Shown here one piece after another: positions 1-64,000 of a stretch of 64,000 bases of DNA; within the stretch, counting starts at the first letter, position 1; each line of letters starts with the position of its first letter. Below the pieces are notes generated by a model that was given only the letters and a program-made list of their open reading frames with translations, had not been told where the DNA came from and made no database searches. The stretch is from Pseudomonas sp. B6002. Lineage in GTDB: Bacteria; Pseudomonadota; Gammaproteobacteria; Pseudomonadales; Pseudomonadaceae. The stretch is from assembly GCF_013385985.1 (NCBI RefSeq), contig NZ_JACAOY010000004.1, forward strand, positions 461,129 through 525,128. The letters run 5' to 3'. The translations under genes were made by a program, and so were the position numbers.

Positions 1-1018
1 AGAAAATCAGTGAAAACACCGCTGCCAGTGCACACACCAGCACCACCATGTGCGTACGGTTTTGTGCCAGGCGCTGCTCCAGTTGCTGTTGAATGAAGGC
101 CAAAGTGGCGTCATCCAACTGGTAGGTCTTGGCCATCAATTGGCTGACGCTGGCATAGAACCCTTGCCACGGGGCGTCGAGGGTTTCGGCCATCACCACC
201 TGTTCCTCGAACAATTCGCTGCCTTGCTTGAGGCTGGCCTGGCTGGCTTGCGCCATTGAATCGAGGGCGCCATGCGCGGCGTTGCTGGCACCCAGTGCGT
301 CTTGCAGTTTCAGGGCGTATTCGCCTTGCAGCTTCTCCAACTGCTGCAACAACTCATCAAACCGAGTGCTGGAAGAGGAATTGATAAACCCCTGGCCCAG
401 AGAGTAAGCACCCATTGCACGCCCTTCGCCGAGGGCCTGGGTCACTTGCGGAGTGATCCCGGTCACTAGGTCGCTGAGCTGGCGCAGATCACTCTGCGAG
501 TCGCGACTCAAGCCGGATTGGCTGGCAATAATCTGGCTGAGCATCTGGGCTTTATTGAGCAGCTTGCCGATCAACGCACTTTTGTTCAGCAGTGACGTTT
601 CCTGCTGTTGGGCCTTGAACGCTGTGATCAATTCGTCGCGCTTGCTATCAAACGCAGCAATTTGCTCGGGGTCGGTCGCCATGGCGGTGAGGCCTTGCAG
701 GCGCGAGAGCACGTTGTGCTCCAAAGCGCTGATCTGGCCTTCAAGGTCGCCCGCCTTGCCAGACTGGCCGAGGGTTGCGTTGATTTGTACCTGGTTGTTG
801 AGGGTTTCCAGATCACGCCGCAGGGTCAGGCTGCTGCCAAGCAAATCGAGGCTTTGCAACTCAATACGCGTACCCTGGAATTCACGCCAGGAATCACGCA
901 CCAGGAAATAGTTGGTCGCCAGCATCGGCAGCAAAAACAGCACGCTGATCAGGCTGAACTTCATGCCGAAGCTCAAGCGGTTCATCAGCGCGACGGCGGG
1001 ATAGAGCAAGCTCTTCAC
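1..1018 (-). CDS. Methyl-accepting chemotaxis protein, N-terminal part (truncated by window edge)
   Basis: Reading leftward, this frame opens with GTG at 1018, preceded by a GGGAG ribosome-binding site, and stays open to base 1. About 339 residues are visible: a first membrane segment at about residues 18-40, a long helical Gln/Leu/Ser-rich periplasmic sensor region, and the start of a second membrane segment at about residues 320-339. This is the usual N-terminal layout of a chemoreceptor. HAMP and signalling domains must lie beyond the edge. PAO1 has a chemotaxis transducer gene (PA4520) next to ampE, which supports the call. The ligand cannot be told. An ATG 11 codons downstream is an alternative start. 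Confidence 0.8.
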   Translation of the reverse strand, partial: MKSLLYPAVALMNRLSFGMKFSLISVLFLLPMLATNYFLVRDSWREFQGTRIELQSLDLLGSSLTLRRDLETLNNQVQINATLGQSGKAGDLEGQISALEHNVLSRLQGLTAMATDPEQIAAFDSKRDELITAFKAQQQETSLLNKSALIGKLLNKAQMLSQIIASQSGLSRDSQSDLRQLSDLVTGITPQVTQALGEGRAMGAYSLGQGFINSSSSTRFDELLQQLEKLQGEYALKLQDALGASNAAHGALDSMAQASQASLKQGSELFEEQVVMAETLDAPWQGFYASVSQLMAKTYQLDDATLAFIQQQLEQRLAQNRTHMVVLVCALAAVFSLIF

Positions 1019-1135
1019 AGGTGAACTCCCTTTCTTTTATTTTTATTGAGGCGCAGGGCGGCGGCAGATAGCCACTATTTGGCGCTCTGTCTGTATAGCT
1101 CAATTCGAAAGGGAGTTTTGTAACGTAAGGTTAAC

Positions 1136-1162
1136 GGCAGGGAAGGCTGAAGCTTCCCTGCC
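1136..1162. repeat. Inverted repeat downstream of ampE
   Basis: Perfect 10-bp arms (GGCAGGGAAG and CTTCCCTGCC) flank a 7-nt spacer, just past the ampE stop codon. There is no T-run on the minus strand, so it is at best a weak terminator or an mRNA 3' hairpin. Confidence 0.5.
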
Positions 1163-1170
1163 GGTGGGTA

Positions 1171-2007
1171 TCAGGGCAACACGGTCCAGATGGCGAACCC
1201 GGCATACCACAGCACCGCCGCACGCAGCAGCAGTTCCCACAGGCGATCCAGGCTGTTGATGCCATCGGCACCCACCACCGGTGGCGGAATTTCTGCCGCA
1301 ACCAAACCAACCTTTTCTACCAGTTGGGCAGCGCTGATGTCCCAACTCAGCAACTCGTGGAGCATCACCCGGCTGACCGCGACAAAATTGCCCACCAACG
1401 CAAAACTGGCTGCCAGCAAGCGGACCGGCAACCAGTCGAACGCATGCCGCAGTTGCCCGGCGCGCTCGGCCACCAGAGGGTTCTGGCTGTGCTCGCTGGC
1501 CAGCGCCAGCAGGCGATAAGCCAGGGCCGCCACCGGCCCGAGCAGGAAGTACCAGAAAATCACCGCGAAAAAGCTCTGGTACGCCTGCCACAGCAGATGC
1601 CCCTGAACCCGTTCGAGCAGTTGCTCGCCGCTGTCTGCAGCGAGCTTGAGATCACGTTCGGCCACATGTTCGGCGGCCTGCAAGTCACCCCGTCGCCAGG
1701 CATCACGGAAAGGCCCGAGCCCAGCCAGCAGGTCGCCCCGCCCCAGGCTGTAGATCACCACCAGCAGGTGCACCGGCAATGCCAGCAGGCCATAGGCCAC
1801 GGGTTCAAGCACCACCAGCAACAAGGCCAGCAAGGCCACCGGCAGCAATACCAGCAACGTAAGAATCAACCAAGGCTGTTTGCCCATGCGGGGGCTCGAT
1901 TCCAGCTTGGCCAGTTCACGCAGCCATCCGCCGTCGCGCTGCAGCCGCTGGCGCAAGGCCGAGAACTTCTCGATCCACACCGCCAGCACCAACACCAGGA
2001 AACTCAT
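1171..2007 (-). CDS. ampE: AmpE, inner-membrane protein of the ampDE operon
   Basis: 278 residues beginning MSFLVLVLAVWIEKF, with several hydrophobic segments (about residues 1-10, 45-85, 145-170, 195-220, 255-275). This matches AmpE, a polytopic membrane protein encoded after ampD. AmpE is linked to sensing or signalling in beta-lactamase induction through muropeptide recycling, but its biochemistry is unsettled. The start is the ATG that overlaps the ampD stop as ATGA (2004-2007), so the two genes are translationally coupled. A longer upstream reading frame exists but lies inside ampD. Confidence 0.9.
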   Translation of the reverse strand: MSFLVLVLAVWIEKFSALRQRLQRDGGWLRELAKLESSPRMGKQPWLILTLLVLLPVALLALLLVVLEPVAYGLLALPVHLLVVIYSLGRGDLLAGLGPFRDAWRRGDLQAAEHVAERDLKLAADSGEQLLERVQGHLLWQAYQSFFAVIFWYFLLGPVAALAYRLLALASEHSQNPLVAERAGQLRHAFDWLPVRLLAASFALVGNFVAVSRVMLHELLSWDISAAQLVEKVGLVAAEIPPPVVGADGINSLDRLWELLLRAAVLWYAGFAIWTVLP

Positions 2008-2567
2008 TGTGCGTGTCCTCCATCCTGCAGGGCGCTGCGAAAGCGCGCCCAATCAAAAGCGGGGCCCGGGTCTGTCTTGCGGCCCGGGGCAATATCGCTG
2101 TGACCGCAGATACGCTGGCGGGTGATGCCTGGGTAGGCCGCCAGTAACTGACGCGTCAGGTCAATCAGCGACGCATATTGCGCGTCGGTGAACGGCAGCT
2201 CGTCGGTGCCTTCCAATTCAATCCCCAGTGAATAGTCATTGCAGGTGTCCCGCCCTTCAAAGCTGGAAACCCCGGCATGCCAGGCACGGTCCTGGCACGC
2301 CACAAACTGCGTCACGGCACCGTCGCGCTCAATCAGGAAATGCGCTGACACACGTAGGTGAGCGATCCCTTCATAGTAGGGATGTTCCGTGACATCCAGC
2401 CGGTTCTGGAAAAACTCCTGCACTTTGCCCGTGGCGAACTGCGCCGGTGGCAAGCTGATGTTATGCACCACCAACAGAGAGATTTCGCCTGCCGGGCGCT
2501 CGTTGAAGTTGGGCGAAGGGCAATGACGAATGCCCTTGCACCAACCGCTGGTGGGGTCCAACTGCAT
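2004..2567 (-). CDS. ampD: 1,6-anhydro-N-acetylmuramyl-L-alanine amidase AmpD
   Basis: 187 residues, the normal length. It is a cytosolic zinc amidase of the Amidase_2 (T7 lysozyme-like) fold that removes peptides from anhydro-muropeptides during peptidoglycan recycling, and so keeps AmpR-controlled beta-lactamase low. Expected zinc ligands are present: His35 in LLVVHNISLPP, and the His and Asp of the C-terminal GHSDIAPGRKTDPG stretch. The sequence opens MQLDPTSGWCKGIRHCPSPN, typical of pseudomonad AmpD. It forms an operon with ampE downstream by a 4-base overlap. Confidence 0.95.
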   Translation of the reverse strand: MQLDPTSGWCKGIRHCPSPNFNERPAGEISLLVVHNISLPPAQFATGKVQEFFQNRLDVTEHPYYEGIAHLRVSAHFLIERDGAVTQFVACQDRAWHAGVSSFEGRDTCNDYSLGIELEGTDELPFTDAQYASLIDLTRQLLAAYPGITRQRICGHSDIAPGRKTDPGPAFDWARFRSALQDGGHAQ

Positions 2568-2628
2568 ACGGGTTCCTTGATTAAGACGAGGTGTTACCAG
2601 TATGCCGCGTTCAGCCCTGCGGTTGCGA

Positions 2629-4785
2629 TCACTTGCCGCGATTGAGTTGACGCAGGTTGTCGGTCACGGAGGCCAGCGCACGCTCAAACAGCAAGCCTTC
2701 GTCCAAACGGCGCAAGGTGCCGCCCTTGAACGCCAAAGCCAGTTGGCCCGCGCTTTTCTCCTGGACCTTGAGCCCCATGCGGCTGACGAAAATGTAGGTG
2801 TTGGACGGCGCAACAATCGCCATCAGCTTGCAACGCAGGGCTGCGGCATCGTTCTGCTGGAACTCAAACCAGCCACCGGCCTGCAGCTGTCGCGCCTTGA
2901 GCAGGTCAGGGTCATCGCCCGGCAGGGTATCGACAGCATCGGGCAACCCGCTGTCGAGCACAAACGGCTCACGCACTTCCATCAATGCCTCAAGCCCCTC
3001 ACCGTCAAACGCCTGCACATGCATGGCCTGCAAGCGCACGAAGAATTCACGGGTACTGAACGGGTCGAACGCGGCGCTGGTCAACCCGTCACGCAGCGCC
3101 TTGAGCAACCCGGGCAGTTGCTCCAGCAAATGCCGTCCGGCCTCGGTGTCTTTCTGCAGGCCTACGCTCCAGATCAGCTCGTCCATGGTGCGCAGCCCCG
3201 CCTGCCACTGCACCGACTGCTCGCCATGCTTGAGGCTGGCCAACAACAGCACCTGGCTCCAGGCCTGCTGCAGAAACTGCACCACTGCCTGGGGCAGCGT
3301 CTTACCCAACAACCGCCGATTAAGCACGTCGGCGACACGTTGGCGGGCGGCATCCGTGCGCATCCGACCTTCTTCGGCATCGCGGGTGTGTTGTTCCAGC
3401 AGCTCGCAGCGTCGGCGCTCATCAGCAGTAAAAGTGCAGAACTCGGCCAGCAGTTGGGAGAAAATCCCCTGGTCCTCGACGAACTCATTCAATAAACGCT
3501 GCACCACCTGCTCGATGCGCAGGTACAGGCTATCGCGCAGGTAATCATCGTTCGGGCTCCAGCCCAGGGCAGCCCTGGCAATTTCGTTGAGCAAACGACG
3601 CGCCGGGTGGCTGGTGCGGCTGAACAAGCTTTTGTCCAATACCGCGACTTTTAGCAAGGGCACTTGCAAGCGGGCGATCAAGGCCTTGAAAGCGTCGGGC
3701 ACGGCGTGATCTTTAAGGATGAACTCGAAGAGCAGCGCGATCAGATTGATAACGTCTTCGTCGGCGTTTTCCACCACCCGGGACTTGCCACTCTTGACGC
3801 TGACCCGGGTCAGCAACTGCTCAAGATGGTTGCGCAGATCGAAATCGTCCTCGGCCTCGGGCTCAGGTACGTATTGCTGCAAGTGAGAGAGCAGGCGCAA
3901 CAGGTCACGCGAGGCAATGGGTTGTGGCTCGGCACTGGCTTCAAGGGTAGGGGCCACACGACCGCGCACGGCCACCAATAAGGCTTGCAGGGCGGTGAAG
4001 GCTTCATGGCCATTATCTTCGAACGGCGGCTCGGTCATCGGCTGCCGGCCTTCGCGTTGCTGGTCACGTTCTGCTCGACCGCCGGGGCGACGTGACGGCA
4101 CCGCCTTGAGCTGGGGCAGTACGCCGATAGCCACCAGCAACTGATTAGCCTCGCCATACAGTTGGTCAGCGTCACTGAGTACGTATTTCTCAAACAGCTT
4201 GAGCATGATCAGTTTGACACGGATCTCCACACCCAGGCTGCGCCCTGCCCGCAGGAAAAACTCGCAGAGCAGCGCCGGGCCCAAGGGGTTCTCACGTTCT
4301 TCCAGTTGCTTGTCCAACAACGCACTCAAACGTGCGGTGAGTTGCGCAAGCGCCAAGCCATCGCGATGTCGTACGCGACCGAGCATAGCCTCCAGTGCCA
4401 CGGCCTTTTCCAGATCATCACGGGAGGTGCCCGGTATTGCATCGTAAGACACCACCGGCACCAGGTGCAGGTCGCTGCGCCCTGACTGCCCCAGCAGCGC
4501 GAAGGCGGCGAACAGTTGCTCCATGAACACGCGTTCGAAATTCTTGCGCTTGAGGCGCAAGTCGCGCATGGCTTCGAAAAAAATATGGTGATCGACGTTG
4601 CTTCGAGCCTTGTCGGCCATTTCGAACAGGGTGTCGTCGGCGTTATCGAACAGTTCCTGCAGGCCCTGCTGCAGCTGCTGCGCCGCCTTGTCACGCACCT
4701 GCAACAACACCACCGGCAGGCGCGCGAGCGGCGATGGCGTGGCATGTACCTTGTTGATAGGCACCACCTTTCCGTCATTGTGCAT
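2629..4785 (-). CDS. DUF1631 family protein
   Basis: 718 residues, largely helical, soluble, rich in Leu/Arg/Glu and without membrane segments. It matches the DUF1631 family encoded between ampD and nadC in pseudomonads (PA4523 region), sometimes mislabelled thymidine phosphorylase. No catalytic motif is recognisable, and a basic segment with PGGRAERDQQREGRQ sits near residue 240. The start MHNDGKVVPINKV fits the divergent arrangement with nadC, 244 bp away. Function is unknown. Confidence 0.85.
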   Translation of the reverse strand: MHNDGKVVPINKVHATPSPLARLPVVLLQVRDKAAQQLQQGLQELFDNADDTLFEMADKARSNVDHHIFFEAMRDLRLKRKNFERVFMEQLFAAFALLGQSGRSDLHLVPVVSYDAIPGTSRDDLEKAVALEAMLGRVRHRDGLALAQLTARLSALLDKQLEERENPLGPALLCEFFLRAGRSLGVEIRVKLIMLKLFEKYVLSDADQLYGEANQLLVAIGVLPQLKAVPSRRPGGRAERDQQREGRQPMTEPPFEDNGHEAFTALQALLVAVRGRVAPTLEASAEPQPIASRDLLRLLSHLQQYVPEPEAEDDFDLRNHLEQLLTRVSVKSGKSRVVENADEDVINLIALLFEFILKDHAVPDAFKALIARLQVPLLKVAVLDKSLFSRTSHPARRLLNEIARAALGWSPNDDYLRDSLYLRIEQVVQRLLNEFVEDQGIFSQLLAEFCTFTADERRRCELLEQHTRDAEEGRMRTDAARQRVADVLNRRLLGKTLPQAVVQFLQQAWSQVLLLASLKHGEQSVQWQAGLRTMDELIWSVGLQKDTEAGRHLLEQLPGLLKALRDGLTSAAFDPFSTREFFVRLQAMHVQAFDGEGLEALMEVREPFVLDSGLPDAVDTLPGDDPDLLKARQLQAGGWFEFQQNDAAALRCKLMAIVAPSNTYIFVSRMGLKVQEKSAGQLALAFKGGTLRRLDEGLLFERALASVTDNLRQLNRGK

Positions 4786-4990
4786 CCTGGCCTCCTGAAA
4801 CGGCGGTGTTGATGGGGAAATGCTCGGGCACAGGCCCGGACGGGCACTGCGAATACCCAGTCATTACCAAGACGTCAAAGCTATGACGCCAATTGCAAGG
4901 CGCGAGATTATCTTGCAAACGAGGGCTGTTGCGCCAGCAAACTCTGTCATTTGGTCGTAAATGAGCAGGTCGCTGGGTTCAAACGCGCAC

Positions 4991-5009
4991 TGCCCCTATA
5001 ATCGGGGCA
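4991..5009 (+). promoter_or_regulatory. nadC promoter -10 inside a small palindrome
   Basis: A perfect TATAAT (4997-5002) lies 28 bp before the nadC ATG and is framed by inverted arms TGCCCC (4991-4996) and GGGGCA (5004-5009). The -35 region is weak (TGGGTT near 4974). Whether the arms serve as an operator is not known. Confidence 0.6.
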
Positions 5010-5029
5010 CTTTGTTTGTGGAGCCTGTT

Positions 5030-5878
5030 ATGCCGAATCTCCGTCTTGCCGACCTCACCGCCGAAATCGAAGCCAACGTGCGCCGCGCACTGCTGGAAGA
5101 CATCGGCAGCGGCGACATCACTGCACAGTTGATCCCGGCCGAACGGCTGGCCAAGGCCACGATCATCACCCGTGATGCGGCTGTGATTGCCGGTACAGCG
5201 TGGGTAGATGCTGTGTTCCGCCAACTGGACCCGCGTGTGGCAGTGCATTGGCAGGTGGCCGACGGTGAGCGCGTCAGCCCCAATCAGGCGTTGTTCCATC
5301 TCGAAGGCCCGGCACGCTCGTTGCTCAGCGGTGAACGTTGTGCGCTGAATTTCCTGCAGCTGCTGTCCGGCGTGGCCACCCGTGCGCAAGACCTGGCGGA
5401 TTTTGTCGCCAGCACCCAGGTCAAGCTGCTCGATACCCGCAAAACTCTGCCGGGGCTGCGCCTGGCGCAAAAATACGCGGTGACCTGTGGCGGCTGTCAC
5501 AACCATCGCATCGGGCTGTATGACGCGTTTTTGATCAAGGAAAACCATATCGCCGCGTGCGGCGGTATCGCCCAGGCCATTACGGCCGCGCACAAGATTG
5601 CGCCAGGCAAGCCGGTGGAAATCGAAGTTGAAAGCCTGGAAGAACTGCGTGAAGCACTGGCGGCGGGTGCCGATATCATCATGCTCGACGAATTGAGCCT
5701 GGATGACATGCGTGAAGCCGTGCGCCTGAACGCCGGCAAGGCCAAGCTGGAGGCCAGCGGCGGAATCAACGAAACCACGCTGCTGCCCATCGCGCAAACC
5801 GGGGTGGACTACATCTCCATCGGGGCGATGACCAAGGACGTGAAGGCAGTGGACCTCTCGATGCGCCTTAGCATCTGA
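5030..5878 (+). CDS. nadC: Nicotinate-nucleotide pyrophosphorylase (quinolinate phosphoribosyltransferase)
   Basis: 282 residues, typical length. It converts quinolinate and PRPP to nicotinate mononucleotide, CO2 and PPi in de novo NAD synthesis. Family hallmarks are seen: the [19 protein letters not shown] stretch followed by a [17 protein letters not shown] segment (substrate-binding Arg, Lys and His), EVESLEE and ADIIMLDEL in the barrel, and LEASGGI near the end. The start is the ATG at 5030 just after the promoter; upstream in-frame ATGs would precede the -10 box. It is transcribed alone, and a REPIN follows its stop. Confidence 0.96.
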
Positions 5879-5886
5879 AGCACTGC

Positions 5887-5964
5887 AGGAGCCGGCTTGC
5901 CGGCGATAGGGCTCGTGAGATTACCTTGAACCTCACAGGCCTCATCGCCGGCAAGCCAGCTCCT
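5887..5964. repeat. REP doublet (REPIN) 1
   Basis: Two inverted REP arms (AGGAGCCGGCTTGCCGGCGA and its near reverse complement ending GGCAAGCCAGCTCCT) are separated by about 40 bp. It lies between the convergent nadC and 5974-6279 genes and is a GCC-type variant of the other six copies. Confidence 0.85.
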
Positions 5965-5973
5965 ACGGGGTAA

Positions 5974-6279
5974 TCAGACGACCAGGTCGTTCATCTCGCA
6001 ATATTCTTCCCAGTCGACACCCAGCACCTCGGCGGCCTCTTTGTGCAAGGCCAGCCGTGCGGCTTCAAACGCTTCCGGTGTGGAGGTGTACTTGAGGGTC
6101 AACTCCCAAGGCTGGTAGCCCTGGCTCTCCGCCTCGTCCTCGAATGCCCATTGGATCTGGTCGCGCTGATCATCGGCGCTCAGGTCTTTGATCTCTTCTT
6201 TAAGCTGCGGCGTGTCCTCAAGGTATTTCTTGAGGGCTTCTTCGTGCCGAACTTCCTGGGTCATTTCAGTCGTGGTCAT
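5974..6279 (-). CDS. Small acidic conserved protein (probably DUF6388)
   Basis: 101 residues, strongly acidic (many Glu/Asp), with no signal peptide or membrane segment. Visible features are a helical N-terminus rich in Glu/Lys and a C-terminal VDWEEYCEMNDLVV segment. It resembles small pseudomonad proteins annotated as DUF6388; that assignment is from memory. It is convergent to nadC across a REPIN and has its own upstream region of about 150 bp before the tRNA-Thr. Function unknown. Confidence 0.7.
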   Translation of the reverse strand: MTTTEMTQEVRHEEALKKYLEDTPQLKEEIKDLSADDQRDQIQWAFEDEAESQGYQPWELTLKYTSTPEAFEAARLALHKEAAEVLGVDWEEYCEMNDLVV

Positions 6280-6429
6280 ATTGTTCTCTTAGATCGAGGA
6301 ATGGGGATGCATCTGGGTCATCAAGGTTGCGCAGATACAAAAGAACAGGCAGGAATGCCGGCTCGTCTGGCCTTCAGAACCATTCTGGGATCATCTGAAA
6401 ACGTTGCCTTTGAAGCAGTGTTGCCTTTT

Positions 6430-6502
6430 TGCCCGAGACAGGAATCGAACCTGCGACCTTCGCGTTACGAGTGCGCTGCTCTACCGGCTGAGCTACACGG
6501 GC
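6430..6502 (-). tRNA. tRNA-Thr (anticodon CGT)
   Basis: Read on the minus strand, the 73 nt fold as a cloverleaf with loop CTCGTAA, giving anticodon CGU for ACG codons. The T-arm has GGTTCGATTCC. No CCA is encoded (AAA follows the discriminator A), unlike the four tRNAs near 17.2-17.6 kb. There is a U-U opposition at acceptor pair 6:67 and an A-C at 31:39. PAO1 also has tRNA-Thr beside pilA. Confidence 0.9.
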
Positions 6503-6541
6503 GGTGGGCTAAAGCTAGCACCGCATCGGGCGTCCGGCAAC

Positions 6542-7951
6542 TTACTGGCCAGGGAGTGCGATCACACCCTGGGCCCAGAAGCGTGGCTGCAGGTGATCAT
6601 GACCGGCGCGCAGGTAGTCCGCCTGGTCTTGCACGGTATGAGGCAGGTCGCGTGCAGCGATAAATAACATCAGACCAACGGCCATCACACCGGCTATTTG
6701 CCACGCTGCGCCCGCCCACTTCAGCCCGCTGTCCAAGGGAGTTCGCCCTACGTGCAACGCCATCAACCAACCTACCACCAGCGCCAGCCATACCTGTGAG
6801 TTGGGCATCACGATGACACCGTCGACCATCGACTGCACCAACGTACCCACCAACGCCGCAAACAGGCACAGCCGCAGCAGGTCTTCACCGGCCTCAGACA
6901 ATGCTCGTGCGCGCACTATCCTGCACGTCGCCCAGCCAGCCCGCCACGCCAGGACGGCCACACATAGGGCTGACGGCACGCCCCACTCACTGGCCCACTG
7001 CAGAACCGCCTGGTGCGGGTGGGCCGCTATTTCATTGGCGATATCGGCAAAATGCATGGGACCGAAGCCTAGCCAGGGGCGCTCTTCAATCATGTGCCAA
7101 GCTTGTAACCAGATCGGACCGCGCCCCGACAGCGAGGTGGTCAGGCGATCGCCTGCGCCACTGCCAACTTCAATCCCCAGATAGCCCGCCAACCCCACGA
7201 ACAACAGCCAATACAACACCAGGCCGCCACATAGCGCCGCCAGTTGCCAGGCAACCCAACGCCGCCCCCAAGGCCCCAGCACCGTCAACACCCCAGCCGC
7301 CACCGCCAGGCCAAGCCACGTACCGCGCGTGCCGCCACTGATGGCGATCAACCACCAGACACACAGCAGCGCAAACACCCCGGCACGCATGGCGCGGGTA
7401 ACATTCGCTAAAAGCAAAGGGAGCGCCAACAGCGCCAAGGTGAAGGTCTGAAACTGGCCATAAAATCGCTTGTTGGAAAACCCCGACAGCAGATGGTCGA
7501 GGTTCAGCACATCGTTACCACTGGTAAAGGCCGATGCTGCGGCCCACAGGTACTGCAAAGACTTGACCAGGCACAGCAGCAAGACAATCAGGATCAGGGC
7601 GCGATCCATCGGCTCACCACCCTGACGTCGAAGCAAGGCGAACGCCACGGCGATCGCGCCACAACCGACAAACAGCGCCACTTCGGTGAGCGCCCACAAC
7701 GGCTGATGAGCCAGTACGGAAGAGATCACGCCCAGCCCGATGATCGCCATCAGCCCATAGGTGCTGGGCCGGTCCAACAACCGCTCGCCTGAACCGGCCG
7801 ACAGCCCATACAGCACCGCGCCCAGGCTCATGACAATCTGTGTGGAACGTTGCAGATCATGCCCACTGAACGGCAAGCAGATGCCCACCGCCAACAGGCA
7901 TGCAGCCACTACCAGAAACACATTGCCTCGCTGTTGCAGGGACAACGACAT
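6542..7951 (-). CDS. O-antigen ligase-family membrane protein, probable pilin O-oligosaccharyltransferase (TfpO/PilO-like)
   Basis: 469 residues with about 11-12 hydrophobic segments. A Wzy_C-type region (about 195-345) contains SGGTRGTWLGL, the loop LSGRGPIWLQAW and the HPHQAVLQWASEWG motif (residues 311-324), placed as in O-antigen ligases and PglL/TfpO enzymes. It lies 36 bp after pilA on the same strand. In P. aeruginosa group I strains, tfpO follows pilA beside the same tRNA-Thr and glycosylates the pilin C-terminal Ser. I infer the same role, but this pilin ends in Gly-Ala, so the acceptor must differ or the substrate is another protein. Confidence 0.75.
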   Translation of the reverse strand: MSLSLQQRGNVFLVVAACLLAVGICLPFSGHDLQRSTQIVMSLGAVLYGLSAGSGERLLDRPSTYGLMAIIGLGVISSVLAHQPLWALTEVALFVGCGAIAVAFALLRRQGGEPMDRALILIVLLLCLVKSLQYLWAAASAFTSGNDVLNLDHLLSGFSNKRFYGQFQTFTLALLALPLLLANVTRAMRAGVFALLCVWWLIAISGGTRGTWLGLAVAAGVLTVLGPWGRRWVAWQLAALCGGLVLYWLLFVGLAGYLGIEVGSGAGDRLTTSLSGRGPIWLQAWHMIEERPWLGFGPMHFADIANEIAAHPHQAVLQWASEWGVPSALCVAVLAWRAGWATCRIVRARALSEAGEDLLRLCLFAALVGTLVQSMVDGVIVMPNSQVWLALVVGWLMALHVGRTPLDSGLKWAGAAWQIAGVMAVGLMLFIAARDLPHTVQDQADYLRAGHDHLQPRFWAQGVIALPGQ

Positions 7952-7987
7952 GGGCCACCCTTACTTCCGTGTTGTGAGGTCAGGCAA

Positions 7988-8401
7988 TCAGGCGCCGCAA
8001 CCTTTGGTGACGTACTGCGCATCCGCCGTGGTTGCGCACTTCCAACCCGTGGTTGCACTACGCGTCAACGTGATGGTCTTGCCCAGCACAGGCGCCGGGG
8101 CGTCAAGGATTTCGCAACTGATGGACCCTGCCCCCGTGGCCACGTCCCCAACTACGTCGATCTTGCAATTGGCGGTAGGGCTGGTGCCGCCGATCAAGGC
8201 CAGGGTCGGTACAGTGCCTTGATTGAGGGTGTCTTCATAGCCGGCCTTCAATGCGGAGATTTCCGCCAACCCCGCCGTGAACTTGGCCTTGGCCTGGTGC
8301 TTGGTGTACATGGGCAAGCCGATGGTGGCCAAAATGCCGATGATTGCCACGACGATCAATAACTCGATCAAGGTAAAGCCTTTCTGACGCATCACATTCA
8401 C
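7988..8401 (-). CDS. pilA: Type IV major pilin PilA
   Basis: 137 residues with a class III signal: short leader MNVMRQKG, cleavage before Phe, and the FTLIELLIVVAIIGILATIGLP helix start with Glu5. Two C-terminal cysteines (WKC and KGC) give the usual disulfide loop. It would be processed and methylated by PilD (9800) and assembled through PilC (8595). The first ATG has GGAGA six bases upstream; the second ATG (MRQKG) is also possible. I see no -24/-12 sigma-54 promoter, and neither pilB nor pilSR lies near. It is divergent from pilC. Confidence 0.92.
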   Translation of the reverse strand: MNVMRQKGFTLIELLIVVAIIGILATIGLPMYTKHQAKAKFTAGLAEISALKAGYEDTLNQGTVPTLALIGGTSPTANCKIDVVGDVATGAGSISCEILDAPAPVLGKTITLTRSATTGWKCATTADAQYVTKGCGA

Positions 8402-8594
8402 TCTCCAGGATAGAACTCATGACAAGGCGCGTCCTGCGCCTCGTGGTTTATTGCCGCGCCAGTGTACTCACCCAAATGGGGTCAATCGCGCTCAAGACGC
8501 ACATTCTGACATTTTATCGTGCAACACCGGCCGGCCCGAATCCGTCATCTGACTAAGCTATAAATCTTCCACTCCCTCAGTGCGCAAACGAGAC

Positions 8595-9803
8595 ATGAAC
8601 GACACTTCGACGATCTACGCCTGGGAAGGCATCAACCGCAAGGGGCGCAAGGTGTCCGGGCAAACCGTTGGCCACGATGTGGCACTGATCAAGGCACACT
8701 TGCGCCAGCAGGGCATCTGCCCCGAACGCGTGCGCAGGAAACCTGCCGGCATGCCCCGCCTGGCCGCAACGATCAAGCCTGCGGACATTGCCCTGTTCAC
8801 CCGGCAGTTGGCGACGCTGCTGAAGGCCGGCATTCCCCTGTTGCAGGCCTTCGACATCATCAGCGAAGGCTTCGAGAACCGGCAGGTGCGCGAACTGGTA
8901 AAAGGGCTCAAGCACGCGATAGCAACCGGCAACAGCCTGGCGACGGCACTGCGCAAGCACCCGCGCTACTTCGATGAGCTGTATTGCAACCTGGTTGCCG
9001 CAGGGGAATTGGCCGGTGCTTTGGAAACTCTTCTGGAACGCGTCGCCATCCACCTGGAGAAAAGCGAACAGCTCAAGGCCCGCATCAAGAAAGCCATGAC
9101 CTACCCCATCGCGGTACTGCTGGTCGCCAGCGTGGTCAGCACGGTGTTGCTGATCCATGTCGTGCCGCAATTCCAAAGCCTGTTCGCCGGGGTCGACAGC
9201 CAGTTGCCCGGGTTCACCCGACAGGTCATCGCCCTGTCGGAGTTTCTGCAGCGCGCCTGGTGGGGTGTTGCACTGGGGCTGGGTACCGCCATGATCGCAG
9301 TACGCCAAGCCTATCGGGGGTCCCGTAGTTTTCGATACAAAATAGATACGGGTTTGTTGAGGGTTCCACTAGCAGGCACACTGCTGAAAAAATCCGCCGT
9401 CGCTCGTTACGCCCGCACGCTTTCCACCACCTTTGCAGCAGGCGTGCCCCTGGTACAAGCGCTGGGCTCCGTGGCAGGCACCGTGGGCAATGGGCCCTTT
9501 AAACAGGCAATCGAACACATGCGTCACGACGTCTCAACCGGCATGCCGCTGAACCAATCCATGGCCGCCAGCAACCTGTTCCCGGGCATGGCAATCCAGA
9601 TGACTGCGATTGGCGAAGAATCAGGCACCCTGGACCACATGCTGGAAAAGGTCGCCAACCACTATGAGGCCGATGTGGAACACCTGGTCGATAACCTCAC
9701 CAGCCTGATGGAGCCGTTGATCATGGTGGTGCTGGGCGGCATTGTCGGTGCGCTGGTGATTGCCATGTATCTGCCTGTCTTCCAATTGGGTTCGGCATTT
9801 TGA
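8595..9803 (+). CDS. pilC: Type IV pilus inner-membrane platform protein PilC
   Basis: 402 residues, normal PilC/GspF length. Two T2SF domains (about 65-190 and 265-390) each carry the family pattern (TRQLATLLKAGIPLLQAF; ARTLSTTFAAGVPLVQAL), and three membrane segments are evident, the last near the C-terminus. It forms the inner-membrane platform that couples the ATPases to pilin assembly. I chose the ATG at 8595 (MNDTSTIYAWEG); a GTG at 8580 is possible. In PAO1 pilB stands between pilA and pilC; here only about 190 bp of non-coding DNA lies there. The stop overlaps pilD. Confidence 0.93.
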   Translation: MNDTSTIYAWEGINRKGRKVSGQTVGHDVALIKAHLRQQGICPERVRRKPAGMPRLAATIKPADIALFTRQLATLLKAGIPLLQAFDIISEGFENRQVRELVKGLKHAIATGNSLATALRKHPRYFDELYCNLVAAGELAGALETLLERVAIHLEKSEQLKARIKKAMTYPIAVLLVASVVSTVLLIHVVPQFQSLFAGVDSQLPGFTRQVIALSEFLQRAWWGVALGLGTAMIAVRQAYRGSRSFRYKIDTGLLRVPLAGTLLKKSAVARYARTLSTTFAAGVPLVQALGSVAGTVGNGPFKQAIEHMRHDVSTGMPLNQSMAASNLFPGMAIQMTAIGEESGTLDHMLEKVANHYEADVEHLVDNLTSLMEPLIMVVLGGIVGALVIAMYLPVFQLGSAF

Positions 9804-10666
9804 GCCTGCTGTTGAGTGAGCACCCGTGGGCGTTTACCGCGATGGCGCTGGTGCTGGGCCTGATTGTCGGCAGCTTCCTCAATGTGGTGGTGTGGCGCCT
9901 GCCGAAAATGCTCGAACGGGACTGGCGTATCCAGGCCCAGGAAGTGCTTGGGTTGCCTGTTGACCCTCCCGGTCCCACCTACAATCTGATGCGCCCCAAT
10001 TCTTGCTGCCCGCATTGCAACCAACCGATTCGCCCCTGGGAAAACATCCCGCTGCTCAGTTACCTGATGCTCAAGGGGCGTTGCGCCCGTTGCCACGCGC
10101 CCATCAGCACCCGCTACCCCTTCACCGAGCTGGTCTGCGGGCTGCTCTCGGCCGTGGTTGCCTGGCATTTCGGCTTTGGCGGGCAAGCCTTTGTGGTGCT
10201 GGTATTGAGTTGGGGCCTGCTGGCAATGAGCCTGATCGACGCCGACCACCAACTGTTGCCGGACGTGCTGGTGCTGCCCCTGTTATGGCTGGGACTGATC
10301 GTCAACTACTTCGAACTGCTGGTGCCACTGCCCGATGCCTTGTGGGGCGCAGTGATCGGCTACATGAGCCTGTGGTCGGTGTTCTGGTTGTTCAAACTGG
10401 TCACCGGCAAGGACGGCATGGGTCATGGTGATTTCAAGTTGCTGGCGTTGCTCGGCGCCTGGGGTGGCTGGCAAGTGCTGCCCATGACCCTACTGATGTC
10501 CTCGCTGGTCGGGGTGTTTGTCGGGCTGCTGTTACTGCGCCTGCGCAAGGCCCAGGCGTCGACCCCGATGCCGTTTGGTCCGTATCTGGCCATTGCCGGC
10601 TGGATTGCATTGCTCTGGGGTGGTCAAATAACCGACTTCTATTTGCAGTCTGTCGGTTTCAGATGA
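9800..10666 (+). CDS. pilD: Prepilin peptidase / N-methyltransferase PilD
   Basis: 288 residues, inner-membrane aspartic protease that cleaves and N-methylates type IV prepilins and type II pseudopilins. The N-terminal zinc-binding domain shows two CxxC pairs (CPHC and CARC with a preceding SCC). The catalytic aspartates are in [12 protein letters not shown] and in GHGDFKL. About eight hydrophobic segments. The start is TTG at 9800, overlapping the pilC stop. The stop overlaps coaE as ATGA, so pilC-pilD-coaE-yacG is one translationally coupled operon. Confidence 0.95.
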
Positions 10667-11286
10667 CCACTCCTGTTGTAACACCCTGGATTCTTGGCCT
10701 CACGGGCGGCATCGGCAGCGGTAAAAGCGCCGCCGCCCAGCACTTTATTGACCTTGGCATTGACCTGGTCGACGCAGACCATGCTGCCCGGTGGGTCGTG
10801 GAACCTGGCCGGCCGGCGTTGGCTAGCATCGCCGAACACTTTGGTGCAGGCGTGCTGCAACCTGACGGCCAATTGGACCGCGCTGCGTTGCGCAAACTGA
10901 TCTTCGAAGTGCCCGAAGAGCGGCGCTGGCTCGAAGCCCTGCTGCACCCGCTGATTGGCGAGGAAATTCGCAGCCACCTGGCGCGTGCTCAATCGCCCTA
11001 CGCGATCCTGGTGTCGCCGCTGCTGATCGAATCGGGCCAGTACAGCATGACCCAGCGCATCCTGGTGATCGACGTGCCGCAATCATTGCAGATTCAGCGT
11101 ACCCTGCAGCGCGACGGCATCAGCGAGCAACAGGTGCAGGCGATTCTCAAGGCCCAGTCCAGCCGTGAAGACCGCCTGAAACATGCCGACGATGTACTGG
11201 TCAATGACAAGGACCTCGCGTGGTTGCACAGCGAGGTCGAGCGACTGCACCACTTTTACCTTACTTTGCGTGGAGGCCGATCATGA
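10663..11286 (+). CDS. coaE: Dephospho-CoA kinase
   Basis: 207 residues, standard length. It phosphorylates the 3'-OH of dephospho-CoA in the last step of CoA synthesis. The P-loop [17 protein letters not shown] is near residue 8, the [13 protein letters not shown] segment near 32 and the lid region near 140-150. The ATG overlaps the pilD stop by 4 bases and the stop overlaps the yacG start, the same order as in PAO1 (PA4528-4530). Confidence 0.96.
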
Positions 11287-11483
11287 GCCAACCCCTGACT
11301 GTCGACTGCCCAACCTGCGGCGCCCCCGTGGAATGGAAAGCGACCAACCTCAACCGCCCGTTCTGCTCGGACCGTTGCAAACTCATCGACCTGGGCGCCT
11401 GGGCAGCTGAAGAACACAAGATTCCCGTAGCACCGGACGCCGAAGACGAGCTGTTTTCAGAAGACCTGCCGCCACGCCACTAA
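11283..11483 (+). CDS. yacG: DNA gyrase inhibitor YacG (zinc-binding)
   Basis: 66 residues. A zinc site is formed by CPTCG (near residue 9) and the [15 protein letters not shown] motif (near residue 30), diagnostic of YacG, which binds GyrB and inhibits gyrase. The C-terminus is acidic. The ATG overlaps the coaE stop. Its stop overlaps by 4 bases the stop of the opposite-strand gene 11480-11695. Confidence 0.95.
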
Positions 11484-11695
11484 GGGCGCATAAAGGCGTA
11501 CTCCTGCTGGTCGTCGAGGTTCTCTGCAAGGTATTGCAGCTCGTCGGCCAGGTCTTCGAAACTGCGCACGCCTTTGCTCTGCTGCACCACCGCACTGAGC
11601 ATGGCGCGCAGCGTCAGGCCCGGGTCAAAGCCGATTTCTTGCGCGGCATCCTGGCTTCTACGCAGCTCTTGCCGTGCCCATTCGTACACACTCAT
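11480..11695 (-). CDS. Small conserved hypothetical protein
   Basis: 71 residues starting [15 protein letters not shown], helical, with no signal or membrane segment. It is conserved in position in pseudomonads next to yacG (to my recollection), but I know no function. The ATG at 11695 has GGGAG 6 nt upstream; a longer frame to 11791 would lack such a site. An ANR/FNR-like site at 11762-11775 lies where a class II site would be if transcription began near 11728, so low-oxygen control is possible. Confidence 0.75.
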
Positions 11696-11761
11696 GATTC
11701 GTGCTCCCACCTTTGCCCAGGAAAATTTCGCAGAGCATGGGCTTGCTCGGCTGTGCGGGAT

Positions 11762-11775
11762 TTGATCCAGGTCAA
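11762..11775 (-). promoter_or_regulatory. Possible ANR (FNR-type) box
   Basis: TTGATCCAGGTCAA differs from the FNR/ANR consensus TTGAT-N4-ATCAA at one position. It is centred about 73 bp before the 11695 start and about 41 bp before a plausible TSS near 11728, with a CATGCT -10 (11734-11739, minus strand). It overlaps the last codons of the upstream gene (ending 11772). Confidence 0.55.
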
Positions 11776-12461
11776 CGCTGCGAATCGTCATCCTTCCAGG
11801 GCGCCGAGAGATAGCGCGTACGGTTGAAGGTCTCCAGCCATTCAGGGCAGAACACCACGAGGGCGCTGATTACCATGCCGTTGATAAAGGCCTCGGGAAA
11901 GATCATCAGCCACAGGTAGCCGACGAAATCTTCCAGCCATTCCGGCATCGCGAAACGGCCGTCGAACCACAACAGGCCCAGCCCCATCAACAGGCAGAGC
12001 AACGCCGATAGCGCGGCGGCAAAAAAGCCGGAGCAGAAGATGTACACGAAGGGGTTCCTGGGTTGCGCCCGTTCGACCAGCAGCGCACAGGTCTCGGTCA
12101 CCAGCACGGGCAAACCGATCAACAGCAGGCCGTTGACCCCCACCGCTGCCAGGTCCTGGCGCCCCAACAGCACCAGGCCCATTTGGGCCGCAACACCGCC
12201 GACGATTGCCAGCGGCCAGTCAAGCAACAAGGTGACGGCGGTCATGCCGATAAAGTGATAGGAAACGCCGGTGTCGAAATCCCGCCGCACCAGCCACAGC
12301 ATGAACAACGCGAACACCGTGCCGAACAACAGGTGCTGGCGCCGACGGTCGGCGAACAACTCAAGCCAGGACGAGCGCAGGACCGCCCACATCACCACGG
12401 GTGCAAACAACAGCCACCCGATCGTGAGGGTTTCTGGCGCCAGCACCGCGGCACTGATCAC
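11772..12461 (-). CDS. Energy-coupling factor ABC transporter permease (CbiM-like) membrane protein
   Basis: 229 residues with about six or seven hydrophobic segments. It resembles CbiM-type energy-coupling permeases. The N-terminus reads MISAAVLAPETLTIGWLLFAP rather than the Met-His metal-binding start typical of CbiM, so substrate and activity are uncertain. No CbiQ/CbiO or EcfT/EcfA partner genes are adjacent. The ATG overlaps the stop of the upstream thioredoxin-like gene (ATGA), so the pair is translationally coupled. Confidence 0.65.
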   Translation of the reverse strand: MISAAVLAPETLTIGWLLFAPVVMWAVLRSSWLELFADRRRQHLLFGTVFALFMLWLVRRDFDTGVSYHFIGMTAVTLLLDWPLAIVGGVAAQMGLVLLGRQDLAAVGVNGLLLIGLPVLVTETCALLVERAQPRNPFVYIFCSGFFAAALSALLCLLMGLGLLWFDGRFAMPEWLEDFVGYLWLMIFPEAFINGMVISALVVFCPEWLETFNRTRYLSAPWKDDDSQR

Positions 12462-12925
12462 GGTGCCACCTGCTCCAACGCCTGACGCAGCTCAGCGGCA
12501 GAACCGTATTCACGCTGCGCAACCAGCTTGCCCTTATCCAGTTGCAACCACAGCACTTTATCCACAGGCCCCGGGTAGCGCGGCACGACACGCGCGTCGC
12601 GATCCAGCATCACCCGATAGCTGTAGGCCTGCATGGCCGGCACCGCGAACAACTTGGCGATCAGCCGAGGCATGCGCTGGATGTCAGCGACAAACACTGC
12701 CTGACGCGCTTCCAAATACCCCTTGGGCTGGCCTTGCAACGCCGCATCCACCAGCTTTGCGCCTTCCATGCTGCGGGCGACCAACAGAATCTGCGCCTGA
12801 TCATTCAAACTGTAGGCCTGATCGAACTGGTCCAGCAACGTCCAGGGCGCAAGCCGCTCACCCACTTCAACGGCCTGGGCCCAAAGGGGCAGAAGACTCA
12901 AAAACAGCACAACAAAAAACTTCAC
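12458..12925 (-). CDS. Exported thioredoxin-like protein of unknown function
   Basis: 155 residues from the GTG at 12925, which has a GGGGAG ribosome-binding site. A cleavable signal (about 1-18, VKFFVVLFLSLLPLWAQA) is followed by a thioredoxin-fold-like layout (VGERLAPWTLLDQFDQAYSL; then VARSMEGAKLVDAAL; VMLDRDARVVPRYPGP), but no CxxC is present, so redox activity is doubtful. It is coupled to the CbiM-like permease gene. An upstream ATG at 13024 would destroy the signal peptide. Confidence 0.65.
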   Translation of the reverse strand: MKFFVVLFLSLLPLWAQAVEVGERLAPWTLLDQFDQAYSLNDQAQILLVARSMEGAKLVDAALQGQPKGYLEARQAVFVADIQRMPRLIAKLFAVPAMQAYSYRVMLDRDARVVPRYPGPVDKVLWLQLDKGKLVAQREYGSAAELRQALEQVAP

Positions 12926-13026
12926 GACGCACTCCCCATGCCCGATTGACCTTTGTACGGCCAGTCTACACCGCGCTTTTGCAGCAGGACTTCCTGCGGT
13001 CATCATTTGGGCGCTAAGCTGCAAGC

Positions 13027-13656
13027 ATGGATGACTCAGATTACTTGCGCCTGCTCACTGTAGCGGCCGAACAAGCCAATGCGTTCTTGTCCAATGCCCG
13101 CAAATGGGAGCGTGAGCGTTGGGTCTGCCAGCGCCTGCTGCAAGGCTTGAATGTGCCCTACCGCGCCGAAGAGTTTCACGCGGCTGGGCAGGAGCCGCCG
13201 GACGTGCTGTTTCGAGACGCCAGTTTCGAGGTGTTTTTCGTTCTGGATGAAGGCCGGCGCCTGAACGACGAATGGCGAGATGAGCTGCTCAGGCGGCGCA
13301 GCGCATTCTCCCTGAGCCAACTGGTGCGGCGCGAAGCCAAGCCGCGACGCATCCCCGCCCATGAATTTCTGCTGCGCCTGGCACCGACGCTGCGTAAAAA
13401 AGCGCACAACTATAAAGAACGGGGCATGGACCTGGGGGAGCTGGACCTGATCGCGTTCACCAGCCTAAAGCGCGAGGTGCTGGACCTCAACAGCCACTTC
13501 CCGCCGCCCACCGAGTACCTGCGCCAGGGTTGGCGCTCGCTGTCGCTGGTGGGGCCGACCTTTGCGCGGGTGCTGTTCGCCCACCCCGACGCACCGGATT
13601 TCTTGCGCAACAACCTGGGGCGCAGCATAGTATTCGACGTAGGTATCAGTCTGTGA
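13027..13656 (+). CDS. DUF1780 family protein
   Basis: 209 residues, soluble. It matches the DUF1780 family found almost only in Pseudomonas. Visible features are WERERWVCQRLLQGLNVPY near 28-46, PPDVLFRDASFEVFFVLDEGRR near 57-78 (reminiscent of a nuclease-like core strand) and a C-terminal LRNNLGRSIVFDVGISL. No proven role. It is divergent from the thioredoxin-like gene and precedes the DUF3094 gene with about 90 bp between. Confidence 0.85.
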   Translation: MDDSDYLRLLTVAAEQANAFLSNARKWERERWVCQRLLQGLNVPYRAEEFHAAGQEPPDVLFRDASFEVFFVLDEGRRLNDEWRDELLRRRSAFSLSQLVRREAKPRRIPAHEFLLRLAPTLRKKAHNYKERGMDLGELDLIAFTSLKREVLDLNSHFPPPTEYLRQGWRSLSLVGPTFARVLFAHPDAPDFLRNNLGRSIVFDVGISL

Positions 13657-13745
13657 CGCGGGCACCGGCTAAGCTTGTGGCGATGCCGCCCACTCACAGA
13701 CTGTAACGTGGGGCCCTTTTGCAACGTCTACCTGACGAGGCCTTT

Positions 13746-13919
13746 ATGACCAGCCGCCTGAACCCCGATGACCAACAGCATGTCGAAGAGTACCTGCAAC
13801 TCTCCCAGAACCGAGTCGAGCGCAAGCCTTTCAGGCCGTGGCTGCTCCTCGTTGTGGTGCTGGCGGCCGTGATCGGGCTTGGCCTGCTGAGTCGCCTTCT
13901 GAGTTACCTGACGCTATGA
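13746..13919 (+). CDS. DUF3094 small membrane protein
   Basis: 57 residues: a charged N-terminus (MTSRLNPDDQQHVEEYLQ) followed by one membrane helix (about residues 33-55, WLLLVVVLAAVIGLGLLSRL). It matches the DUF3094 family of gamma-proteobacteria. I chose the ATG at 13746, preceded by an AGG-rich stretch (ACGAGGCC), over an upstream ATG at 13719. It lies about 60 bp before the NADH dehydrogenase gene. Function unknown. Confidence 0.8.
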   Translation: MTSRLNPDDQQHVEEYLQLSQNRVERKPFRPWLLLVVVLAAVIGLGLLSRLLSYLTL

Positions 13920-13979
13920 GCTGCCTGGCGCTCGCGGGGGTAACTGCTCCGATTTCTTTTAGCCTTGCGAGATATCCCC

Positions 13980-15278
13980 ATGACCCATCGTATTATTATC
14001 GTCGGCGGCGGCGCCGGCGGCCTGGAGTTGGCTACCCGCCTGGGTAAGACTCTGGGCAAGCGCGGCACGGCCAGCATCACGCTGGTGGACGCCAACCTCA
14101 CCCACATCTGGAAGCCTCTGTTGCACGAAGTGGCCGCCGGCTCCCTGAATTCATCGGAAGACGAACTCAATTATGTCGCCCAGGCAAAATGGAACCACTT
14201 CGAGTTCCAGCTGGGGCGCATGAGCGGGCTTGATCGTGAACAGAAGAAAATCCAGCTGGCCGCCACCCTCGATGAAGAAGGCCGTGAACTGGTGCCCGCG
14301 CGCGTGCTGAGCTACGACAGCCTGGTGATCGCCGTTGGCAGCACCACCAACGACTTTGGCACCGAGGGCGCGGCGCAACACTGCCTGTTCCTCGACACCC
14401 GCAAACAGGCCGAGCGCTTCCACCAACAACTGCTCAACCACTACCTGCGCGCCCATGCCGGGCAAACCGACGTGGAAGAGAAAATCAGTGTCGCCATCGT
14501 CGGCGCCGGTGCGACCGGTGTTGAACTGGCCGCCGAGCTGCACAACGCTGCGCATGAACTGGCGGCCTATGGCCTGGATCGCATCAAACCGGAAAACATG
14601 CACATCACCCTGATCGAGGCTGGGCCACGGGTGCTGCCTGCCCTGCCGGAACGCATCGGCGGGCCTGTGCATAAAACCCTGGAAAAGCTCGGCGTGACCG
14701 TGCTGACCAATTCGGCGGTCAGTGAAGTGACAGCCGATGCGCTGATCACCAGCAGCGGCCAGGTGATTCCAGCCAGCCTCAAGGTGTGGGCGGCCGGCAT
14801 TCGTGCGCCGGGGTTCCTCAAAGACATCGACGGCCTGGAAACCAACCGCATCAACCAGTTGCAAGTTCTGCCAACACTGCAAACCACCCGTGACGAAAAC
14901 ATCTTTGCCTTCGGCGACTGCGCTGCCTGCCCGCAACCGGGCACCGACCGCAACGTTCCGCCACGCGCCCAGGCTGCTCACCAGCAGGCATCGCTGCTGG
15001 CCAAGTCGCTGAAGCTGCGTATCGAAGGCAAAGACCTGCCAACCTACAAGTACACCGACTACGGCTCGTTGATCTCGCTGTCGCGGTTCTCGGCGGTGGG
15101 TAACTTGATGGGCAACCTTACTGGCAGCGTGATGCTGGAAGGCTGGTTGGCGCGGATGTTCTACGTGTCGCTGTACCGCATGCACCAGATGGCGCTGTAC
15201 GGGTTCTTCCGTACGGCCATGTTGATGCTGGGTAGCAAGATTGGTCGCGGGACCGAGCCTAGGCTCAAGCTGCACTGA
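13980..15278 (+). CDS. ndh: Type II NADH dehydrogenase (NAD(P)/FAD-dependent oxidoreductase)
   Basis: 432 residues, single-subunit non-proton-pumping NADH:quinone oxidoreductase on the inner face of the membrane. FAD-binding GGGAGGLELATRLG is near residue 9, the NADH-binding AIVGAGATGVELAAEL near 170, and the FAD contact FAFGDCAACPQPG near 305. A C-terminal amphipathic/hydrophobic stretch (GWLARMFYVSLYRMHQMALYGF) fits membrane association. I chose the ATG at 13980 (MTHRIIIVGGG). PAO1 has ndh in the same area (PA4538). Confidence 0.93.
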   Translation: MTHRIIIVGGGAGGLELATRLGKTLGKRGTASITLVDANLTHIWKPLLHEVAAGSLNSSEDELNYVAQAKWNHFEFQLGRMSGLDREQKKIQLAATLDEEGRELVPARVLSYDSLVIAVGSTTNDFGTEGAAQHCLFLDTRKQAERFHQQLLNHYLRAHAGQTDVEEKISVAIVGAGATGVELAAELHNAAHELAAYGLDRIKPENMHITLIEAGPRVLPALPERIGGPVHKTLEKLGVTVLTNSAVSEVTADALITSSGQVIPASLKVWAAGIRAPGFLKDIDGLETNRINQLQVLPTLQTTRDENIFAFGDCAACPQPGTDRNVPPRAQAAHQQASLLAKSLKLRIEGKDLPTYKYTDYGSLISLSRFSAVGNLMGNLTGSVMLEGWLARMFYVSLYRMHQMALYGFFRTAMLMLGSKIGRGTEPRLKLH

Positions 15279-15294
15279 TTGACGATCTCGCTGC

Positions 15295-15333
15295 AAAAAA
15301 AATCCCCCTACCAAACGGCAGGGGGATTTTTTA
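15295..15333. terminator. Bidirectional rho-independent terminator
   Basis: Stem AATCCCCCT / AGGGGGATT with an A-run before and a T-run after lies between the convergent ndh and LysR genes; it can serve both. Confidence 0.9.
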
Positions 15334-16218
15334 TTGGGCCGCGTAAAACTCGGCCATGTGGTCGACAAACGCCCGGACCTTCGGCGCCAGATGCCGGGAC
15401 TGCGGATAGAGCGCGTAGTAGTGCCGCTCGCCCAGCGAATAATTGGGCAGGATCGGTACAAGCCGTCCCTGCGCCAAGTCATTGCGCACCGTTGCCTGGG
15501 TGAAGCATGCAATGCCCGCCCCGGCCAATGTCGCCGCGTGCAGTGCACTGATGGTATTGCTTCGAAACTGCCCCGAGGGCGTGACCTTGATGGTCTCGCC
15601 CCGCGCCGGGCTCAGCGCCCAATCCGAAGTCGCGCCAATGAAGGTCAGCAAGCGATGCGCGTCGAGTTCCTGGGCCGAACGGGGCAAGCCATGCCGGCCA
15701 ATGTAGCTCGGTGATGCCACCAATACCTGCCTGGAGACCGTCAACGTGCGCGCTATCAAGGTCGTGTCCGCCAAGGCGCTGGCGATGCGTACCACAACGT
15801 CAAAACCATCAGCGACCACGTCAACGAATTGATCGTCGCCATGCAATTCAAGCTCGATATCGGGGTAACGACGCTGAAAACCCGGCAGCCAGTGCGGTAG
15901 CTCCAACGTGCCCACCACCAGCGGCACGCTGACCCGCAGCAGGCCTTCCGGGCGCTGATGTCCCTGGGCAATGGCTTGGGACGCGGCCTTGACACGATCG
16001 AGGATATCGACACACGCCGCGTAGTACTGCTCTCCCGCCGAGGTCAGACTGAAACGCCGTGTATTGCGGTTGATCAGTTGGGCGCCCAGTTCAATCTCCA
16101 GCTGTTGCAACTGCCGTGAAATCGTCGAATGCGTGGTGTCCAGGCGTTCTGCGGCGGCAGAAAAACCCTTGGCTTCAACGATGCACCGAAAGGCGCGCAT
16201 GGCGGACAACTGGTTCAT
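15331..16218 (-). CDS. LysR-family transcriptional regulator
   Basis: 295 residues, typical LTTR length. An N-terminal winged HTH (about 1-60, with AERLDTTHSTISRQLQQLEIELGAQ) is followed by a periplasmic-binding-protein-like effector domain (about 88-290). It lies 32 bp downstream of the isochorismatase-family gene on the same strand, so it may be co-transcribed with it and control it. Effector unknown. The ATG opens MNQLSAMRAFRCIVEAKGF, standard for this CrgA/DmlR-like branch. Confidence 0.9.
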   Translation of the reverse strand: MNQLSAMRAFRCIVEAKGFSAAAERLDTTHSTISRQLQQLEIELGAQLINRNTRRFSLTSAGEQYYAACVDILDRVKAASQAIAQGHQRPEGLLRVSVPLVVGTLELPHWLPGFQRRYPDIELELHGDDQFVDVVADGFDVVVRIASALADTTLIARTLTVSRQVLVASPSYIGRHGLPRSAQELDAHRLLTFIGATSDWALSPARGETIKVTPSGQFRSNTISALHAATLAGAGIACFTQATVRNDLAQGRLVPILPNYSLGERHYYALYPQSRHLAPKVRAFVDHMAEFYAAQ

Positions 16219-16250
16219 GAAGCAGACGATCCCTGGCTGTTCAGAAGGGC

Positions 16251-16994
16251 TCAGTTAACCGGCAAGGCGATGATTTGCGCCGTGCTCAGCACCGAGCCGA
16301 AGGTGTCTTCGATCTCGGCCAGCGCCGAGTTTTGCAACTCATCCTTGGTCACCGAACGGCCATCGGCACGGGTGATGGCCCGCGTGGCGGTGGCATCGGA
16401 TGCTACCACAACGTCATAGCCCAACGGCGCAGCGTCTCGAGCGGCGCCGGCGACACAGGCGTGAGTCATCAGGCCGGTGATAATCAGGGTTTTGACGCCC
16501 ACTTGCTTCAATTGCGCATCAAGATCGGTGCTGGCAAATACACTGACGGAGGTTTTCTGCACGAGCTTGTCTTGCGGACGCGGCTTCATCAGCCGTTGAA
16601 AATCGACGGTTTTGCCGTTTGTGGCGAATACCGCCGCATCCTCCGGGGCGATGTGCTGCACGTGGATGACCTGAATATGCTCCTTGTCGGCAAATTTGAT
16701 CAGACGCTGGGTGTTGTCCAGGGCCTTCATGCCGTCGGGGATCGGCATACGGCCGGTGAAGTATTCATTCTGGAAATCGATGACCAGCAAGGCTGTGGTT
16801 TTCGGATCCAGCCGACCGATGGGCTCGGCGCCTGACATGGCGCGAATGGTCGGGTGCTTATTCGCCGCAGCGTCGGCAGCAACGGCAAATTGACCGAGGC
16901 CCATGATCATGCCCAAGCCCACGAGCGTGGATTTGATCAACTGAGGTAATGAGCGAGCAGGTTGAGCAGCGAGGAAAGAAGCGGTGCGGTTCAT
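16251..16994 (-). CDS. Exported isochorismatase-family cysteine hydrolase
   Basis: 247 residues. The N-terminus (about 1-40) ends in GQFAVAADA and looks like a signal peptide, so the enzyme is probably periplasmic. Catalytic residues of the isochorismatase/nicotinamidase fold are visible: Asp in TALLVIDFQNEYF, Lys in VQKTSVSVF, and Cys in LMTHACVAGAARDA. Most family members are cytosolic, so export is unusual. Substrate unknown. It heads a likely two-gene unit with the LysR regulator. Confidence 0.85.
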   Translation of the reverse strand: MNRTASFLAAQPARSLPQLIKSTLVGLGMIMGLGQFAVAADAAANKHPTIRAMSGAEPIGRLDPKTTALLVIDFQNEYFTGRMPIPDGMKALDNTQRLIKFADKEHIQVIHVQHIAPEDAAVFATNGKTVDFQRLMKPRPQDKLVQKTSVSVFASTDLDAQLKQVGVKTLIITGLMTHACVAGAARDAAPLGYDVVVASDATATRAITRADGRSVTKDELQNSALAEIEDTFGSVLSTAQIIALPVN

Positions 16995-17120
16995 GATGCG
17001 AATTCCTGTTGGGGAGAGATACTGACGTGGCCCAGTCTAGGAGCACACCGCGTTCGCACCAACGCACCAATCAGCACAATATCTGTTTGGAATTTGCACA
17101 AATCGAGCTGAAAAAAAGGC

Positions 17121-17158
17121 AAAAAAAATCCCCGTATCTTTCGATACGAGGATTTTTA
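17121..17158 (-). terminator. Rho-independent terminator after the tRNA cluster
   Basis: A 12-bp stem with one mismatch (GATACGAGGATT / AATCCCCGTATC), TTTC-type loop and eight T on the minus strand, directly after the last tRNA-Pro. Confidence 0.85.
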
Positions 17159-17161
17159 ATA

Positions 17162-17238
17162 TGGTCGGGGTAAGGGGATTCGAACTCCTGACATCCTGCT
17201 CCCAAAGCAGGCGCGCTACCGGACTGCGCTATACCCCG
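17162..17238 (-). tRNA. tRNA-Pro (anticodon TGG), copy 2
   Basis: 77 nt including encoded CCA. Minus-strand loop TTTGGGA gives anticodon UGG. The gene and its immediate flanks (about 83 bp) are identical to the copy at 17414-17490. It lies downstream of an internal terminator (17241-17268). Confidence 0.95.
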
Positions 17239-17240
17239 GT

Positions 17241-17268
17241 AAAAAAAAGGCGACCTTTCAGTCGCCTT
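17241..17268 (-). terminator. Internal terminator within the tRNA cluster
   Basis: Stem AAGGCGAC / GTCGCCTT with a 6-nt loop and an eight-T run on the minus strand, placed between tRNA-Lys and the last tRNA-Pro. Confidence 0.85.
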
Positions 17269-17332
17269 CTTCGATCAGCGCTTTTGGCCTCTGATCTTAA
17301 GATTCGATTCCAGCGTTAACTGGTTTCAAAAA

Positions 17333-17408
17333 TGGTGGGTCGTGTGGGATTCGAACCTACGACCAATTGGTTAAAAGCCAACTGCTCTACCAACTGAGCT
17401 AACGACCC
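17333..17408 (-). tRNA. tRNA-Lys (anticodon TTT)
   Basis: 76 nt with encoded CCA; minus-strand loop CTTTTAA gives anticodon UUU. Acceptor GGGTCGT pairs with ACGACCC. Confidence 0.96.
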
Positions 17409-17413
17409 AAATA

Positions 17414-17490
17414 TGGTCGGGGTAAGGGGATTCGAACTCCTGACATCCTGCTCCCAAAGCAGGCGCGCTACCGGACTGCGCTATACCCCG
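17414..17490 (-). tRNA. tRNA-Pro (anticodon TGG), copy 1
   Basis: 77 nt with encoded CCA; identical to the copy at 17162-17238. It lies 5 bp from tRNA-Lys in the same transcript. Confidence 0.96.
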
Positions 17491-17499
17491 GTTTGAAAT

Positions 17500-17575
17500 T
17501 GGCTCCGTGACCAGGACTCGAACCTGGGACCCAATGATTAACAGTCATTTGCTCTACCGACTGAGCTATCACGGA
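17500..17575 (-). tRNA. tRNA-Asn (anticodon GTT)
   Basis: 76 nt with encoded CCA; minus-strand loop CTGTTAA gives anticodon GUU. First tRNA after the cluster promoter. Confidence 0.96.
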
Positions 17576-17656
17576 ACTACATATTTCAAAGTACAACTTC
17601 TACTGCGGTGTAACCTTCTCTTCGAGTCTTCCGTATCGCTACGTTGTCATGTCTGA

Positions 17657-17692
17657 GGCGCGCTATTCTACAATCTTAAAAACCTCTGTCAA
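17657..17692 (-). promoter_or_regulatory. Strong sigma-70 promoter of the tRNA cluster
   Basis: Minus strand: -35 TTGACA (17687-17692), 16-nt spacer, -10 TAGAAT (17665-17670), then a GC-rich discriminator (GCGCGCC-type) typical of stringently controlled stable-RNA promoters. It lies about 80 bp before tRNA-Asn. Confidence 0.88.
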
Positions 17693-17825
17693 CCCTTTAA
17701 ATTGCTTTTAAGACAATGATTTGCGCTTGTTTCTGATTTCTTCTTGGGGAGAAGAAACCCGTGGGCTGACGTTGTTGCGGGGCGCACTTTACTAGCCTTT
17801 TCCTTACAGTTCAACGCCCTATCGA

Positions 17826-17851
17826 AAAAAAAGGCCCCGCGATGCGGGGCC
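17826..17851 (-). terminator. clpB rho-independent terminator
   Basis: Stem GGCCCCGC / GCGGGGCC with a 3-nt loop, followed on the minus strand by a T-run; about 27 bp after the clpB stop. Confidence 0.92.
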
Positions 17852-17877
17852 TCCTTTTACAACGCCACTGACTGGGA

Positions 17878-20442
17878 TTAGTGGAAGACGATTTCGTCGT
17901 TTTCCACCGTCGCCTCGACGCTGGTACCCGGCATAAAGCTGCCCGACAAAATCAACTGCGCCAGCGGGTTTTCGATCCAGCGCTGAATCGCACGCTTCAG
18001 AGGCCGTGCGCCATACACCGGGTCGTAACCCACCGCGATCAGCTTATCCAACGCCTCGCCGCTCAGCACCAGGTCCAGCTCGCGCTCCGCCAGGCGGCCA
18101 CGCAGGCGACCCAGTTGGATCTCGGTAATGCCCGCAATCTGATCCCGCGCCAGAGGCTCGAAGATCACCACTTCATCGACCCGGTTGATAAATTCCGGGC
18201 GGAAGTGGCTGGTCAGCGCATCCATGACAGCAGCGCGCTGGCCTTCACGGTCCCCCACCAGTTCCTGGATCTGTGCCGAGCCCAGGTTGGAGGTCATCAC
18301 GATCACCGTATTACGGAAGTCCACGGTACGCCCGTGGCTGTCCGTCAGGCGGCCATCCTCCAGCACTTGCAGCAAGATGTTGAACACATCCGGGTGTGCC
18401 TTCTCGACCTCATCCAGCAAGATCACCGAGTAAGGCTTGCGCCGCACGGCTTCGGTCAGGTAACCGCCTTCTTCGTAACCCACATAGCCTGGTGGTGCGC
18501 CGATCAGGCGAGCCACCGAGTGTTTCTCCATGAACTCGGACATGTCGATCCGCACCATGGCCTCTTCCGTATCAAAGAGGAACTCAGCCAAGGCCTTGCA
18601 CAGCTCAGTCTTACCCACGCCGGTCGGGCCGAGGAACATGAACGAGCCACTTGGGCGGTTCGGGTCGGACAAGCCGGCTCGCGAACGCCGTACCGCGTTG
18701 GCCACCGCCACCACGGCCTCTTCCTGACCGATCACGCGCTGGTGCAACAGGCTTTCCATCTTCAGCAGCTTGTCGCGCTCGCCCTCAAGCATTTTCGACA
18801 CGGGAATACCGGTCCACTTCGAGACGACCTCGGCGATTTCTTCCTCGGTCACTTTGCTGCGCAGCAACTGGTTTTCACTGTGGCCATGCTGGTCGACCAT
18901 CTGCAGGCTGCGCTCCAGGTCCGGGATCACCCCGTACTGCAACTCGGCCATGCGGTTCAGGTCGCCTTTACGGCGTGCAGCTTCCAGCTCCTGGCGGGAC
19001 TGCTCGATTTTCTGCTGGATCTGCGCAGAGCCCTGCACTTCAGCTTTTTCCGAGGTCCAGATTTCTTCCAGGTCCGAATACTCACGTTCCAGGCGCACGA
19101 TTTCTTCCTGGAGTTTTTCCAGGCGTTTCTTCGCTGCGTCGTCCTCTTCTTTCTTCAGGGCCTGGGATTCGACTTTCAGTTGAATCAGGCGCCGATCCAG
19201 ACGGTCGAGCACTTCCGGCTTGGAGTCGATCTCCATGCGGATACGGCTGGCCGCTTCGTCGATCAGGTCGATGGCCTTGTCGGGCAGTTGGCGATCGGTG
19301 ATGTAGCGATGGCTCAACTTGGCCGCCGCAATGATCGCGCCGTCAGTGATTGCCACCTTGTGGTGGACCTCATACCGCTCTTTCAGGCCCCGCAGGATCG
19401 CGATGGTGTCTTCTTCGCTCGGTTCTTCCACCAGCACTTTCTGGAAGCGACGCTCAAGGGCCGCATCCTTTTCAATGTACTGACGGTATTCGTTGAGCGT
19501 CGTGGCGCCCACGCAGTGCAACTCGCCCCGCGCCAACGCGGGCTTGAGCATGTTACCGGCATCCATGGAACCTTCGCCTTTACCGGCGCCGACCATGGTA
19601 TGCAGTTCGTCGATAAACAGAATGATCTGCCCTTCCTGCTTCGACAATTCATTAAGCAGGGATTTGAGGCGCTCTTCGAACTCGCCACGGAACTTGGCGC
19701 CGGCAATCAACGAGCCCATGTCCAACGACAGCAGGCGCTTGCCTTTAAGGCCGTCCGGCACTTCACCATTAATGATGCGCTGGGCCAGGCCTTCGGCAAT
19801 CGCGGTTTTACCCACGCCAGGCTCACCGATCAGCACTGGGTTGTTCTTGGTGCGACGTTGCAGTACCTGAATGGTGCGACGAATTTCATCGTCACGGCCG
19901 ATCACCGGGTCGAGCTTGCCCTCTTCGGCGCGCTTGGTCAGGTCGACGGTGTATTTGTCCAGGGCCTGGCGCGACTCCTCATGATTGGGGTCGTTTACCG
20001 CGTCACCGCCACGCAGGTTGTTGATGGCGTTTTCCAGGGCTTTCTTGCTCACGCCCTGGCCCAGCAACAATTTGCCGAGCTTGCTGTTCTCGTCCATGGC
20101 GGCGAGCAGCACCAGTTCGCTGGAGATGAACTGGTCACCTTTCTGCTGCGCCAGGCGATCGGCCTGGTTGAGCAGGCGCGCCAATTCCTGCGACATGTTC
20201 ACGTCGCCGGTCGGATTTTGGATTTTCGGCAGTTGGTCGAGCTCTTTGCTCAACTCCTTGCGCAGGCTGTTGACGTCAAAGCCCACCTGCATCAGCAAGG
20301 GCTTGATAGAACCACCTTGCTGTTCCAAGAGCGCCTGCATCAAGTGCGCAGGCTCAATGGCCGGGTGGTCGAGGCCCACCGCCAAGGATTGAGAGTCAGA
20401 CAGTGCCAACTGCAATTTGCTGGTTAAACGATCAATACGCAT
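17878..20442 (-). CDS. clpB: ATP-dependent disaggregase chaperone ClpB
   Basis: 854 residues (E. coli 857). Hexameric AAA+ protein that works with DnaK to dissolve aggregates. An N-domain (1-145) starting [21 protein letters not shown] is followed by NBD1 with Walker [15 protein letters not shown] (about 205) and Walker [11 protein letters not shown], a coiled-coil M-domain (about 405-525), and NBD2 with [14 protein letters not shown] (about 605) and [11 protein letters not shown]. No ClpP loop is expected. It has a matching sigma-32 promoter and its own terminator, so it is a single-gene heat-shock unit. Confidence 0.97.
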
Positions 20443-20514
20443 TAGTCACCTTCCTTTTGAGCAGGCCGGAGCTATAAAACATCCTGAATGAAGAAACCTG
20501 CCAGATACCCCTAT

Positions 20515-20542
20515 AGATGGGGTGGATTCTGGAAGATTCAAG
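20515..20542 (-). promoter_or_regulatory. Sigma-32 (RpoH) promoter of clpB
   Basis: Minus strand: -35 CTTGAA (20537-20542), 14-nt spacer, -10 CCCCATCT (20515-20522), an almost perfect heat-shock promoter. It lies about 70 bp before the clpB ATG. Confidence 0.9.
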
Positions 20543-20568
20543 CGAACGATGGCTGATATGGATCAGGT

Positions 20569-20582
20569 TTGATCCAGGTCAA
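20569..20582 (-). promoter_or_regulatory. Possible ANR/FNR-type box upstream of clpB
   Basis: TTGATCCAGGTCAA, the same 14-mer as at 11762-11775. It lies between the pgeF stop and the clpB heat-shock promoter, centred about 68 bp before the predicted start. It also overlaps an inverted repeat GGATCA-N4-TGATCC (20560-20575). Confidence 0.45.
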
Positions 20583-20588
20583 GAGAGT

Positions 20589-21314
20589 CTAGCGTTCAAG
20601 CCAGACAAGGGAGGCGAAACGTCCGGTGCGAGGGCTGCGCCGGTAAGAAAAGAAGCGAGGGTCGGTCACCGTGCAGAACCCACCACCATAAACAGCAGTA
20701 ACACCGCGTGCGGCAAGACGCAGGCGGGCCAGCTGATAGATGTCGGCCATGAACTTGCCCGGGTTGTGGCTGGGCACAAAGGCTTCTGCTGTGATCGGCA
20801 GTTGCTGCATGAAGGCTTCACGCACTTCCGGGCCGACTTCGAAGGCTTTTGGGCCGATTGCCGGGCCGAGCCAGACCAGAACATCTTCGGGCTCAGCGTC
20901 CAGGCGTTCGAAAGCAGCTTCCAGCACACCCGCCGCCAGGCCGCGCCACCCGGCATGCGCCGCCGCTACGCGGGTACCGGCGCGATTGCAAAACAACGCG
21001 GGCAGGCAATCGGCAGTCATTGATGTGCAGGCAATGCCTGGAGTGCTGGTCCAACTGGCGTCGGCTTCAGCGGTGCGCGCAGGATCAGCCTCGACCACAT
21101 TTACGCCGTGAACCTGGCGCAGCCAGGCCGGCTGAATGCCGAAGGCCTCACTGAGACGACGGCGATTCTCAAGGACGGCCTCAAGGTCGTCTTCGACATG
21201 ATCGCCCAGGTTGAGGCTGTCGAACGGCGCCAGGCTGACGCCGCCCGCCCGGGTGGTGACGCAGGCTTTCACCTGAGCCGGCGCAGGCCAGTCAGGAATC
21301 AGCCAGTCACTCAT
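20589..21314 (-). CDS. pgeF: Peptidoglycan editing factor / purine nucleoside phosphorylase-like PgeF (YfiH, LACC1 family)
   Basis: 241 residues. The family's zinc/active-site motifs are visible: the LGDHVEDD segment near 48, ADCLPALFCNRAGTRVAAAHAGWRGL (about 107-132, with the catalytic Cys and His), and the WLGPAIGPKAFEVG stretch. YfiH removes mis-incorporated L-Ser from peptidoglycan precursors in E. coli, and LACC1-type relatives act on purine nucleosides. I chose the start MSDWLIPDWPAP, whose ATG overlaps the rluD stop (21311-21314); the longer frame reads into rluD. It follows rluD in PAO1 too (PA4543-4544). Confidence 0.9.
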   Translation of the reverse strand: MSDWLIPDWPAPAQVKACVTTRAGGVSLAPFDSLNLGDHVEDDLEAVLENRRRLSEAFGIQPAWLRQVHGVNVVEADPARTAEADASWTSTPGIACTSMTADCLPALFCNRAGTRVAAAHAGWRGLAAGVLEAAFERLDAEPEDVLVWLGPAIGPKAFEVGPEVREAFMQQLPITAEAFVPSHNPGKFMADIYQLARLRLAARGVTAVYGGGFCTVTDPRFFSYRRSPRTGRFASLVWLER

Positions 21315-22273
21315 CCGATAAATGCCTCGCGATCCTGCTTGAGCAGCGACAGCAACCAGACCAGATCGTCTGGCAGAGGCGATTCCCAACTCATCCGCTT
21401 ACCGCTCGTCGGATGATCCAGTTCCAGGAAGCGTGCATGCAGGGCCTGGCGCGGGAAGTTTTTCAGCGAATCAACCATGGTCGCACTGGCCGCAGGCGGA
21501 ATACGGAAGCGGCCACCGTAGGCCGGATCTCCGACCAACGGGAAGTTGATGTGGGCCATGTGCACGCGAATCTGGTGGGTACGGCCGGTTTCCAGCTTGA
21601 CCCGCACGTGAGTGTGGGAGCGGAAACGCTCGAGCACGCGGTAGTGGCTGACGGCCTGCTTGCCGCCTTCCATCACCGCCATACGCTGGCGCTGCTGGCC
21701 GTGGCGGCCGATAGGGGCGTTGATCTTGCCACCGGCCACTACGACGCCGATCACGATGCACTCGTAGATCCGGCTGACGCTACGGCTCTGCAATTGTGTG
21801 ACCAACTGCGTCTGCGCCTGGATGGTCTTGGCCACCACCATCAGGCCGGTGGTGTCCTTGTCCAGGCGGTGCACGATGCCGCAGCGCGGTACGTTGATGA
21901 TGTCCGGCACGTGGTGCAGCAAGGCATTGAGCAAGGTGCCATCAGCGTGCCCAGCTGCCGGGTGAACCACCAGGCCTGCGGGTTTGTTGATGACCAGGAT
22001 GTCGTCGTCTTCATAGACGATGTCCAGCTCGATGTCCTGGGCGACCCATTCTCCCTGGGCTTCCTGCTCGGCAGTCAGTTCGAGAATCGCACCGCCATGG
22101 ACTATGTCTCGCGGGCGGATAACCGCTCCATCCACAGTCAGGCGGCCGTCTTTGATCCAGGCGGAAAGGCGCGAGCGCGAGTGCTCAGCGAATAATTGTG
22201 CGGCGACTTGATCGAGGCGTTGGCCGCCCAATTCGGACGGCACCTCTGCGCGAAGTTCAATTTTATCGGACAT
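21311..22273 (-). CDS. rluD: 23S rRNA pseudouridine(1911/1915/1917) synthase RluD
   Basis: 320 residues. An N-terminal S4 RNA-binding domain (about 15-75, GGQRLDQVAAQLFAEHSRSRLSAWIKDGRL) is followed by a pseudouridine synthase domain with the catalytic Asp in GIVHRLDKDTTGLMVVAK (about 135-152). It modifies helix 69 of 23S rRNA. It is divergent from bamD, as in other pseudomonads, and its stop overlaps pgeF. Confidence 0.96.
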   Translation of the reverse strand: MSDKIELRAEVPSELGGQRLDQVAAQLFAEHSRSRLSAWIKDGRLTVDGAVIRPRDIVHGGAILELTAEQEAQGEWVAQDIELDIVYEDDDILVINKPAGLVVHPAAGHADGTLLNALLHHVPDIINVPRCGIVHRLDKDTTGLMVVAKTIQAQTQLVTQLQSRSVSRIYECIVIGVVVAGGKINAPIGRHGQQRQRMAVMEGGKQAVSHYRVLERFRSHTHVRVKLETGRTHQIRVHMAHINFPLVGDPAYGGRFRIPPAASATMVDSLKNFPRQALHARFLELDHPTSGKRMSWESPLPDDLVWLLSLLKQDREAFIG

Positions 22274-22422
22274 GCTCAGACTAGGCGTGGCACAGCCTTT
22301 GGTTTCGGCTGCGCGCTTGTGGTTAAATACGGCGTCTTTTGCCCCGAGGCTTTCAACGGGGCGCTCATCATAACAGGACGGCCCCGCCCAAGACAGCGGC
22401 CGTCATAGGGACGCAAGCCGCC

Positions 22423-23448
22423 ATGCAAGTGAAACACCTGCTGCTGATCGCCATCCTCGCCATGACTGCTGCTTGCTCGTCAACAAAGGAAGTCGTCGAC
22501 GAAAACCTGAGCGAAGTCGAGCTGTACCAACTAGCTCAGAAAGACTTGGACAATAATAGCTACACCAGCGCCACAGCCAAGCTGAAGGCCCTGGAGTCGC
22601 GCTATCCGTTCGGACGCTACGCCGACCAGGCCCAGCTCGAGCTGATCTACGCCAACTACAAGAACGCCGAGCCGGAAGCTGCCAAGTCCGCCGCCGAGCG
22701 CTTCATTCGCCTGCACCCGCAGCACCCGAACGTGGACTACGCCTACTACATGAAGGGCCTGACCTCGTTCGACCAGGACGTTGGCCTGCTGGCGCGCTTC
22801 CTGCCGCTGGACATGACCAAGCGTGACCCGGGTGCTGCCCGCGACTCCTACAACGAGTTCGCCCAGCTGACCAGCCGCTACCCGAATAGCCGCTACGCGC
22901 CAGACGCCAAGCAGCGCATGATCTACCTGCGCAACCTGCTGGCTTCCTACGAAATTCACGTAGCCCACTACTACCTGACTCGTCAGGCTTATGTAGCAGC
23001 CGCCAACCGTGGCCGTTATGTAGTGGAAAACTTCCAGGAAACCCCTTCCGTGGGTGATGGCCTGGCCGTGATGACCGAGGCTTACCAGCGCCTGCACCTG
23101 GACGCCCTGGCGGCCACCAGCCTGGAAACCCTGAAACTCAACTACCCGGACCATCCAAGCCTGAAAGACGGCCAGTTCGTGCCTCAGGTTGCCGAGGCGG
23201 ACAACCGCTCGTGGTTGAGCAAGTACACCCTGGGTCTGATCGAATCCCGTCCACCGCTGCCGCCGGGCGAAACCCGCGCCAACCAGGACGTGATGAAGCA
23301 ATTCCAGGACGCCAAGGACGCGATCCCTTCGGACCTCAAGCCGCATGATGAAAATGGCGACGTGATTGAAGAAGAGACACCGCAGGCCCTGGGCAATAAC
23401 CAGGACCGCTCGTGGTTCAGCTACATGACCTTCGGTGTGTTCGACTGA
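22423..23448 (+). CDS. bamD: Outer membrane assembly lipoprotein BamD
   Basis: 341 residues. A lipoprotein signal with lipobox TAAC puts the lipidated Cys at 18. It is followed by TPR-like helical repeats (for example [21 protein letters not shown] and [15 protein letters not shown]) typical of BamD/ComL, an essential part of the BAM complex that inserts outer-membrane beta-barrels. It is longer than E. coli BamD (245) because of a C-terminal extension, as usual in Pseudomonas. The ATG at 22423 gives a proper signal peptide; the longer frame does not. Confidence 0.95.
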
Positions 23449-23466
23449 TACGTCGACGCAACGCAA

Positions 23467-23494
23467 AAGGGAGCCCCTCGGGGCTCCCTTTTTT
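23467..23494 (+). terminator. bamD terminator
   Basis: Stem AAGGGAGCCCC / GGGGCTCCCTT with a 2-nt loop and a six-T run, about 18 bp after the bamD stop. Confidence 0.92.
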
Positions 23495-23573
23495 ATGGGC
23501 GAGCATTATTGCGCTGTGCGCCTGCCACGTCCTTGGCTAAACTGGCGCATTCCCTGTCGAGAAACTGCCCATC

Positions 23574-23807
23574 ATGGTTCGTCTACTGTTCTGGATTGCC
23601 GTTATTGCTGCCGCGGTTTGGTTCTGGCGCAAACTCAAAAGCCCGGCCGCCAAACAGCAAAGGACCAGCGAGCCCGACGCAGCCCTGATGGTGCGCTGCG
23701 CCCACTGCGGCGTGCACCTGCCGCAGGACCGCGCCCTAAGCTCACGCCAGGAGTGGTACTGCACCCAGGCGCATCTTGAGCAAGGCCCGAAGTCTATCCA
23801 GCGTTGA
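23574..23807 (+). CDS. PP0621 family small membrane/zinc protein
   Basis: 77 residues: an N-terminal membrane helix (about 1-19, LLFWIAVIAAAVWFW) and a basic linker, then a cysteine site (VRCAHCGVHLPQD, later WYCTQAHLEQG) that likely binds zinc. It matches the PP0621 family. Function unknown. Its last 14 bases overlap, tail to tail, the end of thiO. In PAO1 pilS-pilR lie in this interval; here they do not. Confidence 0.85.
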   Translation: MVRLLFWIAVIAAAVWFWRKLKSPAAKQQRTSEPDAALMVRCAHCGVHLPQDRALSSRQEWYCTQAHLEQGPKSIQR

Positions 23808-24903
23808 GTCGGCCTTCTGGCGCATAAGGCGCCGGATCAATAATCGGTGCTCGGTCCAGCAACAAATCAGCAAACAGCTGGCAGGATGCAGGGGCAAGCA
23901 CCAGCCCATTGCGGTAATGCCCGCAGTTGAGCCAAAGCCCGTCAAAACCGGGCACCTTTCCGATGTAAGGAATGCCTTCGGGTGAGCCAGGACGCAATCC
24001 GGCCCAATGCCCTACCACTTCGGCATCCGCCAGCGCGGGAATCAGCTCAACCGCCGAGGCCTTGAGGCTTTCCAAGGCCACGTCAGTCGGGGTCTTGTCG
24101 AACCCCTCATGCTCCAGCGTACTGCCGATCAAGATGTGCCCGTCACGCCGCGGGATCGCATAACGCCCCTTGGCCAGGACCATGCTCGACAGGAAGTCCG
24201 AGGCGCACTTGTACAGGATCATCTGGCCTTTGACCGGTTCCACGGGCAGAGACAGGCCCAGCTTGCCCAGCAACTTGCCGCTCCAAGCCCCTGCAGCCAG
24301 CACGACCTGATCGCCAAGAATAGGCCCCACCGCCGTTTCCACCCCCACGACCTTGTCGCCGTTCAGGACAAACCCCGCCACTTCGCACTGTTCATGAACC
24401 GTGACACCGGGCAGCGCCAACAACGCCGCCTTCAGGGATTTGACCAGCCGCGGGTTCCGAACATTGGCCACGTCAGCCATGTAGATCGCCTGGGAGTAAC
24501 CGCTACCCAGTACCGGAACCGCGTCATGGGCCGCCGACACATCCACCTTGCTCAATGGCCGGCCTTCTCGGGCCGCCCACGCGAGAGCGTCGGCTTCATC
24601 CTCCAAGTCGAGCCAGTACAAACCTGTGGTGTGAACTTCGGGGTCAATGCCGGTGGCGGCAAACAATCGTTGCGCCAATTGTGGATAAAAGTCCTGGGAC
24701 CAATGAGCCAAGGCCGTCACTGCCGGGCTATAGCGCCACGGATACAGCGGCGAAACAATGCCGCCCCCCGCCCAGGAGGATTCCTGCCCAAGCCCTGAGC
24801 GCTCCAGCAAGACCACCGCCTGCCCTTGACTGGCAAGGTTGAACGCCGTCAACAACCCGATCACCCCGCCACCGACAATCACCACTTGTTGCTGCTTAGC
24901 CAT
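23794..24903 (-). CDS. thiO: FAD-dependent glycine/D-amino-acid oxidase, ThiO-like
   Basis: 369 residues of the DAO family. Rossmann FAD motif VVIVGGGVIGLLTAFNLASQ at the N-terminus, then SSWAGGGIVSPLYPWRY, and the C-terminal GLRPGSPEGIPYIGKVPGFDGLWLNCGHYRNG. Such enzymes oxidise glycine to iminoacetate for thiazole synthesis, but in pseudomonads the true substrate is not settled. The second of two tandem ATGs (24903) has the better spacing from GGA; 24906 is possible. It lies 60 bp after pilE on the same strand, so it may be read with the minor pilins. Confidence 0.85.
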   Translation of the reverse strand: MAKQQQVVIVGGGVIGLLTAFNLASQGQAVVLLERSGLGQESSWAGGGIVSPLYPWRYSPAVTALAHWSQDFYPQLAQRLFAATGIDPEVHTTGLYWLDLEDEADALAWAAREGRPLSKVDVSAAHDAVPVLGSGYSQAIYMADVANVRNPRLVKSLKAALLALPGVTVHEQCEVAGFVLNGDKVVGVETAVGPILGDQVVLAAGAWSGKLLGKLGLSLPVEPVKGQMILYKCASDFLSSMVLAKGRYAIPRRDGHILIGSTLEHEGFDKTPTDVALESLKASAVELIPALADAEVVGHWAGLRPGSPEGIPYIGKVPGFDGLWLNCGHYRNGLVLAPASCQLFADLLLDRAPIIDPAPYAPEGRLNAG

Positions 24904-24965
24904 CATTTGATCCAGACGATAAAAAGGGAAAAGCGCCCCTGGCGCCCACGCATGCAGCACGCTCA

Positions 24966-25367
24966 TCATTGCCCCCAGCACGCTTTGCGCGATTGCTCGG
25001 ATGCAGCACCAGGGTTGCTTCGTTCACCCGTACTGGTCAGCTGAAACGCTGCACAGGGGTCGCCCGCCATGACAGAGTCGGCGGCGGGTGTGGCTACCAG
25101 GCTGAAATCCTGAGGGTTCAGTGCAGCGGTGATTCTATAGCGATCGTTGCCCGCACTGATGCCGCTTGCATCAATAAAAGTGCCGTTCCTCGTATAAAAC
25201 CGCTCCAGGGACTGGGCCTGCTCAGTGAGTAGCGCAACGATTTCTGCGCGATAGACCTTTTTTATATGCCGGGTGTACCCGGGGTAAGCGATAGCAGCCA
25301 ACAACGCGATGATCGTCACCGCCACCAGTAACTCGAACAGGGTAAACCCTCGGCAATCCTTGCCCAT
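24966..25367 (-). CDS. pilE: Type IV minor pilin PilE
   Basis: 133 residues. Prepilin leader MGKDCRG, cleavage before FTLFELLVAVTIIALLAAIAYP with Glu5, then a PilE-like domain (QAQSLERFYTRNGTF; DPCAAFQL; SRKACWGQ) with two cysteines that can pair. I chose the ATG at 25367 for the short leader; an ATG 10 codons earlier is unlikely. It is last of the pilV-pilW-pilX-pilE set; pilY1, which precedes pilE in PAO1, is absent. Confidence 0.85.
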   Translation of the reverse strand: MGKDCRGFTLFELLVAVTIIALLAAIAYPGYTRHIKKVYRAEIVALLTEQAQSLERFYTRNGTFIDASGISAGNDRYRITAALNPQDFSLVATPAADSVMAGDPCAAFQLTSTGERSNPGAASEQSRKACWGQ

Positions 25368-25378
25368 TAAAACGCTCC

Positions 25379-25909
25379 TTATTGAAGTTGCCGCCACAAA
25401 ATTCGTTGAAAGCGCGGGCCAGCGCCTTCATCCACCCGAGCAAACACCGACTCCAGCACCGAGCGCGACTGGCCACTGAACCCCACGGCCGTCACTCGGA
25501 ACAGCACCGCAGGCGTTTGAGGCGGCAAATGCGCCAGCCCCACGCCCGCCCCTATTGATTGAACGCCATAAAGCCCCCCTTTCATTGCCACCCAGGAGAC
25601 TTCTGAAAGCGGATTCGTGCCTGCTCCCATCACAGAGGCTGACTCGCTCGGCGGCGCACAGGTGATGATCGAGTGGCACACCGGCAGCGCATCTCCTGCA
25701 CGCTGGACAATCGACTCCCCCATCCTCAGGCCGCTTTCAGCACTTTGAAACGATTGATTGCTGTGCCAGGCACTCCCCGCCATCTTTTGCTGGGACACTG
25801 CCCCCTGCATCGATGACAAACCGAGCAAGGACAGCAACAGTAAAAACACCAGGCTGATCAGCAACACCATGCCCGCCTGTCGTGAATGAAAACCCGCACT
25901 CAGCGTCAT
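25379..25909 (-). CDS. pilX: Type IV minor pilin PilX
   Basis: 176 residues. The N-terminus RQAGMVLLISLVFLLLLSLLGLSSMQ is the PilX-type prepilin motif (cleavage before Met, no canonical Phe). It continues with QKMAGSAWHSNQSFQSAESGLRMGE, characteristic of PilX. Two cysteines (VCHSIITC) may form a disulfide. It is 6 bp after pilW and 11 bp before pilE, one operon. In P. aeruginosa PilX is part of the PilVWXY1E tip complex. Confidence 0.85.
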   Translation of the reverse strand: MTLSAGFHSRQAGMVLLISLVFLLLLSLLGLSSMQGAVSQQKMAGSAWHSNQSFQSAESGLRMGESIVQRAGDALPVCHSIITCAPPSESASVMGAGTNPLSEVSWVAMKGGLYGVQSIGAGVGLAHLPPQTPAVLFRVTAVGFSGQSRSVLESVFARVDEGAGPRFQRILWRQLQ

Positions 25910-25915
25910 GGCGCC

Positions 25916-26623
25916 CTACCCCAACCGATTACGCAGCGCCGCCACGACGCTGTAGGTTTGATCCTTCACGCGCCCCGTCGGGTCGCGCAGCGTCATGAGA
26001 ATCCGCACGCTGCGTATCAGCGATTCGTCCGCCGGGTTGGCGTCGTATCGTTCCACCTGTGTCGAGTCCTGCCGGGCTGCCAGGCCGAAACTGATATCGA
26101 ACGCCTGCACGTTATCCACAAGCACCGCCTTGGCCGGCGCCGCAGGTGAGCTGATCTTCAATTGGGCAGCCTCAAACGTGTAGGTCAGCTGGCGTATGGC
26201 AAATCGGATCTGGCCAGGTGCCGGAGGTGGCGAACTTCCCGCATAGGCTTGCGCGGCGCCCGTACAGTCGGAGAGAACCGTCCAGTCGGGCTTACCACCC
26301 TCCGCACCAAAATCGGCAGCGACAACGGTCAGTGACCTTGCCCCGCCCTCTGCGCTCCAGCCGATAGGACGGTCAAATGCAGGCGGTGCGTTATCGATAA
26401 AGGCCGGCGCCAGACAGCCAAACATGCCGGCAAGGCGAATGTCCTGGAGGATCTTGCCAAAGGCAAACCGAGCATCGTCCTGCAGCACCATCGCTGCCTG
26501 CTGGCTGGCGTGGGTGGCTCGCGCACTGATAGCCACCTGGCCTACCCCCAGCACCAGCACCAAGCCGACGGCCAAGACCATCAACAGCTCCACCAGACTG
26601 AACCCCCTGACCAAGCACCTCAT
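25916..26623 (-). CDS. pilW: Type IV minor pilin PilW
   Basis: 235 residues. Prepilin motif RGFSLVELLMVLAVGLVLVLGVGQV with Glu5, followed by the PilW-like segment DDARFAFGKILQDIRLAGMFGC. Its start overlaps the pilV stop by 4 bases. Member of the minor pilin operon. Confidence 0.86.
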   Translation of the reverse strand: MRCLVRGFSLVELLMVLAVGLVLVLGVGQVAISARATHASQQAAMVLQDDARFAFGKILQDIRLAGMFGCLAPAFIDNAPPAFDRPIGWSAEGGARSLTVVAADFGAEGGKPDWTVLSDCTGAAQAYAGSSPPPAPGQIRFAIRQLTYTFEAAQLKISSPAAPAKAVLVDNVQAFDISFGLAARQDSTQVERYDANPADESLIRSVRILMTLRDPTGRVKDQTYSVVAALRNRLG

Positions 26624-27105
26624 TGCTCCACCTGCGCTTCATTGCCGATGCGACTGGTCAAGGTGAAGGTCTCACGGGCGCCCGAGCGATTCGCCCCCCT
26701 GCTGTCATCCCAGGTGATGCTGACGGTCACTTCATTGGCACTGATCGCCACCGTGCCTTTGGCACCCTTGCCGGCAAAGCCAAGAATATTGGCTTCGAAA
26801 TCGTGTAGGTCCACATCACGCACGCTAGTGGTAGCGATGCTCGCCACCGAGTGTTTGCCCTGCTCCCATGAATAATCGACACCGGCGTTTGCACGAATCC
26901 GGTCGAGCATGTCGTAGGCGATGAAACTGGCCTGGCTGGTCATCCTTGAGCTGTCGGTGTACTTGAGCGCATTGAGCTGCATGACCGCAGCCCCCAGCAG
27001 GCCGATGGCAAGGATCAGGACGGCCACTAGTACCTCTATCAAGGTCATGCCGGTTTGGTACCGAGGTAAAGCACTTGGAAGCAGTAGGTTATGGAAGGCA
27101 AACAT
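26620..27105 (-). CDS. pilV: Type IV minor pilin PilV
   Basis: 161 residues from the ATG at 27105 (MFAFHNLLLPSALPRYQTG), leader ending in Gly before MTLIEVLVAVLILAIGLLGAA. The leader is long (about 19 residues). The following MLDRIRANAGVDYSWEQGK fits PilV. An ATG at 27165 would give an even longer, unlikely leader. First gene of pilVWXE; fimU, expected upstream in PAO1, is not present between it and the divergent fimT. Confidence 0.84.
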   Translation of the reverse strand: MFAFHNLLLPSALPRYQTGMTLIEVLVAVLILAIGLLGAAVMQLNALKYTDSSRMTSQASFIAYDMLDRIRANAGVDYSWEQGKHSVASIATTSVRDVDLHDFEANILGFAGKGAKGTVAISANEVTVSITWDDSRGANRSGARETFTLTSRIGNEAQVEQ

Positions 27106-27310
27106 TACCGTCGTCGTCCGTGTCGAAGGCCAAGAAACGCAGGTAACTCCTGCTGTACGGCCCAAGACTAGCGCCGGTTTTTAGCGGGCGCTGCAACCGG
27201 AACAAAGGGAAATACTTTGGACATAAAGGCCATCACTCGACACCCAATGGCCAGGGCTATACCTACCCTTTCAACGTGAAACGCTTACCCCGCCCATGGA
27301 GGGACGGCAC

Positions 27311-27889
27311 ATGACCCAACGCGGCTTTACCCTGATCGAACTGCTGCTCAGCCTGGTCCTGAGCGGCATCCTTGCGCATCTCGCGGTCCCCAGCTTCAAG
27401 GGTTTGCTTGAATCGCAAAAGCTGCAAAGCGCGGCGCAGTCCCTGGCCGCAGGGTTGCGCTATGCGCGCACCGAGGCCATTTCACGCAATCGCGCGGTGA
27501 TCATTCATGCACGGGATGATGACTGGAGTCGGGGCTGGCGGGTGATTCTGGATATCAGCGGGCGCGGGCATCTGGACGATGACAATCCGGTGCTGCTGGA
27601 GCAGCAGGACGATGGTCGAGTACCCATCGTGGGAAATGGCCCGGTCAAGAACCAGGTCCGCTTCAGTGGGCTGGGCGAACCGGTATTTTCGGGCGGAGGG
27701 TTTCGAGCCGGGACTGTGCATGTGTGCGCCACAGACCGGGCGCACAGCGTGCATCAGGTGGTGCTTGCGCCCAGCGGGCGCATCAGCCTGCGCAGCGAGG
27801 CCGCCGAGCAGGCATTGTGCCGCAGTGACGGCACCCTGGCACTCAGAGCAGCGAACGAACCCGCAGCTCCTTGGGCATCGAGAAGGTGA
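27311..27889 (+). CDS. fimT: GspH/FimT-type pseudopilin (FimT-like)
   Basis: 192 residues. Leader MTQRG, cleavage before [24 protein letters not shown], then [27 protein letters not shown], the GspH/FimT signature. Two cysteines ([15 protein letters not shown]). It could equally be called fimU-like; FimT in other gamma-proteobacteria binds DNA for uptake. It is divergent from pilV and its last 47 bases overlap, tail to tail, the end of ispH. Confidence 0.83.
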
Positions 27890-28790
27890 TGTTCTCCTCT
27901 CGGCCGGCCAACTCATCGGCACCGGTAGCTCCCCACGCATGCAACTGCTGGATCACACCACGCACCAGCACTTCCGGCGCCGAAGCGCCTGCGGTGATAC
28001 CGATACGCTCGACGCCGTCGAACCAGCTGCGTTGCAGGTCTTCGGCACCGTCGATCAGGTACGCGGGTGTTGCCATGCGCTCGGCCAATTCACGCAGGCG
28101 GTTGGAGTTGGAGCTGTTGGGGCTGCCAACCACCAGGACCACATCGCATTCATTGGCCAGTTGCTTGACCGCGTCCTGGCGGTTTTGCGTGGCGTAGCAG
28201 ATGTCGTCCTTGCGCGGCCCACCAATCGCCGGGAAACGACTGCGCAGCGCGTCGATTACACGGCTGGTGTCATCCATGGACAAGGTGGTCTGAGTGACAA
28301 ATGCCAGGCGCTCAGGGTTGTGCACTTGCAGGTTGGCGACGTCTTTTTCGTCTTCCACCAAGTAGATCGCGCCGCCATTGCTGGCGTCGTACTGGCCCAT
28401 GGTGCCTTCGACTTCCGGGTGCCCGGCGTGGCCAATCAGGATGCACTCACGGCCATCACGGCTATAGCGGGCAACCTCGATGTGCACCTTGGTCACCAGC
28501 GGGCAGGTGGCATCGAAGACTTTCAGGCCACGGCCTGCGGCTTCGGTACGCACGGCCTGGGAAACACCGTGGGCACTGAAGATAACGATCACGTCGTCCG
28601 GTACCTGGTCCAGTTCTTCGACAAAGATGGCGCCGCGTGCGCGCAAGTCTTCAACCACGAATTTGTTGTGGACGACTTCATGGCGCACATAGATCGGCGG
28701 CCCGAAGACTTCCAGGGCGCGGTTGACGATTTCGATCGCCCGGTCCACGCCGGCGCAGAAGCCACGGGGGTTGGCGAGTTTGATTTGCAT
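27843..28790 (-). CDS. ispH: 4-hydroxy-3-methylbut-2-enyl diphosphate reductase
   Basis: 315 residues. Fe-S enzyme of the last MEP-pathway step giving IPP and DMAPP. The three cluster cysteines are in [14 protein letters not shown] (Cys12), [12 protein letters not shown] (about 96) and [10 protein letters not shown] context with TQNRQDAV; the Cys in [11 protein letters not shown] is also seen. I chose [11 protein letters not shown] at 28790; the longer frame lacks homology. It ends the ileS-lspA-fkpB-ispH operon, after a REPIN. Confidence 0.96.
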
Positions 28791-28853
28791 GCTGTGCCTC
28801 GTGTCTTGCTGGGCAAGAAGTTGGATCAACTCAGCTCTATAAGAGTAAGCCTT

Positions 28854-28941
28854 TGTGGGAGCCGGGCTTGCCCGCGATGCAGACGACTCGGTTTATCAGG
28901 TACACCGAGGTGATGCAATCGCAGGCAAGCCAGCTCCCACA
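28854..28941. repeat. REP doublet (REPIN) 2
   Basis: Inverted REP arms TGTGGGAGCCGGGCTTGCCC and the reverse type ending CAAGCCAGCTCCCACA, about 45 bp apart. It lies inside the fkpB-ispH intergenic gap of an operon. Confidence 0.9.
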
Positions 28942-28975
28942 CAAGCCCGACACCCACAGGCGCTGGTTTCGTCAA

Positions 28976-29428
28976 TCAGATCGCTTTAACGTCGATGATT
29001 TCAACATCAAAGGTCAAGGTTTTACCGGCCAACGGGTGGTTGAAGTCGATGGTCACTTGCGCGTCATCGAAGGTTTTCACCACGCCAGGCAGTTCGGTGT
29101 TCGCCGCATCGTTGAAGATCACCAACAAGCCCTCCGACAGGTCCATGTCCTGGAACTGCGAGCGCGGGATGATCTGCACGTTCTGCGGATTCGGCTGGCC
29201 AAAGGCGTTTTCCGGCAGGATCTGCAGGGTGCGCTTGTCGCCAGCCTTGAAACCGAACAGGGCCGCTTCGAAACCCGGCAGCAGGTTGCCATCGCCGACC
29301 TTGAAGGTCGCCGGGGCTTTGTCGAACGTGCTGTCGACCGTGTCGCCGTTTTCCAGGCGCAGTGCGAAATGCAAAGTGACTTCCGTGTTCTGGCCGATGC
29401 GTTGCTCAGCCAATACCTGATCAGTCAT
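28976..29428 (-). CDS. fkpB: FKBP-type peptidyl-prolyl isomerase (SlpA/FkpB)
   Basis: 150 residues, SlyD-like FKBP with an inserted IF domain (about 75-125). N-terminal VTLHFALRLENGDTVDSTFDKAPATF and GDGNLLPGFEAALFGFKAGDKRTLQ match the isomerase core, and VTIDFNHPLAGKTLTFDVEI ends it. No His-rich tail. The start MTDQVLAEQ overlaps lspA by 8 bases. The lspA-fkpB-ispH order is conserved from E. coli to Pseudomonas. Confidence 0.93.
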   Translation of the reverse strand: MTDQVLAEQRIGQNTEVTLHFALRLENGDTVDSTFDKAPATFKVGDGNLLPGFEAALFGFKAGDKRTLQILPENAFGQPNPQNVQIIPRSQFQDMDLSEGLLVIFNDAANTELPGVVKTFDDAQVTIDFNHPLAGKTLTFDVEIIDVKAI

Positions 29429-29930
29429 TGACGGTCTCTCCGGTTTTCTTACTTTTGAACATATCCAACGCCAGCATGATTGCACCGACGGTGATGGCGC
29501 TGTCGGCAAAGTTGAACGCCGGGAAGTACCAGCGGTTCTGCCAATGCACCAGAATGAAATCGATCACATGGCCCAGGGCGATGCGGTCATACAGGTTGCC
29601 CAACGCGCCGCCCAGCACCAGGGCCAGCGCGATAGCCAGCCAGGTATCATCGCGACCCAGGCGCTTGAGCCACACCACCAGCACTGCACTGACCACCACG
29701 GCGATCAGTGCAAACAGCCAGCGCTGCCAGCCGGAGCTGTCAGCCAGGAAGCTGAAGGCAGCGCCGGTGTTGTAGGCCAGGGTCCAGCTGAAGTAGTCGG
29801 GAATGACCACGATCTGCTGATACATCTGCAAGGCGCCTTCGAAATGAACCTTGCTGACTTGGTCGATGACCAGGACCAGCACGCTCAGTACGAGCCAACC
29901 CAGACGTCCAAAACGACTGGCTTTAGGCAT
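29421..29930 (-). CDS. lspA: Lipoprotein signal peptidase (prolipoprotein signal peptidase II)
   Basis: 169 residues with four membrane segments. Catalytic aspartates of this A8-family protease are visible in [15 protein letters not shown] and FNFADSAIT. It cleaves lipoprotein signals such as that of BamD (22423). It overlaps ileS and fkpB by 8 bases each. Confidence 0.96.
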
Positions 29931-32754
29931 AGTGGCGAACCTCGCCGGTACCCGAGATGTTGTCGACGCAACGACCGCAGATTTCCGGATGCTCAGGGTT
30001 CACGCCGACGTCTTCACGGCAGTGCCAGCAACGGGCGCACTTGGCGAAAGCCGACTTGACCACTTTGAGCTTGAGGCCCGGTACTTCGGTGGCCACGGCG
30101 TCTGCCGGTGCCTGGGCAAACGGCGCCAGGCTGGCGGTCGAAGTGATCAGCACGAAGCGCAGTTCGTTACTCAGCTTGGCCAGGTCGGCGGTCAGGCCTT
30201 CCTCGGCAAACAAGGTGACTTCGGCTTGCAGGTTGCCACCGACGGCCTTGGCCGCACGCTGCACTTCCAGCTCCTTGTTCACAGCGACCTTGACGGCCAT
30301 CACGCCTTCCCAATACTCGCGGCCCAGTTCGAAGTCGGCCGGCAGTTCGGTCAGGCCTTCGTACCAGGTGTTGAGCATCACGGACTCGTTGCGCTCGCCC
30401 GGCAGGTATTCCCACAGTTCGTCGGCGGTGAAGGCCAGGATCGGCGCGATCCAGCGCACCAGCGCTTCAGAGATGTGGAACAGCGCGGTCTGCGCCGAAC
30501 GGCGCGCCTTGCTGTTGGCGCCGGTGGTGTACTGGCGGTCCTTGATGATGTCGAGGTAGAAACCACCCAGCTCCTGCACGCAGAAGTTGTGGATCTTCGA
30601 GTACACGTTCCAGAAGCGGTATTCGCCGTAGTTTTCCTGCAGCTCGCGTTGCAGTAACAGGGTACGGTCGACGGCCCAACGGTCGAGGGCAAGCATGTCC
30701 TCGGCCGGCAGGATGTCGGTGGCCGGGTTGAAACCGGTCAGGTTCGACAGCAGGAAGCGTGCGGTATTGCGGATACGACGGTAGGCATCGGCGCTGCGTG
30801 CCAGGATCTGGTCCGACACGGCGATTTCGCCCGAGTAGTCGGTCGACGCTACCCACAGACGCATGATGTCGGCGCCCAGGGTGTCGTTGATCTTTTTCGG
30901 CTCGATCACGTTCTTCAGCGACTTGGACATCTTGCGACCCGTCTCATCGACGGTGAAGCCGTGGGTCAGCAGTTCGCGGTACGGCGCGTGGTTGTCGATG
31001 GCGCAACCGGTGAGCAACGACGAGTGGAACCAGCCACGGTGTTGGTCCGAGCCTTCCAGGTACAGGTCGGCACGCGGGCCGGTCTCGTGGCCCATCGGGT
31101 GCGAGCCGCGCAGGACGTGCCAGTGCGTGGTGCCCGAGTCGAACCAGACGTCGAGGGTGTCGCTGATCTTGTCGTACTGCGGCGCTTCGTCGCCCAGCAG
31201 TTCGGCAGCGTCCAGCTTGAACCAGGCTTCGATGCCTTCCTGCTCAACACGCTGGGCAACGATTTCCATCAGTTCGACGGTACGTGGGTGCAGCTCGCCG
31301 CTTTCCTTGTTCAGGAAGAACGGGATCGGCACGCCCCAGTTGCGCTGGCGGGAGATGCACCAGTCAGGGCGGTTGGCGATCATCGAGTGCAGGCGCGCCT
31401 GGCCCCAGGCCGGAACGAACCTGGTGTCTTCGATGGCTTTGAGCGAGCGTACACGCAGGGTGTCGCCGCTGGTGGGCTCTTTGTCCATGCCGATGAACCA
31501 CTGCGCAGTCGCGCGGTAGATCAGCGGAGTCTTGTGGCGCCAGCAATGCATGTAGCTGTGCTGGATGGTGGCGGTTTGCATCAGCGCACCGACTTCACGC
31601 AGTTTTTCGATGATCGGCTGATCGGCCTTGAAGATGAACTGGCCGCCGAAGAACTCCAGCGACGGCACGTACACGCCGTTGCTTTGCACCGGGTTGATGA
31701 TGTCATCGTTGACCAGGCCGTACTTCTTGCAGATCACAAAGTCGTCCACGCCATAGGCGGGCGAGCAGTGAACGATGCCAGTACCCGAACCCAGTTCGAC
31801 GTAGTCAGCCAGGTACACCGGCGACAGACGGTCGTAGAACGGGTGACGGAAGTTGATCAGTTCCAGCGCAGAGCCGGTGGTGGTGGCGATGACCGAACCT
31901 TGCAGCTCGTAACGGGCCAGGCAGGCTTCAACCATTTCCTCGGCCAGCACCAGCAGGCGATCACCGACATCCACCAGGGCGTAGGTGAATTCCGGGTGCA
32001 CGTTCAGCGCCTGGTTGGCAGGGATGGTCCACGGGGTGGTGGTCCAGATCACGATGGCCGCAGGCTTGCTCAGGCTCGCCAGGCCAAAGGCCTCGGCCAG
32101 CTTGGTGTCGTCGGCGATCGGGAAGGCCACGTCGATGGTCGAGGACTTCTTGTCTTCGTACTCGACTTCCGCTTCGGCCAGGGCCGAACCGCAGTCGAAG
32201 CACCAGTTCACGGGCTTGAGGCCCTTGAACACGAAACCGCCCTTGACGATTTCGGCCAAGGCACGGATTTCACCGGCCTCGTTCTTGAAGTTCATGGTCT
32301 TGTACGGGTTGTCCCACTCGCCCAGCACACCCAGGCGGATGAACTCGGACTTCTGGCCTTCGATCTGCTCGGTGGCGTAGGCACGGCACAGTTCGCGGGT
32401 TTTATCCGCGCCCAGGTTCTTGCCGTAGGTCACTTCGACCTTGTGCTCGATCGGCAGGCCGTGGCAATCCCAGCCCGGCACGTACGGCGCATCGAAGCCC
32501 GACAGGGTTTTCGAACGCAGGATCATGTCCTTGAGGATTTTGTTCAGCGCATGACCGATGTGAATCGTGCCGTTGGCATAAGGAGGGCCGTCGTGCAGGA
32601 CGAATTTCGGACGATCCTTGCCAATTTCGCGCAACTTTCCGTACAGGCCAATACTGTCCCAGCGCTGCAGGATCTGCGGTTCGCGCTGTGGCAGGCCGGC
32701 CTTCATTGGGAAGGCGGTGTCCGGAAGGTTTAGCGTGGCTTTATAGTCGGTCAT
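29923..32754 (-). CDS. ileS: Isoleucyl-tRNA synthetase
   Basis: 943 residues, class I synthetase. The HIGH motif is in [18 protein letters not shown] (about 58-75), the CP1 editing domain in the middle, KMSKS in [12 protein letters not shown] (about 607), and the C-terminal zinc site is formed by CARCWHC and CGRCVDN. It lies in the conserved ribF-ileS-lspA-fkpB-ispH order. Confidence 0.97.
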
Positions 32755-32768
32755 TTAAGGCTCTTCGG

Positions 32769-33707
32769 TTAGCGATGGGCGCTAGGTGCGGCTAGTGCAC
32801 GGGCGGCGGCGACATCCGCATTGATCGCCGTTTTCAACGCCTCAAGGGAGGCGAAACGCTGCTCTTCACGCAGCTTCTGGTGGAAAACCACCGTCAAACG
32901 CCGGTCATACAGATCACCGGCAAAATCCAAAAGGTGAACTTCCAGGTGGGCCTTGCCATCACCTGCAACCGTGGGCCTGACGCCTATGTTGGCGACTCCC
33001 GGCCACGATTGACCGTCGATGTCGACGCTCACCAGGTAAACCCCGGTGAGCGGCACACGACGGCGCTTGAGTTGCACGTTGGCGGTTGGCGTGCCCAGTT
33101 GGCGCGCCAGCTTCTGGCCGTGCAGTACCCGCCCGGCAATGCGGAACGGGCGACCGAGCAAGCGCTCGGCCAAGGCGAAGTCGGCAGCGGCCAGGGCGTT
33201 ACGCACCTGGGTACTGCTCACGCGCAGGCCGTCCAGTTCGACGGTTTGCGCGGCTTCGACGGTAAACCCCTGGCTGACGCCCGCCTGTTGCAGGAAATCG
33301 AAATCTCCCACACGGTCGCAACCAAAGCGGAAGTCGTCGCCGACCTCCAGGTGCTGTACGCCCAGGCCGTCCACCAGGATACGGTCAACGAACTCGGCGG
33401 CGCTGAGGCTTTGCAAACGTTGGTTGAAGGCCAGGCAGAGGACGCGGTCCACGCCTTCTTCGGCCAGCAATTGCAGCTTGTCCCGCAACCGGGCCAGGCG
33501 TGCCGGCGCCGTCTCAGGACTGAAATATTCCCGCGGCTGTGGCTCAAAAATCACCACGCAGCTGGGCACGCCCAACTCGACCGCCCGCTCACGCAGCCGG
33601 GCCAGGATAGCCTGGTGGCCACGGTGAACACCGTCAAAGTTGCCAATAGTGGCGACGCAGCCCCGATGCTGGGGGCGCAGGTTGTGGAGACCTCGAACCA
33701 GCTGCAT
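32769..33707 (-). CDS. ribF: Bifunctional riboflavin kinase / FAD synthetase
   Basis: 312 residues. N-terminal FMN adenylyltransferase with TIGNFDGVHRGHQAIL (about 19-34), C-terminal riboflavin kinase (about 185-305) with GTPTANVQLKRRRVPLTGVYLV and VEVHLLDFAGDLYDRRLTV. Makes FMN and FAD. I chose MQLVRGLHNLRPQHRG at 33707, close behind a TATAAT at 33736-33741. It lies 14 bp before ileS. Confidence 0.95.
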   Translation of the reverse strand: MQLVRGLHNLRPQHRGCVATIGNFDGVHRGHQAILARLRERAVELGVPSCVVIFEPQPREYFSPETAPARLARLRDKLQLLAEEGVDRVLCLAFNQRLQSLSAAEFVDRILVDGLGVQHLEVGDDFRFGCDRVGDFDFLQQAGVSQGFTVEAAQTVELDGLRVSSTQVRNALAAADFALAERLLGRPFRIAGRVLHGQKLARQLGTPTANVQLKRRRVPLTGVYLVSVDIDGQSWPGVANIGVRPTVAGDGKAHLEVHLLDFAGDLYDRRLTVVFHQKLREEQRFASLEALKTAINADVAAARALAAPSAHR

Positions 33708-33735
33708 AACGCGCTTCTTGCTCATAAAGTGGTCG

Positions 33736-33741
33736 ATTATA
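33736..33741 (-). promoter_or_regulatory. ribF -10 element
   Basis: Perfect TATAAT on the minus strand, 28 bp before the ribF ATG; the -35 region (TGTCGT-like) is weak. Confidence 0.5.
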
Positions 33742-33793
33742 ACCACACCCGGGCCCGGACGACAGGCAACAGAACAGGCCAAATGGATCGAAT

Positions 33794-33815
33794 CGATAAA
33801 ACAACCGTTTTATCG
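33794..33815. repeat. Perfect AT-rich inverted repeat between murJ and ribF
   Basis: CGATAAAAC / GTTTTATCG (9-bp arms, 4-nt loop), 12 bp after the murJ stop on the minus strand. Too AT-rich for a normal terminator stem. Confidence 0.6.
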
Positions 33816-33826
33816 CGGCAAAGTCT

Positions 33827-35365
33827 CTATCCCAGGGACTTTCGATTGAAATCCCGCAGACGGAAGCCCTGCAGCAGCAACATCCCGAAGTACACCACCA
33901 CGCCAGCCACCACCAATACGCCAAGGCGCAGGAAGCGTTCCAGCATATGGCCTTCATCCCAGGCAGGCATGAAGTGCATCAAGCCAAGCAACACAGCCGA
34001 CATCGCCGAAACCGCCACCAACAGCTTGAGTGCAAACATGCCCCAGCCCGGCTGTGGCTGGAACATCTGCTGCTTGCGCAGTTGGTAGAACAGCAGGCCG
34101 GCGTTGATGCACGCCCCGGCACTGATGGCCAACGCCAGGCCGGCATGGGCCAACGGGCCGATGAACACCAGGTTGAGCAGTTGGGTGACGATCAACGTGA
34201 ATACCGCGATTTTCACTGGGGTACGGATGTTTTGCTGGGCATAGAAGCCCGGCGCCAGAACCTTGATCACGATGATGCCGAGCAGACCCACGGAATAGGC
34301 GATCAGCGCACGCTGGGTCATGGACGCATCAAACGCACTGAATTGACCGTACTGGAACAGTGACACGGTCAACGGCTCGGCCAGGATGCCCAAAGCCAGA
34401 GAGCAAGGCAGCACCAGCACAAAGCACAGGCGCAGGCCCCAATCGAGGATACGTGAGTACTCCTGGCGGTCCTTGCTGGCATAGGTGCGCGACAGTGTTG
34501 GCAGCAGGATCGTACCCAAGGCCACGCCCAGTACGCCGGACGGCAGCTCCATCAGCCGGTCGGCGTAATACATCCACGACACCGAGCCCGAGACCAGCAG
34601 CGAGGCGAACGCGGTGTTGATGATCAGGGAAATCTGACTCACCGACACCCCGAGGATCGCCGGCAGCATGTTGCGCATCACGCGCCACACCCCGGTGTCC
34701 TTGAGGTTCAGGCGCGGCAGCACGAGCATGCCGATCTTCTTGAGGTGCGGCAGTTGGTAGAGCAGTTGCGCCAGGCCGCCAGCCAGTACGGCCCAACCCA
34801 GGGCCATCACCGGCGGATCAAAGTATGGGGTGAGGAACAGCGCGAAGATGATCATGCTGACGTTCAACAGGGTCGGCACGAACGCCGGCACCGAGAAGCG
34901 GTTCCAGGTATTGAGGATCGCGCCGGCCAGGGACGACAGGGAGATCAGCAATATATAAGGAAAGGTCACGCGCAGCAGGTCGGTGGTCAGCGCGAATTTT
35001 TCCGGCGTATTGGCAAAACCGGGGGCCGTGGCCCAGATCACCCAAGGGGCGGCGAGCATGCCGACGACAGTCACCAGCATCAGCACCAGGGTCAGCAAGC
35101 CCGAAACGTAGGCAATAAAGGTGCGAGTGGCCTCCTCGCCCTGCTGGGTCTTGTATTCGGCCAGGATCGGCACGAACGCCTGGGAAAATGCGCCTTCGGC
35201 GAAGATCCTTCGCAACAGGTTGGGCAATTTAAAGGCGATGAAGAAGGCATCCGTGGCCATGCTGGCGCCAAAAATACGCGCCAGCAAGGTGTCACGCACA
35301 AACCCCAATACCCGGGAGATCATCGTGATAGAGCTGACGGCGGCCAACGATTTGAGGAGGTTCAT
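33827..35365 (-). CDS. murJ: Lipid II flippase MurJ (MviN)
   Basis: 512 residues with about 14 membrane segments, MOP-superfamily exporter. Conserved N-terminal [24 protein letters not shown] (with the essential Arg) and the following [26 protein letters not shown] are diagnostic. It flips lipid II across the inner membrane. It lies upstream of ribF on the same strand and divergent from rpsT, the order of many gamma-proteobacteria. Confidence 0.96.
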
Positions 35366-35537
35366 TGAAAGAGTTTGCGCCTATTAGATAAACAGCAGGC
35401 GAACAACGCGCCCACTTATGCGATACTGCGCGCCTGCAACAGCACAGAGCCAAAGCTCGCGAGTTTACAGGTCAAGCGCCGGAAATAAATCACCCGCCTC
35501 TTCAGATCGACCACTCAGCAGTTCGCATCAGCCGCCC

Positions 35538-35566
35538 TTGACAACCCATCAAGTCATCGGCATGAT
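35538..35566 (+). promoter_or_regulatory. rpsT promoter
   Basis: -35 TTGACA (35538-35543), 17-nt spacer, -10 CATGAT (35561-35566), then a GC-rich discriminator. About 54 bp before the rpsT start. Confidence 0.8.
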
Positions 35567-35619
35567 TCGCGGCCTATTTTGTTTGCTATTTCCTAAAAAG
35601 TCTTTCGAGGAGCTCGACG

Positions 35620-35898
35620 GTGGCCAACACACCTTCCGCCAAAAAACGTGCAAAACAGGCTGAGAAGCGTCGCAGCCACAACGCCAGCCTGCGTTCCATG
35701 GTTCGTACCTACATCAAGAATGTAGTTAAAGCCATCGACACCAAAGACGCTGAAAAAGCTCAAGCAGCTTACGTTCTGGCTGTGCCTGTTATCGACCGTA
35801 TGGCCGATAAAGGCATCATCCACAAGAACAAGGCCGCTCGTCATAAGAGCCGCCTGAATGGCCACATCAAGGCTCTGAACGTCGCTGCAGCAGCCTAA
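35620..35898 (+). CDS. rpsT: 30S ribosomal protein S20
   Basis: 92 residues, strongly basic and helical, opening with [20 protein letters not shown]. Start codon GTG at 35620, preceded by a CGAGGAG site; non-ATG starts are common for rpsT, whose product autoregulates at this point in E. coli. Single-gene unit with its own promoter and terminator. Confidence 0.97.
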
Positions 35899-35941
35899 GT
35901 GGTAACAACTGCCACGTAACCCAGGTTGCGTAACAGTTAAG

Positions 35942-35975
35942 AAATGCCCCGTACCGAAAGGTCCGGGGCATTTTT
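35942..35975 (+). terminator. rpsT terminator
   Basis: Stem AAATGCCCCG / CGGGGCATTT with a 12-nt loop and a T-run, 43 bp after the rpsT stop. Confidence 0.9.
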
Positions 35976-36027
35976 GTTTGTGCCTGAAATATGGTTTGCA
36001 CGACTCAAAAATGTGCGAGCGAGCGTG

Positions 36028-36115
36028 TGTGGGAGCGGGCTTGCCCGCGATGGCGGTGGGCCAGTAATCCATATCAAGCTGATCCACCGCTATAGCAGGC
36101 AAGCCAGCTCCCACA
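36028..36115. repeat. REP doublet (REPIN) 3
   Basis: Arms TGTGGGAGCGGGCTTGCCCG and the reverse type ending GCAAGCCAGCTCCCACA. Lies between convergent rpsT and the slyD-like gene; the right inner arm is degenerate (TATAGCAGG). Confidence 0.9.
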
Positions 36116-36143
36116 TTTTTTGACCGCATACATTCTCAGGCAC

Positions 36144-36175
36144 AAAAAAAGCCCCGAACAAGTCGGGGCTTTTTG
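36144..36175. terminator. Terminator between REPIN 3 and the slyD-like gene
   Basis: Stem AAAAGCCCCGA / TCGGGGCTTTT with A-run and T-run, usable on both strands, 22 bp after the slyD stop. Confidence 0.9.
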
Positions 36176-36197
36176 CTACCGATTGATCAAACCACAA

Positions 36198-36683
36198 TCA
36201 ATGGTGGTGACCACCTTCACCGTGGACGTGGCCGTGAGCCACTTCTTCCTGGGAAGCGTCGCGGATGGCAACGATCTTCACTTTGAAGTTCAGGCGCTGG
36301 CCAGCCAGAGGGTGGTTGCCGTCGACGGTCACGTCGTCGCCGTCCAGGTCACGGATGGTGACGATCTGCATTTGGCCGTCTGGCGCGGAAGCATGGAATT
36401 GCATGCCCACTTCCAGCTCGTCGACGCCTTCGAACATGCTGCGGCTCAGGGTGCTGACCAGTTCGGCCGAGTACTCGCCATAGGCATCTTCAGGTTCTAC
36501 GGCAACGGTCAGCTCATCACCGACGTTCTTGCCTTCCAGCGCCTTTTCCAGGCCTGGGATGATGTTACCTGCGCCTTGCAGGTAGACCAGCGGCGCGCCG
36601 CCGGCGGAGCTGTCGATGACCTCACCAGCGTCGTTGGTCAGGGTATAGTCGATGGAGACAGCCTTGTTAGCGGCGATCGTCAT
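36198..36683 (-). CDS. slyD: FKBP-type peptidyl-prolyl isomerase SlyD-like
   Basis: 161 residues. FKBP core (KAVSIDYTLTNDAGEVIDSS; LQGAGNIIPGLEKALEGKNVGDELTV) with the IF chaperone domain (VEPEDAYGEYSAEL to VTVDGNHPLAGQRLNFKVKI) and a short His-rich tail ending HGHVHGEGGHHH that may bind nickel. Shorter tail than E. coli SlyD. I chose MTIAANKAVS at 36683; the long upstream frame runs into the divergent DUF3565 gene. A second, tailless member (fkpB) is at 28976. Confidence 0.93.
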   Translation of the reverse strand: MTIAANKAVSIDYTLTNDAGEVIDSSAGGAPLVYLQGAGNIIPGLEKALEGKNVGDELTVAVEPEDAYGEYSAELVSTLSRSMFEGVDELEVGMQFHASAPDGQMQIVTIRDLDGDDVTVDGNHPLAGQRLNFKVKIVAIRDASQEEVAHGHVHGEGGHHH

Positions 36684-36735
36684 GGGGCGAGACCTTTTGC
36701 ATAAGAATGAAGAACGGACAAGTCTAAACAAGGAT

Positions 36736-36972
36736 TTGCCCGAAAGCGAACAGAACCCGGACAGACGGGGCCGATCGACGGCATCCTTCATCATCGGGTT
36801 CCACTTGGACGACGACCAGCACTGGGTGGCCGAGCTGTCCTGCGGCCATACCCAGCACCTGCGCCACCAGCCGCCCTGGCAGTCCCGCGCCTGGGTGCTC
36901 GACCCGGCGCAACGCCTTGAAAAAATAGGTCAGCCCTTTGCGTGCGGCTGGTGTGCGCAAGCACGCGAATAA
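36736..36972 (+). CDS. DUF3565 family small protein
   Basis: About 78 residues (start uncertain). The conserved core is FIIGFHLDDDQHWVAELSCGHTQHLRHQPPW, then FACGWCAQARE at the end, giving a likely CxH/CxxC metal site. Matches DUF3565. The start could be TTG at 36736, whose AAGGA site is too close, or ATG at 36682, which would overlap the divergent slyD start. Function unknown. It stands 79 bp before pta. Confidence 0.75.
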   Translation: MPESEQNPDRRGRSTASFIIGFHLDDDQHWVAELSCGHTQHLRHQPPWQSRAWVLDPAQRLEKIGQPFACGWCAQARE

Positions 36973-37051
36973 CGATAACCTTGACGCCTGATCAGCGGTA
37001 GGCACTCAGCCATAGGGCGCCACCGAAGCCATGCACCTCCAGAGAATTCGC

Positions 37052-39151
37052 ATGCAGACTTTTTTTATCGCGCCCACCGATTTTGGTGTGGGTCTGACCT
37101 CCATCAGCCTTGGGCTGGTGCGTACCCTTGAACGAGCCGGGCTGAAAGTCGGCTTCTTCAAGCCGATTGCCCAACCGCATCCGGGCGACACTGGCCCTGA
37201 ACGCTCCACCGAGCTGGTGGCGCGCACCCACGGCCTCAAACCGCCGCAACCGCTAGGCCTGGCGCACGTAGAGCGCATGCTCGGCGACGGCCAGCTCGAC
37301 GAGTTGCTCGAAGAAATCATCACCCTGTACCAGCAAGCCGCCGTGGGCAAGGACGTGTTGATTGTCGAAGGCATGGTACCGACCCGCAGCGCCAGCTACG
37401 CGGCACGGGTCAACCTGCACCTGGCCAAGAGCCTCGACGCAGAAGTGATCCTGGTCTCCGCGCCGGAAAACGAAGTGCTCACCGAACTCTCCGGCCGCGT
37501 GGAATTGCAGGCCCAGCTGTTTGGTGGCCCGAAAGACCCGAAAGTGCTGGGCGTGATCCTCAACAAGGTGCGCACCGACGAAAGCATGGAGGTGTTCTCG
37601 GCCCGCCTGAAAGAACATTCGCCGTTGCTGCGCAGCGGCGATTTCCGCCTGCTGGGCTGCATCCCGTACCAGCCGGAACTCAACGCACCGCGCACCCGCG
37701 ACGTGGCTGACCTGATGGGTGCGCAGATCCTCAACGCCGGCGACTACGAAAGCCGGCGCATGACCAAGATCATCATTTGCGCGCGCACCATGCGTAACAC
37801 CGTGGAGCTGCTCAAGCCCGGCGTCTTGGTGGTAACCCCCGGCGATCGCGACGACATCATCCTCGCCGTCAGCCTGGCCGCCATCAACGGCGTGCCCTTG
37901 GCCGGCCTGCTGCTGACCAGCGACACCCTGCCCGACCCGCGCATCATGGACCTGTGCCGTGGCGCGTTCCAGGCCGGACTGCCGGTGCTGTCGGTGAGCA
38001 CCGGCTCCTACGACACCGCCAACCAGCTCAACAGCCTGAACAAAGAAATCCCCATCGACGACCGCGAACGCGCCGAGATCATCACCGACTTCGTCGCCAG
38101 CCACCTCGATGCGCGCTGGCTGCACCAACGCTGCGGTACGCCACGGGAGATGCGCCTGTCGCCCGCCGTGTTCCGCTACCAGTTGATCCAGCGCGCCCAG
38201 GCTGCCAACAAACGCATCGTGCTGCCCGAAGGCAGCGAGCCACTCACCGTACAAGCCGCCGCCATCTGCCAGGCGCGTGGCATCGCCCGCTGCGTGTTGC
38301 TGGCCAAGCCTGCCGATGTAGAAGCCGTGGCCCGTGCCCAAGGCATCGAATTGCCCGAAGGCCTGGAGATTCTCGACCCGGACCTGATTCGCCAGCGCTA
38401 CGTCGAACCGATGGTGGCCCTGCGCAAGAGCAAGAGCCTCAACGCGCCGATGGCCGAGCAACAACTGGAAGACACTGTGGTGATCGCCACCATGATGCTC
38501 GCGCTGGATGAAGTGGACGGCCTGGTCTCCGGCGTCATTCATTCCACGGCCAACACCATCCGCCCCGCCCTGCAGCTGATCAAGACGGCGCCGGGCTGCA
38601 CGCTGGTGTCGTCAGTGTTCTTCATGCTGTTCCCCGAGCAGGTGCTGGTGTACGGCGACTGCGTGATGAACCCGCACCCAAGCGCGGCTGAGCTGGCAGA
38701 GATTGCCTTGCAAAGCGCCGACTCGGCGGCGGCGTTCGGCATCACCCCGCGCGTGGCGATGATCAGCTATTCCAGCGGCGATTCGGCCAGCGGTGAGGAA
38801 GTTGAGAAAGTCCGCGAAGCCACGCTGCTCGCCCACGAACAACAAAGCTCACTGCTGATCGACGGCCCGTTGCAGTACGACGCCGCCGCCAACGAAACCG
38901 TGGCCCGGCAACTGGCCCCCAACAGCCAGGTCGCCGGCAAGGCCACGGTGTTCGTGTTCCCCGACCTCAACACCGGCAACACCACGCACAAGGCCGTGCA
39001 GCGCAGCGCCGATTGCGTAAGCCTGGGGCCGATGCTCCAGGGCCTGCGCAAACCGGTCAACGACCTGCCACGCGGCGCCCAGGTAGACGACATCGTGTAC
39101 ACCATCGCGCTGACTGCGATCCAAGCCGCCAACCGACCTATGGATATCTAA
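37052..39151 (+). CDS. pta: Phosphate acetyltransferase (long form)
   Basis: 699 residues, three-domain type: N-terminal BioD-like P-loop domain (MQTFFIAPTDFGVGLTSISLGL), central DRTGG domain (about 210-320), C-terminal PTA_PTB catalytic domain (about 370-695) with VLPEGSEPLTVQAAAICQ, NPHPSAAELAEIALQSADSA and the FPDLNTGNTTHKAVQ motif. Converts acetyl-CoA and Pi to acetyl-phosphate. ackA, which lies between slyD and pta in PAO1, is absent here. An ATG at 37031 is possible. The acyltransferase gene follows without a gap. Confidence 0.95.
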   Translation: MQTFFIAPTDFGVGLTSISLGLVRTLERAGLKVGFFKPIAQPHPGDTGPERSTELVARTHGLKPPQPLGLAHVERMLGDGQLDELLEEIITLYQQAAVGKDVLIVEGMVPTRSASYAARVNLHLAKSLDAEVILVSAPENEVLTELSGRVELQAQLFGGPKDPKVLGVILNKVRTDESMEVFSARLKEHSPLLRSGDFRLLGCIPYQPELNAPRTRDVADLMGAQILNAGDYESRRMTKIIICARTMRNTVELLKPGVLVVTPGDRDDIILAVSLAAINGVPLAGLLLTSDTLPDPRIMDLCRGAFQAGLPVLSVSTGSYDTANQLNSLNKEIPIDDRERAEIITDFVASHLDARWLHQRCGTPREMRLSPAVFRYQLIQRAQAANKRIVLPEGSEPLTVQAAAICQARGIARCVLLAKPADVEAVARAQGIELPEGLEILDPDLIRQRYVEPMVALRKSKSLNAPMAEQQLEDTVVIATMMLALDEVDGLVSGVIHSTANTIRPALQLIKTAPGCTLVSSVFFMLFPEQVLVYGDCVMNPHPSAAELAEIALQSADSAAAFGITPRVAMISYSSGDSASGEEVEKVREATLLAHEQQSSLLIDGPLQYDAAANETVARQLAPNSQVAGKATVFVFPDLNTGNTTHKAVQRSADCVSLGPMLQGLRKPVNDLPRGAQVDDIVYTIALTAIQAANRPMDI

Positions 39152-40051
39152 ATGCTGGATTTTCTACCTGCCGCCGTGCGCGGGGTGATCGCCTCGCTGT
39201 TGTTGGCGCTGAACACGATCCTGCTGTGTTCGTTCCTGTTTATCGTCGCGCTGTTCAAGGCCTTGCCGTTTGCCAAGCGCTTCAGCGAATGGCTGATGAA
39301 CCACACCCACGAAGCCTGGGTGACCAACAACAAGGGCTGGATGAACCTGGTGCGGCGCACGCGCTGGCACGTGACCGGCCTGGAGGGGTTGGACTACCAG
39401 CACTCGTATCTGGTGACCAGCAACCACCAGAGCTGGGTGGACATCATGGTGTTGCAATACGTGCTCAATCGGCGGATTCGCCCACTCAAGTTCTTCCTCA
39501 AGCAGGAACTGATCTGGGTGCCGGTGATTGGCCTGGCGTGGTGGGCACTGGGTTTTCCATTCATGAAGCGCTACACCAAAGCCTACCTGGAGAAACACCC
39601 GGAGAAGAAAGGCAAGGACCTGGAAACCACCCGCAAGACCTGTGCGAAATTTCGCGACAACCCGGTAGGTATTTTCAACTTTGCCGAAGGTACGCGGTTC
39701 ACGACGGGTAAGCATGCACAGCAAAAGTCGCCATTCCGTTACCTGCTCAAGCCTAAAGCTGGCGGTATCGCGTTTGTGCTGGATGCCATGGGTGAACAGT
39801 TGAAGTCACTGGTCAACGTGACCATTCACTACCCGGCCGGTCGCCCTGGGTATTGGGATTTGTTGTGCGGAAATGTGAAGGACGTGGTGGTGCAGTTTGA
39901 AGAGGTGCAGATCCCGGCCGCGTTCATTGGCAAGAATTATGAGCAGGATGGGGAGTATCGGACGGCGTTTCAGGGGTGGATCAACCAACTGTGGGAAGAC
40001 AAAGACCAACTGCTGGAAAAACTGCACACACAATTCCCAGGCAAACACTGA
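39152..40051 (+). CDS. Acyltransferase (PlsC/LPLAT family, YihG-like)
   Basis: 299 residues. An N-terminal membrane segment (about 8-35) precedes the LPLAT domain with the HX4D catalytic motif in TSNHQSWVDIMV (about residue 90) and FNFAEGTRFT (about 175), the second acyltransferase motif. Like YihG/YihG-type 1-acylglycerol-3-phosphate acyltransferases it probably acylates lysophosphatidic acid or a related lipid in the inner membrane. The ATG follows the pta stop directly, so they form one transcript; PAO1 has the same neighbour (PA0834). Confidence 0.88.
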   Translation: MLDFLPAAVRGVIASLLLALNTILLCSFLFIVALFKALPFAKRFSEWLMNHTHEAWVTNNKGWMNLVRRTRWHVTGLEGLDYQHSYLVTSNHQSWVDIMVLQYVLNRRIRPLKFFLKQELIWVPVIGLAWWALGFPFMKRYTKAYLEKHPEKKGKDLETTRKTCAKFRDNPVGIFNFAEGTRFTTGKHAQQKSPFRYLLKPKAGGIAFVLDAMGEQLKSLVNVTIHYPAGRPGYWDLLCGNVKDVVVQFEEVQIPAAFIGKNYEQDGEYRTAFQGWINQLWEDKDQLLEKLHTQFPGKH

Positions 40052-40058
40052 TCAAAAT

Positions 40059-40147
40059 TGTGGGAGCTGGCTTGCCTGCGATAGCAGTGGGTCAGCTACA
40101 CATGTATCAACTGGCAGGCAGCTATCGCAGGCAAGCCAGCTCCCACA
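40059..40147. repeat. REP doublet (REPIN) 4
   Basis: Arms TGTGGGAGCTGGCTTGCCTG and the reverse type ending GCAAGCCAGCTCCCACA. It lies between the convergent acyltransferase gene and cysNC, next to a terminator. Confidence 0.92.
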
Positions 40148-40175
40148 TTGACCGAGTGCACATTTGAGAAAATGT

Positions 40176-40214
40176 AAAAAGCCCGCCACCGAGTGATCGG
40201 TGGCGGGCTTTTTT
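40176..40214. terminator. Bidirectional terminator between the acyltransferase gene and cysNC
   Basis: Long GC-rich stem AAGCCCGCCACCGA / TCGGTGGCGGGCTT with a 4-nt loop, T-run on the plus strand and A-run on the other side. Confidence 0.93.
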
Positions 40215-40227
40215 GTACGCGTGACGC

Positions 40228-42126
40228 TTAGATCGCGCCGCGTTTGCGCAACAGCTCCAGCACTTGCTTGACGCTCTCTTCCAACGACAGGGCCTGGGTG
40301 TCGATCACCAGATCGGCATTCAACGGCACGTCGTACGGGAAGGACTCGCCCGGGATGTTATCCCCACCCGCAGCGTACAGGCCTTGCGGATCACGCTCGG
40401 CGCACACCAGCGGCGACGCTTGCACGTAAATGGTCAGCAGACGGTCGCCGCCGATCAGCGCCTTGGCCTGTTCGCGGCCTTCGGCATCCGGTGCAACAAA
40501 CGCGGCCAAGGTCAGCAAGCCGGCTTCGTTGAACTGACGCGCCACGTGAGCGGCACGACGCCAGTTCTCGGTGCGGCCGGCACGGTCCTGCGGCAAGCCC
40601 TTGTTCAGGTCGTGACGCAGGTTCTGGCCGTCCAGCACGAACACCGCACGGCCCATGTCGAACAGCTTGCGCTCGACGGCATACGCCAGGGTGCTCTTGC
40701 CAGCGCCCGACAGGCCGCTGAACAACACGGTGGCCGGTTGCTGGCCGAAGCGCAGTGCACGCTCCTCGGTGGCTACATGGGCCAACTTGCCGTGCTGCGC
40801 CGCGCCGCCATGGCTCACCGGTGGCGCGATGATCATGCCCGCTGCCACGGTGCCGTTGGTCAAACGGTCGATGACGATGAACGCACCGGTGGTGCGGTTG
40901 CTGTCGTAACCATCCAGGGCGATGGCGGCATCGAGGCTGACCTTGACCCGGCCAATCTCGTTTAACTGCAAGGAGCTCGCCGGGCCTTCGGCCAGGGTGT
41001 TCACGTCCACGCGGTGCACGATGCTGGTGATGGAGCCCGGCACGTAGCTGGTGGCGCGCTTGATGTCGTATTTCTTGCCGGGCAGCATCGGTTCTTCGGC
41101 CATCCACACCAGCATGGCGTCGAAAGCGTCAGTCACTTGCGGCACGTTGTCGGCATGCACCAGCAGGTCGCCACGGGAGATGTCGATCTCGTCTTCCATG
41201 GTCAGGGTCACGGCCTGGCCTGGGCCTGCGTTCTCCAGTTCACCTTCAAAAGTGACGATGGATTTGACGCGGCTGCTCTTGCCCGACGGCAGCACCACCA
41301 CTTCGTCGCCCTTGTGCACGATGCCGCTGGCCAGGGTGCCGGCGAAACCGCGGAAGTTCAGGTTCGGACGGTTGACGTACTGCACCGGGAAACGCAGGTC
41401 GGTGTAGTTGCGGTCGTTGGCGATCTCGACGGTCTCGAGGATCTCCATCAGCGACTGGCCGGTGTACCAGGGCGAACGCTCGCTCTTGTTCACCACGTTA
41501 TCGCCCTTGAGCGCCGACATCGGCACGAAGGCCAGGGTGCTTGGCTTGAACGCGATACCGTCGGCAAACTTCAGGTAATCAGCCTTGATCGACTCGAACA
41601 CGTTCTGATCAAAGCCATTAATGTCCATCTTGTTGACGGCCACCACGATGTGTTTGATACCCAGCAACGAGGCGATGAAGCTGTGGCGACGGGTCTGGGT
41701 CTGCACGCCGTAGCGGGCGTCGATCAGGATGATCGCCAGGTCACAGGTGGAGGCACCGGTGGCCATGTTGCGGGTGTACTGCTCATGGCCGGGGGTGTCG
41801 GCGATGATGAATTTGCGCTTGGCGGTAGAGAAGTAGCGGTACGCCACATCGATGGTGATGCCCTGCTCACGCTCGGCTTGCAGGCCGTCGACCAGCAACG
41901 CCAGGTCGATGTCGTCACCGGTGGTGCCGACTTTCTTCGAATCGCGGGTGATGGCTTCCAGGTGATCTTCGTAGATCATCTTGGAGTCGTGCAGCAGGCG
42001 CCCGATCAGGGTGCTCTTGCCGTCGTCGACGTTGCCGCAGGTCAGGAAGCGCAACATTTCCTTGCGCTCGTGCTGGCCCAGGTAGGCGAGGATGTCCTCG
42101 CTGATCAAATCAGATACGTGCGACAT
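40228..42126 (-). CDS. cysNC: Bifunctional sulfate adenylyltransferase subunit 1 / adenylylsulfate kinase CysNC
   Basis: 632 residues. N-terminal EF-Tu-like GTPase (about 25-440) with [26 protein letters not shown] and NKMDI; C-terminal APS kinase (about 450-625) with P-loop [14 protein letters not shown] and [14 protein letters not shown]. It couples GTP hydrolysis to APS synthesis with CysD, then phosphorylates APS to PAPS. The N-C fusion is usual in Pseudomonas. It lies 9 bp after cysD. Confidence 0.96.
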
Positions 42127-42135
42127 GACAACCCC

Positions 42136-43053
42136 TTAGAAATAACCCTGACGTTTTTTGTCTTCCATCGAGCCTGCACCATCGTGGTCGATGACACGGC
42201 CCTGGCGCTCGGAAGTTCGCGTCAGGAGCATTTCCTGAATGATGTCCGTCAGCGTCTCGGCTTCGGACTCCACCGCGCCCGTCAACGGGTAGCAGCCAAG
42301 GGTACGGAAACGGACTTTCTTTTTGACGATCCGGGCTTTGTCTTCGTCGGACAAGTGCTCAAGGATGCGGTCGTCGTCGATCATGATCAACGTGCCGTTC
42401 TTCTCGATCACTTCACGTTCGGCGGCAAAGTACAGCGGAACGATCGGGATGCCTTCCAGGTAGATGTACTGCCAGATGTCCAGCTCGGTCCAGTTGGACA
42501 GCGGGAACACGCGGATCGACTCGCCCTTGTTGACGTTGCCGTTGTAGACGTTCCACAGCTCCGGGCGCTGGTTCTTCGGGTCCCAGCGATGCTTGCTGTC
42601 GCGGAACGAGTACACGCGCTCTTTGGCGCGGGATTTCTCTTCATCACGACGGGCACCGCCGAACGCGGCGTCGAAACCATGCTTGTCCAAGGCTTGCTTG
42701 AGGCCTTCGGTCTTCATGATGTCGGTGTGCTTGGCGCTGCCGTGGGTGAACGGATTGATGCCCTGCGCCACGCCGTCCGGGTTGACGTGGGTGATCAGGT
42801 CCAGGCCCAGCTCTTCGACCATCTTGTCGCGGAACTTGTACATCTCCTGGAATTTCCAGCGGGTGTCGACGTGCATCACCGGGAACGGCAGCTTGCCCGG
42901 GAAAAAGGCCTTGCGTGCCAGGTGCAGCATCACGGCGGAGTCTTTACCGATCGAGTAGAGCATCACCGGGTTGTCGAACTCGGCGGCGACCTCGCGGATG
43001 ATGTGGATGCTTTCCGCCTCCAGCTGTTTCAGATGCGTCAGTTTGTCGACCAT
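42136..43053 (-). CDS. cysD: Sulfate adenylyltransferase subunit 2
   Basis: 305 residues, ATP-PPi lyase of the PAPS-reductase-like fold. PP-loop in [19 protein letters not shown] (about 28-46), also [17 protein letters not shown] and [31 protein letters not shown]. Catalyses ATP + sulfate to APS and PPi with CysN. First gene of the cysD-cysNC operon; a 16-bp palindrome lies at 43158-43173 upstream. Confidence 0.96.
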
Positions 43054-43157
43054 GGCTACTCACGAAAACGATCTTATGGACGGCCAGCGGGCCGTGTTCG
43101 AGCGGGGCATGCTAGCACAGCACCTGCTTCTATTCAGGGAGCCAACTAGATCGAAAC

Positions 43158-43173
43158 GGTATATGAATATGCC
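43158..43173 (-). promoter_or_regulatory. AT-rich palindrome upstream of cysD
   Basis: GGTATATGAATATGCC is a near-perfect 16-bp palindrome (one mismatch) about 105 bp before the cysD start. It may be an operator, but I cannot assign it to CysB or any other factor. Confidence 0.35.
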
Positions 43174-43202
43174 CCTCAGTTTGGGCCGAAACGCGGTCAA
43201 GG

Positions 43203-43287
43203 GTGGGAGCTGGCTTGCCTGCGATGGCATCACCCGGGTTTTTCTGAATCACCGAGGTGTCTGCATCGCAGGCAAGCCAGCTCCCAC
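43203..43287. repeat. REP doublet (REPIN) 5
   Basis: Arms GTGGGAGCTGGCTTGCCTGC and the reverse type ending GGCAAGCCAGCTCCCAC, with a CACCGAGGTG-like inner hairpin. Lies between the end of the Nif3-family gene and the cysD promoter region. Confidence 0.92.
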
Positions 43288-43321
43288 ACAAGCCTGCCAC
43301 ATTATTGTTCAGCAGCGAGGA

Positions 43322-44080
43322 TCAAATGGGATTCGGGCAATCGATGAACAGATGCTCCAGGGCAAAGCGCCGTGCCAGGTAATCGCCCAGCGCCTGCACG
43401 CCATAACGCTCGGTGGCGTGGTGGCCAGCCGCGATGAAACTGACGTCGTTTTCGCGCGCACTGTGGAAGGTCTGCTCGGAGGCTTCACCGCTCAGGTACA
43501 GGTCGACACCGGCCGCAATCGCGTCGTCGATGTAGCCCTGGCCACCCCCTGTGCACCAGCCGACACGGCGGATCATTTCACTGCCTTCGATCAGCAGCGG
43601 CTCGCGCCCCATGACTTCCTGCACACGGCGCGCGAAGTCGCGGGGTGACAGTGGTTCGGCGAGTGAACCGACCAGGCCGACGACCTTGGGGTTGCTCGGG
43701 TCCAGCGGGCCTTCGACGGTGATGTCCAACTGGCGGGCCAGTTGCACGTTGTTGCCGACGTCGGGGTGCAGGTCCAGCGGCAGGTGATAGGCCAGCAGGC
43801 TGATGTCGTGCTTGAGCAGGGTTTTCAGCCGGCGCTGCTTCATGCCGGTGATGCAGGGGTTCTCGCCTTTCCAGAAATAACCGTGGTGCACCAGGATCAG
43901 ATCGGCCTGGGCTTCGACGGCCGCGTCCAGCAGGGCTTGGCTGGCAGTCACGCCACTGACGATGCGCGTCACCTGCGGGCGGCCTTCGACCTGCAGGCCA
44001 TTGGGGCAATAATCGGCAATTTTTGCGCTGCCGAGGTAGCGGTCCGCTTCCTCGACGAGGGTGCTAAGGGGGACGGCCAT
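43322..44080 (-). CDS. Nif3-like dinuclear metal-centre protein (YbgI family)
   Basis: 252 residues, hexameric NIF3 fold. Metal-binding motifs: LILVHHGYFWKGE (about 60), the internal LLAYHLPLDLHPDVGNN segment and the C-terminal FIAAGHHATERYGVQALGDYL. Related to GTP cyclohydrolase 1 type 2 annotations, but the activity is unproven. Divergent from algW, as in PAO1 (PA4445-4446). Confidence 0.93.
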   Translation of the reverse strand: MAVPLSTLVEEADRYLGSAKIADYCPNGLQVEGRPQVTRIVSGVTASQALLDAAVEAQADLILVHHGYFWKGENPCITGMKQRRLKTLLKHDISLLAYHLPLDLHPDVGNNVQLARQLDITVEGPLDPSNPKVVGLVGSLAEPLSPRDFARRVQEVMGREPLLIEGSEMIRRVGWCTGGGQGYIDDAIAAGVDLYLSGEASEQTFHSARENDVSFIAAGHHATERYGVQALGDYLARRFALEHLFIDCPNPI

Positions 44081-44123
44081 AAAAGACTCCTAAATATCCC
44101 GTTCCGAGGCGCTCGCAGCCTCG

Positions 44124-44129
44124 TATAAT
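44124..44129 (+). promoter_or_regulatory. algW -10 element
   Basis: Perfect TATAAT 54 bp before the algW ATG, with a weak TTCCGA-like -35 (44102-44107) 16 bp upstream. Confidence 0.45.
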
Positions 44130-44182
44130 GCGCGACATTATGGGCGCTCTCCCGCCCCCTGCAACCTGTCAGGACTTACTTG

Positions 44183-45337
44183 ATGCTCAAGGCACTGCGT
44201 TTTTTTGGATGGCCATTGTTGGCTGGCGTGCTGATCGCGATGCTGATCATTCAGCGTTTCCCCCAGTTTGTAGGCCTACCCAGCCTTGATGTGAACCTGC
44301 AACAGGCCCCGCAGACCAGCGCGGTGGTGCAAGGCCCGGTGACCTACGCGGATGCTGTCGTCATCGCGGCGCCTGCCGTGGTCAACCTGTACACCACCAA
44401 GGTCATCAACAAGCCGGCTCACCCGCTGTTCGAAGACCCGCAGTTCCGCCGTTACTTCGGTGACAACGGGCCCAAGCAACGGCGCATGGAATCCAGCCTG
44501 GGTTCCGGGGTAATCATGAGCCCTGAAGGCTACATCCTCACCAACAACCACGTGACCACTGGCGCCGACCAGATCGTGGTGGCCCTGCGTGATGGCCGCG
44601 AAACCCTGGCCCGCGTGGTCGGCAGCGACCCGGAAACCGATCTCGCCGTACTCAAGATCGACCTCAAGAGCCTGCCATCGATCACCATCGGCCGCTCCGA
44701 AGCCTTGCGCGTCGGCGACGTGGCGCTGGCCATCGGCAACCCGTTCGGCGTGGGCCAGACCGTCACCATGGGCATTATCAGCGCCACCGGACGTAACCAG
44801 TTGGGGCTCAACAGCTACGAAGACTTCATCCAGACCGACGCGGCGATCAACCCGGGCAACTCCGGGGGCGCGCTGGTGGATGCCAATGGCAACCTGACCG
44901 GTATCAACACGGCCATTTTCTCCAAGTCCGGTGGTTCACAAGGCATCGGCTTTGCGATCCCGGTGAAGCTGGCGATGGAAGTAATGAAGTCGATCATTGA
45001 ACACGGCCAGGTGATTCGCGGCTGGCTGGGGATCGAAGTGCAACCGCTGACCAAGGAACTGGCCGAGTCGTTTGGCCTGACCGGGCGCCCTGGCATTGTG
45101 GTCGCGGGGATTTTCCGCGACGGCCCGGCGCAAAAAGCCGGCCTGCAATTGGGTGATGTGATCCTGAACATCGATGGCGAGCCGGCCGGTGATGGCCGCA
45201 AATCGATGAACCAGGTGGCGCGGATCAAACCGACCGACAAGGTGGCGATCCAGGTCATGCGCAACGGCAAAGAGATTAAGCTGATGGCCGAAATCGGCCT
45301 GCGCCCACCGCCTGCACCGGTGAAAGAAGAGGAATAA
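44183..45337 (+). CDS. algW: Periplasmic serine endoprotease AlgW (DegS family)
   Basis: 384 residues. N-terminal membrane anchor (about 4-24), trypsin-like domain with catalytic His123 (TNNHVTTG), Asp153 (ETDLAVLKID) and Ser227 (INPGNSGGAL), and one C-terminal PDZ domain (about 280-375). In P. aeruginosa AlgW starts cleavage of MucA, releasing AlgU in the envelope stress response. The ATG at 44183 is preceded by AGGA; a TTG just before it is possible. Confidence 0.95.
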   Translation: MLKALRFFGWPLLAGVLIAMLIIQRFPQFVGLPSLDVNLQQAPQTSAVVQGPVTYADAVVIAAPAVVNLYTTKVINKPAHPLFEDPQFRRYFGDNGPKQRRMESSLGSGVIMSPEGYILTNNHVTTGADQIVVALRDGRETLARVVGSDPETDLAVLKIDLKSLPSITIGRSEALRVGDVALAIGNPFGVGQTVTMGIISATGRNQLGLNSYEDFIQTDAAINPGNSGGALVDANGNLTGINTAIFSKSGGSQGIGFAIPVKLAMEVMKSIIEHGQVIRGWLGIEVQPLTKELAESFGLTGRPGIVVAGIFRDGPAQKAGLQLGDVILNIDGEPAGDGRKSMNQVARIKPTDKVAIQVMRNGKEIKLMAEIGLRPPPAPVKEEE

Positions 45338-45346
45338 CGCCCGCGA

Positions 45347-45372
45347 ACAGGTGCTCGTTTTCGGGCACCTGT
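45347..45372. repeat. Inverted repeat after algW
   Basis: ACAGGTGC / GCACCTGT arms with a 10-nt loop just after the algW stop. No T-run follows; a weak terminator at best. Confidence 0.45.
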
Positions 45373-45390
45373 AAGGCAATGTTTCGAAGC

Positions 45391-45428
45391 GATTCATTCT
45401 CATTGGGCATGTTATATTGTTTCAATAT
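45391..45428 (+). promoter_or_regulatory. Putative regulatory region of the TonB receptor gene (Fur-like site and palindrome)
   Basis: GATTCATTCTCATTGGGC (45391-45408) weakly resembles a Fur box on the minus strand. Next to it, TATATT (45413-45418) could be a -10, overlapping a perfect palindrome ATATTG-TTT-CAATAT (45414-45428) 20 bp before the ATG. Regulator identity is inferred. Confidence 0.45.
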
Positions 45429-45448
45429 CGCTATTGGAACGCTCTATC

Positions 45449-47542
45449 ATGCCGTCTCGAAAGTTTGCCCCCTTGGCTGGCCTGGCCTTGGGTTTGCTGC
45501 TCGACCCCGCCTACGCCGAAGACAACACCGTTGAACTGGACACCATCAGCGTCACCTCCGACGCCTACGAGTCCGCCAATGGCCCGGTCAACGGCTATCG
45601 CGCCACCCGTTCCGCCAGCGCGACCAAAACCGACACGGCCCTGCGCGACATCCCGCAATCCATCAGCGTGATTCCCGCCACCGTGCTCAAGGACTTGGGC
45701 AGCACCAGCGTGGAACGCGCGCTTGAATTTGCCGGCGGCGTGTCCAAGCAAAACAACTTCGGCGGCCTGACACTTTACGAATACAGTGTGCGCGGCTTCA
45801 CCACCTCGGAGTTCTACGTGGACGGGTTCAGCGCCAACCGCGGCTACCCGAGCACACCGGACGCGGCCAATATCGAGCGCATTGAAGTGCTCAAGGGCCC
45901 CGCCGCCAGCCTGTACGGACGCGGCGATCCGGGCGGCACCGTGAACATCGTCACCAAAAAACCCCAGCCCGACGCCTTCACCACCCTGCAAACCAGCGCC
46001 GGTAGCTGGGACCGCTATCGCACCGCCCTGGATGTGAACACACCCCTGGACCCCGAGGGCCGCGTGCTGTCACGTGTGAACCTGGCGGTCGAAGACAACC
46101 ACAGCTTCCGCGACCACGTGGGCGCCAAGCGTGTCTTTGTCGCACCGTCCTTGAGCTGGCAGTTGGACCCGGACACCAGCCTGCTCGTCGAAGGCGAATT
46201 CGTGCGCCACCGCTCCACGTTCGATCGCGGCATCGTCGACGCCCCCGGCGTATCCCGCAGAACCTTCCTCGGCGAGCCCAACGACGGCGACATCAGCAAC
46301 CACAACAACCGCCTCCAGGCGGCCCTCGAACATCACCTCAACGACGCCTGGAAACTGCGCCTGGCCAGCCACTACAAACAAGGCAGCCTGTGGGGTGACG
46401 CATCGGAAAGCCGCGCACTCAACGCCGATGGGCATACCGTCAACCGCCGCTACCGCGAGCGCTCCACCGGTTGGCACGACAGCATCACCCAGCTTGAACT
46501 GCGCGGGCTGTTCGACGTTGGCAGCTGGCAGCACGAACTGCTGATCGGCACCGAATACGAGGACTACCGCAAGAAAGAACGCGTGACCGCCATCGCCGGC
46601 AGCCCCTACGCCATCGACCTCTACAACCCGGTCTACGGCCAGCCCAAACCCAACGGCCTGCGCTCGGGCACCGATTTCTTCGAGCAGACCAAAAGCCACG
46701 CGCTGAACCTGCAGGACCAAATCATCTTCACCGACCGCCTGCGCGGCATGCTCGGGGCGCGCTTCGAGCATTTCGACCAACACATCGAAGACTTCACCGG
46801 CGCGCCCAAAAGCCACCAGACCCACGACGCCTTCACCCAGCGCGCGGGCCTGCTGTATCAACTCACGCCGCACGTCGGCGTATTCGCCAACGCCTCCACC
46901 TCGTTCAAACCCAACAGCGGCCTGGGCGCCGACAAAAAACCCTTCAAACCCGAAGAAGGCGTGGGCTATGAAGTGGGGATCAAGAGCGAACTGTTCGACG
47001 ACCGCCTCAGCACCACCCTCGCCGCCTTCCATATCGAAAAGGAAAACGTGCTGACGCTGGACCCGGCCACCAACCTCAACCGCGCCATGGGCAAAGCACG
47101 CAGCCAAGGGTTCGACCTGCAAATGACCGGGCAGGTGACAGACGCGGTGCGAGTGATCGGCGCGTTCGCCTATATCGATGCTGAAGTGACCAAAGGCGAC
47201 AAGGCGATTCCAGCCGGCAGCCGGATACTGGGCGTGGCCAAGCGCAGCGGCAGCCTGTTGGGGGTGTATGAATTCCAGGACGGTGCGTTGCGCGGTTCCG
47301 ACGTGGGCGCGGCGTTCACGTATGTAGGTGATCGCTCCGGCGAAGCAGGCGGTCGCTTTGAGCTACCGGCTTACCATACCGTCGATTTGCTGGCCCATTA
47401 CAAGGCGACGCAGAACGTCACCCTGGGCCTGAACCTCAACAACCTGTTTGATGAGAAGTACTACGAGCGGTCCTACAGCAGCTACTGGGTCAACCCGGGC
47501 GAACCGCGCAACCTGACCGTCAGCCTCACCCTTAACCTGTAA
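45449..47542 (+). CDS. TonB-dependent siderophore receptor
   Basis: 697 residues. A signal peptide (1-23, ending AYA) is followed by the plug domain (about 55-165; ALRDIPQSISVIPATVLKDLG, IERIEVLKGPAASLYGRGDPGGTVNIVTKKP) and a 22-strand beta-barrel ending LTVSLTLNL. No STN domain, so no direct signalling to an anti-sigma factor; consistent with this, no sigma/anti-sigma pair is adjacent. It imports an Fe-siderophore or related ligand with TonB-ExbBD energy. Ligand unknown. The ATG at 45449 has GGAACG ahead. Confidence 0.93.
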   Translation: MPSRKFAPLAGLALGLLLDPAYAEDNTVELDTISVTSDAYESANGPVNGYRATRSASATKTDTALRDIPQSISVIPATVLKDLGSTSVERALEFAGGVSKQNNFGGLTLYEYSVRGFTTSEFYVDGFSANRGYPSTPDAANIERIEVLKGPAASLYGRGDPGGTVNIVTKKPQPDAFTTLQTSAGSWDRYRTALDVNTPLDPEGRVLSRVNLAVEDNHSFRDHVGAKRVFVAPSLSWQLDPDTSLLVEGEFVRHRSTFDRGIVDAPGVSRRTFLGEPNDGDISNHNNRLQAALEHHLNDAWKLRLASHYKQGSLWGDASESRALNADGHTVNRRYRERSTGWHDSITQLELRGLFDVGSWQHELLIGTEYEDYRKKERVTAIAGSPYAIDLYNPVYGQPKPNGLRSGTDFFEQTKSHALNLQDQIIFTDRLRGMLGARFEHFDQHIEDFTGAPKSHQTHDAFTQRAGLLYQLTPHVGVFANASTSFKPNSGLGADKKPFKPEEGVGYEVGIKSELFDDRLSTTLAAFHIEKENVLTLDPATNLNRAMGKARSQGFDLQMTGQVTDAVRVIGAFAYIDAEVTKGDKAIPAGSRILGVAKRSGSLLGVYEFQDGALRGSDVGAAFTYVGDRSGEAGGRFELPAYHTVDLLAHYKATQNVTLGLNLNNLFDEKYYERSYSSYWVNPGEPRNLTVSLTLNL

Positions 47543-47568
47543 ACACGGTAAAAAATGTGGGAGGGCTA

Positions 47569-47659
47569 ATGTGGGAGCGGGCTTGCCCGCGATAGCGGTG
47601 CATCAGCCAACAAATCAATCGACTGACACGCCCCATCGCGGGCAAGCCCGCTCCCACAT
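47569..47659. repeat. REP doublet (REPIN) 6
   Basis: Arms ATGTGGGAGCGGGCTTGCCC and the reverse type ending GGGCAAGCCCGCTCCCACAT, the most symmetrical copy of the window. A partial third arm start (ATGTGGGAG) lies at about 47555. Between the convergent receptor gene and hemH. Confidence 0.93.
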
Positions 47660-47680
47660 TTTGATCTTCGCTGGCTTCAG

Positions 47681-48703
47681 CTATAGCGACACTGGTGCTT
47701 TTTCGCACAAAGCATTCAGCGCCTTCGCCCACTGCGGGTCGTCATTGAGGCACGGCACCAGCACCAACTCCTCGCCCCCCGCCTCGCGGAACTGTTCCAG
47801 CCCGCGATCGCCGATCTCTTCGAGCGTCTCGATGCAATCGGCGACAAACGCCGGGCACATCACTAGCAGCTTTTTCACGCCTTGCTGGGCGAGGGTTTCC
47901 AGGCGGGCCTCGGTGTAGGGCTCGATCCACTTCGCCCGGCCCAGGCGCGATTGGAAGGCCACCGACCACTTGTCCTCTGGCAAGCCCATGCGCGCGGCAA
48001 AATCCCGTGCCACGCTGAAACACTGCCCGCGATAACAGGTGGCACGCACCTGCGCCGAGGCGTTCGCGCAGCAATCGGTGGCACCGTCGAAGGTGTGGCC
48101 AGGGTTGAGTTTTTGCAGATGCCGCTCCGGCAAGCCGTGGAAGCTGAACAGCAGGTGATCGTAATCCTGCTGCAAATGCGGCTTGGCGCTGGCCACCAGG
48201 GCGTCGAGGTATTCGGGTTGGTCGTAGAAGGGTTGCAGGATCGCCAGCGGCAGATCGAGTTTTTTCTCACGCAGCACGCGGCGGGCTTCTTCAACCACCG
48301 TGGTCACCGTGCTGTCGGCAAACTGCGGGTACAGCGGCGCCAGGGTGACCTTGCGAATGCCTTGGGCGGCGAGACGGGTCAACACGCTTTCAATCGACGG
48401 CTCGCCGTAGCGCATCGCCAATTCCACCGGGCCGTGGGTCCATTGCGAGGTCATTTGCTGTTGCAGGCGACGGCTGAGCACCACCAGCGGCGAGCCCTCG
48501 TCCCACCAGATGGACGCGTAGGCGTGGGCTGATTGCTCGGGGCGCTTGATCAGGATCAGCGACACCAGCAAACGCCGCACCGGCCACGGCAAGTCGATCA
48601 CGTAGGGGTCCATCAGGAATTGATTGAGGTAGCTGCGCACATCGGCCACCGAAGTGGACGCCGGTGAACCCAGGTTGACCAGTAACAACGCGTGATCCGT
48701 CAT
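47681..48703 (-). CDS. hemH: Ferrochelatase
   Basis: 340 residues, protoheme ferro-lyase that inserts Fe2+ into protoporphyrin [27 protein letters not shown] at the N-terminus, [11 protein letters not shown] (catalytic His, about 193) and [17 protein letters not shown] near the end. I chose the ATG at 48703 (MTDHALLL). It lies 14 bp after the epimerase gene, one operon. A light-responsive regulator and photolyase are close by. Confidence 0.96.
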
Positions 48704-48717
48704 GCAACATCCTATGG

Positions 48718-49617
48718 CTAGAGGCGGCTGGACAAGTCTTCCAGGGCCGCGTGCAACTCTGTGAACTGAAAAGTGAAACCGGCCGCCAGCAAGCGTTCGG
48801 GCACCGCTTTCTGGCCGCCCAACAGCAACCCGGACAACTCGCCCAGCCCAACCTTCAACGCAAACGCCGGCATCGGCATGTACGCAGGGCGGTGCAGCAC
48901 CTGGCCCAGGGTCTTGGCAAACTCGCGGTTGCGCACTGGGTGCGGCGCGCACGCATTATAAGGACCGCTGGCGTCGTTCTTGTGCAGAAGAAAATCAATC
49001 AGGGCGATTTGATCCTTGATATGCACCCACGGCATCCACTGCCGACCATCGCCGATCGGCCCGCCCAGCGCCAGCTTGAATGGCAGCAGCAACCGCGACA
49101 AAAAGCCGCCCTGCGCCGCCAGCACCAGGCCGGTGCGCACCAGCACTACGCGCACGCCCAAGGCTTCGGCGCGCAAAGCGGTTTCTTCCCAGGCAATACA
49201 GAGCTGGCTGGGGAAGTCATCCTGCACCGGGCCGCTTGCCTCGGTCAGTTCGCGCTCGCCGCCGTCGCCATACCAGCCCACCGCAGAGCCGGATATCAGC
49301 ACGGCGGGTTTGCGCTCCAGACTCTCGATCCACGCCAGCAGGGTTTCGGTGAGGCTGATGCGGCTGCTCCACAACAACGCCTTGCGCTTGCGGGTCCAGG
49401 GGCGATCCGCGATCGGCGCACCCGCCAGGTTGATGACCGCATCCACCGGGCCGATCACCTCTTGCAGACGGCCAACGCCCAGCACTTGAGCACCACACCA
49501 TTTGGCGACCGTCTCCGGCTCACGGCTCCACACCGTAAGTTGATGCCCCTGCGCCAGCCAGTGTTGGCACAGTTGGCGGCCGATCAGACCCGTACCGCCG
49601 GTCAGCAAAATATGCAT
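48718..49617 (-). CDS. TIGR01777 family SDR epimerase (YfcH/SulA-like)
   Basis: 299 residues, extended SDR. NAD(P) motif [19 protein letters not shown] at the N-terminus, [19 protein letters not shown] (about 70) and [13 protein letters not shown] (about 110, with the YG part of the active site), then a DUF1731-type C-terminus. Bacterial homologues are called epimerases or cell-division inhibitors; activity unproven. Co-transcribed with hemH and divergent from the FAD gene at 49828 across a candidate LitR operator. Confidence 0.87.
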
Positions 49618-49753
49618 GGGACGCTCCTGATGTAACGTTCGCCGTCGATCACTGGTCTATTTTATAGGAAGGGATCATTTGTAAACGGGCGTAACGTTGG
49701 CTAAGCCTCAGCTTTAACCATAGGTCACACCGTTAGAACAGGCACGCCAAAAC

Positions 49754-51026
<1,273 letters not shown>

Positions 51027-51040
51027 CACGCCGCAAATAC

Positions 51041-51116
51041 TTGTACAAAATATTTGACTTGTACAGCATCAAATCTATGATGAGATTTAGTTGTACAAGC
51101 TTTTCAGTTTGTATAG
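51041..51116 (+). promoter_or_regulatory. Two tandem LitR/PplR-type operators overlapping the photolyase-operon promoter
   Basis: Pair 1: TGTACA (51042-51047), N12, TGTACA (51060-51065). Pair 2: TGTACA (51092-51097), N12, TGTATA (51110-51115). Both fit the published PplR1 direct repeat T(G/A)TACA, N12, TGTA(C/T)A exactly. A sigma-70 promoter, -35 TTGACT (51054-51059) and -10 TATGAT (51076-51081), lies under pair 1; pair 2 covers the start and early leader. Confidence 0.85.
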
Positions 51117-51137
51117 GAATCTCGCAGGGGTTTGGCC

Positions 51138-52097
51138 ATGTCCAGCAGTGCAAAACCAAAGATCGCCATCAGCGCCTGTTTGCTGGGCGAAAACGTGCGT
51201 TTCAACGGTGGCCACAAACAATCCCTGCTGTGCAGCCAAACCCTTTCTGACTATTTCGACTTTGTGCCGCTGTGCCCAGAAGTCGCCATCGGCCTGGGTA
51301 TCCCCCGCGAACCGATCCGTTTGGTCGGCGACCCCGCCCACCCGCAAGCCGTTGGCACCGTGCACCGAGAACTCAACGTCACCCAGCCGCTGGACGCATA
51401 CGGCGAGCAGATGGCGGCGGAACACACTGACCTGTGCGGCTACATCTTCATGCAGAAGTCGCCGTCCTGTGGCCTGGAGCGGGTCAAGGTCTATCGCGAC
51501 AACGGCACCCCGGTAGACGGCGGCGGGCGCGGCATCTATGCCCAGGCTTTTTGCGCCCGCCACCCCAACCTGCCCGTGGAAGAAGACGGCCGCCTGAATG
51601 ACCCGGTGCTGCGTGAAAACTTCCTGACCCGCGTCTTCGTGTACGCCAGCTGGCACCAATTGCGTGCCGACGGCCTGACCCGCCACAGCCTGCTGGCCTT
51701 CCATTCTCGCTACAAATATTTGCTGATGGCCCACAGCCCGGCGCACTACAAAAGCCTCGGCCACCTGCTCGGCAGCATGAGCAAGCACACCCATCTCGAA
51801 GAATTGGCCGACTGCTACTTCAGCGACCTGATGACCGGCCTGAAAAAATGCGCCACCCGTGGCACCCACACCAACGTGCTGCAACACATCAGCGGCTACC
51901 TCAAGCAGGCCATCAGCGCCGACGACAAGCAGGAAATGCAAACCGTCATCGGCCAGTACCGCCATGGCATCGTGCCGCTGGTGGTGCCGCTGACCCTGCT
52001 CAAGCACCACTTTCGCCAACACCCGGACCGCTACATCGCGCAGCAGGCTTACCTGCAGCCGCACCCGGAAAATCTCAGCCTGCGAAACGCGATCTAA
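51138..52097 (+). CDS. DUF523/DUF1722 (YbgA-type) fusion protein
   Basis: 319 residues. N-terminal DUF523 (about 5-150) with conserved cysteines (ISACLLGENVRFNGG, LCPEVAIGLG, MQKSPSCGLERVKVY) and C-terminal DUF1722/YbgA domain (about 185-305; HSRYKYLLMAHSPAHYKSLGHLLG, HFRQHPDRYIAQQAYLQPHPENL). Found next to photolyase in E. coli (ybgA-phr) and in pseudomonads. It may bind a metal or Fe-S cluster through the cysteines. First gene under the LitR operators and 2 bp from the regulator gene. The ATG at 51138 was preferred to TTG at 51132. Function unknown. Confidence 0.9.
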   Translation: MSSSAKPKIAISACLLGENVRFNGGHKQSLLCSQTLSDYFDFVPLCPEVAIGLGIPREPIRLVGDPAHPQAVGTVHRELNVTQPLDAYGEQMAAEHTDLCGYIFMQKSPSCGLERVKVYRDNGTPVDGGGRGIYAQAFCARHPNLPVEEDGRLNDPVLRENFLTRVFVYASWHQLRADGLTRHSLLAFHSRYKYLLMAHSPAHYKSLGHLLGSMSKHTHLEELADCYFSDLMTGLKKCATRGTHTNVLQHISGYLKQAISADDKQEMQTVIGQYRHGIVPLVVPLTLLKHHFRQHPDRYIAQQAYLQPHPENLSLRNAI

Positions 52098-52099
52098 CT

Positions 52100-53029
52100 A
52101 TGAAACCTGCCCTGCAAGACGAACCCGGCGAAGACATTGCCAAAGCGCTCGAAGACGGCTGGTTGCCGATTCGCGAAGTGGCGCGCCAGACCGGCGTCAA
52201 CGCCGTGACCCTGCGCGCCTGGGAACGCCGCTATGGCCTGATCGTGCCCCAGCGCACGCCCAAGGGCCATCGGCTGTTCAGCGCCGAGCATGTTCAACGT
52301 ATCCACGCCATTCTGACGTGGCTCAATCGCGGCGTGCCGGTCAGCCAGGTGAAAGGCCTGATCGACTCCGCCCAAGCCAACCCCGACGCCGTCGAAAACG
52401 AATGGCACACCCTGCGCCAGAACCTGGTAACCGCCATCAGCGAACTGGCCGAGCGCCGGGTCGACGACGCTTTCAACCAGGCCATGGCGCTGTACCCGCC
52501 GCGCACCTTGTGCGAGCAATTGATGCTGCCGCTGCTCCAGGAACTGGAGCAACGCTGGCAAGGCCAGTTCGGCGCCCAGATGGAACGGGTGTTTTTCCTG
52601 TCCTGGCTGCGCAGCAAGTTCGGCGCACGCATCTACCACAACAACCGCCAGCTTCAAGGCGCGCCGCTGTTGCTGATCAATCATTCGGACCTGCCCCTGG
52701 AGCCCCACCTGTGGCTCAGCGCCTGGCTGGCGAGCAGCGCCGACTGCCCGGTGGAAGTCTTCGATTGGCCATTACCGGTGGGCGAGTTGGCCCTGGCGGT
52801 GGAGCACCTGCAACCCCGCGCAGTGTTGTTGTACTCAAGCAAGGCCCTCCACCTGTCGGCACTGGCCAAACTGTTCGGCGGCGTGAGTTGCCCAAAACTG
52901 ATAACCGGACCAACGGTATGCATCCACAAGGCCGAGCTGGCCGTATTAACCCGTGACATCCCCGAATTGTTCGTGGCCGAAGACCCGTTGTCGGCTCATC
53001 AGTTACTGATCCAGCGTGGAATCGTTTAA
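52100..53029 (+). CDS. MerR-family light-responsive regulator, LitR/CarH class II (PplR-like)
   Basis: 309 residues. N-terminal MerR HTH (about 20-90) with WLPIREVARQTGVNAVTLRA, WERRYGL and GHRLFSAEHVQRI, then a CarH-type helical domain (about 100-180) and a C-terminal cobalamin-domain-like fold (about 185-305). The B12-binding D-x-H-x-x-G motif is missing, which marks class II LitR proteins. In P. putida such proteins act with LOV-domain partners and repress light genes through a TGTACA direct repeat. The same repeat lies 1 kb upstream, implying autoregulation. No LOV gene is in the window. TAA is followed directly by the phrB ATG. Confidence 0.9.
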   Translation: MKPALQDEPGEDIAKALEDGWLPIREVARQTGVNAVTLRAWERRYGLIVPQRTPKGHRLFSAEHVQRIHAILTWLNRGVPVSQVKGLIDSAQANPDAVENEWHTLRQNLVTAISELAERRVDDAFNQAMALYPPRTLCEQLMLPLLQELEQRWQGQFGAQMERVFFLSWLRSKFGARIYHNNRQLQGAPLLLINHSDLPLEPHLWLSAWLASSADCPVEVFDWPLPVGELALAVEHLQPRAVLLYSSKALHLSALAKLFGGVSCPKLITGPTVCIHKAELAVLTRDIPELFVAEDPLSAHQLLIQRGIV

Positions 53030-54475
53030 ATGCATTTGATCTGGCTGCGCACCGACCTGCGCCTACACGACAACACCGCCCTGGCCGCCGCGAGCCAGCG
53101 GGGCCCGATCGCGGCCGTGTACCTGATCACGCCCGAACAATGGCTGGCCCACGATGATGCCCCGTGCAAAGTCGACTTCTGGCTGCGCAACCTGGCGCAC
53201 TTGAGCCAAGCGCTCGGTGCACTGAATATTCCGTTGCTGATCCGTACCTGCGCCACCTGGGACCAGGCGCCCGGCCTGCTGAGCACACTGTGCCGCGAGT
53301 TGTCGGTGGAGTCGGTCCATGTCAACGAGGAATACGGCATTCACGAGAGTCGCCGTGATGCCGCCGTGGCCAAGGCGCTGGAAGCCGACGGTGTGACGTT
53401 CCACAGCTACCTGGACCAACTGTTTTTCCAACCCGGCAGCGTGTTGACCAAAACAGGCACCTATTTCCAGGTGTTCAGCCAGTTCCGAAAAGTCTGCTAC
53501 ACCCGCTTGCACAGCGCCTTGCCACGCTTGGTGGCCACGCCAAAGGCCCAGGCAAAAACCGCCATGCACAGCGACCCGGTGCCTGAAACCGTCGACGGCT
53601 TCGAACCGCCCAGCGACACCTTGCGCGCCCTCTGGCCGGCCGGTGAAGACGAAGCCCGTCGCCGTCTCGACGCCTTCGCCGACCAGCAGATCAGCTACTA
53701 CAAGGACGAACGCGACTTCCCGGCCAAGCCCGGCACCAGCCAGCTCTCGGCCTACCTGGCTGCCGGCGTGGTGTCGCCACGCCAATGCCTGCACGCTGCA
53801 TTGCAGACCAATCAGGGTGAATTCGAAAGCGGCGACATGGGCGCCATCACCTGGATCAACGAACTGCTGTGGCGCGAGTTCTACAAACATATCCTCGTGG
53901 GCTACCCACGGGTATCGCGCCACCGTGCGTTCCGCCCCGAGACCGAAGCCGTGGCCTGGCGCAATGCACCCAAAGACCTCGCCGCCTGGCAGGAGGCGCG
54001 CACCGGCTTGCCGATCATCGACGCCGCCATGCGCCAGTTGCTCGAAACCGGCTGGATGCATAACCGCCTGCGCATGGTGGTGGCGATGTTCCTGACCAAG
54101 AACCTGCTGATCGACTGGCGCGAAGGTGAACGGTTCTTCATGCGCCATTTGATCGACGGCGACCTCGCGGCGAACAACGGCGGCTGGCAATGGAGCTCGT
54201 CCACCGGCACTGACTCGGCGCCTTACTTCCGCATCTTCAGCCCACTGAGCCAGTCGGAGAAATTCGACGGCGAAGGCGTGTTCATCAAGCGCTGGCTGCC
54301 GGAACTGGCCGCGCTGAATAAAAAGGAAGTGCACAACCCTGAGGCGGTCGGCGGCCTGTTCGGCGTGGCGGACTACCCGCGTGCGATCGTCGACCTGAAG
54401 AAATCCCGGGAGCGGGCATTGGCGGCCTTCCGCAGCCTGCCTTCACGTGAAGCGGTCGGAGGTGCACATGAGTGA
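53030..54475 (+). CDS. phrB: Deoxyribodipyrimidine photolyase
   Basis: 481 residues. N-terminal alpha/beta antenna domain (MHLIWLRTDLRLHDNTAL; VHVNEEYGIHESRRD) and C-terminal FAD domain with TSQLSAYLAAGVVSPRQCLHA, LLWREFYKHIL, TGWMHNRLRMVVAMFLTKNLLIDWREGE-like helices and NNGGWQWSSSTGTDSAPYFRIF, the class I CPD photolyase signature. Repairs cyclobutane dimers using blue light. It starts directly after the LitR gene stop and its end overlaps the NTF2-like gene by 8 bases. Confidence 0.96.
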   Translation: MHLIWLRTDLRLHDNTALAAASQRGPIAAVYLITPEQWLAHDDAPCKVDFWLRNLAHLSQALGALNIPLLIRTCATWDQAPGLLSTLCRELSVESVHVNEEYGIHESRRDAAVAKALEADGVTFHSYLDQLFFQPGSVLTKTGTYFQVFSQFRKVCYTRLHSALPRLVATPKAQAKTAMHSDPVPETVDGFEPPSDTLRALWPAGEDEARRRLDAFADQQISYYKDERDFPAKPGTSQLSAYLAAGVVSPRQCLHAALQTNQGEFESGDMGAITWINELLWREFYKHILVGYPRVSRHRAFRPETEAVAWRNAPKDLAAWQEARTGLPIIDAAMRQLLETGWMHNRLRMVVAMFLTKNLLIDWREGERFFMRHLIDGDLAANNGGWQWSSSTGTDSAPYFRIFSPLSQSEKFDGEGVFIKRWLPELAALNKKEVHNPEAVGGLFGVADYPRAIVDLKKSRERALAAFRSLPSREAVGGAHE

Positions 54476-54890
54476 CTTCCTGCGCCGGTTCGCCCAGGCG
54501 TTTGCCACGCTGGACAAGTACAACCTGCACCTGCTCGACAGCCTGTACAGCAAGGACATCGCCTTCGCCGACCCGCTGCATGAAGTGCACGGCCTGCCCG
54601 CGATGCATCGCTATTTTGCTGACCTGTACAGCAACGTCAGCCAGTTGCGCTTCGACTTCCACGGCTTCGACCAGGTGGCGGAAGGCGAAGGCTACCTGCG
54701 CTGGAAAATGAGTTTTTGTCACCCGCGCCTGGCCAATGGCAAGGTGATCCGGGTGGAAGGTTGTTCGCACCTGATGTGGCGCGACAAGGTGTACCGCCAT
54801 CGCGATTATTTCGATGCCGGCGCGATGCTCTACGAACACTTGCCCGTGCTGGGCAGTGTGGTCAGCTGGCTGAAAAGGAGAATGGGATGA
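54468..54890 (+). CDS. NTF2-like (SnoaL-type) protein
   Basis: 140 residues: one NTF2-like domain (FATLDKYNLHLLDSLYSKDIAFADPLHEVHGLPAMHRYF; YLRWKMSFCHPRLANGKVIRVEGCSHLMW; RDYFDAGAMLYEHLP). Such folds serve as isomerases or carrier/binding proteins; here substrate unknown. The ATG at 54468 overlaps phrB by 8 bases and the stop overlaps the SDR gene. It probably assists the lipid-modifying steps of the operon. Confidence 0.85.
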   Translation: MSDFLRRFAQAFATLDKYNLHLLDSLYSKDIAFADPLHEVHGLPAMHRYFADLYSNVSQLRFDFHGFDQVAEGEGYLRWKMSFCHPRLANGKVIRVEGCSHLMWRDKVYRHRDYFDAGAMLYEHLPVLGSVVSWLKRRMG

Positions 54891-55669
54891 GCCTTACACC
54901 GCCCCGTCGTTATTGGCTGACCGGCGCCAGCAGTGGCATCGGTGCCGCGCTGGCCGTGGAACTGCTCAACAGCGGCGCCCACGTGGCGCTCAGCTCGCGC
55001 ACCAAAGGCCCGCTGGAAGCCCTCGCCCAACGCTACCCGGGGCAGGTGCTGGTGGTGGCCGGCGACCTGACAAACAGCCAGACCGTGCGCGAAATCGGCG
55101 AGCGCATCGGCGCGGCCTGGGGCTCGCTCGACACCGTGATCCTCAACGCCGGCACCTGTGAATACGTGGACGCCCGGCAGTTCGACTCATCGATCATCGA
55201 ACACGTGGTGCGCACCAACTTGCTGGCCAGCAGTTACTGCATCGAAGCCGCGCTGCCGCTGTTGCGCGCCGGGCAAACGCCGCATTTGGTAGGCGTTGCC
55301 AGTGCCGTGACCTACCTGCCGATGCCGCGCGCCGAAGCCTATGGCGCGTCCAAGGCGGGGCTGCGTTACCTGTTTGAATCGCTGCGCATCAGCCTGTCGC
55401 CGGAAAATATCGACGTCACGGTGATCAGCCCAGGCTTCGTCGACACACCACTGACCGAGCGCAACGACTTCCCCATGCCCCTGAGCTGGCCCGCCGGCAA
55501 GGCCGCCAGGCACATCTTTGCCAAGTTGGAAAAACGTCCGCTGGAAATCGCCTTCCCGGCCCTTTTCATCGCCACGCTGTGGCCGCTGTCGAAATTGCCC
55601 AACCGCGCACAATTGATCATCGGCAAACGCATGCTGCGCAGCCCGCCGCCGCAGAAGGACGACCTGTGA
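54887..55669 (+). CDS. Short-chain dehydrogenase/reductase
   Basis: 260 residues, classical SDR. Cofactor motif YWLTGASSGIGAALAVELL (about 10-28), LNAGTCEYVDA (about 88), catalytic Ser in VGVASAVTYLPMPRAEAYGASKAGL with Tyr-x-x-x-Lys (YGASK). Start ATG overlaps the upstream stop (4 bases). In photolyase-linked lipid operons of Proteobacteria a similar SDR precedes the FAD gene. Substrate unknown. Confidence 0.9.
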   Translation: MSLTPPRRYWLTGASSGIGAALAVELLNSGAHVALSSRTKGPLEALAQRYPGQVLVVAGDLTNSQTVREIGERIGAAWGSLDTVILNAGTCEYVDARQFDSSIIEHVVRTNLLASSYCIEAALPLLRAGQTPHLVGVASAVTYLPMPRAEAYGASKAGLRYLFESLRISLSPENIDVTVISPGFVDTPLTERNDFPMPLSWPAGKAARHIFAKLEKRPLEIAFPALFIATLWPLSKLPNRAQLIIGKRMLRSPPPQKDDL

Positions 55670-56913
55670 AGATCGCGATTGTTGGCAGCGGGATTGCCGG
55701 GTTGACCAGTGCTTACCTGCTCAGCCGTAACCACGACATCACGCTGTTCGAAGCGGGCGAGCGCATCGGCGGGCATACCCACACGGTCAACGTGACCGTG
55801 GAGGATAAAAGCTACGCAGTGGACACCGGCTTTATCGTGTTCAACGACTGGACCTATCCCAACTTCATTCGCCTGTTGGGGCAGATCGGCGTGAAATTCA
55901 AACCCACCGAAATGAGCTTTTCGGTGAGTGATCAGGGTGAAGGCTTCGAGTACAACGGCAACAACCTCAACAGCCTGTTCGCCCAGCGCAGCAATATTTT
56001 GTCTCCGGGGTTCTGGGGCATGTTGCGCGACATCCTGCGCTTCAATCGCCAGGCGCCACTGGACCTGCAAGAGCAACGCATCAGTGCCGAGATGACCCTG
56101 GGCGATTACCTCCAGGCCGGGGGCTACGGCCCGCGGTTCATCCGGCATTACATCGTGCCGATGGGCGCGGCGATCTGGTCGATGTCCCTGGCCGACATGC
56201 TGGGGTTTCCCTTGCAGTTCTTCGTGCGTTTCTTCAAGAACCACGGCTTGCTCTCGGTGAACAACCGGCCGCAGTGGTGCGTGATCGACGGCGGCTCCAG
56301 CAGCTACATCGAACCGCTCACCCGCAGCTTTCGTGAACATGTTCGGCTCAATTGCCCTGTGCATAACGTGGAGCGCACAGAGGATGGCGTGGTTATCCAC
56401 AGCCCGGCCGGCCGGGAGACCTTTGATCGGGTGGTGTTTGCCTGCCACAGCGACCAGGCCCTGGCGTTGCTCGCCGACCCAAGCCAGGCCGAACAGGAAA
56501 TCCTGGGCGCCCTGCCCTACGCCGACAATGACGTGGTGCTGCACACCGACACCCGCCTACTGCCGGACCGCAAACTGGCCTGGGCCAGCTGGAACTACCG
56601 GCTGACCGGCAGCGAGCAGACCCAGGCGGCCGTGACCTACGACATGAACATCCTGCAAGGCATCGACAGCGCCACCACCTTTTGCGTCAGCCTCAACCAG
56701 ACGCCAATGATCAACCCGCTGAAGATCCTTGCCCGCTACACCTACGCACACCCGCAATACAGCCTGGCGGCCGTGGCTGCCCAAGCGCGCTGGCAAGAGT
56801 TGCACGGCACGCGCAATACCTTTTATTGCGGTGCCTACTGGGCCAACGGTTTCCACGAAGACGGCGTGACCAGCGCCTTGCGTGTGGCCGAAGCCTTTGG
56901 AGAGCGCCTGTGA
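55666..56913 (+). CDS. FAD-dependent amine-oxidase-like protein (NAD(P)/FAD oxidoreductase)
   Basis: 415 residues from GTG at 55666 (overlapping the SDR stop as GTGA). FAD motif IAIVGSGIAGLTSAYLLSRNHDITLFEAGERIGGHTHTV, then VDTGFIVFNDWTYPNFIRLLGQIGV and a C-terminal FYCGAYWANGFHEDGVTSALRVAEAFG. This is the family encoded beside Cfa-like methyltransferases and DUF1365 proteins; in Rhodobacter-type clusters such flavoproteins take part in furan-fatty-acid synthesis (from memory). Substrate inferred: phospholipid acyl chains. Confidence 0.87.
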   Translation: MKIAIVGSGIAGLTSAYLLSRNHDITLFEAGERIGGHTHTVNVTVEDKSYAVDTGFIVFNDWTYPNFIRLLGQIGVKFKPTEMSFSVSDQGEGFEYNGNNLNSLFAQRSNILSPGFWGMLRDILRFNRQAPLDLQEQRISAEMTLGDYLQAGGYGPRFIRHYIVPMGAAIWSMSLADMLGFPLQFFVRFFKNHGLLSVNNRPQWCVIDGGSSSYIEPLTRSFREHVRLNCPVHNVERTEDGVVIHSPAGRETFDRVVFACHSDQALALLADPSQAEQEILGALPYADNDVVLHTDTRLLPDRKLAWASWNYRLTGSEQTQAAVTYDMNILQGIDSATTFCVSLNQTPMINPLKILARYTYAHPQYSLAAVAAQARWQELHGTRNTFYCGAYWANGFHEDGVTSALRVAEAFGERL

Positions 56914-57719
56914 ACAGCGCCCTGTACAGCGGCTGGATCGCCCATCGGCGGTTCGCGCCCAAGGCCCATGCGTTTCGTTACCGCATCGGCCTGCTGTACC
57001 TGGATTTGAGCGAACAAGACGAAGTGCTCGGGCTCTCGCCCCTGGCCGGCGCGAGTCGCCTTGCGCCCTTCGGCTTTCGCCAGCAGGACTACCTGCGTGA
57101 ATTGACGCGCCACGGCATGAGCTTGACCGATGCCGTGCGCCACGAAGTCGGCAAGGCACTGGGGCGTACACCCCAGGGCGTAATCTGCCTACTGACCCAG
57201 GCCCGCAGTTGGGGCCTGGCTTTTAACCCTGTGAGTTTCTTCTACTGTTTCGAGGCCGACGGACAACTGGCCGCGATCCTGTGTGAAGTGACCAACACCC
57301 CCTGGCGCGAGCGCTATCACTACGTGCTGCCCGCCCAGGCGCTGGGTGCCGATGAGCACCAGCATTTTGCCGTGGCCAAGGCCTTTCATGTGTCACCGTT
57401 TTTGCCGCGCGAGCTGGAATACCGCATGAGCTTCAGCCCGCCCGCCGCCAGGCTCGGCGTGCACATGGCCGACTGGCAAGGCGACTTTAAAGTCTTCGAC
57501 GCCACCCTGAACCTGCAAAAAGAAGCCCTGAGCCGCGCCAGCCTGCACCGCTACCTGTGGCGCTTTCCGTGGATGACCGCCAAGACGTGCCTGGCGATTT
57601 ACTGGCAGGCCCTGCGCCTGTTGCTCAAACGCACACCGATTTTTTCCCACCGGGCCGCCGATGGCGCCTCTCGCACCGCAGTCGGGTATACCAAGGATCG
57701 CCGCCATGAAAACCCCTAG
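56910..57719 (+). CDS. DUF1365 family protein
   Basis: 269 residues from GTG at 56910 (overlapping the upstream stop). Characteristic segments: SALYSGWIAHRRFAPKAHAFRYRIGLLYLDL, FNPVSFFYCFEADGQLAAILCEVTNTPWRERYHY and FHVSPFLPRELEYRMSFSPP. Biochemical role unknown, but the family nearly always sits between an FAD oxidoreductase and a Cfa-like methyltransferase, suggesting a partner in acyl modification. Overlaps the methyltransferase gene by 14 bases. Confidence 0.9.
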   Translation: MNSALYSGWIAHRRFAPKAHAFRYRIGLLYLDLSEQDEVLGLSPLAGASRLAPFGFRQQDYLRELTRHGMSLTDAVRHEVGKALGRTPQGVICLLTQARSWGLAFNPVSFFYCFEADGQLAAILCEVTNTPWRERYHYVLPAQALGADEHQHFAVAKAFHVSPFLPRELEYRMSFSPPAARLGVHMADWQGDFKVFDATLNLQKEALSRASLHRYLWRFPWMTAKTCLAIYWQALRLLLKRTPIFSHRAADGASRTAVGYTKDRRHENP

Positions 57720-58977
57720 CTTATCGGTCAAGGCCAACCGCCTGAACGTCAACGGCATGACCACCGCGCTGCTGCGCAAGGCGGTACTGCGCCAACTCAG
57801 CCAGTTGCGCCATGGCCAGTTGGTGGTGATCGAGGACGGCGAACGCCAAGTGTTCGGTGCCCGGGAAGCGCACCTGTTGGGGGAAATCCAGATCCTCGAT
57901 TCGGCCGTGTGGGGCCTGGTGGCGGCCAACGGTTCCATCGGTGCGGGCGAGGCGTTTATCCACGGTTATTGGAGCAGCCCGGACCTCACCGCCGTGGTGC
58001 GGGTGATGGTCAGCAACCTGGATGTTCTGGATGCGATGGAAGGCGGCCTGGCACGGCTGGCTCGCCCGTTCACCCAAGGCCTGCACTGGCTCAACCGCAA
58101 CACGCGCAAGGGCTCACAGAAAAACATCGCCGCTCACTACGACCTGGGCAATGACCTGTTCGAAGAATTCCTCGACCCGACGATGATGTATTCGGCGGCG
58201 CAATTCCTGACCCCCGACGACACGTTGGAACAGGCGCAGTTGAACAAACTGGAACGCATCTGCCAGAAGCTCGCGCTCAAGCCGACTGACCACTTGCTGG
58301 AAATCGGCACCGGCTGGGGCAGCATGGCGCTGTATGCGGCCCAGCACTATGGCTGCAAGGTCACCACCACGACCTTGTCCAAGGAGCAGTTTGCCTACAC
58401 CGAAAAACGCATCGACGCCCTGGGCCTGAACGACCAGGTGACCCTGTTGCTGCAAGACTATCGCGACCTCACCGGCCAATACGACAAGTTGGTTTCGATC
58501 GAGATGATCGAGGCCGTGGGCCACCGGTTTCTGCCGACCTACTTCAAGCAATGCGCGCACTTGCTCAAGGCCGACGGCCTGATGTTGCTGCAAGCCATCA
58601 CCATTCGGGAACAGCGCTTCGAGCAGGCCAAGAACAGTGTCGACTTCATTCAGCGCTATATCTTCCCCGGTGGCGCCCTGCCGTGCGTGCAAAACATGCT
58701 GCACATCGTCAGTCGCGACACCGACATGAACCTGCTGCACATGGAGGATTTCGGCCTGCACTACGCGCGAACCCTGCGCCTGTGGCATGAGAACTTTCGC
58801 CGCGCCCACGGCCGCCTCGCCGAGTTGGGCTACGATGAGTACTTCCTGCGCTTGTGGGAGTTCTACTTGTGCTACTGCGAAGGGGGGTTCATGGAACGAA
58901 CGATTGGTACCGCGCAGTTGCTGCTGGCCAAGCCTGCGGCGATCAACCCGCCGCTGCTCGGGCGCTTCAGTGCTTAA
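57706..58977 (+). CDS. Cyclopropane-fatty-acyl-phospholipid synthase family methyltransferase (UfaM-like)
   Basis: 423 residues. N-terminal lipid-binding region (about 25-110, GAREAHLLGEIQILDSAVWGLVAANGSIGAGEAFI), SAM-binding domain with LLEIGTGWGSMALYAAQHYGCKVTTTTLSKEQFAY (about 200-235), and the C-terminal EDFGLHYARTLRLWHENFRR and LWEFYLCYCEGGFMERTIG, typical of the Cfa family. It transfers a methyl or methylene from SAM to acyl double bonds. Context (photolyase, FAD, DUF1365, LitR) points to the UfaM branch, light-induced in P. putida, rather than the growth-phase Cfa. The next gene starts 8 bases inside. Confidence 0.9.
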   Translation: MKTPSLSVKANRLNVNGMTTALLRKAVLRQLSQLRHGQLVVIEDGERQVFGAREAHLLGEIQILDSAVWGLVAANGSIGAGEAFIHGYWSSPDLTAVVRVMVSNLDVLDAMEGGLARLARPFTQGLHWLNRNTRKGSQKNIAAHYDLGNDLFEEFLDPTMMYSAAQFLTPDDTLEQAQLNKLERICQKLALKPTDHLLEIGTGWGSMALYAAQHYGCKVTTTTLSKEQFAYTEKRIDALGLNDQVTLLLQDYRDLTGQYDKLVSIEMIEAVGHRFLPTYFKQCAHLLKADGLMLLQAITIREQRFEQAKNSVDFIQRYIFPGGALPCVQNMLHIVSRDTDMNLLHMEDFGLHYARTLRLWHENFRRAHGRLAELGYDEYFLRLWEFYLCYCEGGFMERTIGTAQLLLAKPAAINPPLLGRFSA

Positions 58978-59461
58978 ACCGCTGGTCAATGCCGCGCTGT
59001 TCCAGTGCGGCTGGTTTGCCTGCGTACTCGGTGGCGACAGCCGCTGGCTGCTGGTGGGGTTCGCCGCGCTGGCCCTTCATTTGCTGTGGACAAGTTCCTG
59101 GGCCGAGGAAGGCCAAGTGATCCTCGCGGTGACCTTGCTCGGCACGGTGATCGACACCTCGTTGCGCACCTTTGGTGTGTTTCATTTCAGCCTGCCCGGG
59201 CCGCTGATTCCGTTCTGGCTGGTGCTGCTGTGGGCATTGCTCGCGACCACGTTGCGCCATTGCCTGGCGTGGACCGCACGCCCCTGGTGGCGTGCCAGCG
59301 TGTTGGGCGCAGCGGCCGGGCCCTTGTCCTATTACGCAGGTAGCCAATTGGCCGGCGTGAGTTTCGGCTACGCCACGGCGCCTACGCTGATCGGCCTCGC
59401 GCTGCTGTGGGCCGTGGCGTTCCCGGTGCTGCATTGGGTTGCGCGGCAGCTGGGGCACTGA
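58970..59461 (+). CDS. DUF2878 membrane protein
   Basis: 163 residues from GTG at 58970, overlapping the methyltransferase stop by 8 bases. Five or so hydrophobic segments; motifs VNAALFQCGWFACVLGG, VLLGT-like AVTLLGTVIDTS and PFWLVLLWALLATTL fit DUF2878. Inner-membrane protein, unknown function; probably last gene of the light operon, possibly presenting or sensing modified lipids (inference). The DUF3833 gene that I recall in related clusters is not present. Confidence 0.82.
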   Translation: MLKPLVNAALFQCGWFACVLGGDSRWLLVGFAALALHLLWTSSWAEEGQVILAVTLLGTVIDTSLRTFGVFHFSLPGPLIPFWLVLLWALLATTLRHCLAWTARPWWRASVLGAAAGPLSYYAGSQLAGVSFGYATAPTLIGLALLWAVAFPVLHWVARQLGH

Positions 59462-59515
59462 CGTCTGTCAGAGCAATCACACGCGCCTGACGCGCTTGCC
59501 TTACACTGCGCGCCT

Positions 59516-59821
59516 ATGACAGACATCCCCCACGTTCAGATCCCCGAACCCGCCGTCACCTGCTCGACGTGCGCGGCCTGCTGCTGCCAGCTGGAAGTGA
59601 TGCTGATCACCGACACCGGCGTGCCGGAGCGCTATATCGATACGGACGATTGGGGCGGCGAGGTCATGCTGCGCCTAGACGATGGCTGGTGCGCGGCGCT
59701 GGATCGGGACACGATGATGTGCACGATCTATGAGCGACGGCCGCTGATTTGCAGGGAGTTCGAAATGGGGGCACCGGAGTGCCTGGAGGAACGGCAGGGG
59801 ATTGCCACCGCTTACCGCTGA
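59516..59821 (+). CDS. YkgJ family cysteine-cluster protein
   Basis: 101 residues with a cysteine-rich site: VTCSTCAACCCQLEVML (near 15-31), WCAALDRDTMMCTIYERRPLICREFEMG (near 58-85). Matches YkgJ-type putative zinc- or iron-chelating proteins. It stands 54 bp after the light operon on the same strand, with no evident own promoter, so it may be read from it. Function unknown. Confidence 0.88.
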   Translation: MTDIPHVQIPEPAVTCSTCAACCCQLEVMLITDTGVPERYIDTDDWGGEVMLRLDDGWCAALDRDTMMCTIYERRPLICREFEMGAPECLEERQGIATAYR

Positions 59822-59843
59822 TCGCGAATATGGCGATATTCAA

Positions 59844-59932
59844 ATGTGGGAGCTGGCTTGCCTGCGATGGCGTCACCTCGGTATGACTGATACACCGAGG
59901 TGCCTGCATCGCCGGCAAGCCAGCTCCCACAT
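59844..59932. repeat. REP doublet (REPIN) 7
   Basis: Arms ATGTGGGAGCTGGCTTGCCT and the reverse type ending GGCAAGCCAGCTCCCACAT, with inner CACCTCGGT/ACCGAGGTG complementarity. Between the convergent YkgJ-type gene and pagL. Confidence 0.92.
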
Positions 59933-59953
59933 AGGTTTGTGGTGCTCGGGGAT

Positions 59954-60472
59954 TTACAGCGGCAAGGTGTAGTGCAGCGAGTAGCTCTCTACGCCGTCGT
60001 TGTTGCTGCTGATGCCCGCGTTGGAATAGTGCGTGGCGCGAATGCCCACTTCATGTCCACCGGCAAAGCGCAGGCCAAAGCCCAAACGGTCTTCGAACTG
60101 GAAGGCCTGGCCGATGTTGTTGTCCTCGACCCGCGTGCGGGAGAACACCGCCACACCAATCCCTGCCTCGATGTACGGCTTGACCTTTTCCCCGGCAAAC
60201 TCATACACAAACACCGGCGAGAACGACAGGCTGCTGACACTGGCGCGCTTGTCGCCGTCCCAGTAGGTGTAGGCGCCGCTCCAGTAACCGGTCAACCGCC
60301 CGGTATCGCTCTGCCACCAGCTTTTATCCCAATCCGACGTCAACCCCAACCGGTAGGTCATGGTTGAATCGCTGGTACTCCCCACCCCGAATTCAAGGCC
60401 AGCGGCCTGTGCCGAAACCGAGTGTCCCACCACGACGGCCGCAATCGCGGCCAAACAGAACAAGCGCTTCAT
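59954..60472 (-). CDS. pagL: Lipid A 3-O-deacylase PagL-like outer-membrane protein
   Basis: 172 residues from the ATG at 60472 (MKRLFCLAAIAAVVVG). Signal peptide (1-24, ending SAQAA) and an eight-stranded beta-barrel ending YSLHYTLPL. Catalytic His-Ser of PagL is visible in IRATHYSNAGISSNNDG. It trims the 3-O acyl chain of lipid A. PAO1 pagL (PA4661) has the same neighbour, murI. An upstream ATG adds three residues. Confidence 0.9.
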   Translation of the reverse strand: MKRLFCLAAIAAVVVGHSVSAQAAGLEFGVGSTSDSTMTYRLGLTSDWDKSWWQSDTGRLTGYWSGAYTYWDGDKRASVSSLSFSPVFVYEFAGEKVKPYIEAGIGVAVFSRTRVEDNNIGQAFQFEDRLGFGLRFAGGHEVGIRATHYSNAGISSNNDGVESYSLHYTLPL

Positions 60473-60584
60473 AAGAAACAATCCTTTGAGAACGACGTTA
60501 TTTGGTTTTGTGCAGGCTAACTCGCTATAGAAGCTGGCGTGTAGACAGAAGTTCAGCTTCTAACCCCGGTATTTCACGAATTTT

Positions 60585-61379
60585 TCACGAGCCAAAACTA
60601 CGCACAACGCCGGGAGATTTCCATAGTGTCGGTAGGATATTTCTGAGGTGGTCGGCGTCGCCGCTGGTCCAGAACTGCGCAGGCTGCGGATTGCCGTCGG
60701 CCAACAGGTCGCGCTCACTCAGCAGGCGCTTGAGTTGGCGAGCCACGGCGGCGCCGGTGTCGATCAGGATGATGCTGGGGGGCAGCATCTGCGCCAGCAG
60801 CGGCTTGAGGAAGGGGTAATGGGTGCAGCCAAGAATAATGGTGTCGCAACCGGCGCTGAGCAGCGGCTCGACATAACCCTGCAACATCTGGCGTAACGCG
60901 GGGCTGCACAAGTCGCCGGTTTCAATCAGCTCCACCAGGCCCGGGCAGGGTTGGGTGATCACCCGCACGTCGGTGGCGAAGCGGTCGAGCAACGCGGCGA
61001 ACTTGGCGCTTTGCAGGGTGCCGGTGGTCGCCAGTACACCGACCACACCGCTGCGGGTAGCGGCAGCGGCCGGCTTGACCGCAGGCTCCATGCCCACCAA
61101 CGGCCAGTCGGGATAGTCCAGGCGCAAATCCCCAACGGCGGCGACGGTCGCGGTGTTGCAGGCGATCACAAACGCCTTGGCACCGTGGCCGCGGAGAAAC
61201 TCCGCCACCAATCGCGAGCGCTCAAGAATATAGCCTGGGGTTTTCTCGCCATAAGGAATGTGCCCGCAGTCGGCCACATACAACAGCGACTCATGGGGCA
61301 ACAGCTGCTGGATTTCATCGAGCACCGTCAGCCCGCCGATGCCGGAATCGAACACACCGATGGGCGCGTCCTTAACCAT
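60585..61379 (-). CDS. murI: Glutamate racemase
   Basis: 264 residues. [16 protein letters not shown] at the N-terminus, first catalytic Cys in [12 protein letters not shown] (about 72), second in [15 protein letters not shown] (about 183). Makes D-glutamate for peptidoglycan. The ATG at 61379 (MVKDAPIG) lies 8 bases inside the end of moeB; a start four codons earlier is possible. Confidence 0.96.
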
Positions 61380-62127
61380 GCTGCGCTCCACATACGCTGC
61401 AGCCGGGGTCGCGCTTGACCCGCAATTCGCGAAAACGCGTGGTCAATGCATCAATCAACAGCAGGCGACCCACCAGCGGCTCACCAAACCCGGCCAGCAG
61501 TTTCAACGCTTCCAGGGCTTGCAGGCTGCCGACCACACCCACCAGCGGGCCGACCACGCCGGCCTCGCTGCAGGTCAGTTCGGTGTCGCTGCCGTGCCCA
61601 TATAAACAGTGGTAGCACGGACTCTCGGCGCGGCGCGGATCGAATACCGACAACTGGCCTTCAAGGCGAATGGCGGCGCCGCTGACCAAGGGTTTACCGG
61701 CTGCCACACACGCGGCATTCACGGCTTCGCGGGTGGAGAAGTTGTCACTGCAATCAAGCACCACATCCACCGCTGTTACGGCGGCGGCCAGGGAGTCGGC
61801 ATCCAGTGCGCCGCGATGGGCGACCAACGTGATCTCGGGGTTGATGCCCGCCAGGCGTTGCAACGCCGAGTCGACCTTGGTCTGCCCCACGCTGTGGGTG
61901 TCATGGATGATCTGGCGTTGCAGGTTGGTCAGGTCGACGGTGTCGAAGTCCGCCAGGTGCAACTCACCCACGCCGGCGGCCGCCAAGTACAACGCCACCG
62001 GCGCGCCCAGGCCACCGAGGCCGATGATCAGGGCGCGGCCGTTTTTCAGGCGCAACTGGCCGTCGATGTCGACCTGCTGCAACAGGATCTGCCGGCTATA
62101 GCGCAACAGCTCCTGATCGGTCAGCAC
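61372..62127 (-). CDS. moeB: Molybdopterin-synthase adenylyltransferase MoeB (HesA/ThiF family)
   Basis: 251 residues. Nucleotide-binding [27 protein letters not shown] (about 35-60), the adenylation Arg in NLQRQIIHD, and zinc cysteine pairs CYHC and CSVC. Activates MoaD (or ThiS-like) by adenylation. Overlaps prmC by 7 and murI by 8 bases, the order prfA-prmC-moeB-murI as in PAO1. Confidence 0.95.
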
Positions 62128-62951
62128 GGGCGGCGCCCCAGGGTGATGCGTTCGTGGCTGCCGAGGTCGATACGGCTGTGGACCTCCTCAAAGCCTTCAC
62201 CCGACAACAGGTCACGCACGGCCGCAGCCTGGTCATAACCGTGTTCGAGCAACAACCAGCCACCGGCATTCAGGTGCGCTGGCGACTGCGCGATGATCAA
62301 ACGCAGGTCGTCCAGGCCGTCATGGCCCGCGACCAGTGCACTGGCCGGCTCAAAGCGCACATCGCCCGCCACCAGGTGCGGGTCGTTGGCGGCAATGTAC
62401 GGCGGGTTGCTGATGATCAGGTCGTAAGTACGGCCTTGCAGGGCACTGAACCAATGGCTGTTCAGCACCGTCGCGTTATTGAGGTGCAGCCGCTGGCGGT
62501 TGCGCTCGGCGAGGGCCACGGCTTCGAGCACGCGGTCGACCGCCGTTACCTGCCAGGCCGGACGCTCGCTGGCCAGGGCCAGGGCGATGGCGCCACTGCC
62601 GGTGCCCAGGTCAAGAACGTGGGTGGGCGTGGCCGGCAACAATTCCAGTGCCGCTTCCACCAGCAATTCGGTGTCCGGGCGCGGGATCAGGGTGTGGGGC
62701 GCGACTTCCAGGTCGAGCTTCCAGAAACCTTGCTGGCCGAGAATATAGGCCACCGGCTCACCACCACGGCGGCGCTGCAGGTAACCGGCGAAGGTCAAGG
62801 CATCTTCGCTGCTGACGATTTTTTCCGGCCAGGTGTGCAGATAGCTGCGAGGCTTGCCCAGGGCGGCGGCCAGCAACAACTCGGCATCCAGGCGCGCGGT
62901 AGGCGAGTCTGGCAGGTCGGCGGCGCGCAACAGGCTGGCGATGATGGTCAT
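62121..62951 (-). CDS. prmC: Peptide chain release factor N5-glutamine methyltransferase
   Basis: 276 residues. SAM motif VLDLGTGSGAIALALASERP (about 115) and the catalytic NPPY in LIISNPPYIAAN (about 185). Methylates the GGQ glutamine of RF1/RF2, including the product of the adjacent prfA. The ATG directly follows the prfA stop. Confidence 0.97.
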   Translation of the reverse strand: MTIIASLLRAADLPDSPTARLDAELLLAAALGKPRSYLHTWPEKIVSSEDALTFAGYLQRRRGGEPVAYILGQQGFWKLDLEVAPHTLIPRPDTELLVEAALELLPATPTHVLDLGTGSGAIALALASERPAWQVTAVDRVLEAVALAERNRQRLHLNNATVLNSHWFSALQGRTYDLIISNPPYIAANDPHLVAGDVRFEPASALVAGHDGLDDLRLIIAQSPAHLNAGGWLLLEHGYDQAAAVRDLLSGEGFEEVHSRIDLGSHERITLGRRPC

Positions 62952-64000
62952 TTATTCACCGATCGCTGCGAGTTGGTCGGCCTGGTATTCGGCGAGCAAC
63001 GGCTCGATCACCGCTTCGACGCCACCGGCGAGGATCTCGTCCAGGGAATAAAGGGTGAGGTTGACCCGGTGGTCGGTGACCCGGCCTTGGGCAAAGTTGT
63101 AGGTACGGATGCGTTCGGAGCGGTCGCCCGAACCCACCAGCAACTTGCGCTCGCTGGCAATCGCATTGGCGGCGGCGCTGGTCTGCTGGTCATTGAGTTT
63201 GGCCGACAACCACGACATCGCCCGCGCACGGTTCTTGTGCTGGGAACGTTCTTCCTGGCACTCCACCACAATGCCCGACGGCAAGTGAGTGATGCGGATG
63301 GCGGAGTCGGTCTTGTTCACGTGCTGACCACCGGCGCCCGACGAGCGGTAAGTGTCGATGCGCAGGTCGGCCGGGTTGATCTCGATGGCTTCCTGTTCAT
63401 CCGGCTCGGGCAACACGGCCACGGTACACGCGGAGGTGTGGATGCGGCCCTGGGATTCAGTCGCCGGCACACGCTGTACGCGGTGTGCGCCGGATTCGAA
63501 CTTCAGCTTGCCGTAGACGTTGTCGCCCTCGACCCGCGCGATGACTTCTTTATAGCCGCCGTGCTCACCCTCGTTTTCCGAGAGGATTTCCACGCGCCAG
63601 CCGCGACGCTCGGCGTAACGCGAATACATGCGGAACAGGTCGCCGGAGAAAATCGCCGCCTCGTCACCACCGGTGCCGGCGCGAATTTCGAGGAACACGT
63701 TGCGCCCGTCGTTAGGGTCCTTGGGCAACAGCATGCGCTGCAGGTCGCCTTCCAGCTCGGCGAGTTTTTCCTTGGCCTCGCGGACTTCTTCCACGGCCAT
63801 TTCGCGCATGTCCGGGTCGCTGTCCTTGAGCAGCGCCTGGGCGCCTTCGAGGTCGGCCTGCACTTTCAGCAGGTTTTTGTAAGTGGCGACAACCGGTTCG
63901 ACTTCGGCGTATTCCTTGGAATAGGCGCGGAACTTGGTCTGATCGGCAATGACTTCGCCGTCGCCGAGCAAGGCGGTCAGTTCTTCGAAACGGTCCTGGA
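62952..64000 (-). CDS. prfA: Peptide chain release factor 1 (5' end beyond the window)
   Basis: About 349 of some 360 residues are present; the frame is open to the right edge, where it reads ...[17 protein letters not shown]1 marks are the PAT codon-recognition tripeptide ([16 protein letters not shown]) and the GGQ in [15 protein letters not shown]. Recognises UAA and UAG. First visible gene of prfA-prmC-moeB-murI. Confidence 0.96.

Follow-up and report, generated by a model that had tools for sequence, protein, structure and literature searches.

The nine genes at 51138-59461 of the analysed window, i.e., the whole stretch of 64,000 nucleotides from Pseudomonas sp. B6002, quite likely represent this strain's copy of the published pmlR1/pplR1-type light-inducible Pseudomonas operon (PMC9758184), a reading which is derived from sequence and includes the mechanism proposed below. 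The original prediction had missed that the operon and its induction by light were already published: the pmlR1 operon of Pseudomonas was described as a likely nine-gene light-inducible polycistron, whereby phrB was found to be induced 27-33 fold and ufaM 25-33 fold (PMC9758184). Since publications already cover the nine-gene operon, its light switch, its tRNA enzyme and also the families of its lipid enzymes, the operon carries little weight as a discovery. It offers a tractable Pseudomonas system for the furan pathway and draws attention to three conserved proteins, namely a short-chain dehydrogenase/reductase (SDR), an NTF2-like protein and a DUF2878 protein. The additions made here are the split of the Cfa active-site signature, conservation counts for these three proteins and a one-mismatch operator before an upstream FAD-oxidoreductase gene.

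All nine genes reside on the forward strand behind one predicted promoter, as derived from the open reading frames of the window and Pfam, and for each of them Pfam gives one or more matches that exceed the curated cut-off. The first gene (51138..52097) encodes a fusion of a 2-thiouracil desulfurase domain (DUF523/TudS, PF04463) with DUF1722 (PF08349) and, judged by this fusion, the protein is RudS, a member of the tRNA 4-thiouridine eraser family, and does not belong to a lipid set. It is followed by the gene of a class II LitR-type, PmlR1/PplR1-like repressor (52100..53029; PF13411, PF00376 and PF02607 only), by phrB encoding a deoxyribodipyrimidine photolyase (53030..54475; NF007955, 542 bits at a cut-off of 506) and by the genes of an NTF2/SnoaL-like protein (54468..54890; PF12680), the SDR (54887..55669; PF00106), a UfaD-family FAD oxidoreductase (55666..56913; PF01593), a UfaO-family protein (56910..57719; DUF1365, PF07103, 252.6 bits), a UfaM-type acyl methyltransferase that uses SAM and belongs to the Cfa family (57706..58977; PF02353) and a hydrophobic-looking DUF2878 protein (58970..59461; PF11086). 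From the first to the last junction the genes are spaced by +2, 0, -8, -4, -4, -4, -14 and -8 bp, and this coupled arrangement, as originally predicted, was reproduced in its coordinates and in every gap and overlap by the reading frames and Pfam. Terminator-like matches within 49600-59900 were at chance level (nine versus a shuffle mean of 9.4), and the three found on the + strand are all intragenic, none of them being placed at an operon junction.

To assess conservation, the best 80 loci out of 178 related ones from named genomes were taken; all 80 are from Pseudomonas, and some are broken by contig ends (e.g., L181 and L183). Single-sequence searches (E 1e-20) recovered the strict nine-gene order in 57 of these best 80 loci. 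Using profiles (E 1e-6), RudS, LitR and PhrB were each identified in 79 of the same best 80, the SDR in all 80, UfaM in 79, DUF2878 in 72 and NTF2 in 66. Judged from these searches and gene orders, conservation of the operon in related Pseudomonas is beyond chance.

The predicted sigma-70-like promoter (TTGACT-N16-TATGAT, 51054..51081, + strand) is identical in its hexamers and their spacing to the mapped promoter P6650 of P. mendocina, and by analogy transcription of the operon would be expected to start at about 51090. It was the single match obtained when 49600-59900 was scanned for such promoters, the shuffle mean being 1.9. Two LitR operator-like sites, each an exact match to the consensus T(G/A)TACA-N12-TGTA(C/T)A, accompany it on the same strand: site 1 (TGTACA-N12-TGTACA, 51042..51065) overlaps the -35 hexamer and site 2 (TGTACA-N12-TGTATA, 51092..51115) is located between the expected transcription start and the first ATG. 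This is the layout of the pmlR1/pplR1 type, and sites 1 and 2 footprinted at P6650 occupy the same places as the two dyads of the operon (PMC9758184). Both exact dyads together with the promoter hexamers are present in 70 of 79 related loci. Within the 6.68 Mb genome the exact pattern occurs at four places, as compared to none in the control, and with one mismatch allowed at 21 places versus nine in the reversed control. A large LitR regulon defined by the exact operator was considered and dismissed, as two of the four exact places lie outside the operon and fall inside called reading frames.

As to the sensor, the operon LitR consists of a MerR head and the B12-binding_2 helical domain and gave no Pfam match to a C-terminal cobalamin-binding domain; AdoB12-dependent light sensing, as known from class I LitR/CarH, was therefore rejected for it. 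A second LitR is encoded elsewhere in the genome, sharing 38% identity with the operon LitR over residues 21-281, whereby its MerR head alone reached a Pfam E of 0.001. One gene away from it resides a short LOV-type protein of 155 amino acids, whose best solved relatives are 7yx0 (E 6e-83), described as a 'putative regulatory protein', and proteins labelled 'sensory box'. A search with the LOV motif NCRFLQ matched nothing, but this short LOV-type protein has DCRFLQ instead; the negative was thus due to the pattern, and the supposed absence of a LOV sensor was dropped. In P. mendocina a short LOV/second LitR pair of this kind acts as light-driven anti-repressor and repressor (PMC9758184). Since the promoter/operator layout equals that of P6650, a promoter with known repressor and light sensor, and since the second LitR and the short LOV protein are both present in this genome, the predicted control by light is supported.

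An alternative, considered very improbable, holds that the part from phrB to DUF2878 responds to singlet oxygen via a sigma factor of the RpoE/ChrR type and a promoter inside litR. This is the situation in P. syringae, where PSPTO_1043 has a binding site ahead of phrB, inside PSPTO_1122, and the promoter there is induced by singlet oxygen and tBOOH; the genes belong to the predicted core RpoE/ChrR regulon, and a putative site precedes phrB in several P. fluorescens strains, though these were reported to be without the sigma factor (PMC5507510). The sigma/anti-sigma pair itself, however, was described as occurring in no pseudomonads other than those of the P. syringae group (PMC5507510). Of the motif TGATCC-N16-CGTA the window retains only ATCC-N16-CGTA at the matching place upstream of phrB, and because the site is thus degraded, RpoE/ChrR control of the window operon was rejected; among the best 80 of 178 relatives, GATC-N17-CGTA was found in three within a fixed stretch around litR. 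Cupin_7, the ChrR-type domain, matched twice in this genome at about 31 bits, the family cut-off being 27.

Upstream of the operon, on the same strand, a gene for a FAD/NAD-binding amine-oxidase-like protein (49828..50814; PF01593) is overlapped by 4 bp by the gene of a small Trp-rich DUF2389/TIGR02450 protein (50811..51026; TIGR02450, 75.7 bits; PF09493), the latter being present in 67 of 79 loci. A third operator-like dyad with one mismatch (TATACC-N12-TGTACA, 49755..49778, + strand) precedes this pair, and when aligned upstream regions were counted, a one-mismatch dyad was identified before the FAD-oxidoreductase gene in 79 of 79 (78 of 78 relatives and the window), whereas 0.1% of shuffled regions reach one. 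The pair is therefore predicted to form a second light-controlled unit.

Turning to the lipid enzymes, UfaM, UfaD and UfaO were identified as the furan fatty acid enzymes of Rhodobacter sphaeroides and Rhodopseudomonas palustris, UfaD being the acyl-chain desaturase and UfaO, which carries DUF1365, being required in Rhodobacter for placing O2-derived oxygen into the furan ring (PMC7380195). The DUF1365 protein, formerly held to be of undescribed role, hence has a described one. Homologues of all three are present and linked in the window, and membership in these families argues for the predicted modification of phospholipid acyl chains; the P. syringae orthologues were reported to be 35-39% identical to the Rhodobacter enzymes (PMC5507510). 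Among 78 UfaO loci, 76 also contain UfaD and 75 contain UfaM, whereby two of the matches reach only about 30 bits. The UfaO alignment comprises 71 rows of these 78 loci, whereby L042, L057, L083, L099, L100, L109 and L115 were left out, some being near-duplicates, broken or short. From family membership and linkage, the operon probably builds furan-containing membrane fatty acids; our limited literature search returned neither a report of such fatty acids from Pseudomonas nor a chemical check of the pathway there.

It is somewhat unlikely that the lipid part makes cyclopropane or stops at the methyl-branched unsaturated chain, with UfaD and UfaO homologues acting on other substrates. In favour of this alternative, the methyltransferase is by family a CMAS. 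The bicarbonate site of E. coli Cfa comprises C139, E239, H266, I268 and Y317, where the window enzyme reads A, E, Q, I and Y; two of the five residues are changed (C139 to A, H266 to Q) and the site hence departs from the E. coli type. With the position following E239 included, its residues at C139/E239/next/H266/Y317 are A164, E269, A270, Q296 and Y353, whereas C-E-H-H-Y is retained by the one further Cfa homologue which the search of this genome returned. At E239/next/H266, E-A-Q occurs in 65 of 69 Cfa genes beside UfaO and E-H-H in 16 of 20 DUF2878-linked genes away from UfaO, while genes beside neither read E-H-H in 15 of 16 and E-A-Q in one (L064, 313 nt from UfaO). These counts cover 105 Cfa sequences with at least 200 aligned residues, one of those beside UfaO being gapped there and counted as such; the C139 position varies in both groups and does not discriminate alone. 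In a tree of 104 sequences of at least 300 amino acids, the clade best separating Q from H holds all 72 Q-bearing sequences and one H-bearing sequence (support 0.98). Drawn from E-A-Q and this clade, in an alignment without Rhodobacter UfaM itself, the UfaM-type label is a provisional one. An unannotated Ensifer region with a UfaO relative, obtained from a plasmid search, likewise carries an E-A-Q methyltransferase. The two changed residues and the nearly constant linkage of UfaO to UfaD and a Q-type gene speak against the cyclopropane alternative. The signature as such leaves the product unsettled and was not accepted as proof of furan synthesis, because the cotton enzymes GhCPS1 and 2, which have Q in place of H266 and S in place of C139, yet make cyclopropane; these plant enzymes, which speak for the cyclopropane alternative, carry an N-terminal oxidase domain.

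For the NTF2-like protein, the SDR and DUF2878, the prediction of undescribed roles stood, as none of them has a known biochemical role. All three are regarded as accessory, the SDR being kept in every Pseudomonas locus tested and the other two sometimes missing. The SDR residues S139, Y152 and K156 are invariant (119 of 119 distinct rows with a score of 230 bits or more have S, Y and K there), yet deletion of the Rhodobacter SDR RSP1087 left the fatty acid profile without a detectable change (PMC7380195). In 23 of 27 cases the NTF2 gene is a same-strand neighbour of the SDR gene, and DUF2878 lies beside a Cfa-type gene in 38 of 44 loci, a sample that took in 16 of the 20 DUF2878 places away from sampled UfaO genes. 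For a Vibrio DUF2878 mutant, the available part of the source gives a phenotype and no biochemistry. A search of solved structures gave no convincing relative for UfaO (best E 0.5), the NTF2-like protein (best E 0.12) or DUF2878 (none). That the operon unites unrelated light-stress functions under one switch, with SDR, NTF2 and DUF2878 outside lipid chemistry, is judged unlikely: nucleic acids are indeed the substrates of RudS and PhrB, deleting RSP1087, RSP1088 or RSP1089 singly brought no detectable fatty acid change (PMC7380195) and some Pseudomonas loci lack NTF2 and DUF2878, but outside Pseudomonas these three accompany UfaD-UfaO-UfaM where RudS, LitR and PhrB were not found (L070, L085, L089, L095). 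A far-reaching and decidedly doubtful proposal is that of a complete sacrificial antioxidant cycle, in which UfaM, UfaD and UfaO would form the furan, the SDR, in many cases together with the NTF2-like protein, would subsequently reduce the reactive dicarbonyl that results from uptake of singlet oxygen by the furan, and DUF2878 would be the membrane partner of UfaM- and CFA-type methyltransferases. An SDR acting after furan synthesis would explain its constant presence and intact S-Y-K as well as the dispensability of RSP1087 for synthesis.

The mechanism proposed for the pmlR1/pplR1-type operon assumes that in the dark both class II LitR proteins, the operon's and the second one, would occupy the two TGTACA dyads and thereby block the sigma-70 promoter. 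Upon blue light the short LOV protein would convert to its adduct form and bind the neighbouring LitR, thus freeing the promoter, from which the nine genes would be made together. PhrB would then repair pyrimidine dimers and RudS remove near-UV-sensitive 4-thiouridine from tRNA, while UfaM would methylate a monounsaturated phospholipid acyl chain, which UfaD would desaturate and UfaO close with O2 to a methyl-furan, the latter being thought to serve as membrane antioxidant. Established here are the gene set and its order, the promoter and operators, the presence of LOV protein and second LitR, family membership and the active-site signature. Others have shown in relatives that light induces the operon and that repression and anti-repression occur, and likewise the activity of RudS and the furan pathway (PMC9758184, PMC11417400, PMC7380195); by analogy we infer that the same regulation and chemistry hold in this strain, with a furan as product.

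Compared by family, the Rhodobacter/Rhodopseudomonas pathway shares a SAM methyltransferase, a FAD desaturase and a DUF1365 protein with the window, and the R. sphaeroides operon likewise includes an SDR, RSP1087 (PMC7380195). The window differs from Rhodobacter in having LitR/LOV instead of RpoE/ChrR and in the addition of the NTF2-like and DUF2878 proteins, and, unlike in R. sphaeroides and R. palustris, ufaM forms one operon with ufaD and ufaO (PMC7380195). In P. syringae DC3000, PSPTO_1123-1114 likewise unites phrB, SDR, FAD oxidase, the UfaO orthologue PSPTO_1117 and cfa in one locus, which is also driven by the RpoE/ChrR-type sigma factor whose motif is degraded in the window (PMC5507510). 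According to the accessible parts of PMC5241685 and PMC12971978, Vibrio cholerae VC1122 (Cfa), which increases under blue light, and VC1123 (DUF2878), assigned to the regulon of the MerR-family PhrR, correspond by family to the last two genes of the operon, and the Vibrio blue-light response also uses ChrR/SigmaE, unlike the window operon. The six-gene lipid module is the same as the Aeromonas salmonicida cluster NTF2-SDR-FAD-DUF1365-Cfa-DUF2878 (PMC10012899), and the RudS tRNA 4-thiouridine desulfidase (PMC11417400), an enzyme with a [4Fe-4S] cluster, is, as here, a TudS-DUF1722 fusion in a LitR-PhrB operon, with no difference noticed. Closest are two systems described in PMC9758184, the pmlR1 operon PME6650-PME6610 (P. 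mendocina NBRC 14162) and the pplR1 region (P. putida KT2440), with which nine genes including pmlR1, phrB, SDR, FAD oxidoreductase and ufaM are shared, the four hypothetical genes of P. mendocina being equated by position, not by sequence. Both species and this genome also encode a further LitR that has a short LOV protein nearby, and P6650 and the window promoter agree in hexamers, spacing, dyad positions and, as predicted for the window, LitR as repressor, site 2 ending with TGTATA in the window versus TGTACA in P. mendocina, a variant which the PplR1 consensus allows.

The nine genes at 51138-59461 were confirmed at the predicted coordinates, all lying on the + strand and joined by junctions of +2, 0, -8, -4, -4, -4, -14 and -8 bp. 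Pfam matches above the cut-offs place their products, in order, in the families 2-thiouracil desulfurase plus DUF1722 (RudS), MerR plus B12-binding_2 (LitR), photolyase (PhrB), SnoaL-like (the NTF2-like protein), short-chain dehydrogenase (SDR), flavin-containing amine oxidoreductase (UfaD family), DUF1365 (UfaO family), mycolic acid cyclopropane synthetase (UfaM-type Cfa) and DUF2878. The original prediction, which had read them as a light-induced pathway altering phospholipid acyl chains, is supported in part: its gene content stands, and the operon is not new, being an already published system. The window lies on contig C34 of a 6.68 Mb genome. Named genomes, from which the strain's own records were possibly excluded, gave 178 DUF1365 loci; the best 80 of these all belong to Pseudomonas, the top one being 99% identical. 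By annotation, the same nine-gene order is found at 2211-11741 of the 98 kb plasmid p1 of Aeromonas sp. BC14 (locus L218), followed there by TIGR02450, chalcone-isomerase-like and DUF3833 genes; the operon can hence reside on a plasmid.

For several of these proteins functions have been reported. RudS was described to strip 4-thiouridine from tRNA, to reduce the growth delay that UVA causes in E. coli overexpressing it and to be frequent in light-responsive operons (PMC11417400). For Rhodobacter it was reported that UfaM methylates cis-vaccenate, that UfaD then desaturates the product and that the DUF1365 protein UfaO is needed for furan formation, the furan oxygen being derived from O2 (PMC7380195), which is why the earlier statement that the role of DUF1365 is undescribed is out of date. 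The same report describes no detectable effect for single deletions of RSP1087, RSP1088 and RSP1089 (PMC7380195), which encode an SDR, a hypothetical protein and a symporter, respectively (PMC7074977). Within an alignment of 71 UfaO sequences, H12, R14, P107, Y138 and S162 show no variation and 64 sequences retain H160, making these six residues candidates for active-site or cofactor residues.

In the window's class, 274 genomes were covered, of which 78 have DUF1365 and 46 (45 over the cut-off) have DUF2878; the 34 genomes with both exceed the number of about 13 that the two frequencies would predict if kinship is ignored. Among 78 UfaO loci (the window and 77 retrieved ones, some of them truncated at contig ends; threshold E 1e-6), UfaD was found in 76, UfaM in 75 (two of them at about 30 bits), SDR in 41 with generic SDRs counted (38 genes exceeding 230 bits), DUF2878 in 28, NTF2 in 27, PhrB in 20, LitR in 19 and RudS in 8, whereby NTF2 adjoins a same-strand SDR in 23 of its 27 loci. 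DUF2878 lies within 300 nt of a same-strand Cfa-type gene in 38/44 loci, and for the 16 DUF2878 loci fetched away from UfaO a Cfa gene is this close in ten (one a fragment) and not in six. Based on these counts, UfaD-UfaO-UfaM is the core, NTF2-SDR a movable pair, and DUF2878 mostly accompanies Cfa-type methyltransferases rather than furan genes alone. Further recurring neighbours in the 78 UfaO loci are chalcone-isomerase-like (26 loci), fatty acid desaturase-like (22) and sugar/cation symporter-like (21) genes, these families having been named by eye without a family search from clusters that may merge unrelated reading frames.

The Cfa-type proteins differ at the bicarbonate site, which in E. 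coli Cfa was reported to comprise C139, E239, H266, I268 and Y317 (PMC3132707) and at which the window protein, when aligned to 6bqc, carries A, E, Q, I and Y. Considering E239, the residue next to it and H266, Cfa genes beside UfaO (n=69) possess E-A-Q in 65 cases, E-S-Q in two, E-A-H in one and a gap in one, those adjoining DUF2878 and not UfaO (n=20) possess E-H-H in 16 and E-A-Q in four, and those adjoining neither possess E-H-H in 15/16. The C139 position is variable in the UfaO-linked and DUF2878-linked groups alike. In a tree of 104 sequences, one clade (support 0.98), picked as that giving the best Q/H separation, holds all 72 Q-bearing sequences and one H-bearing sequence. A search of the genome revealed one further Cfa homologue, which reads C-E-H-H-Y. 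This signature is not to be over-read, as cotton GhCPS1 and GhCPS2 are reported to be altered at C139 and H266 and yet to make cyclopropane. Nine UfaO loci (L041, L042, L045, L048, L050, L052, L055, L059 and L063) have a second, E-H-H Cfa near DUF2878, a candidate for a separate cyclopropane-type step encoded adjacent to the furan genes.

As for the accessory proteins, the 80 related Pseudomonas loci hold SDR in 80, DUF2878 in 72 and NTF2 in 66, and where DUF2878 (seven loci checked) or NTF2 (six checked) was missing, a closer look found traces in one locus each (L169, L201). The serine, tyrosine and lysine of the SDR are kept in 119/119 distinct rows above 230 bits and D35, W79, H111, D113 and D116 of the NTF2-like protein in 95/95 rows above 100 bits, many of these rows being close Pseudomonas relatives; the invariance of these residues suggests that both proteins have real functions. 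That the SDR clears furan oxidation products is a guess.

Turning to expression, a consensus scan of 49600-59900 yielded a single sigma-70-like promoter, TTGACT-N16-TATGAT at 51054-51081, which by itself proves nothing, as shuffled sequences give 1.9 on average. More telling is its layout with two dyads resembling the LitR operator T(G/A)TACA-N12-TGTA(C/T)A, namely TGTACA-N12-TGTACA at 51042-51065, overlapping the -35 hexamer, and TGTACA-N12-TGTATA at 51092-51115, ahead of the ATG. In P. mendocina, the mapped promoter has the same hexamers and spacing, TTGACT-N16-TATGAT, and a pair of TGTACA-N12-TGTACA sites inside the PmlR2 DNase I footprint, located over -35 and between start site and ATG (PMC9758184). 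A RudS match was obtained in 79 related loci of Pseudomonas, and 70 of these carry two exact dyads and the hexamers, the others having one dyad with hexamers (five), two dyads without hexamers (three) or a single dyad only (one). For the orthologous P. syringae locus, an RpoE/ChrR-type sigma factor was reported to bind upstream of phrB (PMC5507510); at the corresponding position inside litR (52922-52945), ATCC-N16-CGTA is left. Upstream of the operon, genes for a FAD-binding protein (49828-50814) and a DUF2389 protein (50811-51026) are preceded by the one-mismatch dyad TATACC-N12-TGTACA (49755-49778), and such a dyad occurs in 79/79 regions (78 relatives and the window; two of the 80 relatives were untestable and left out) and in 0.1% of mononucleotide shuffles of each upstream region. 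When 77 distinct sequences of this upstream stretch are aligned, all 12 half-site positions are invariant apart from the mismatch, which is C or T; identity to the window averages 0.98 and 1.00 in the two half-sites, 0.94 in the spacer, 0.69 in the left flank and 0.86 rightwards to the gene. With relatives this close and a spacer nearly as conserved, this is a good hint of a regulatory site but no proof of LitR binding there. The dyad's presence in 78/78 related loci tested suggests that the pair may form a second light-controlled unit.

Within the operon's LitR a cobalamin-binding domain was not recognisable by Pfam search. Class II LitR is termed adenosyl-B12-dependent in the RudS paper (PMC11417400), in conflict with the statement elsewhere that P. 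putida LitR homologues do not require B12 and with the doubt raised there about B12 binding by PmlR2 (PMC9758184). According to a citing paper, a 2020 P. putida LitR study reported 19 light-inducible genes. A second LitR-like gene (38% identity over residues 21-281) resides on contig C3 of the same genome. Its vicinity encodes a short LOV-type protein, one gene away, as well as an SDR that looks like FolM (assigned by Pfam to the short-chain dehydrogenases) and two proteins with no Pfam match. Among solved structures, the best relatives of the short LOV-type protein are 7yx0 (annotated 'putative regulatory protein', E 6e-83) together with several entries named 'sensory box' protein, including 3sw1, all of which we take to be short LOV proteins of Pseudomonas. 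This neighbourhood is similar to the pmlR2-PME15565-pmSB-LOV arrangement of P. mendocina (PMC9758184), for which it was reported that illuminated LOV binds PmlR2, thereby inhibiting its DNA binding, and that phrB and ufaM are about 25-33 fold up in light (PMC9758184). By analogy, we infer that the nine-gene operon would be governed by the same LOV/LitR switch as that of P. mendocina.
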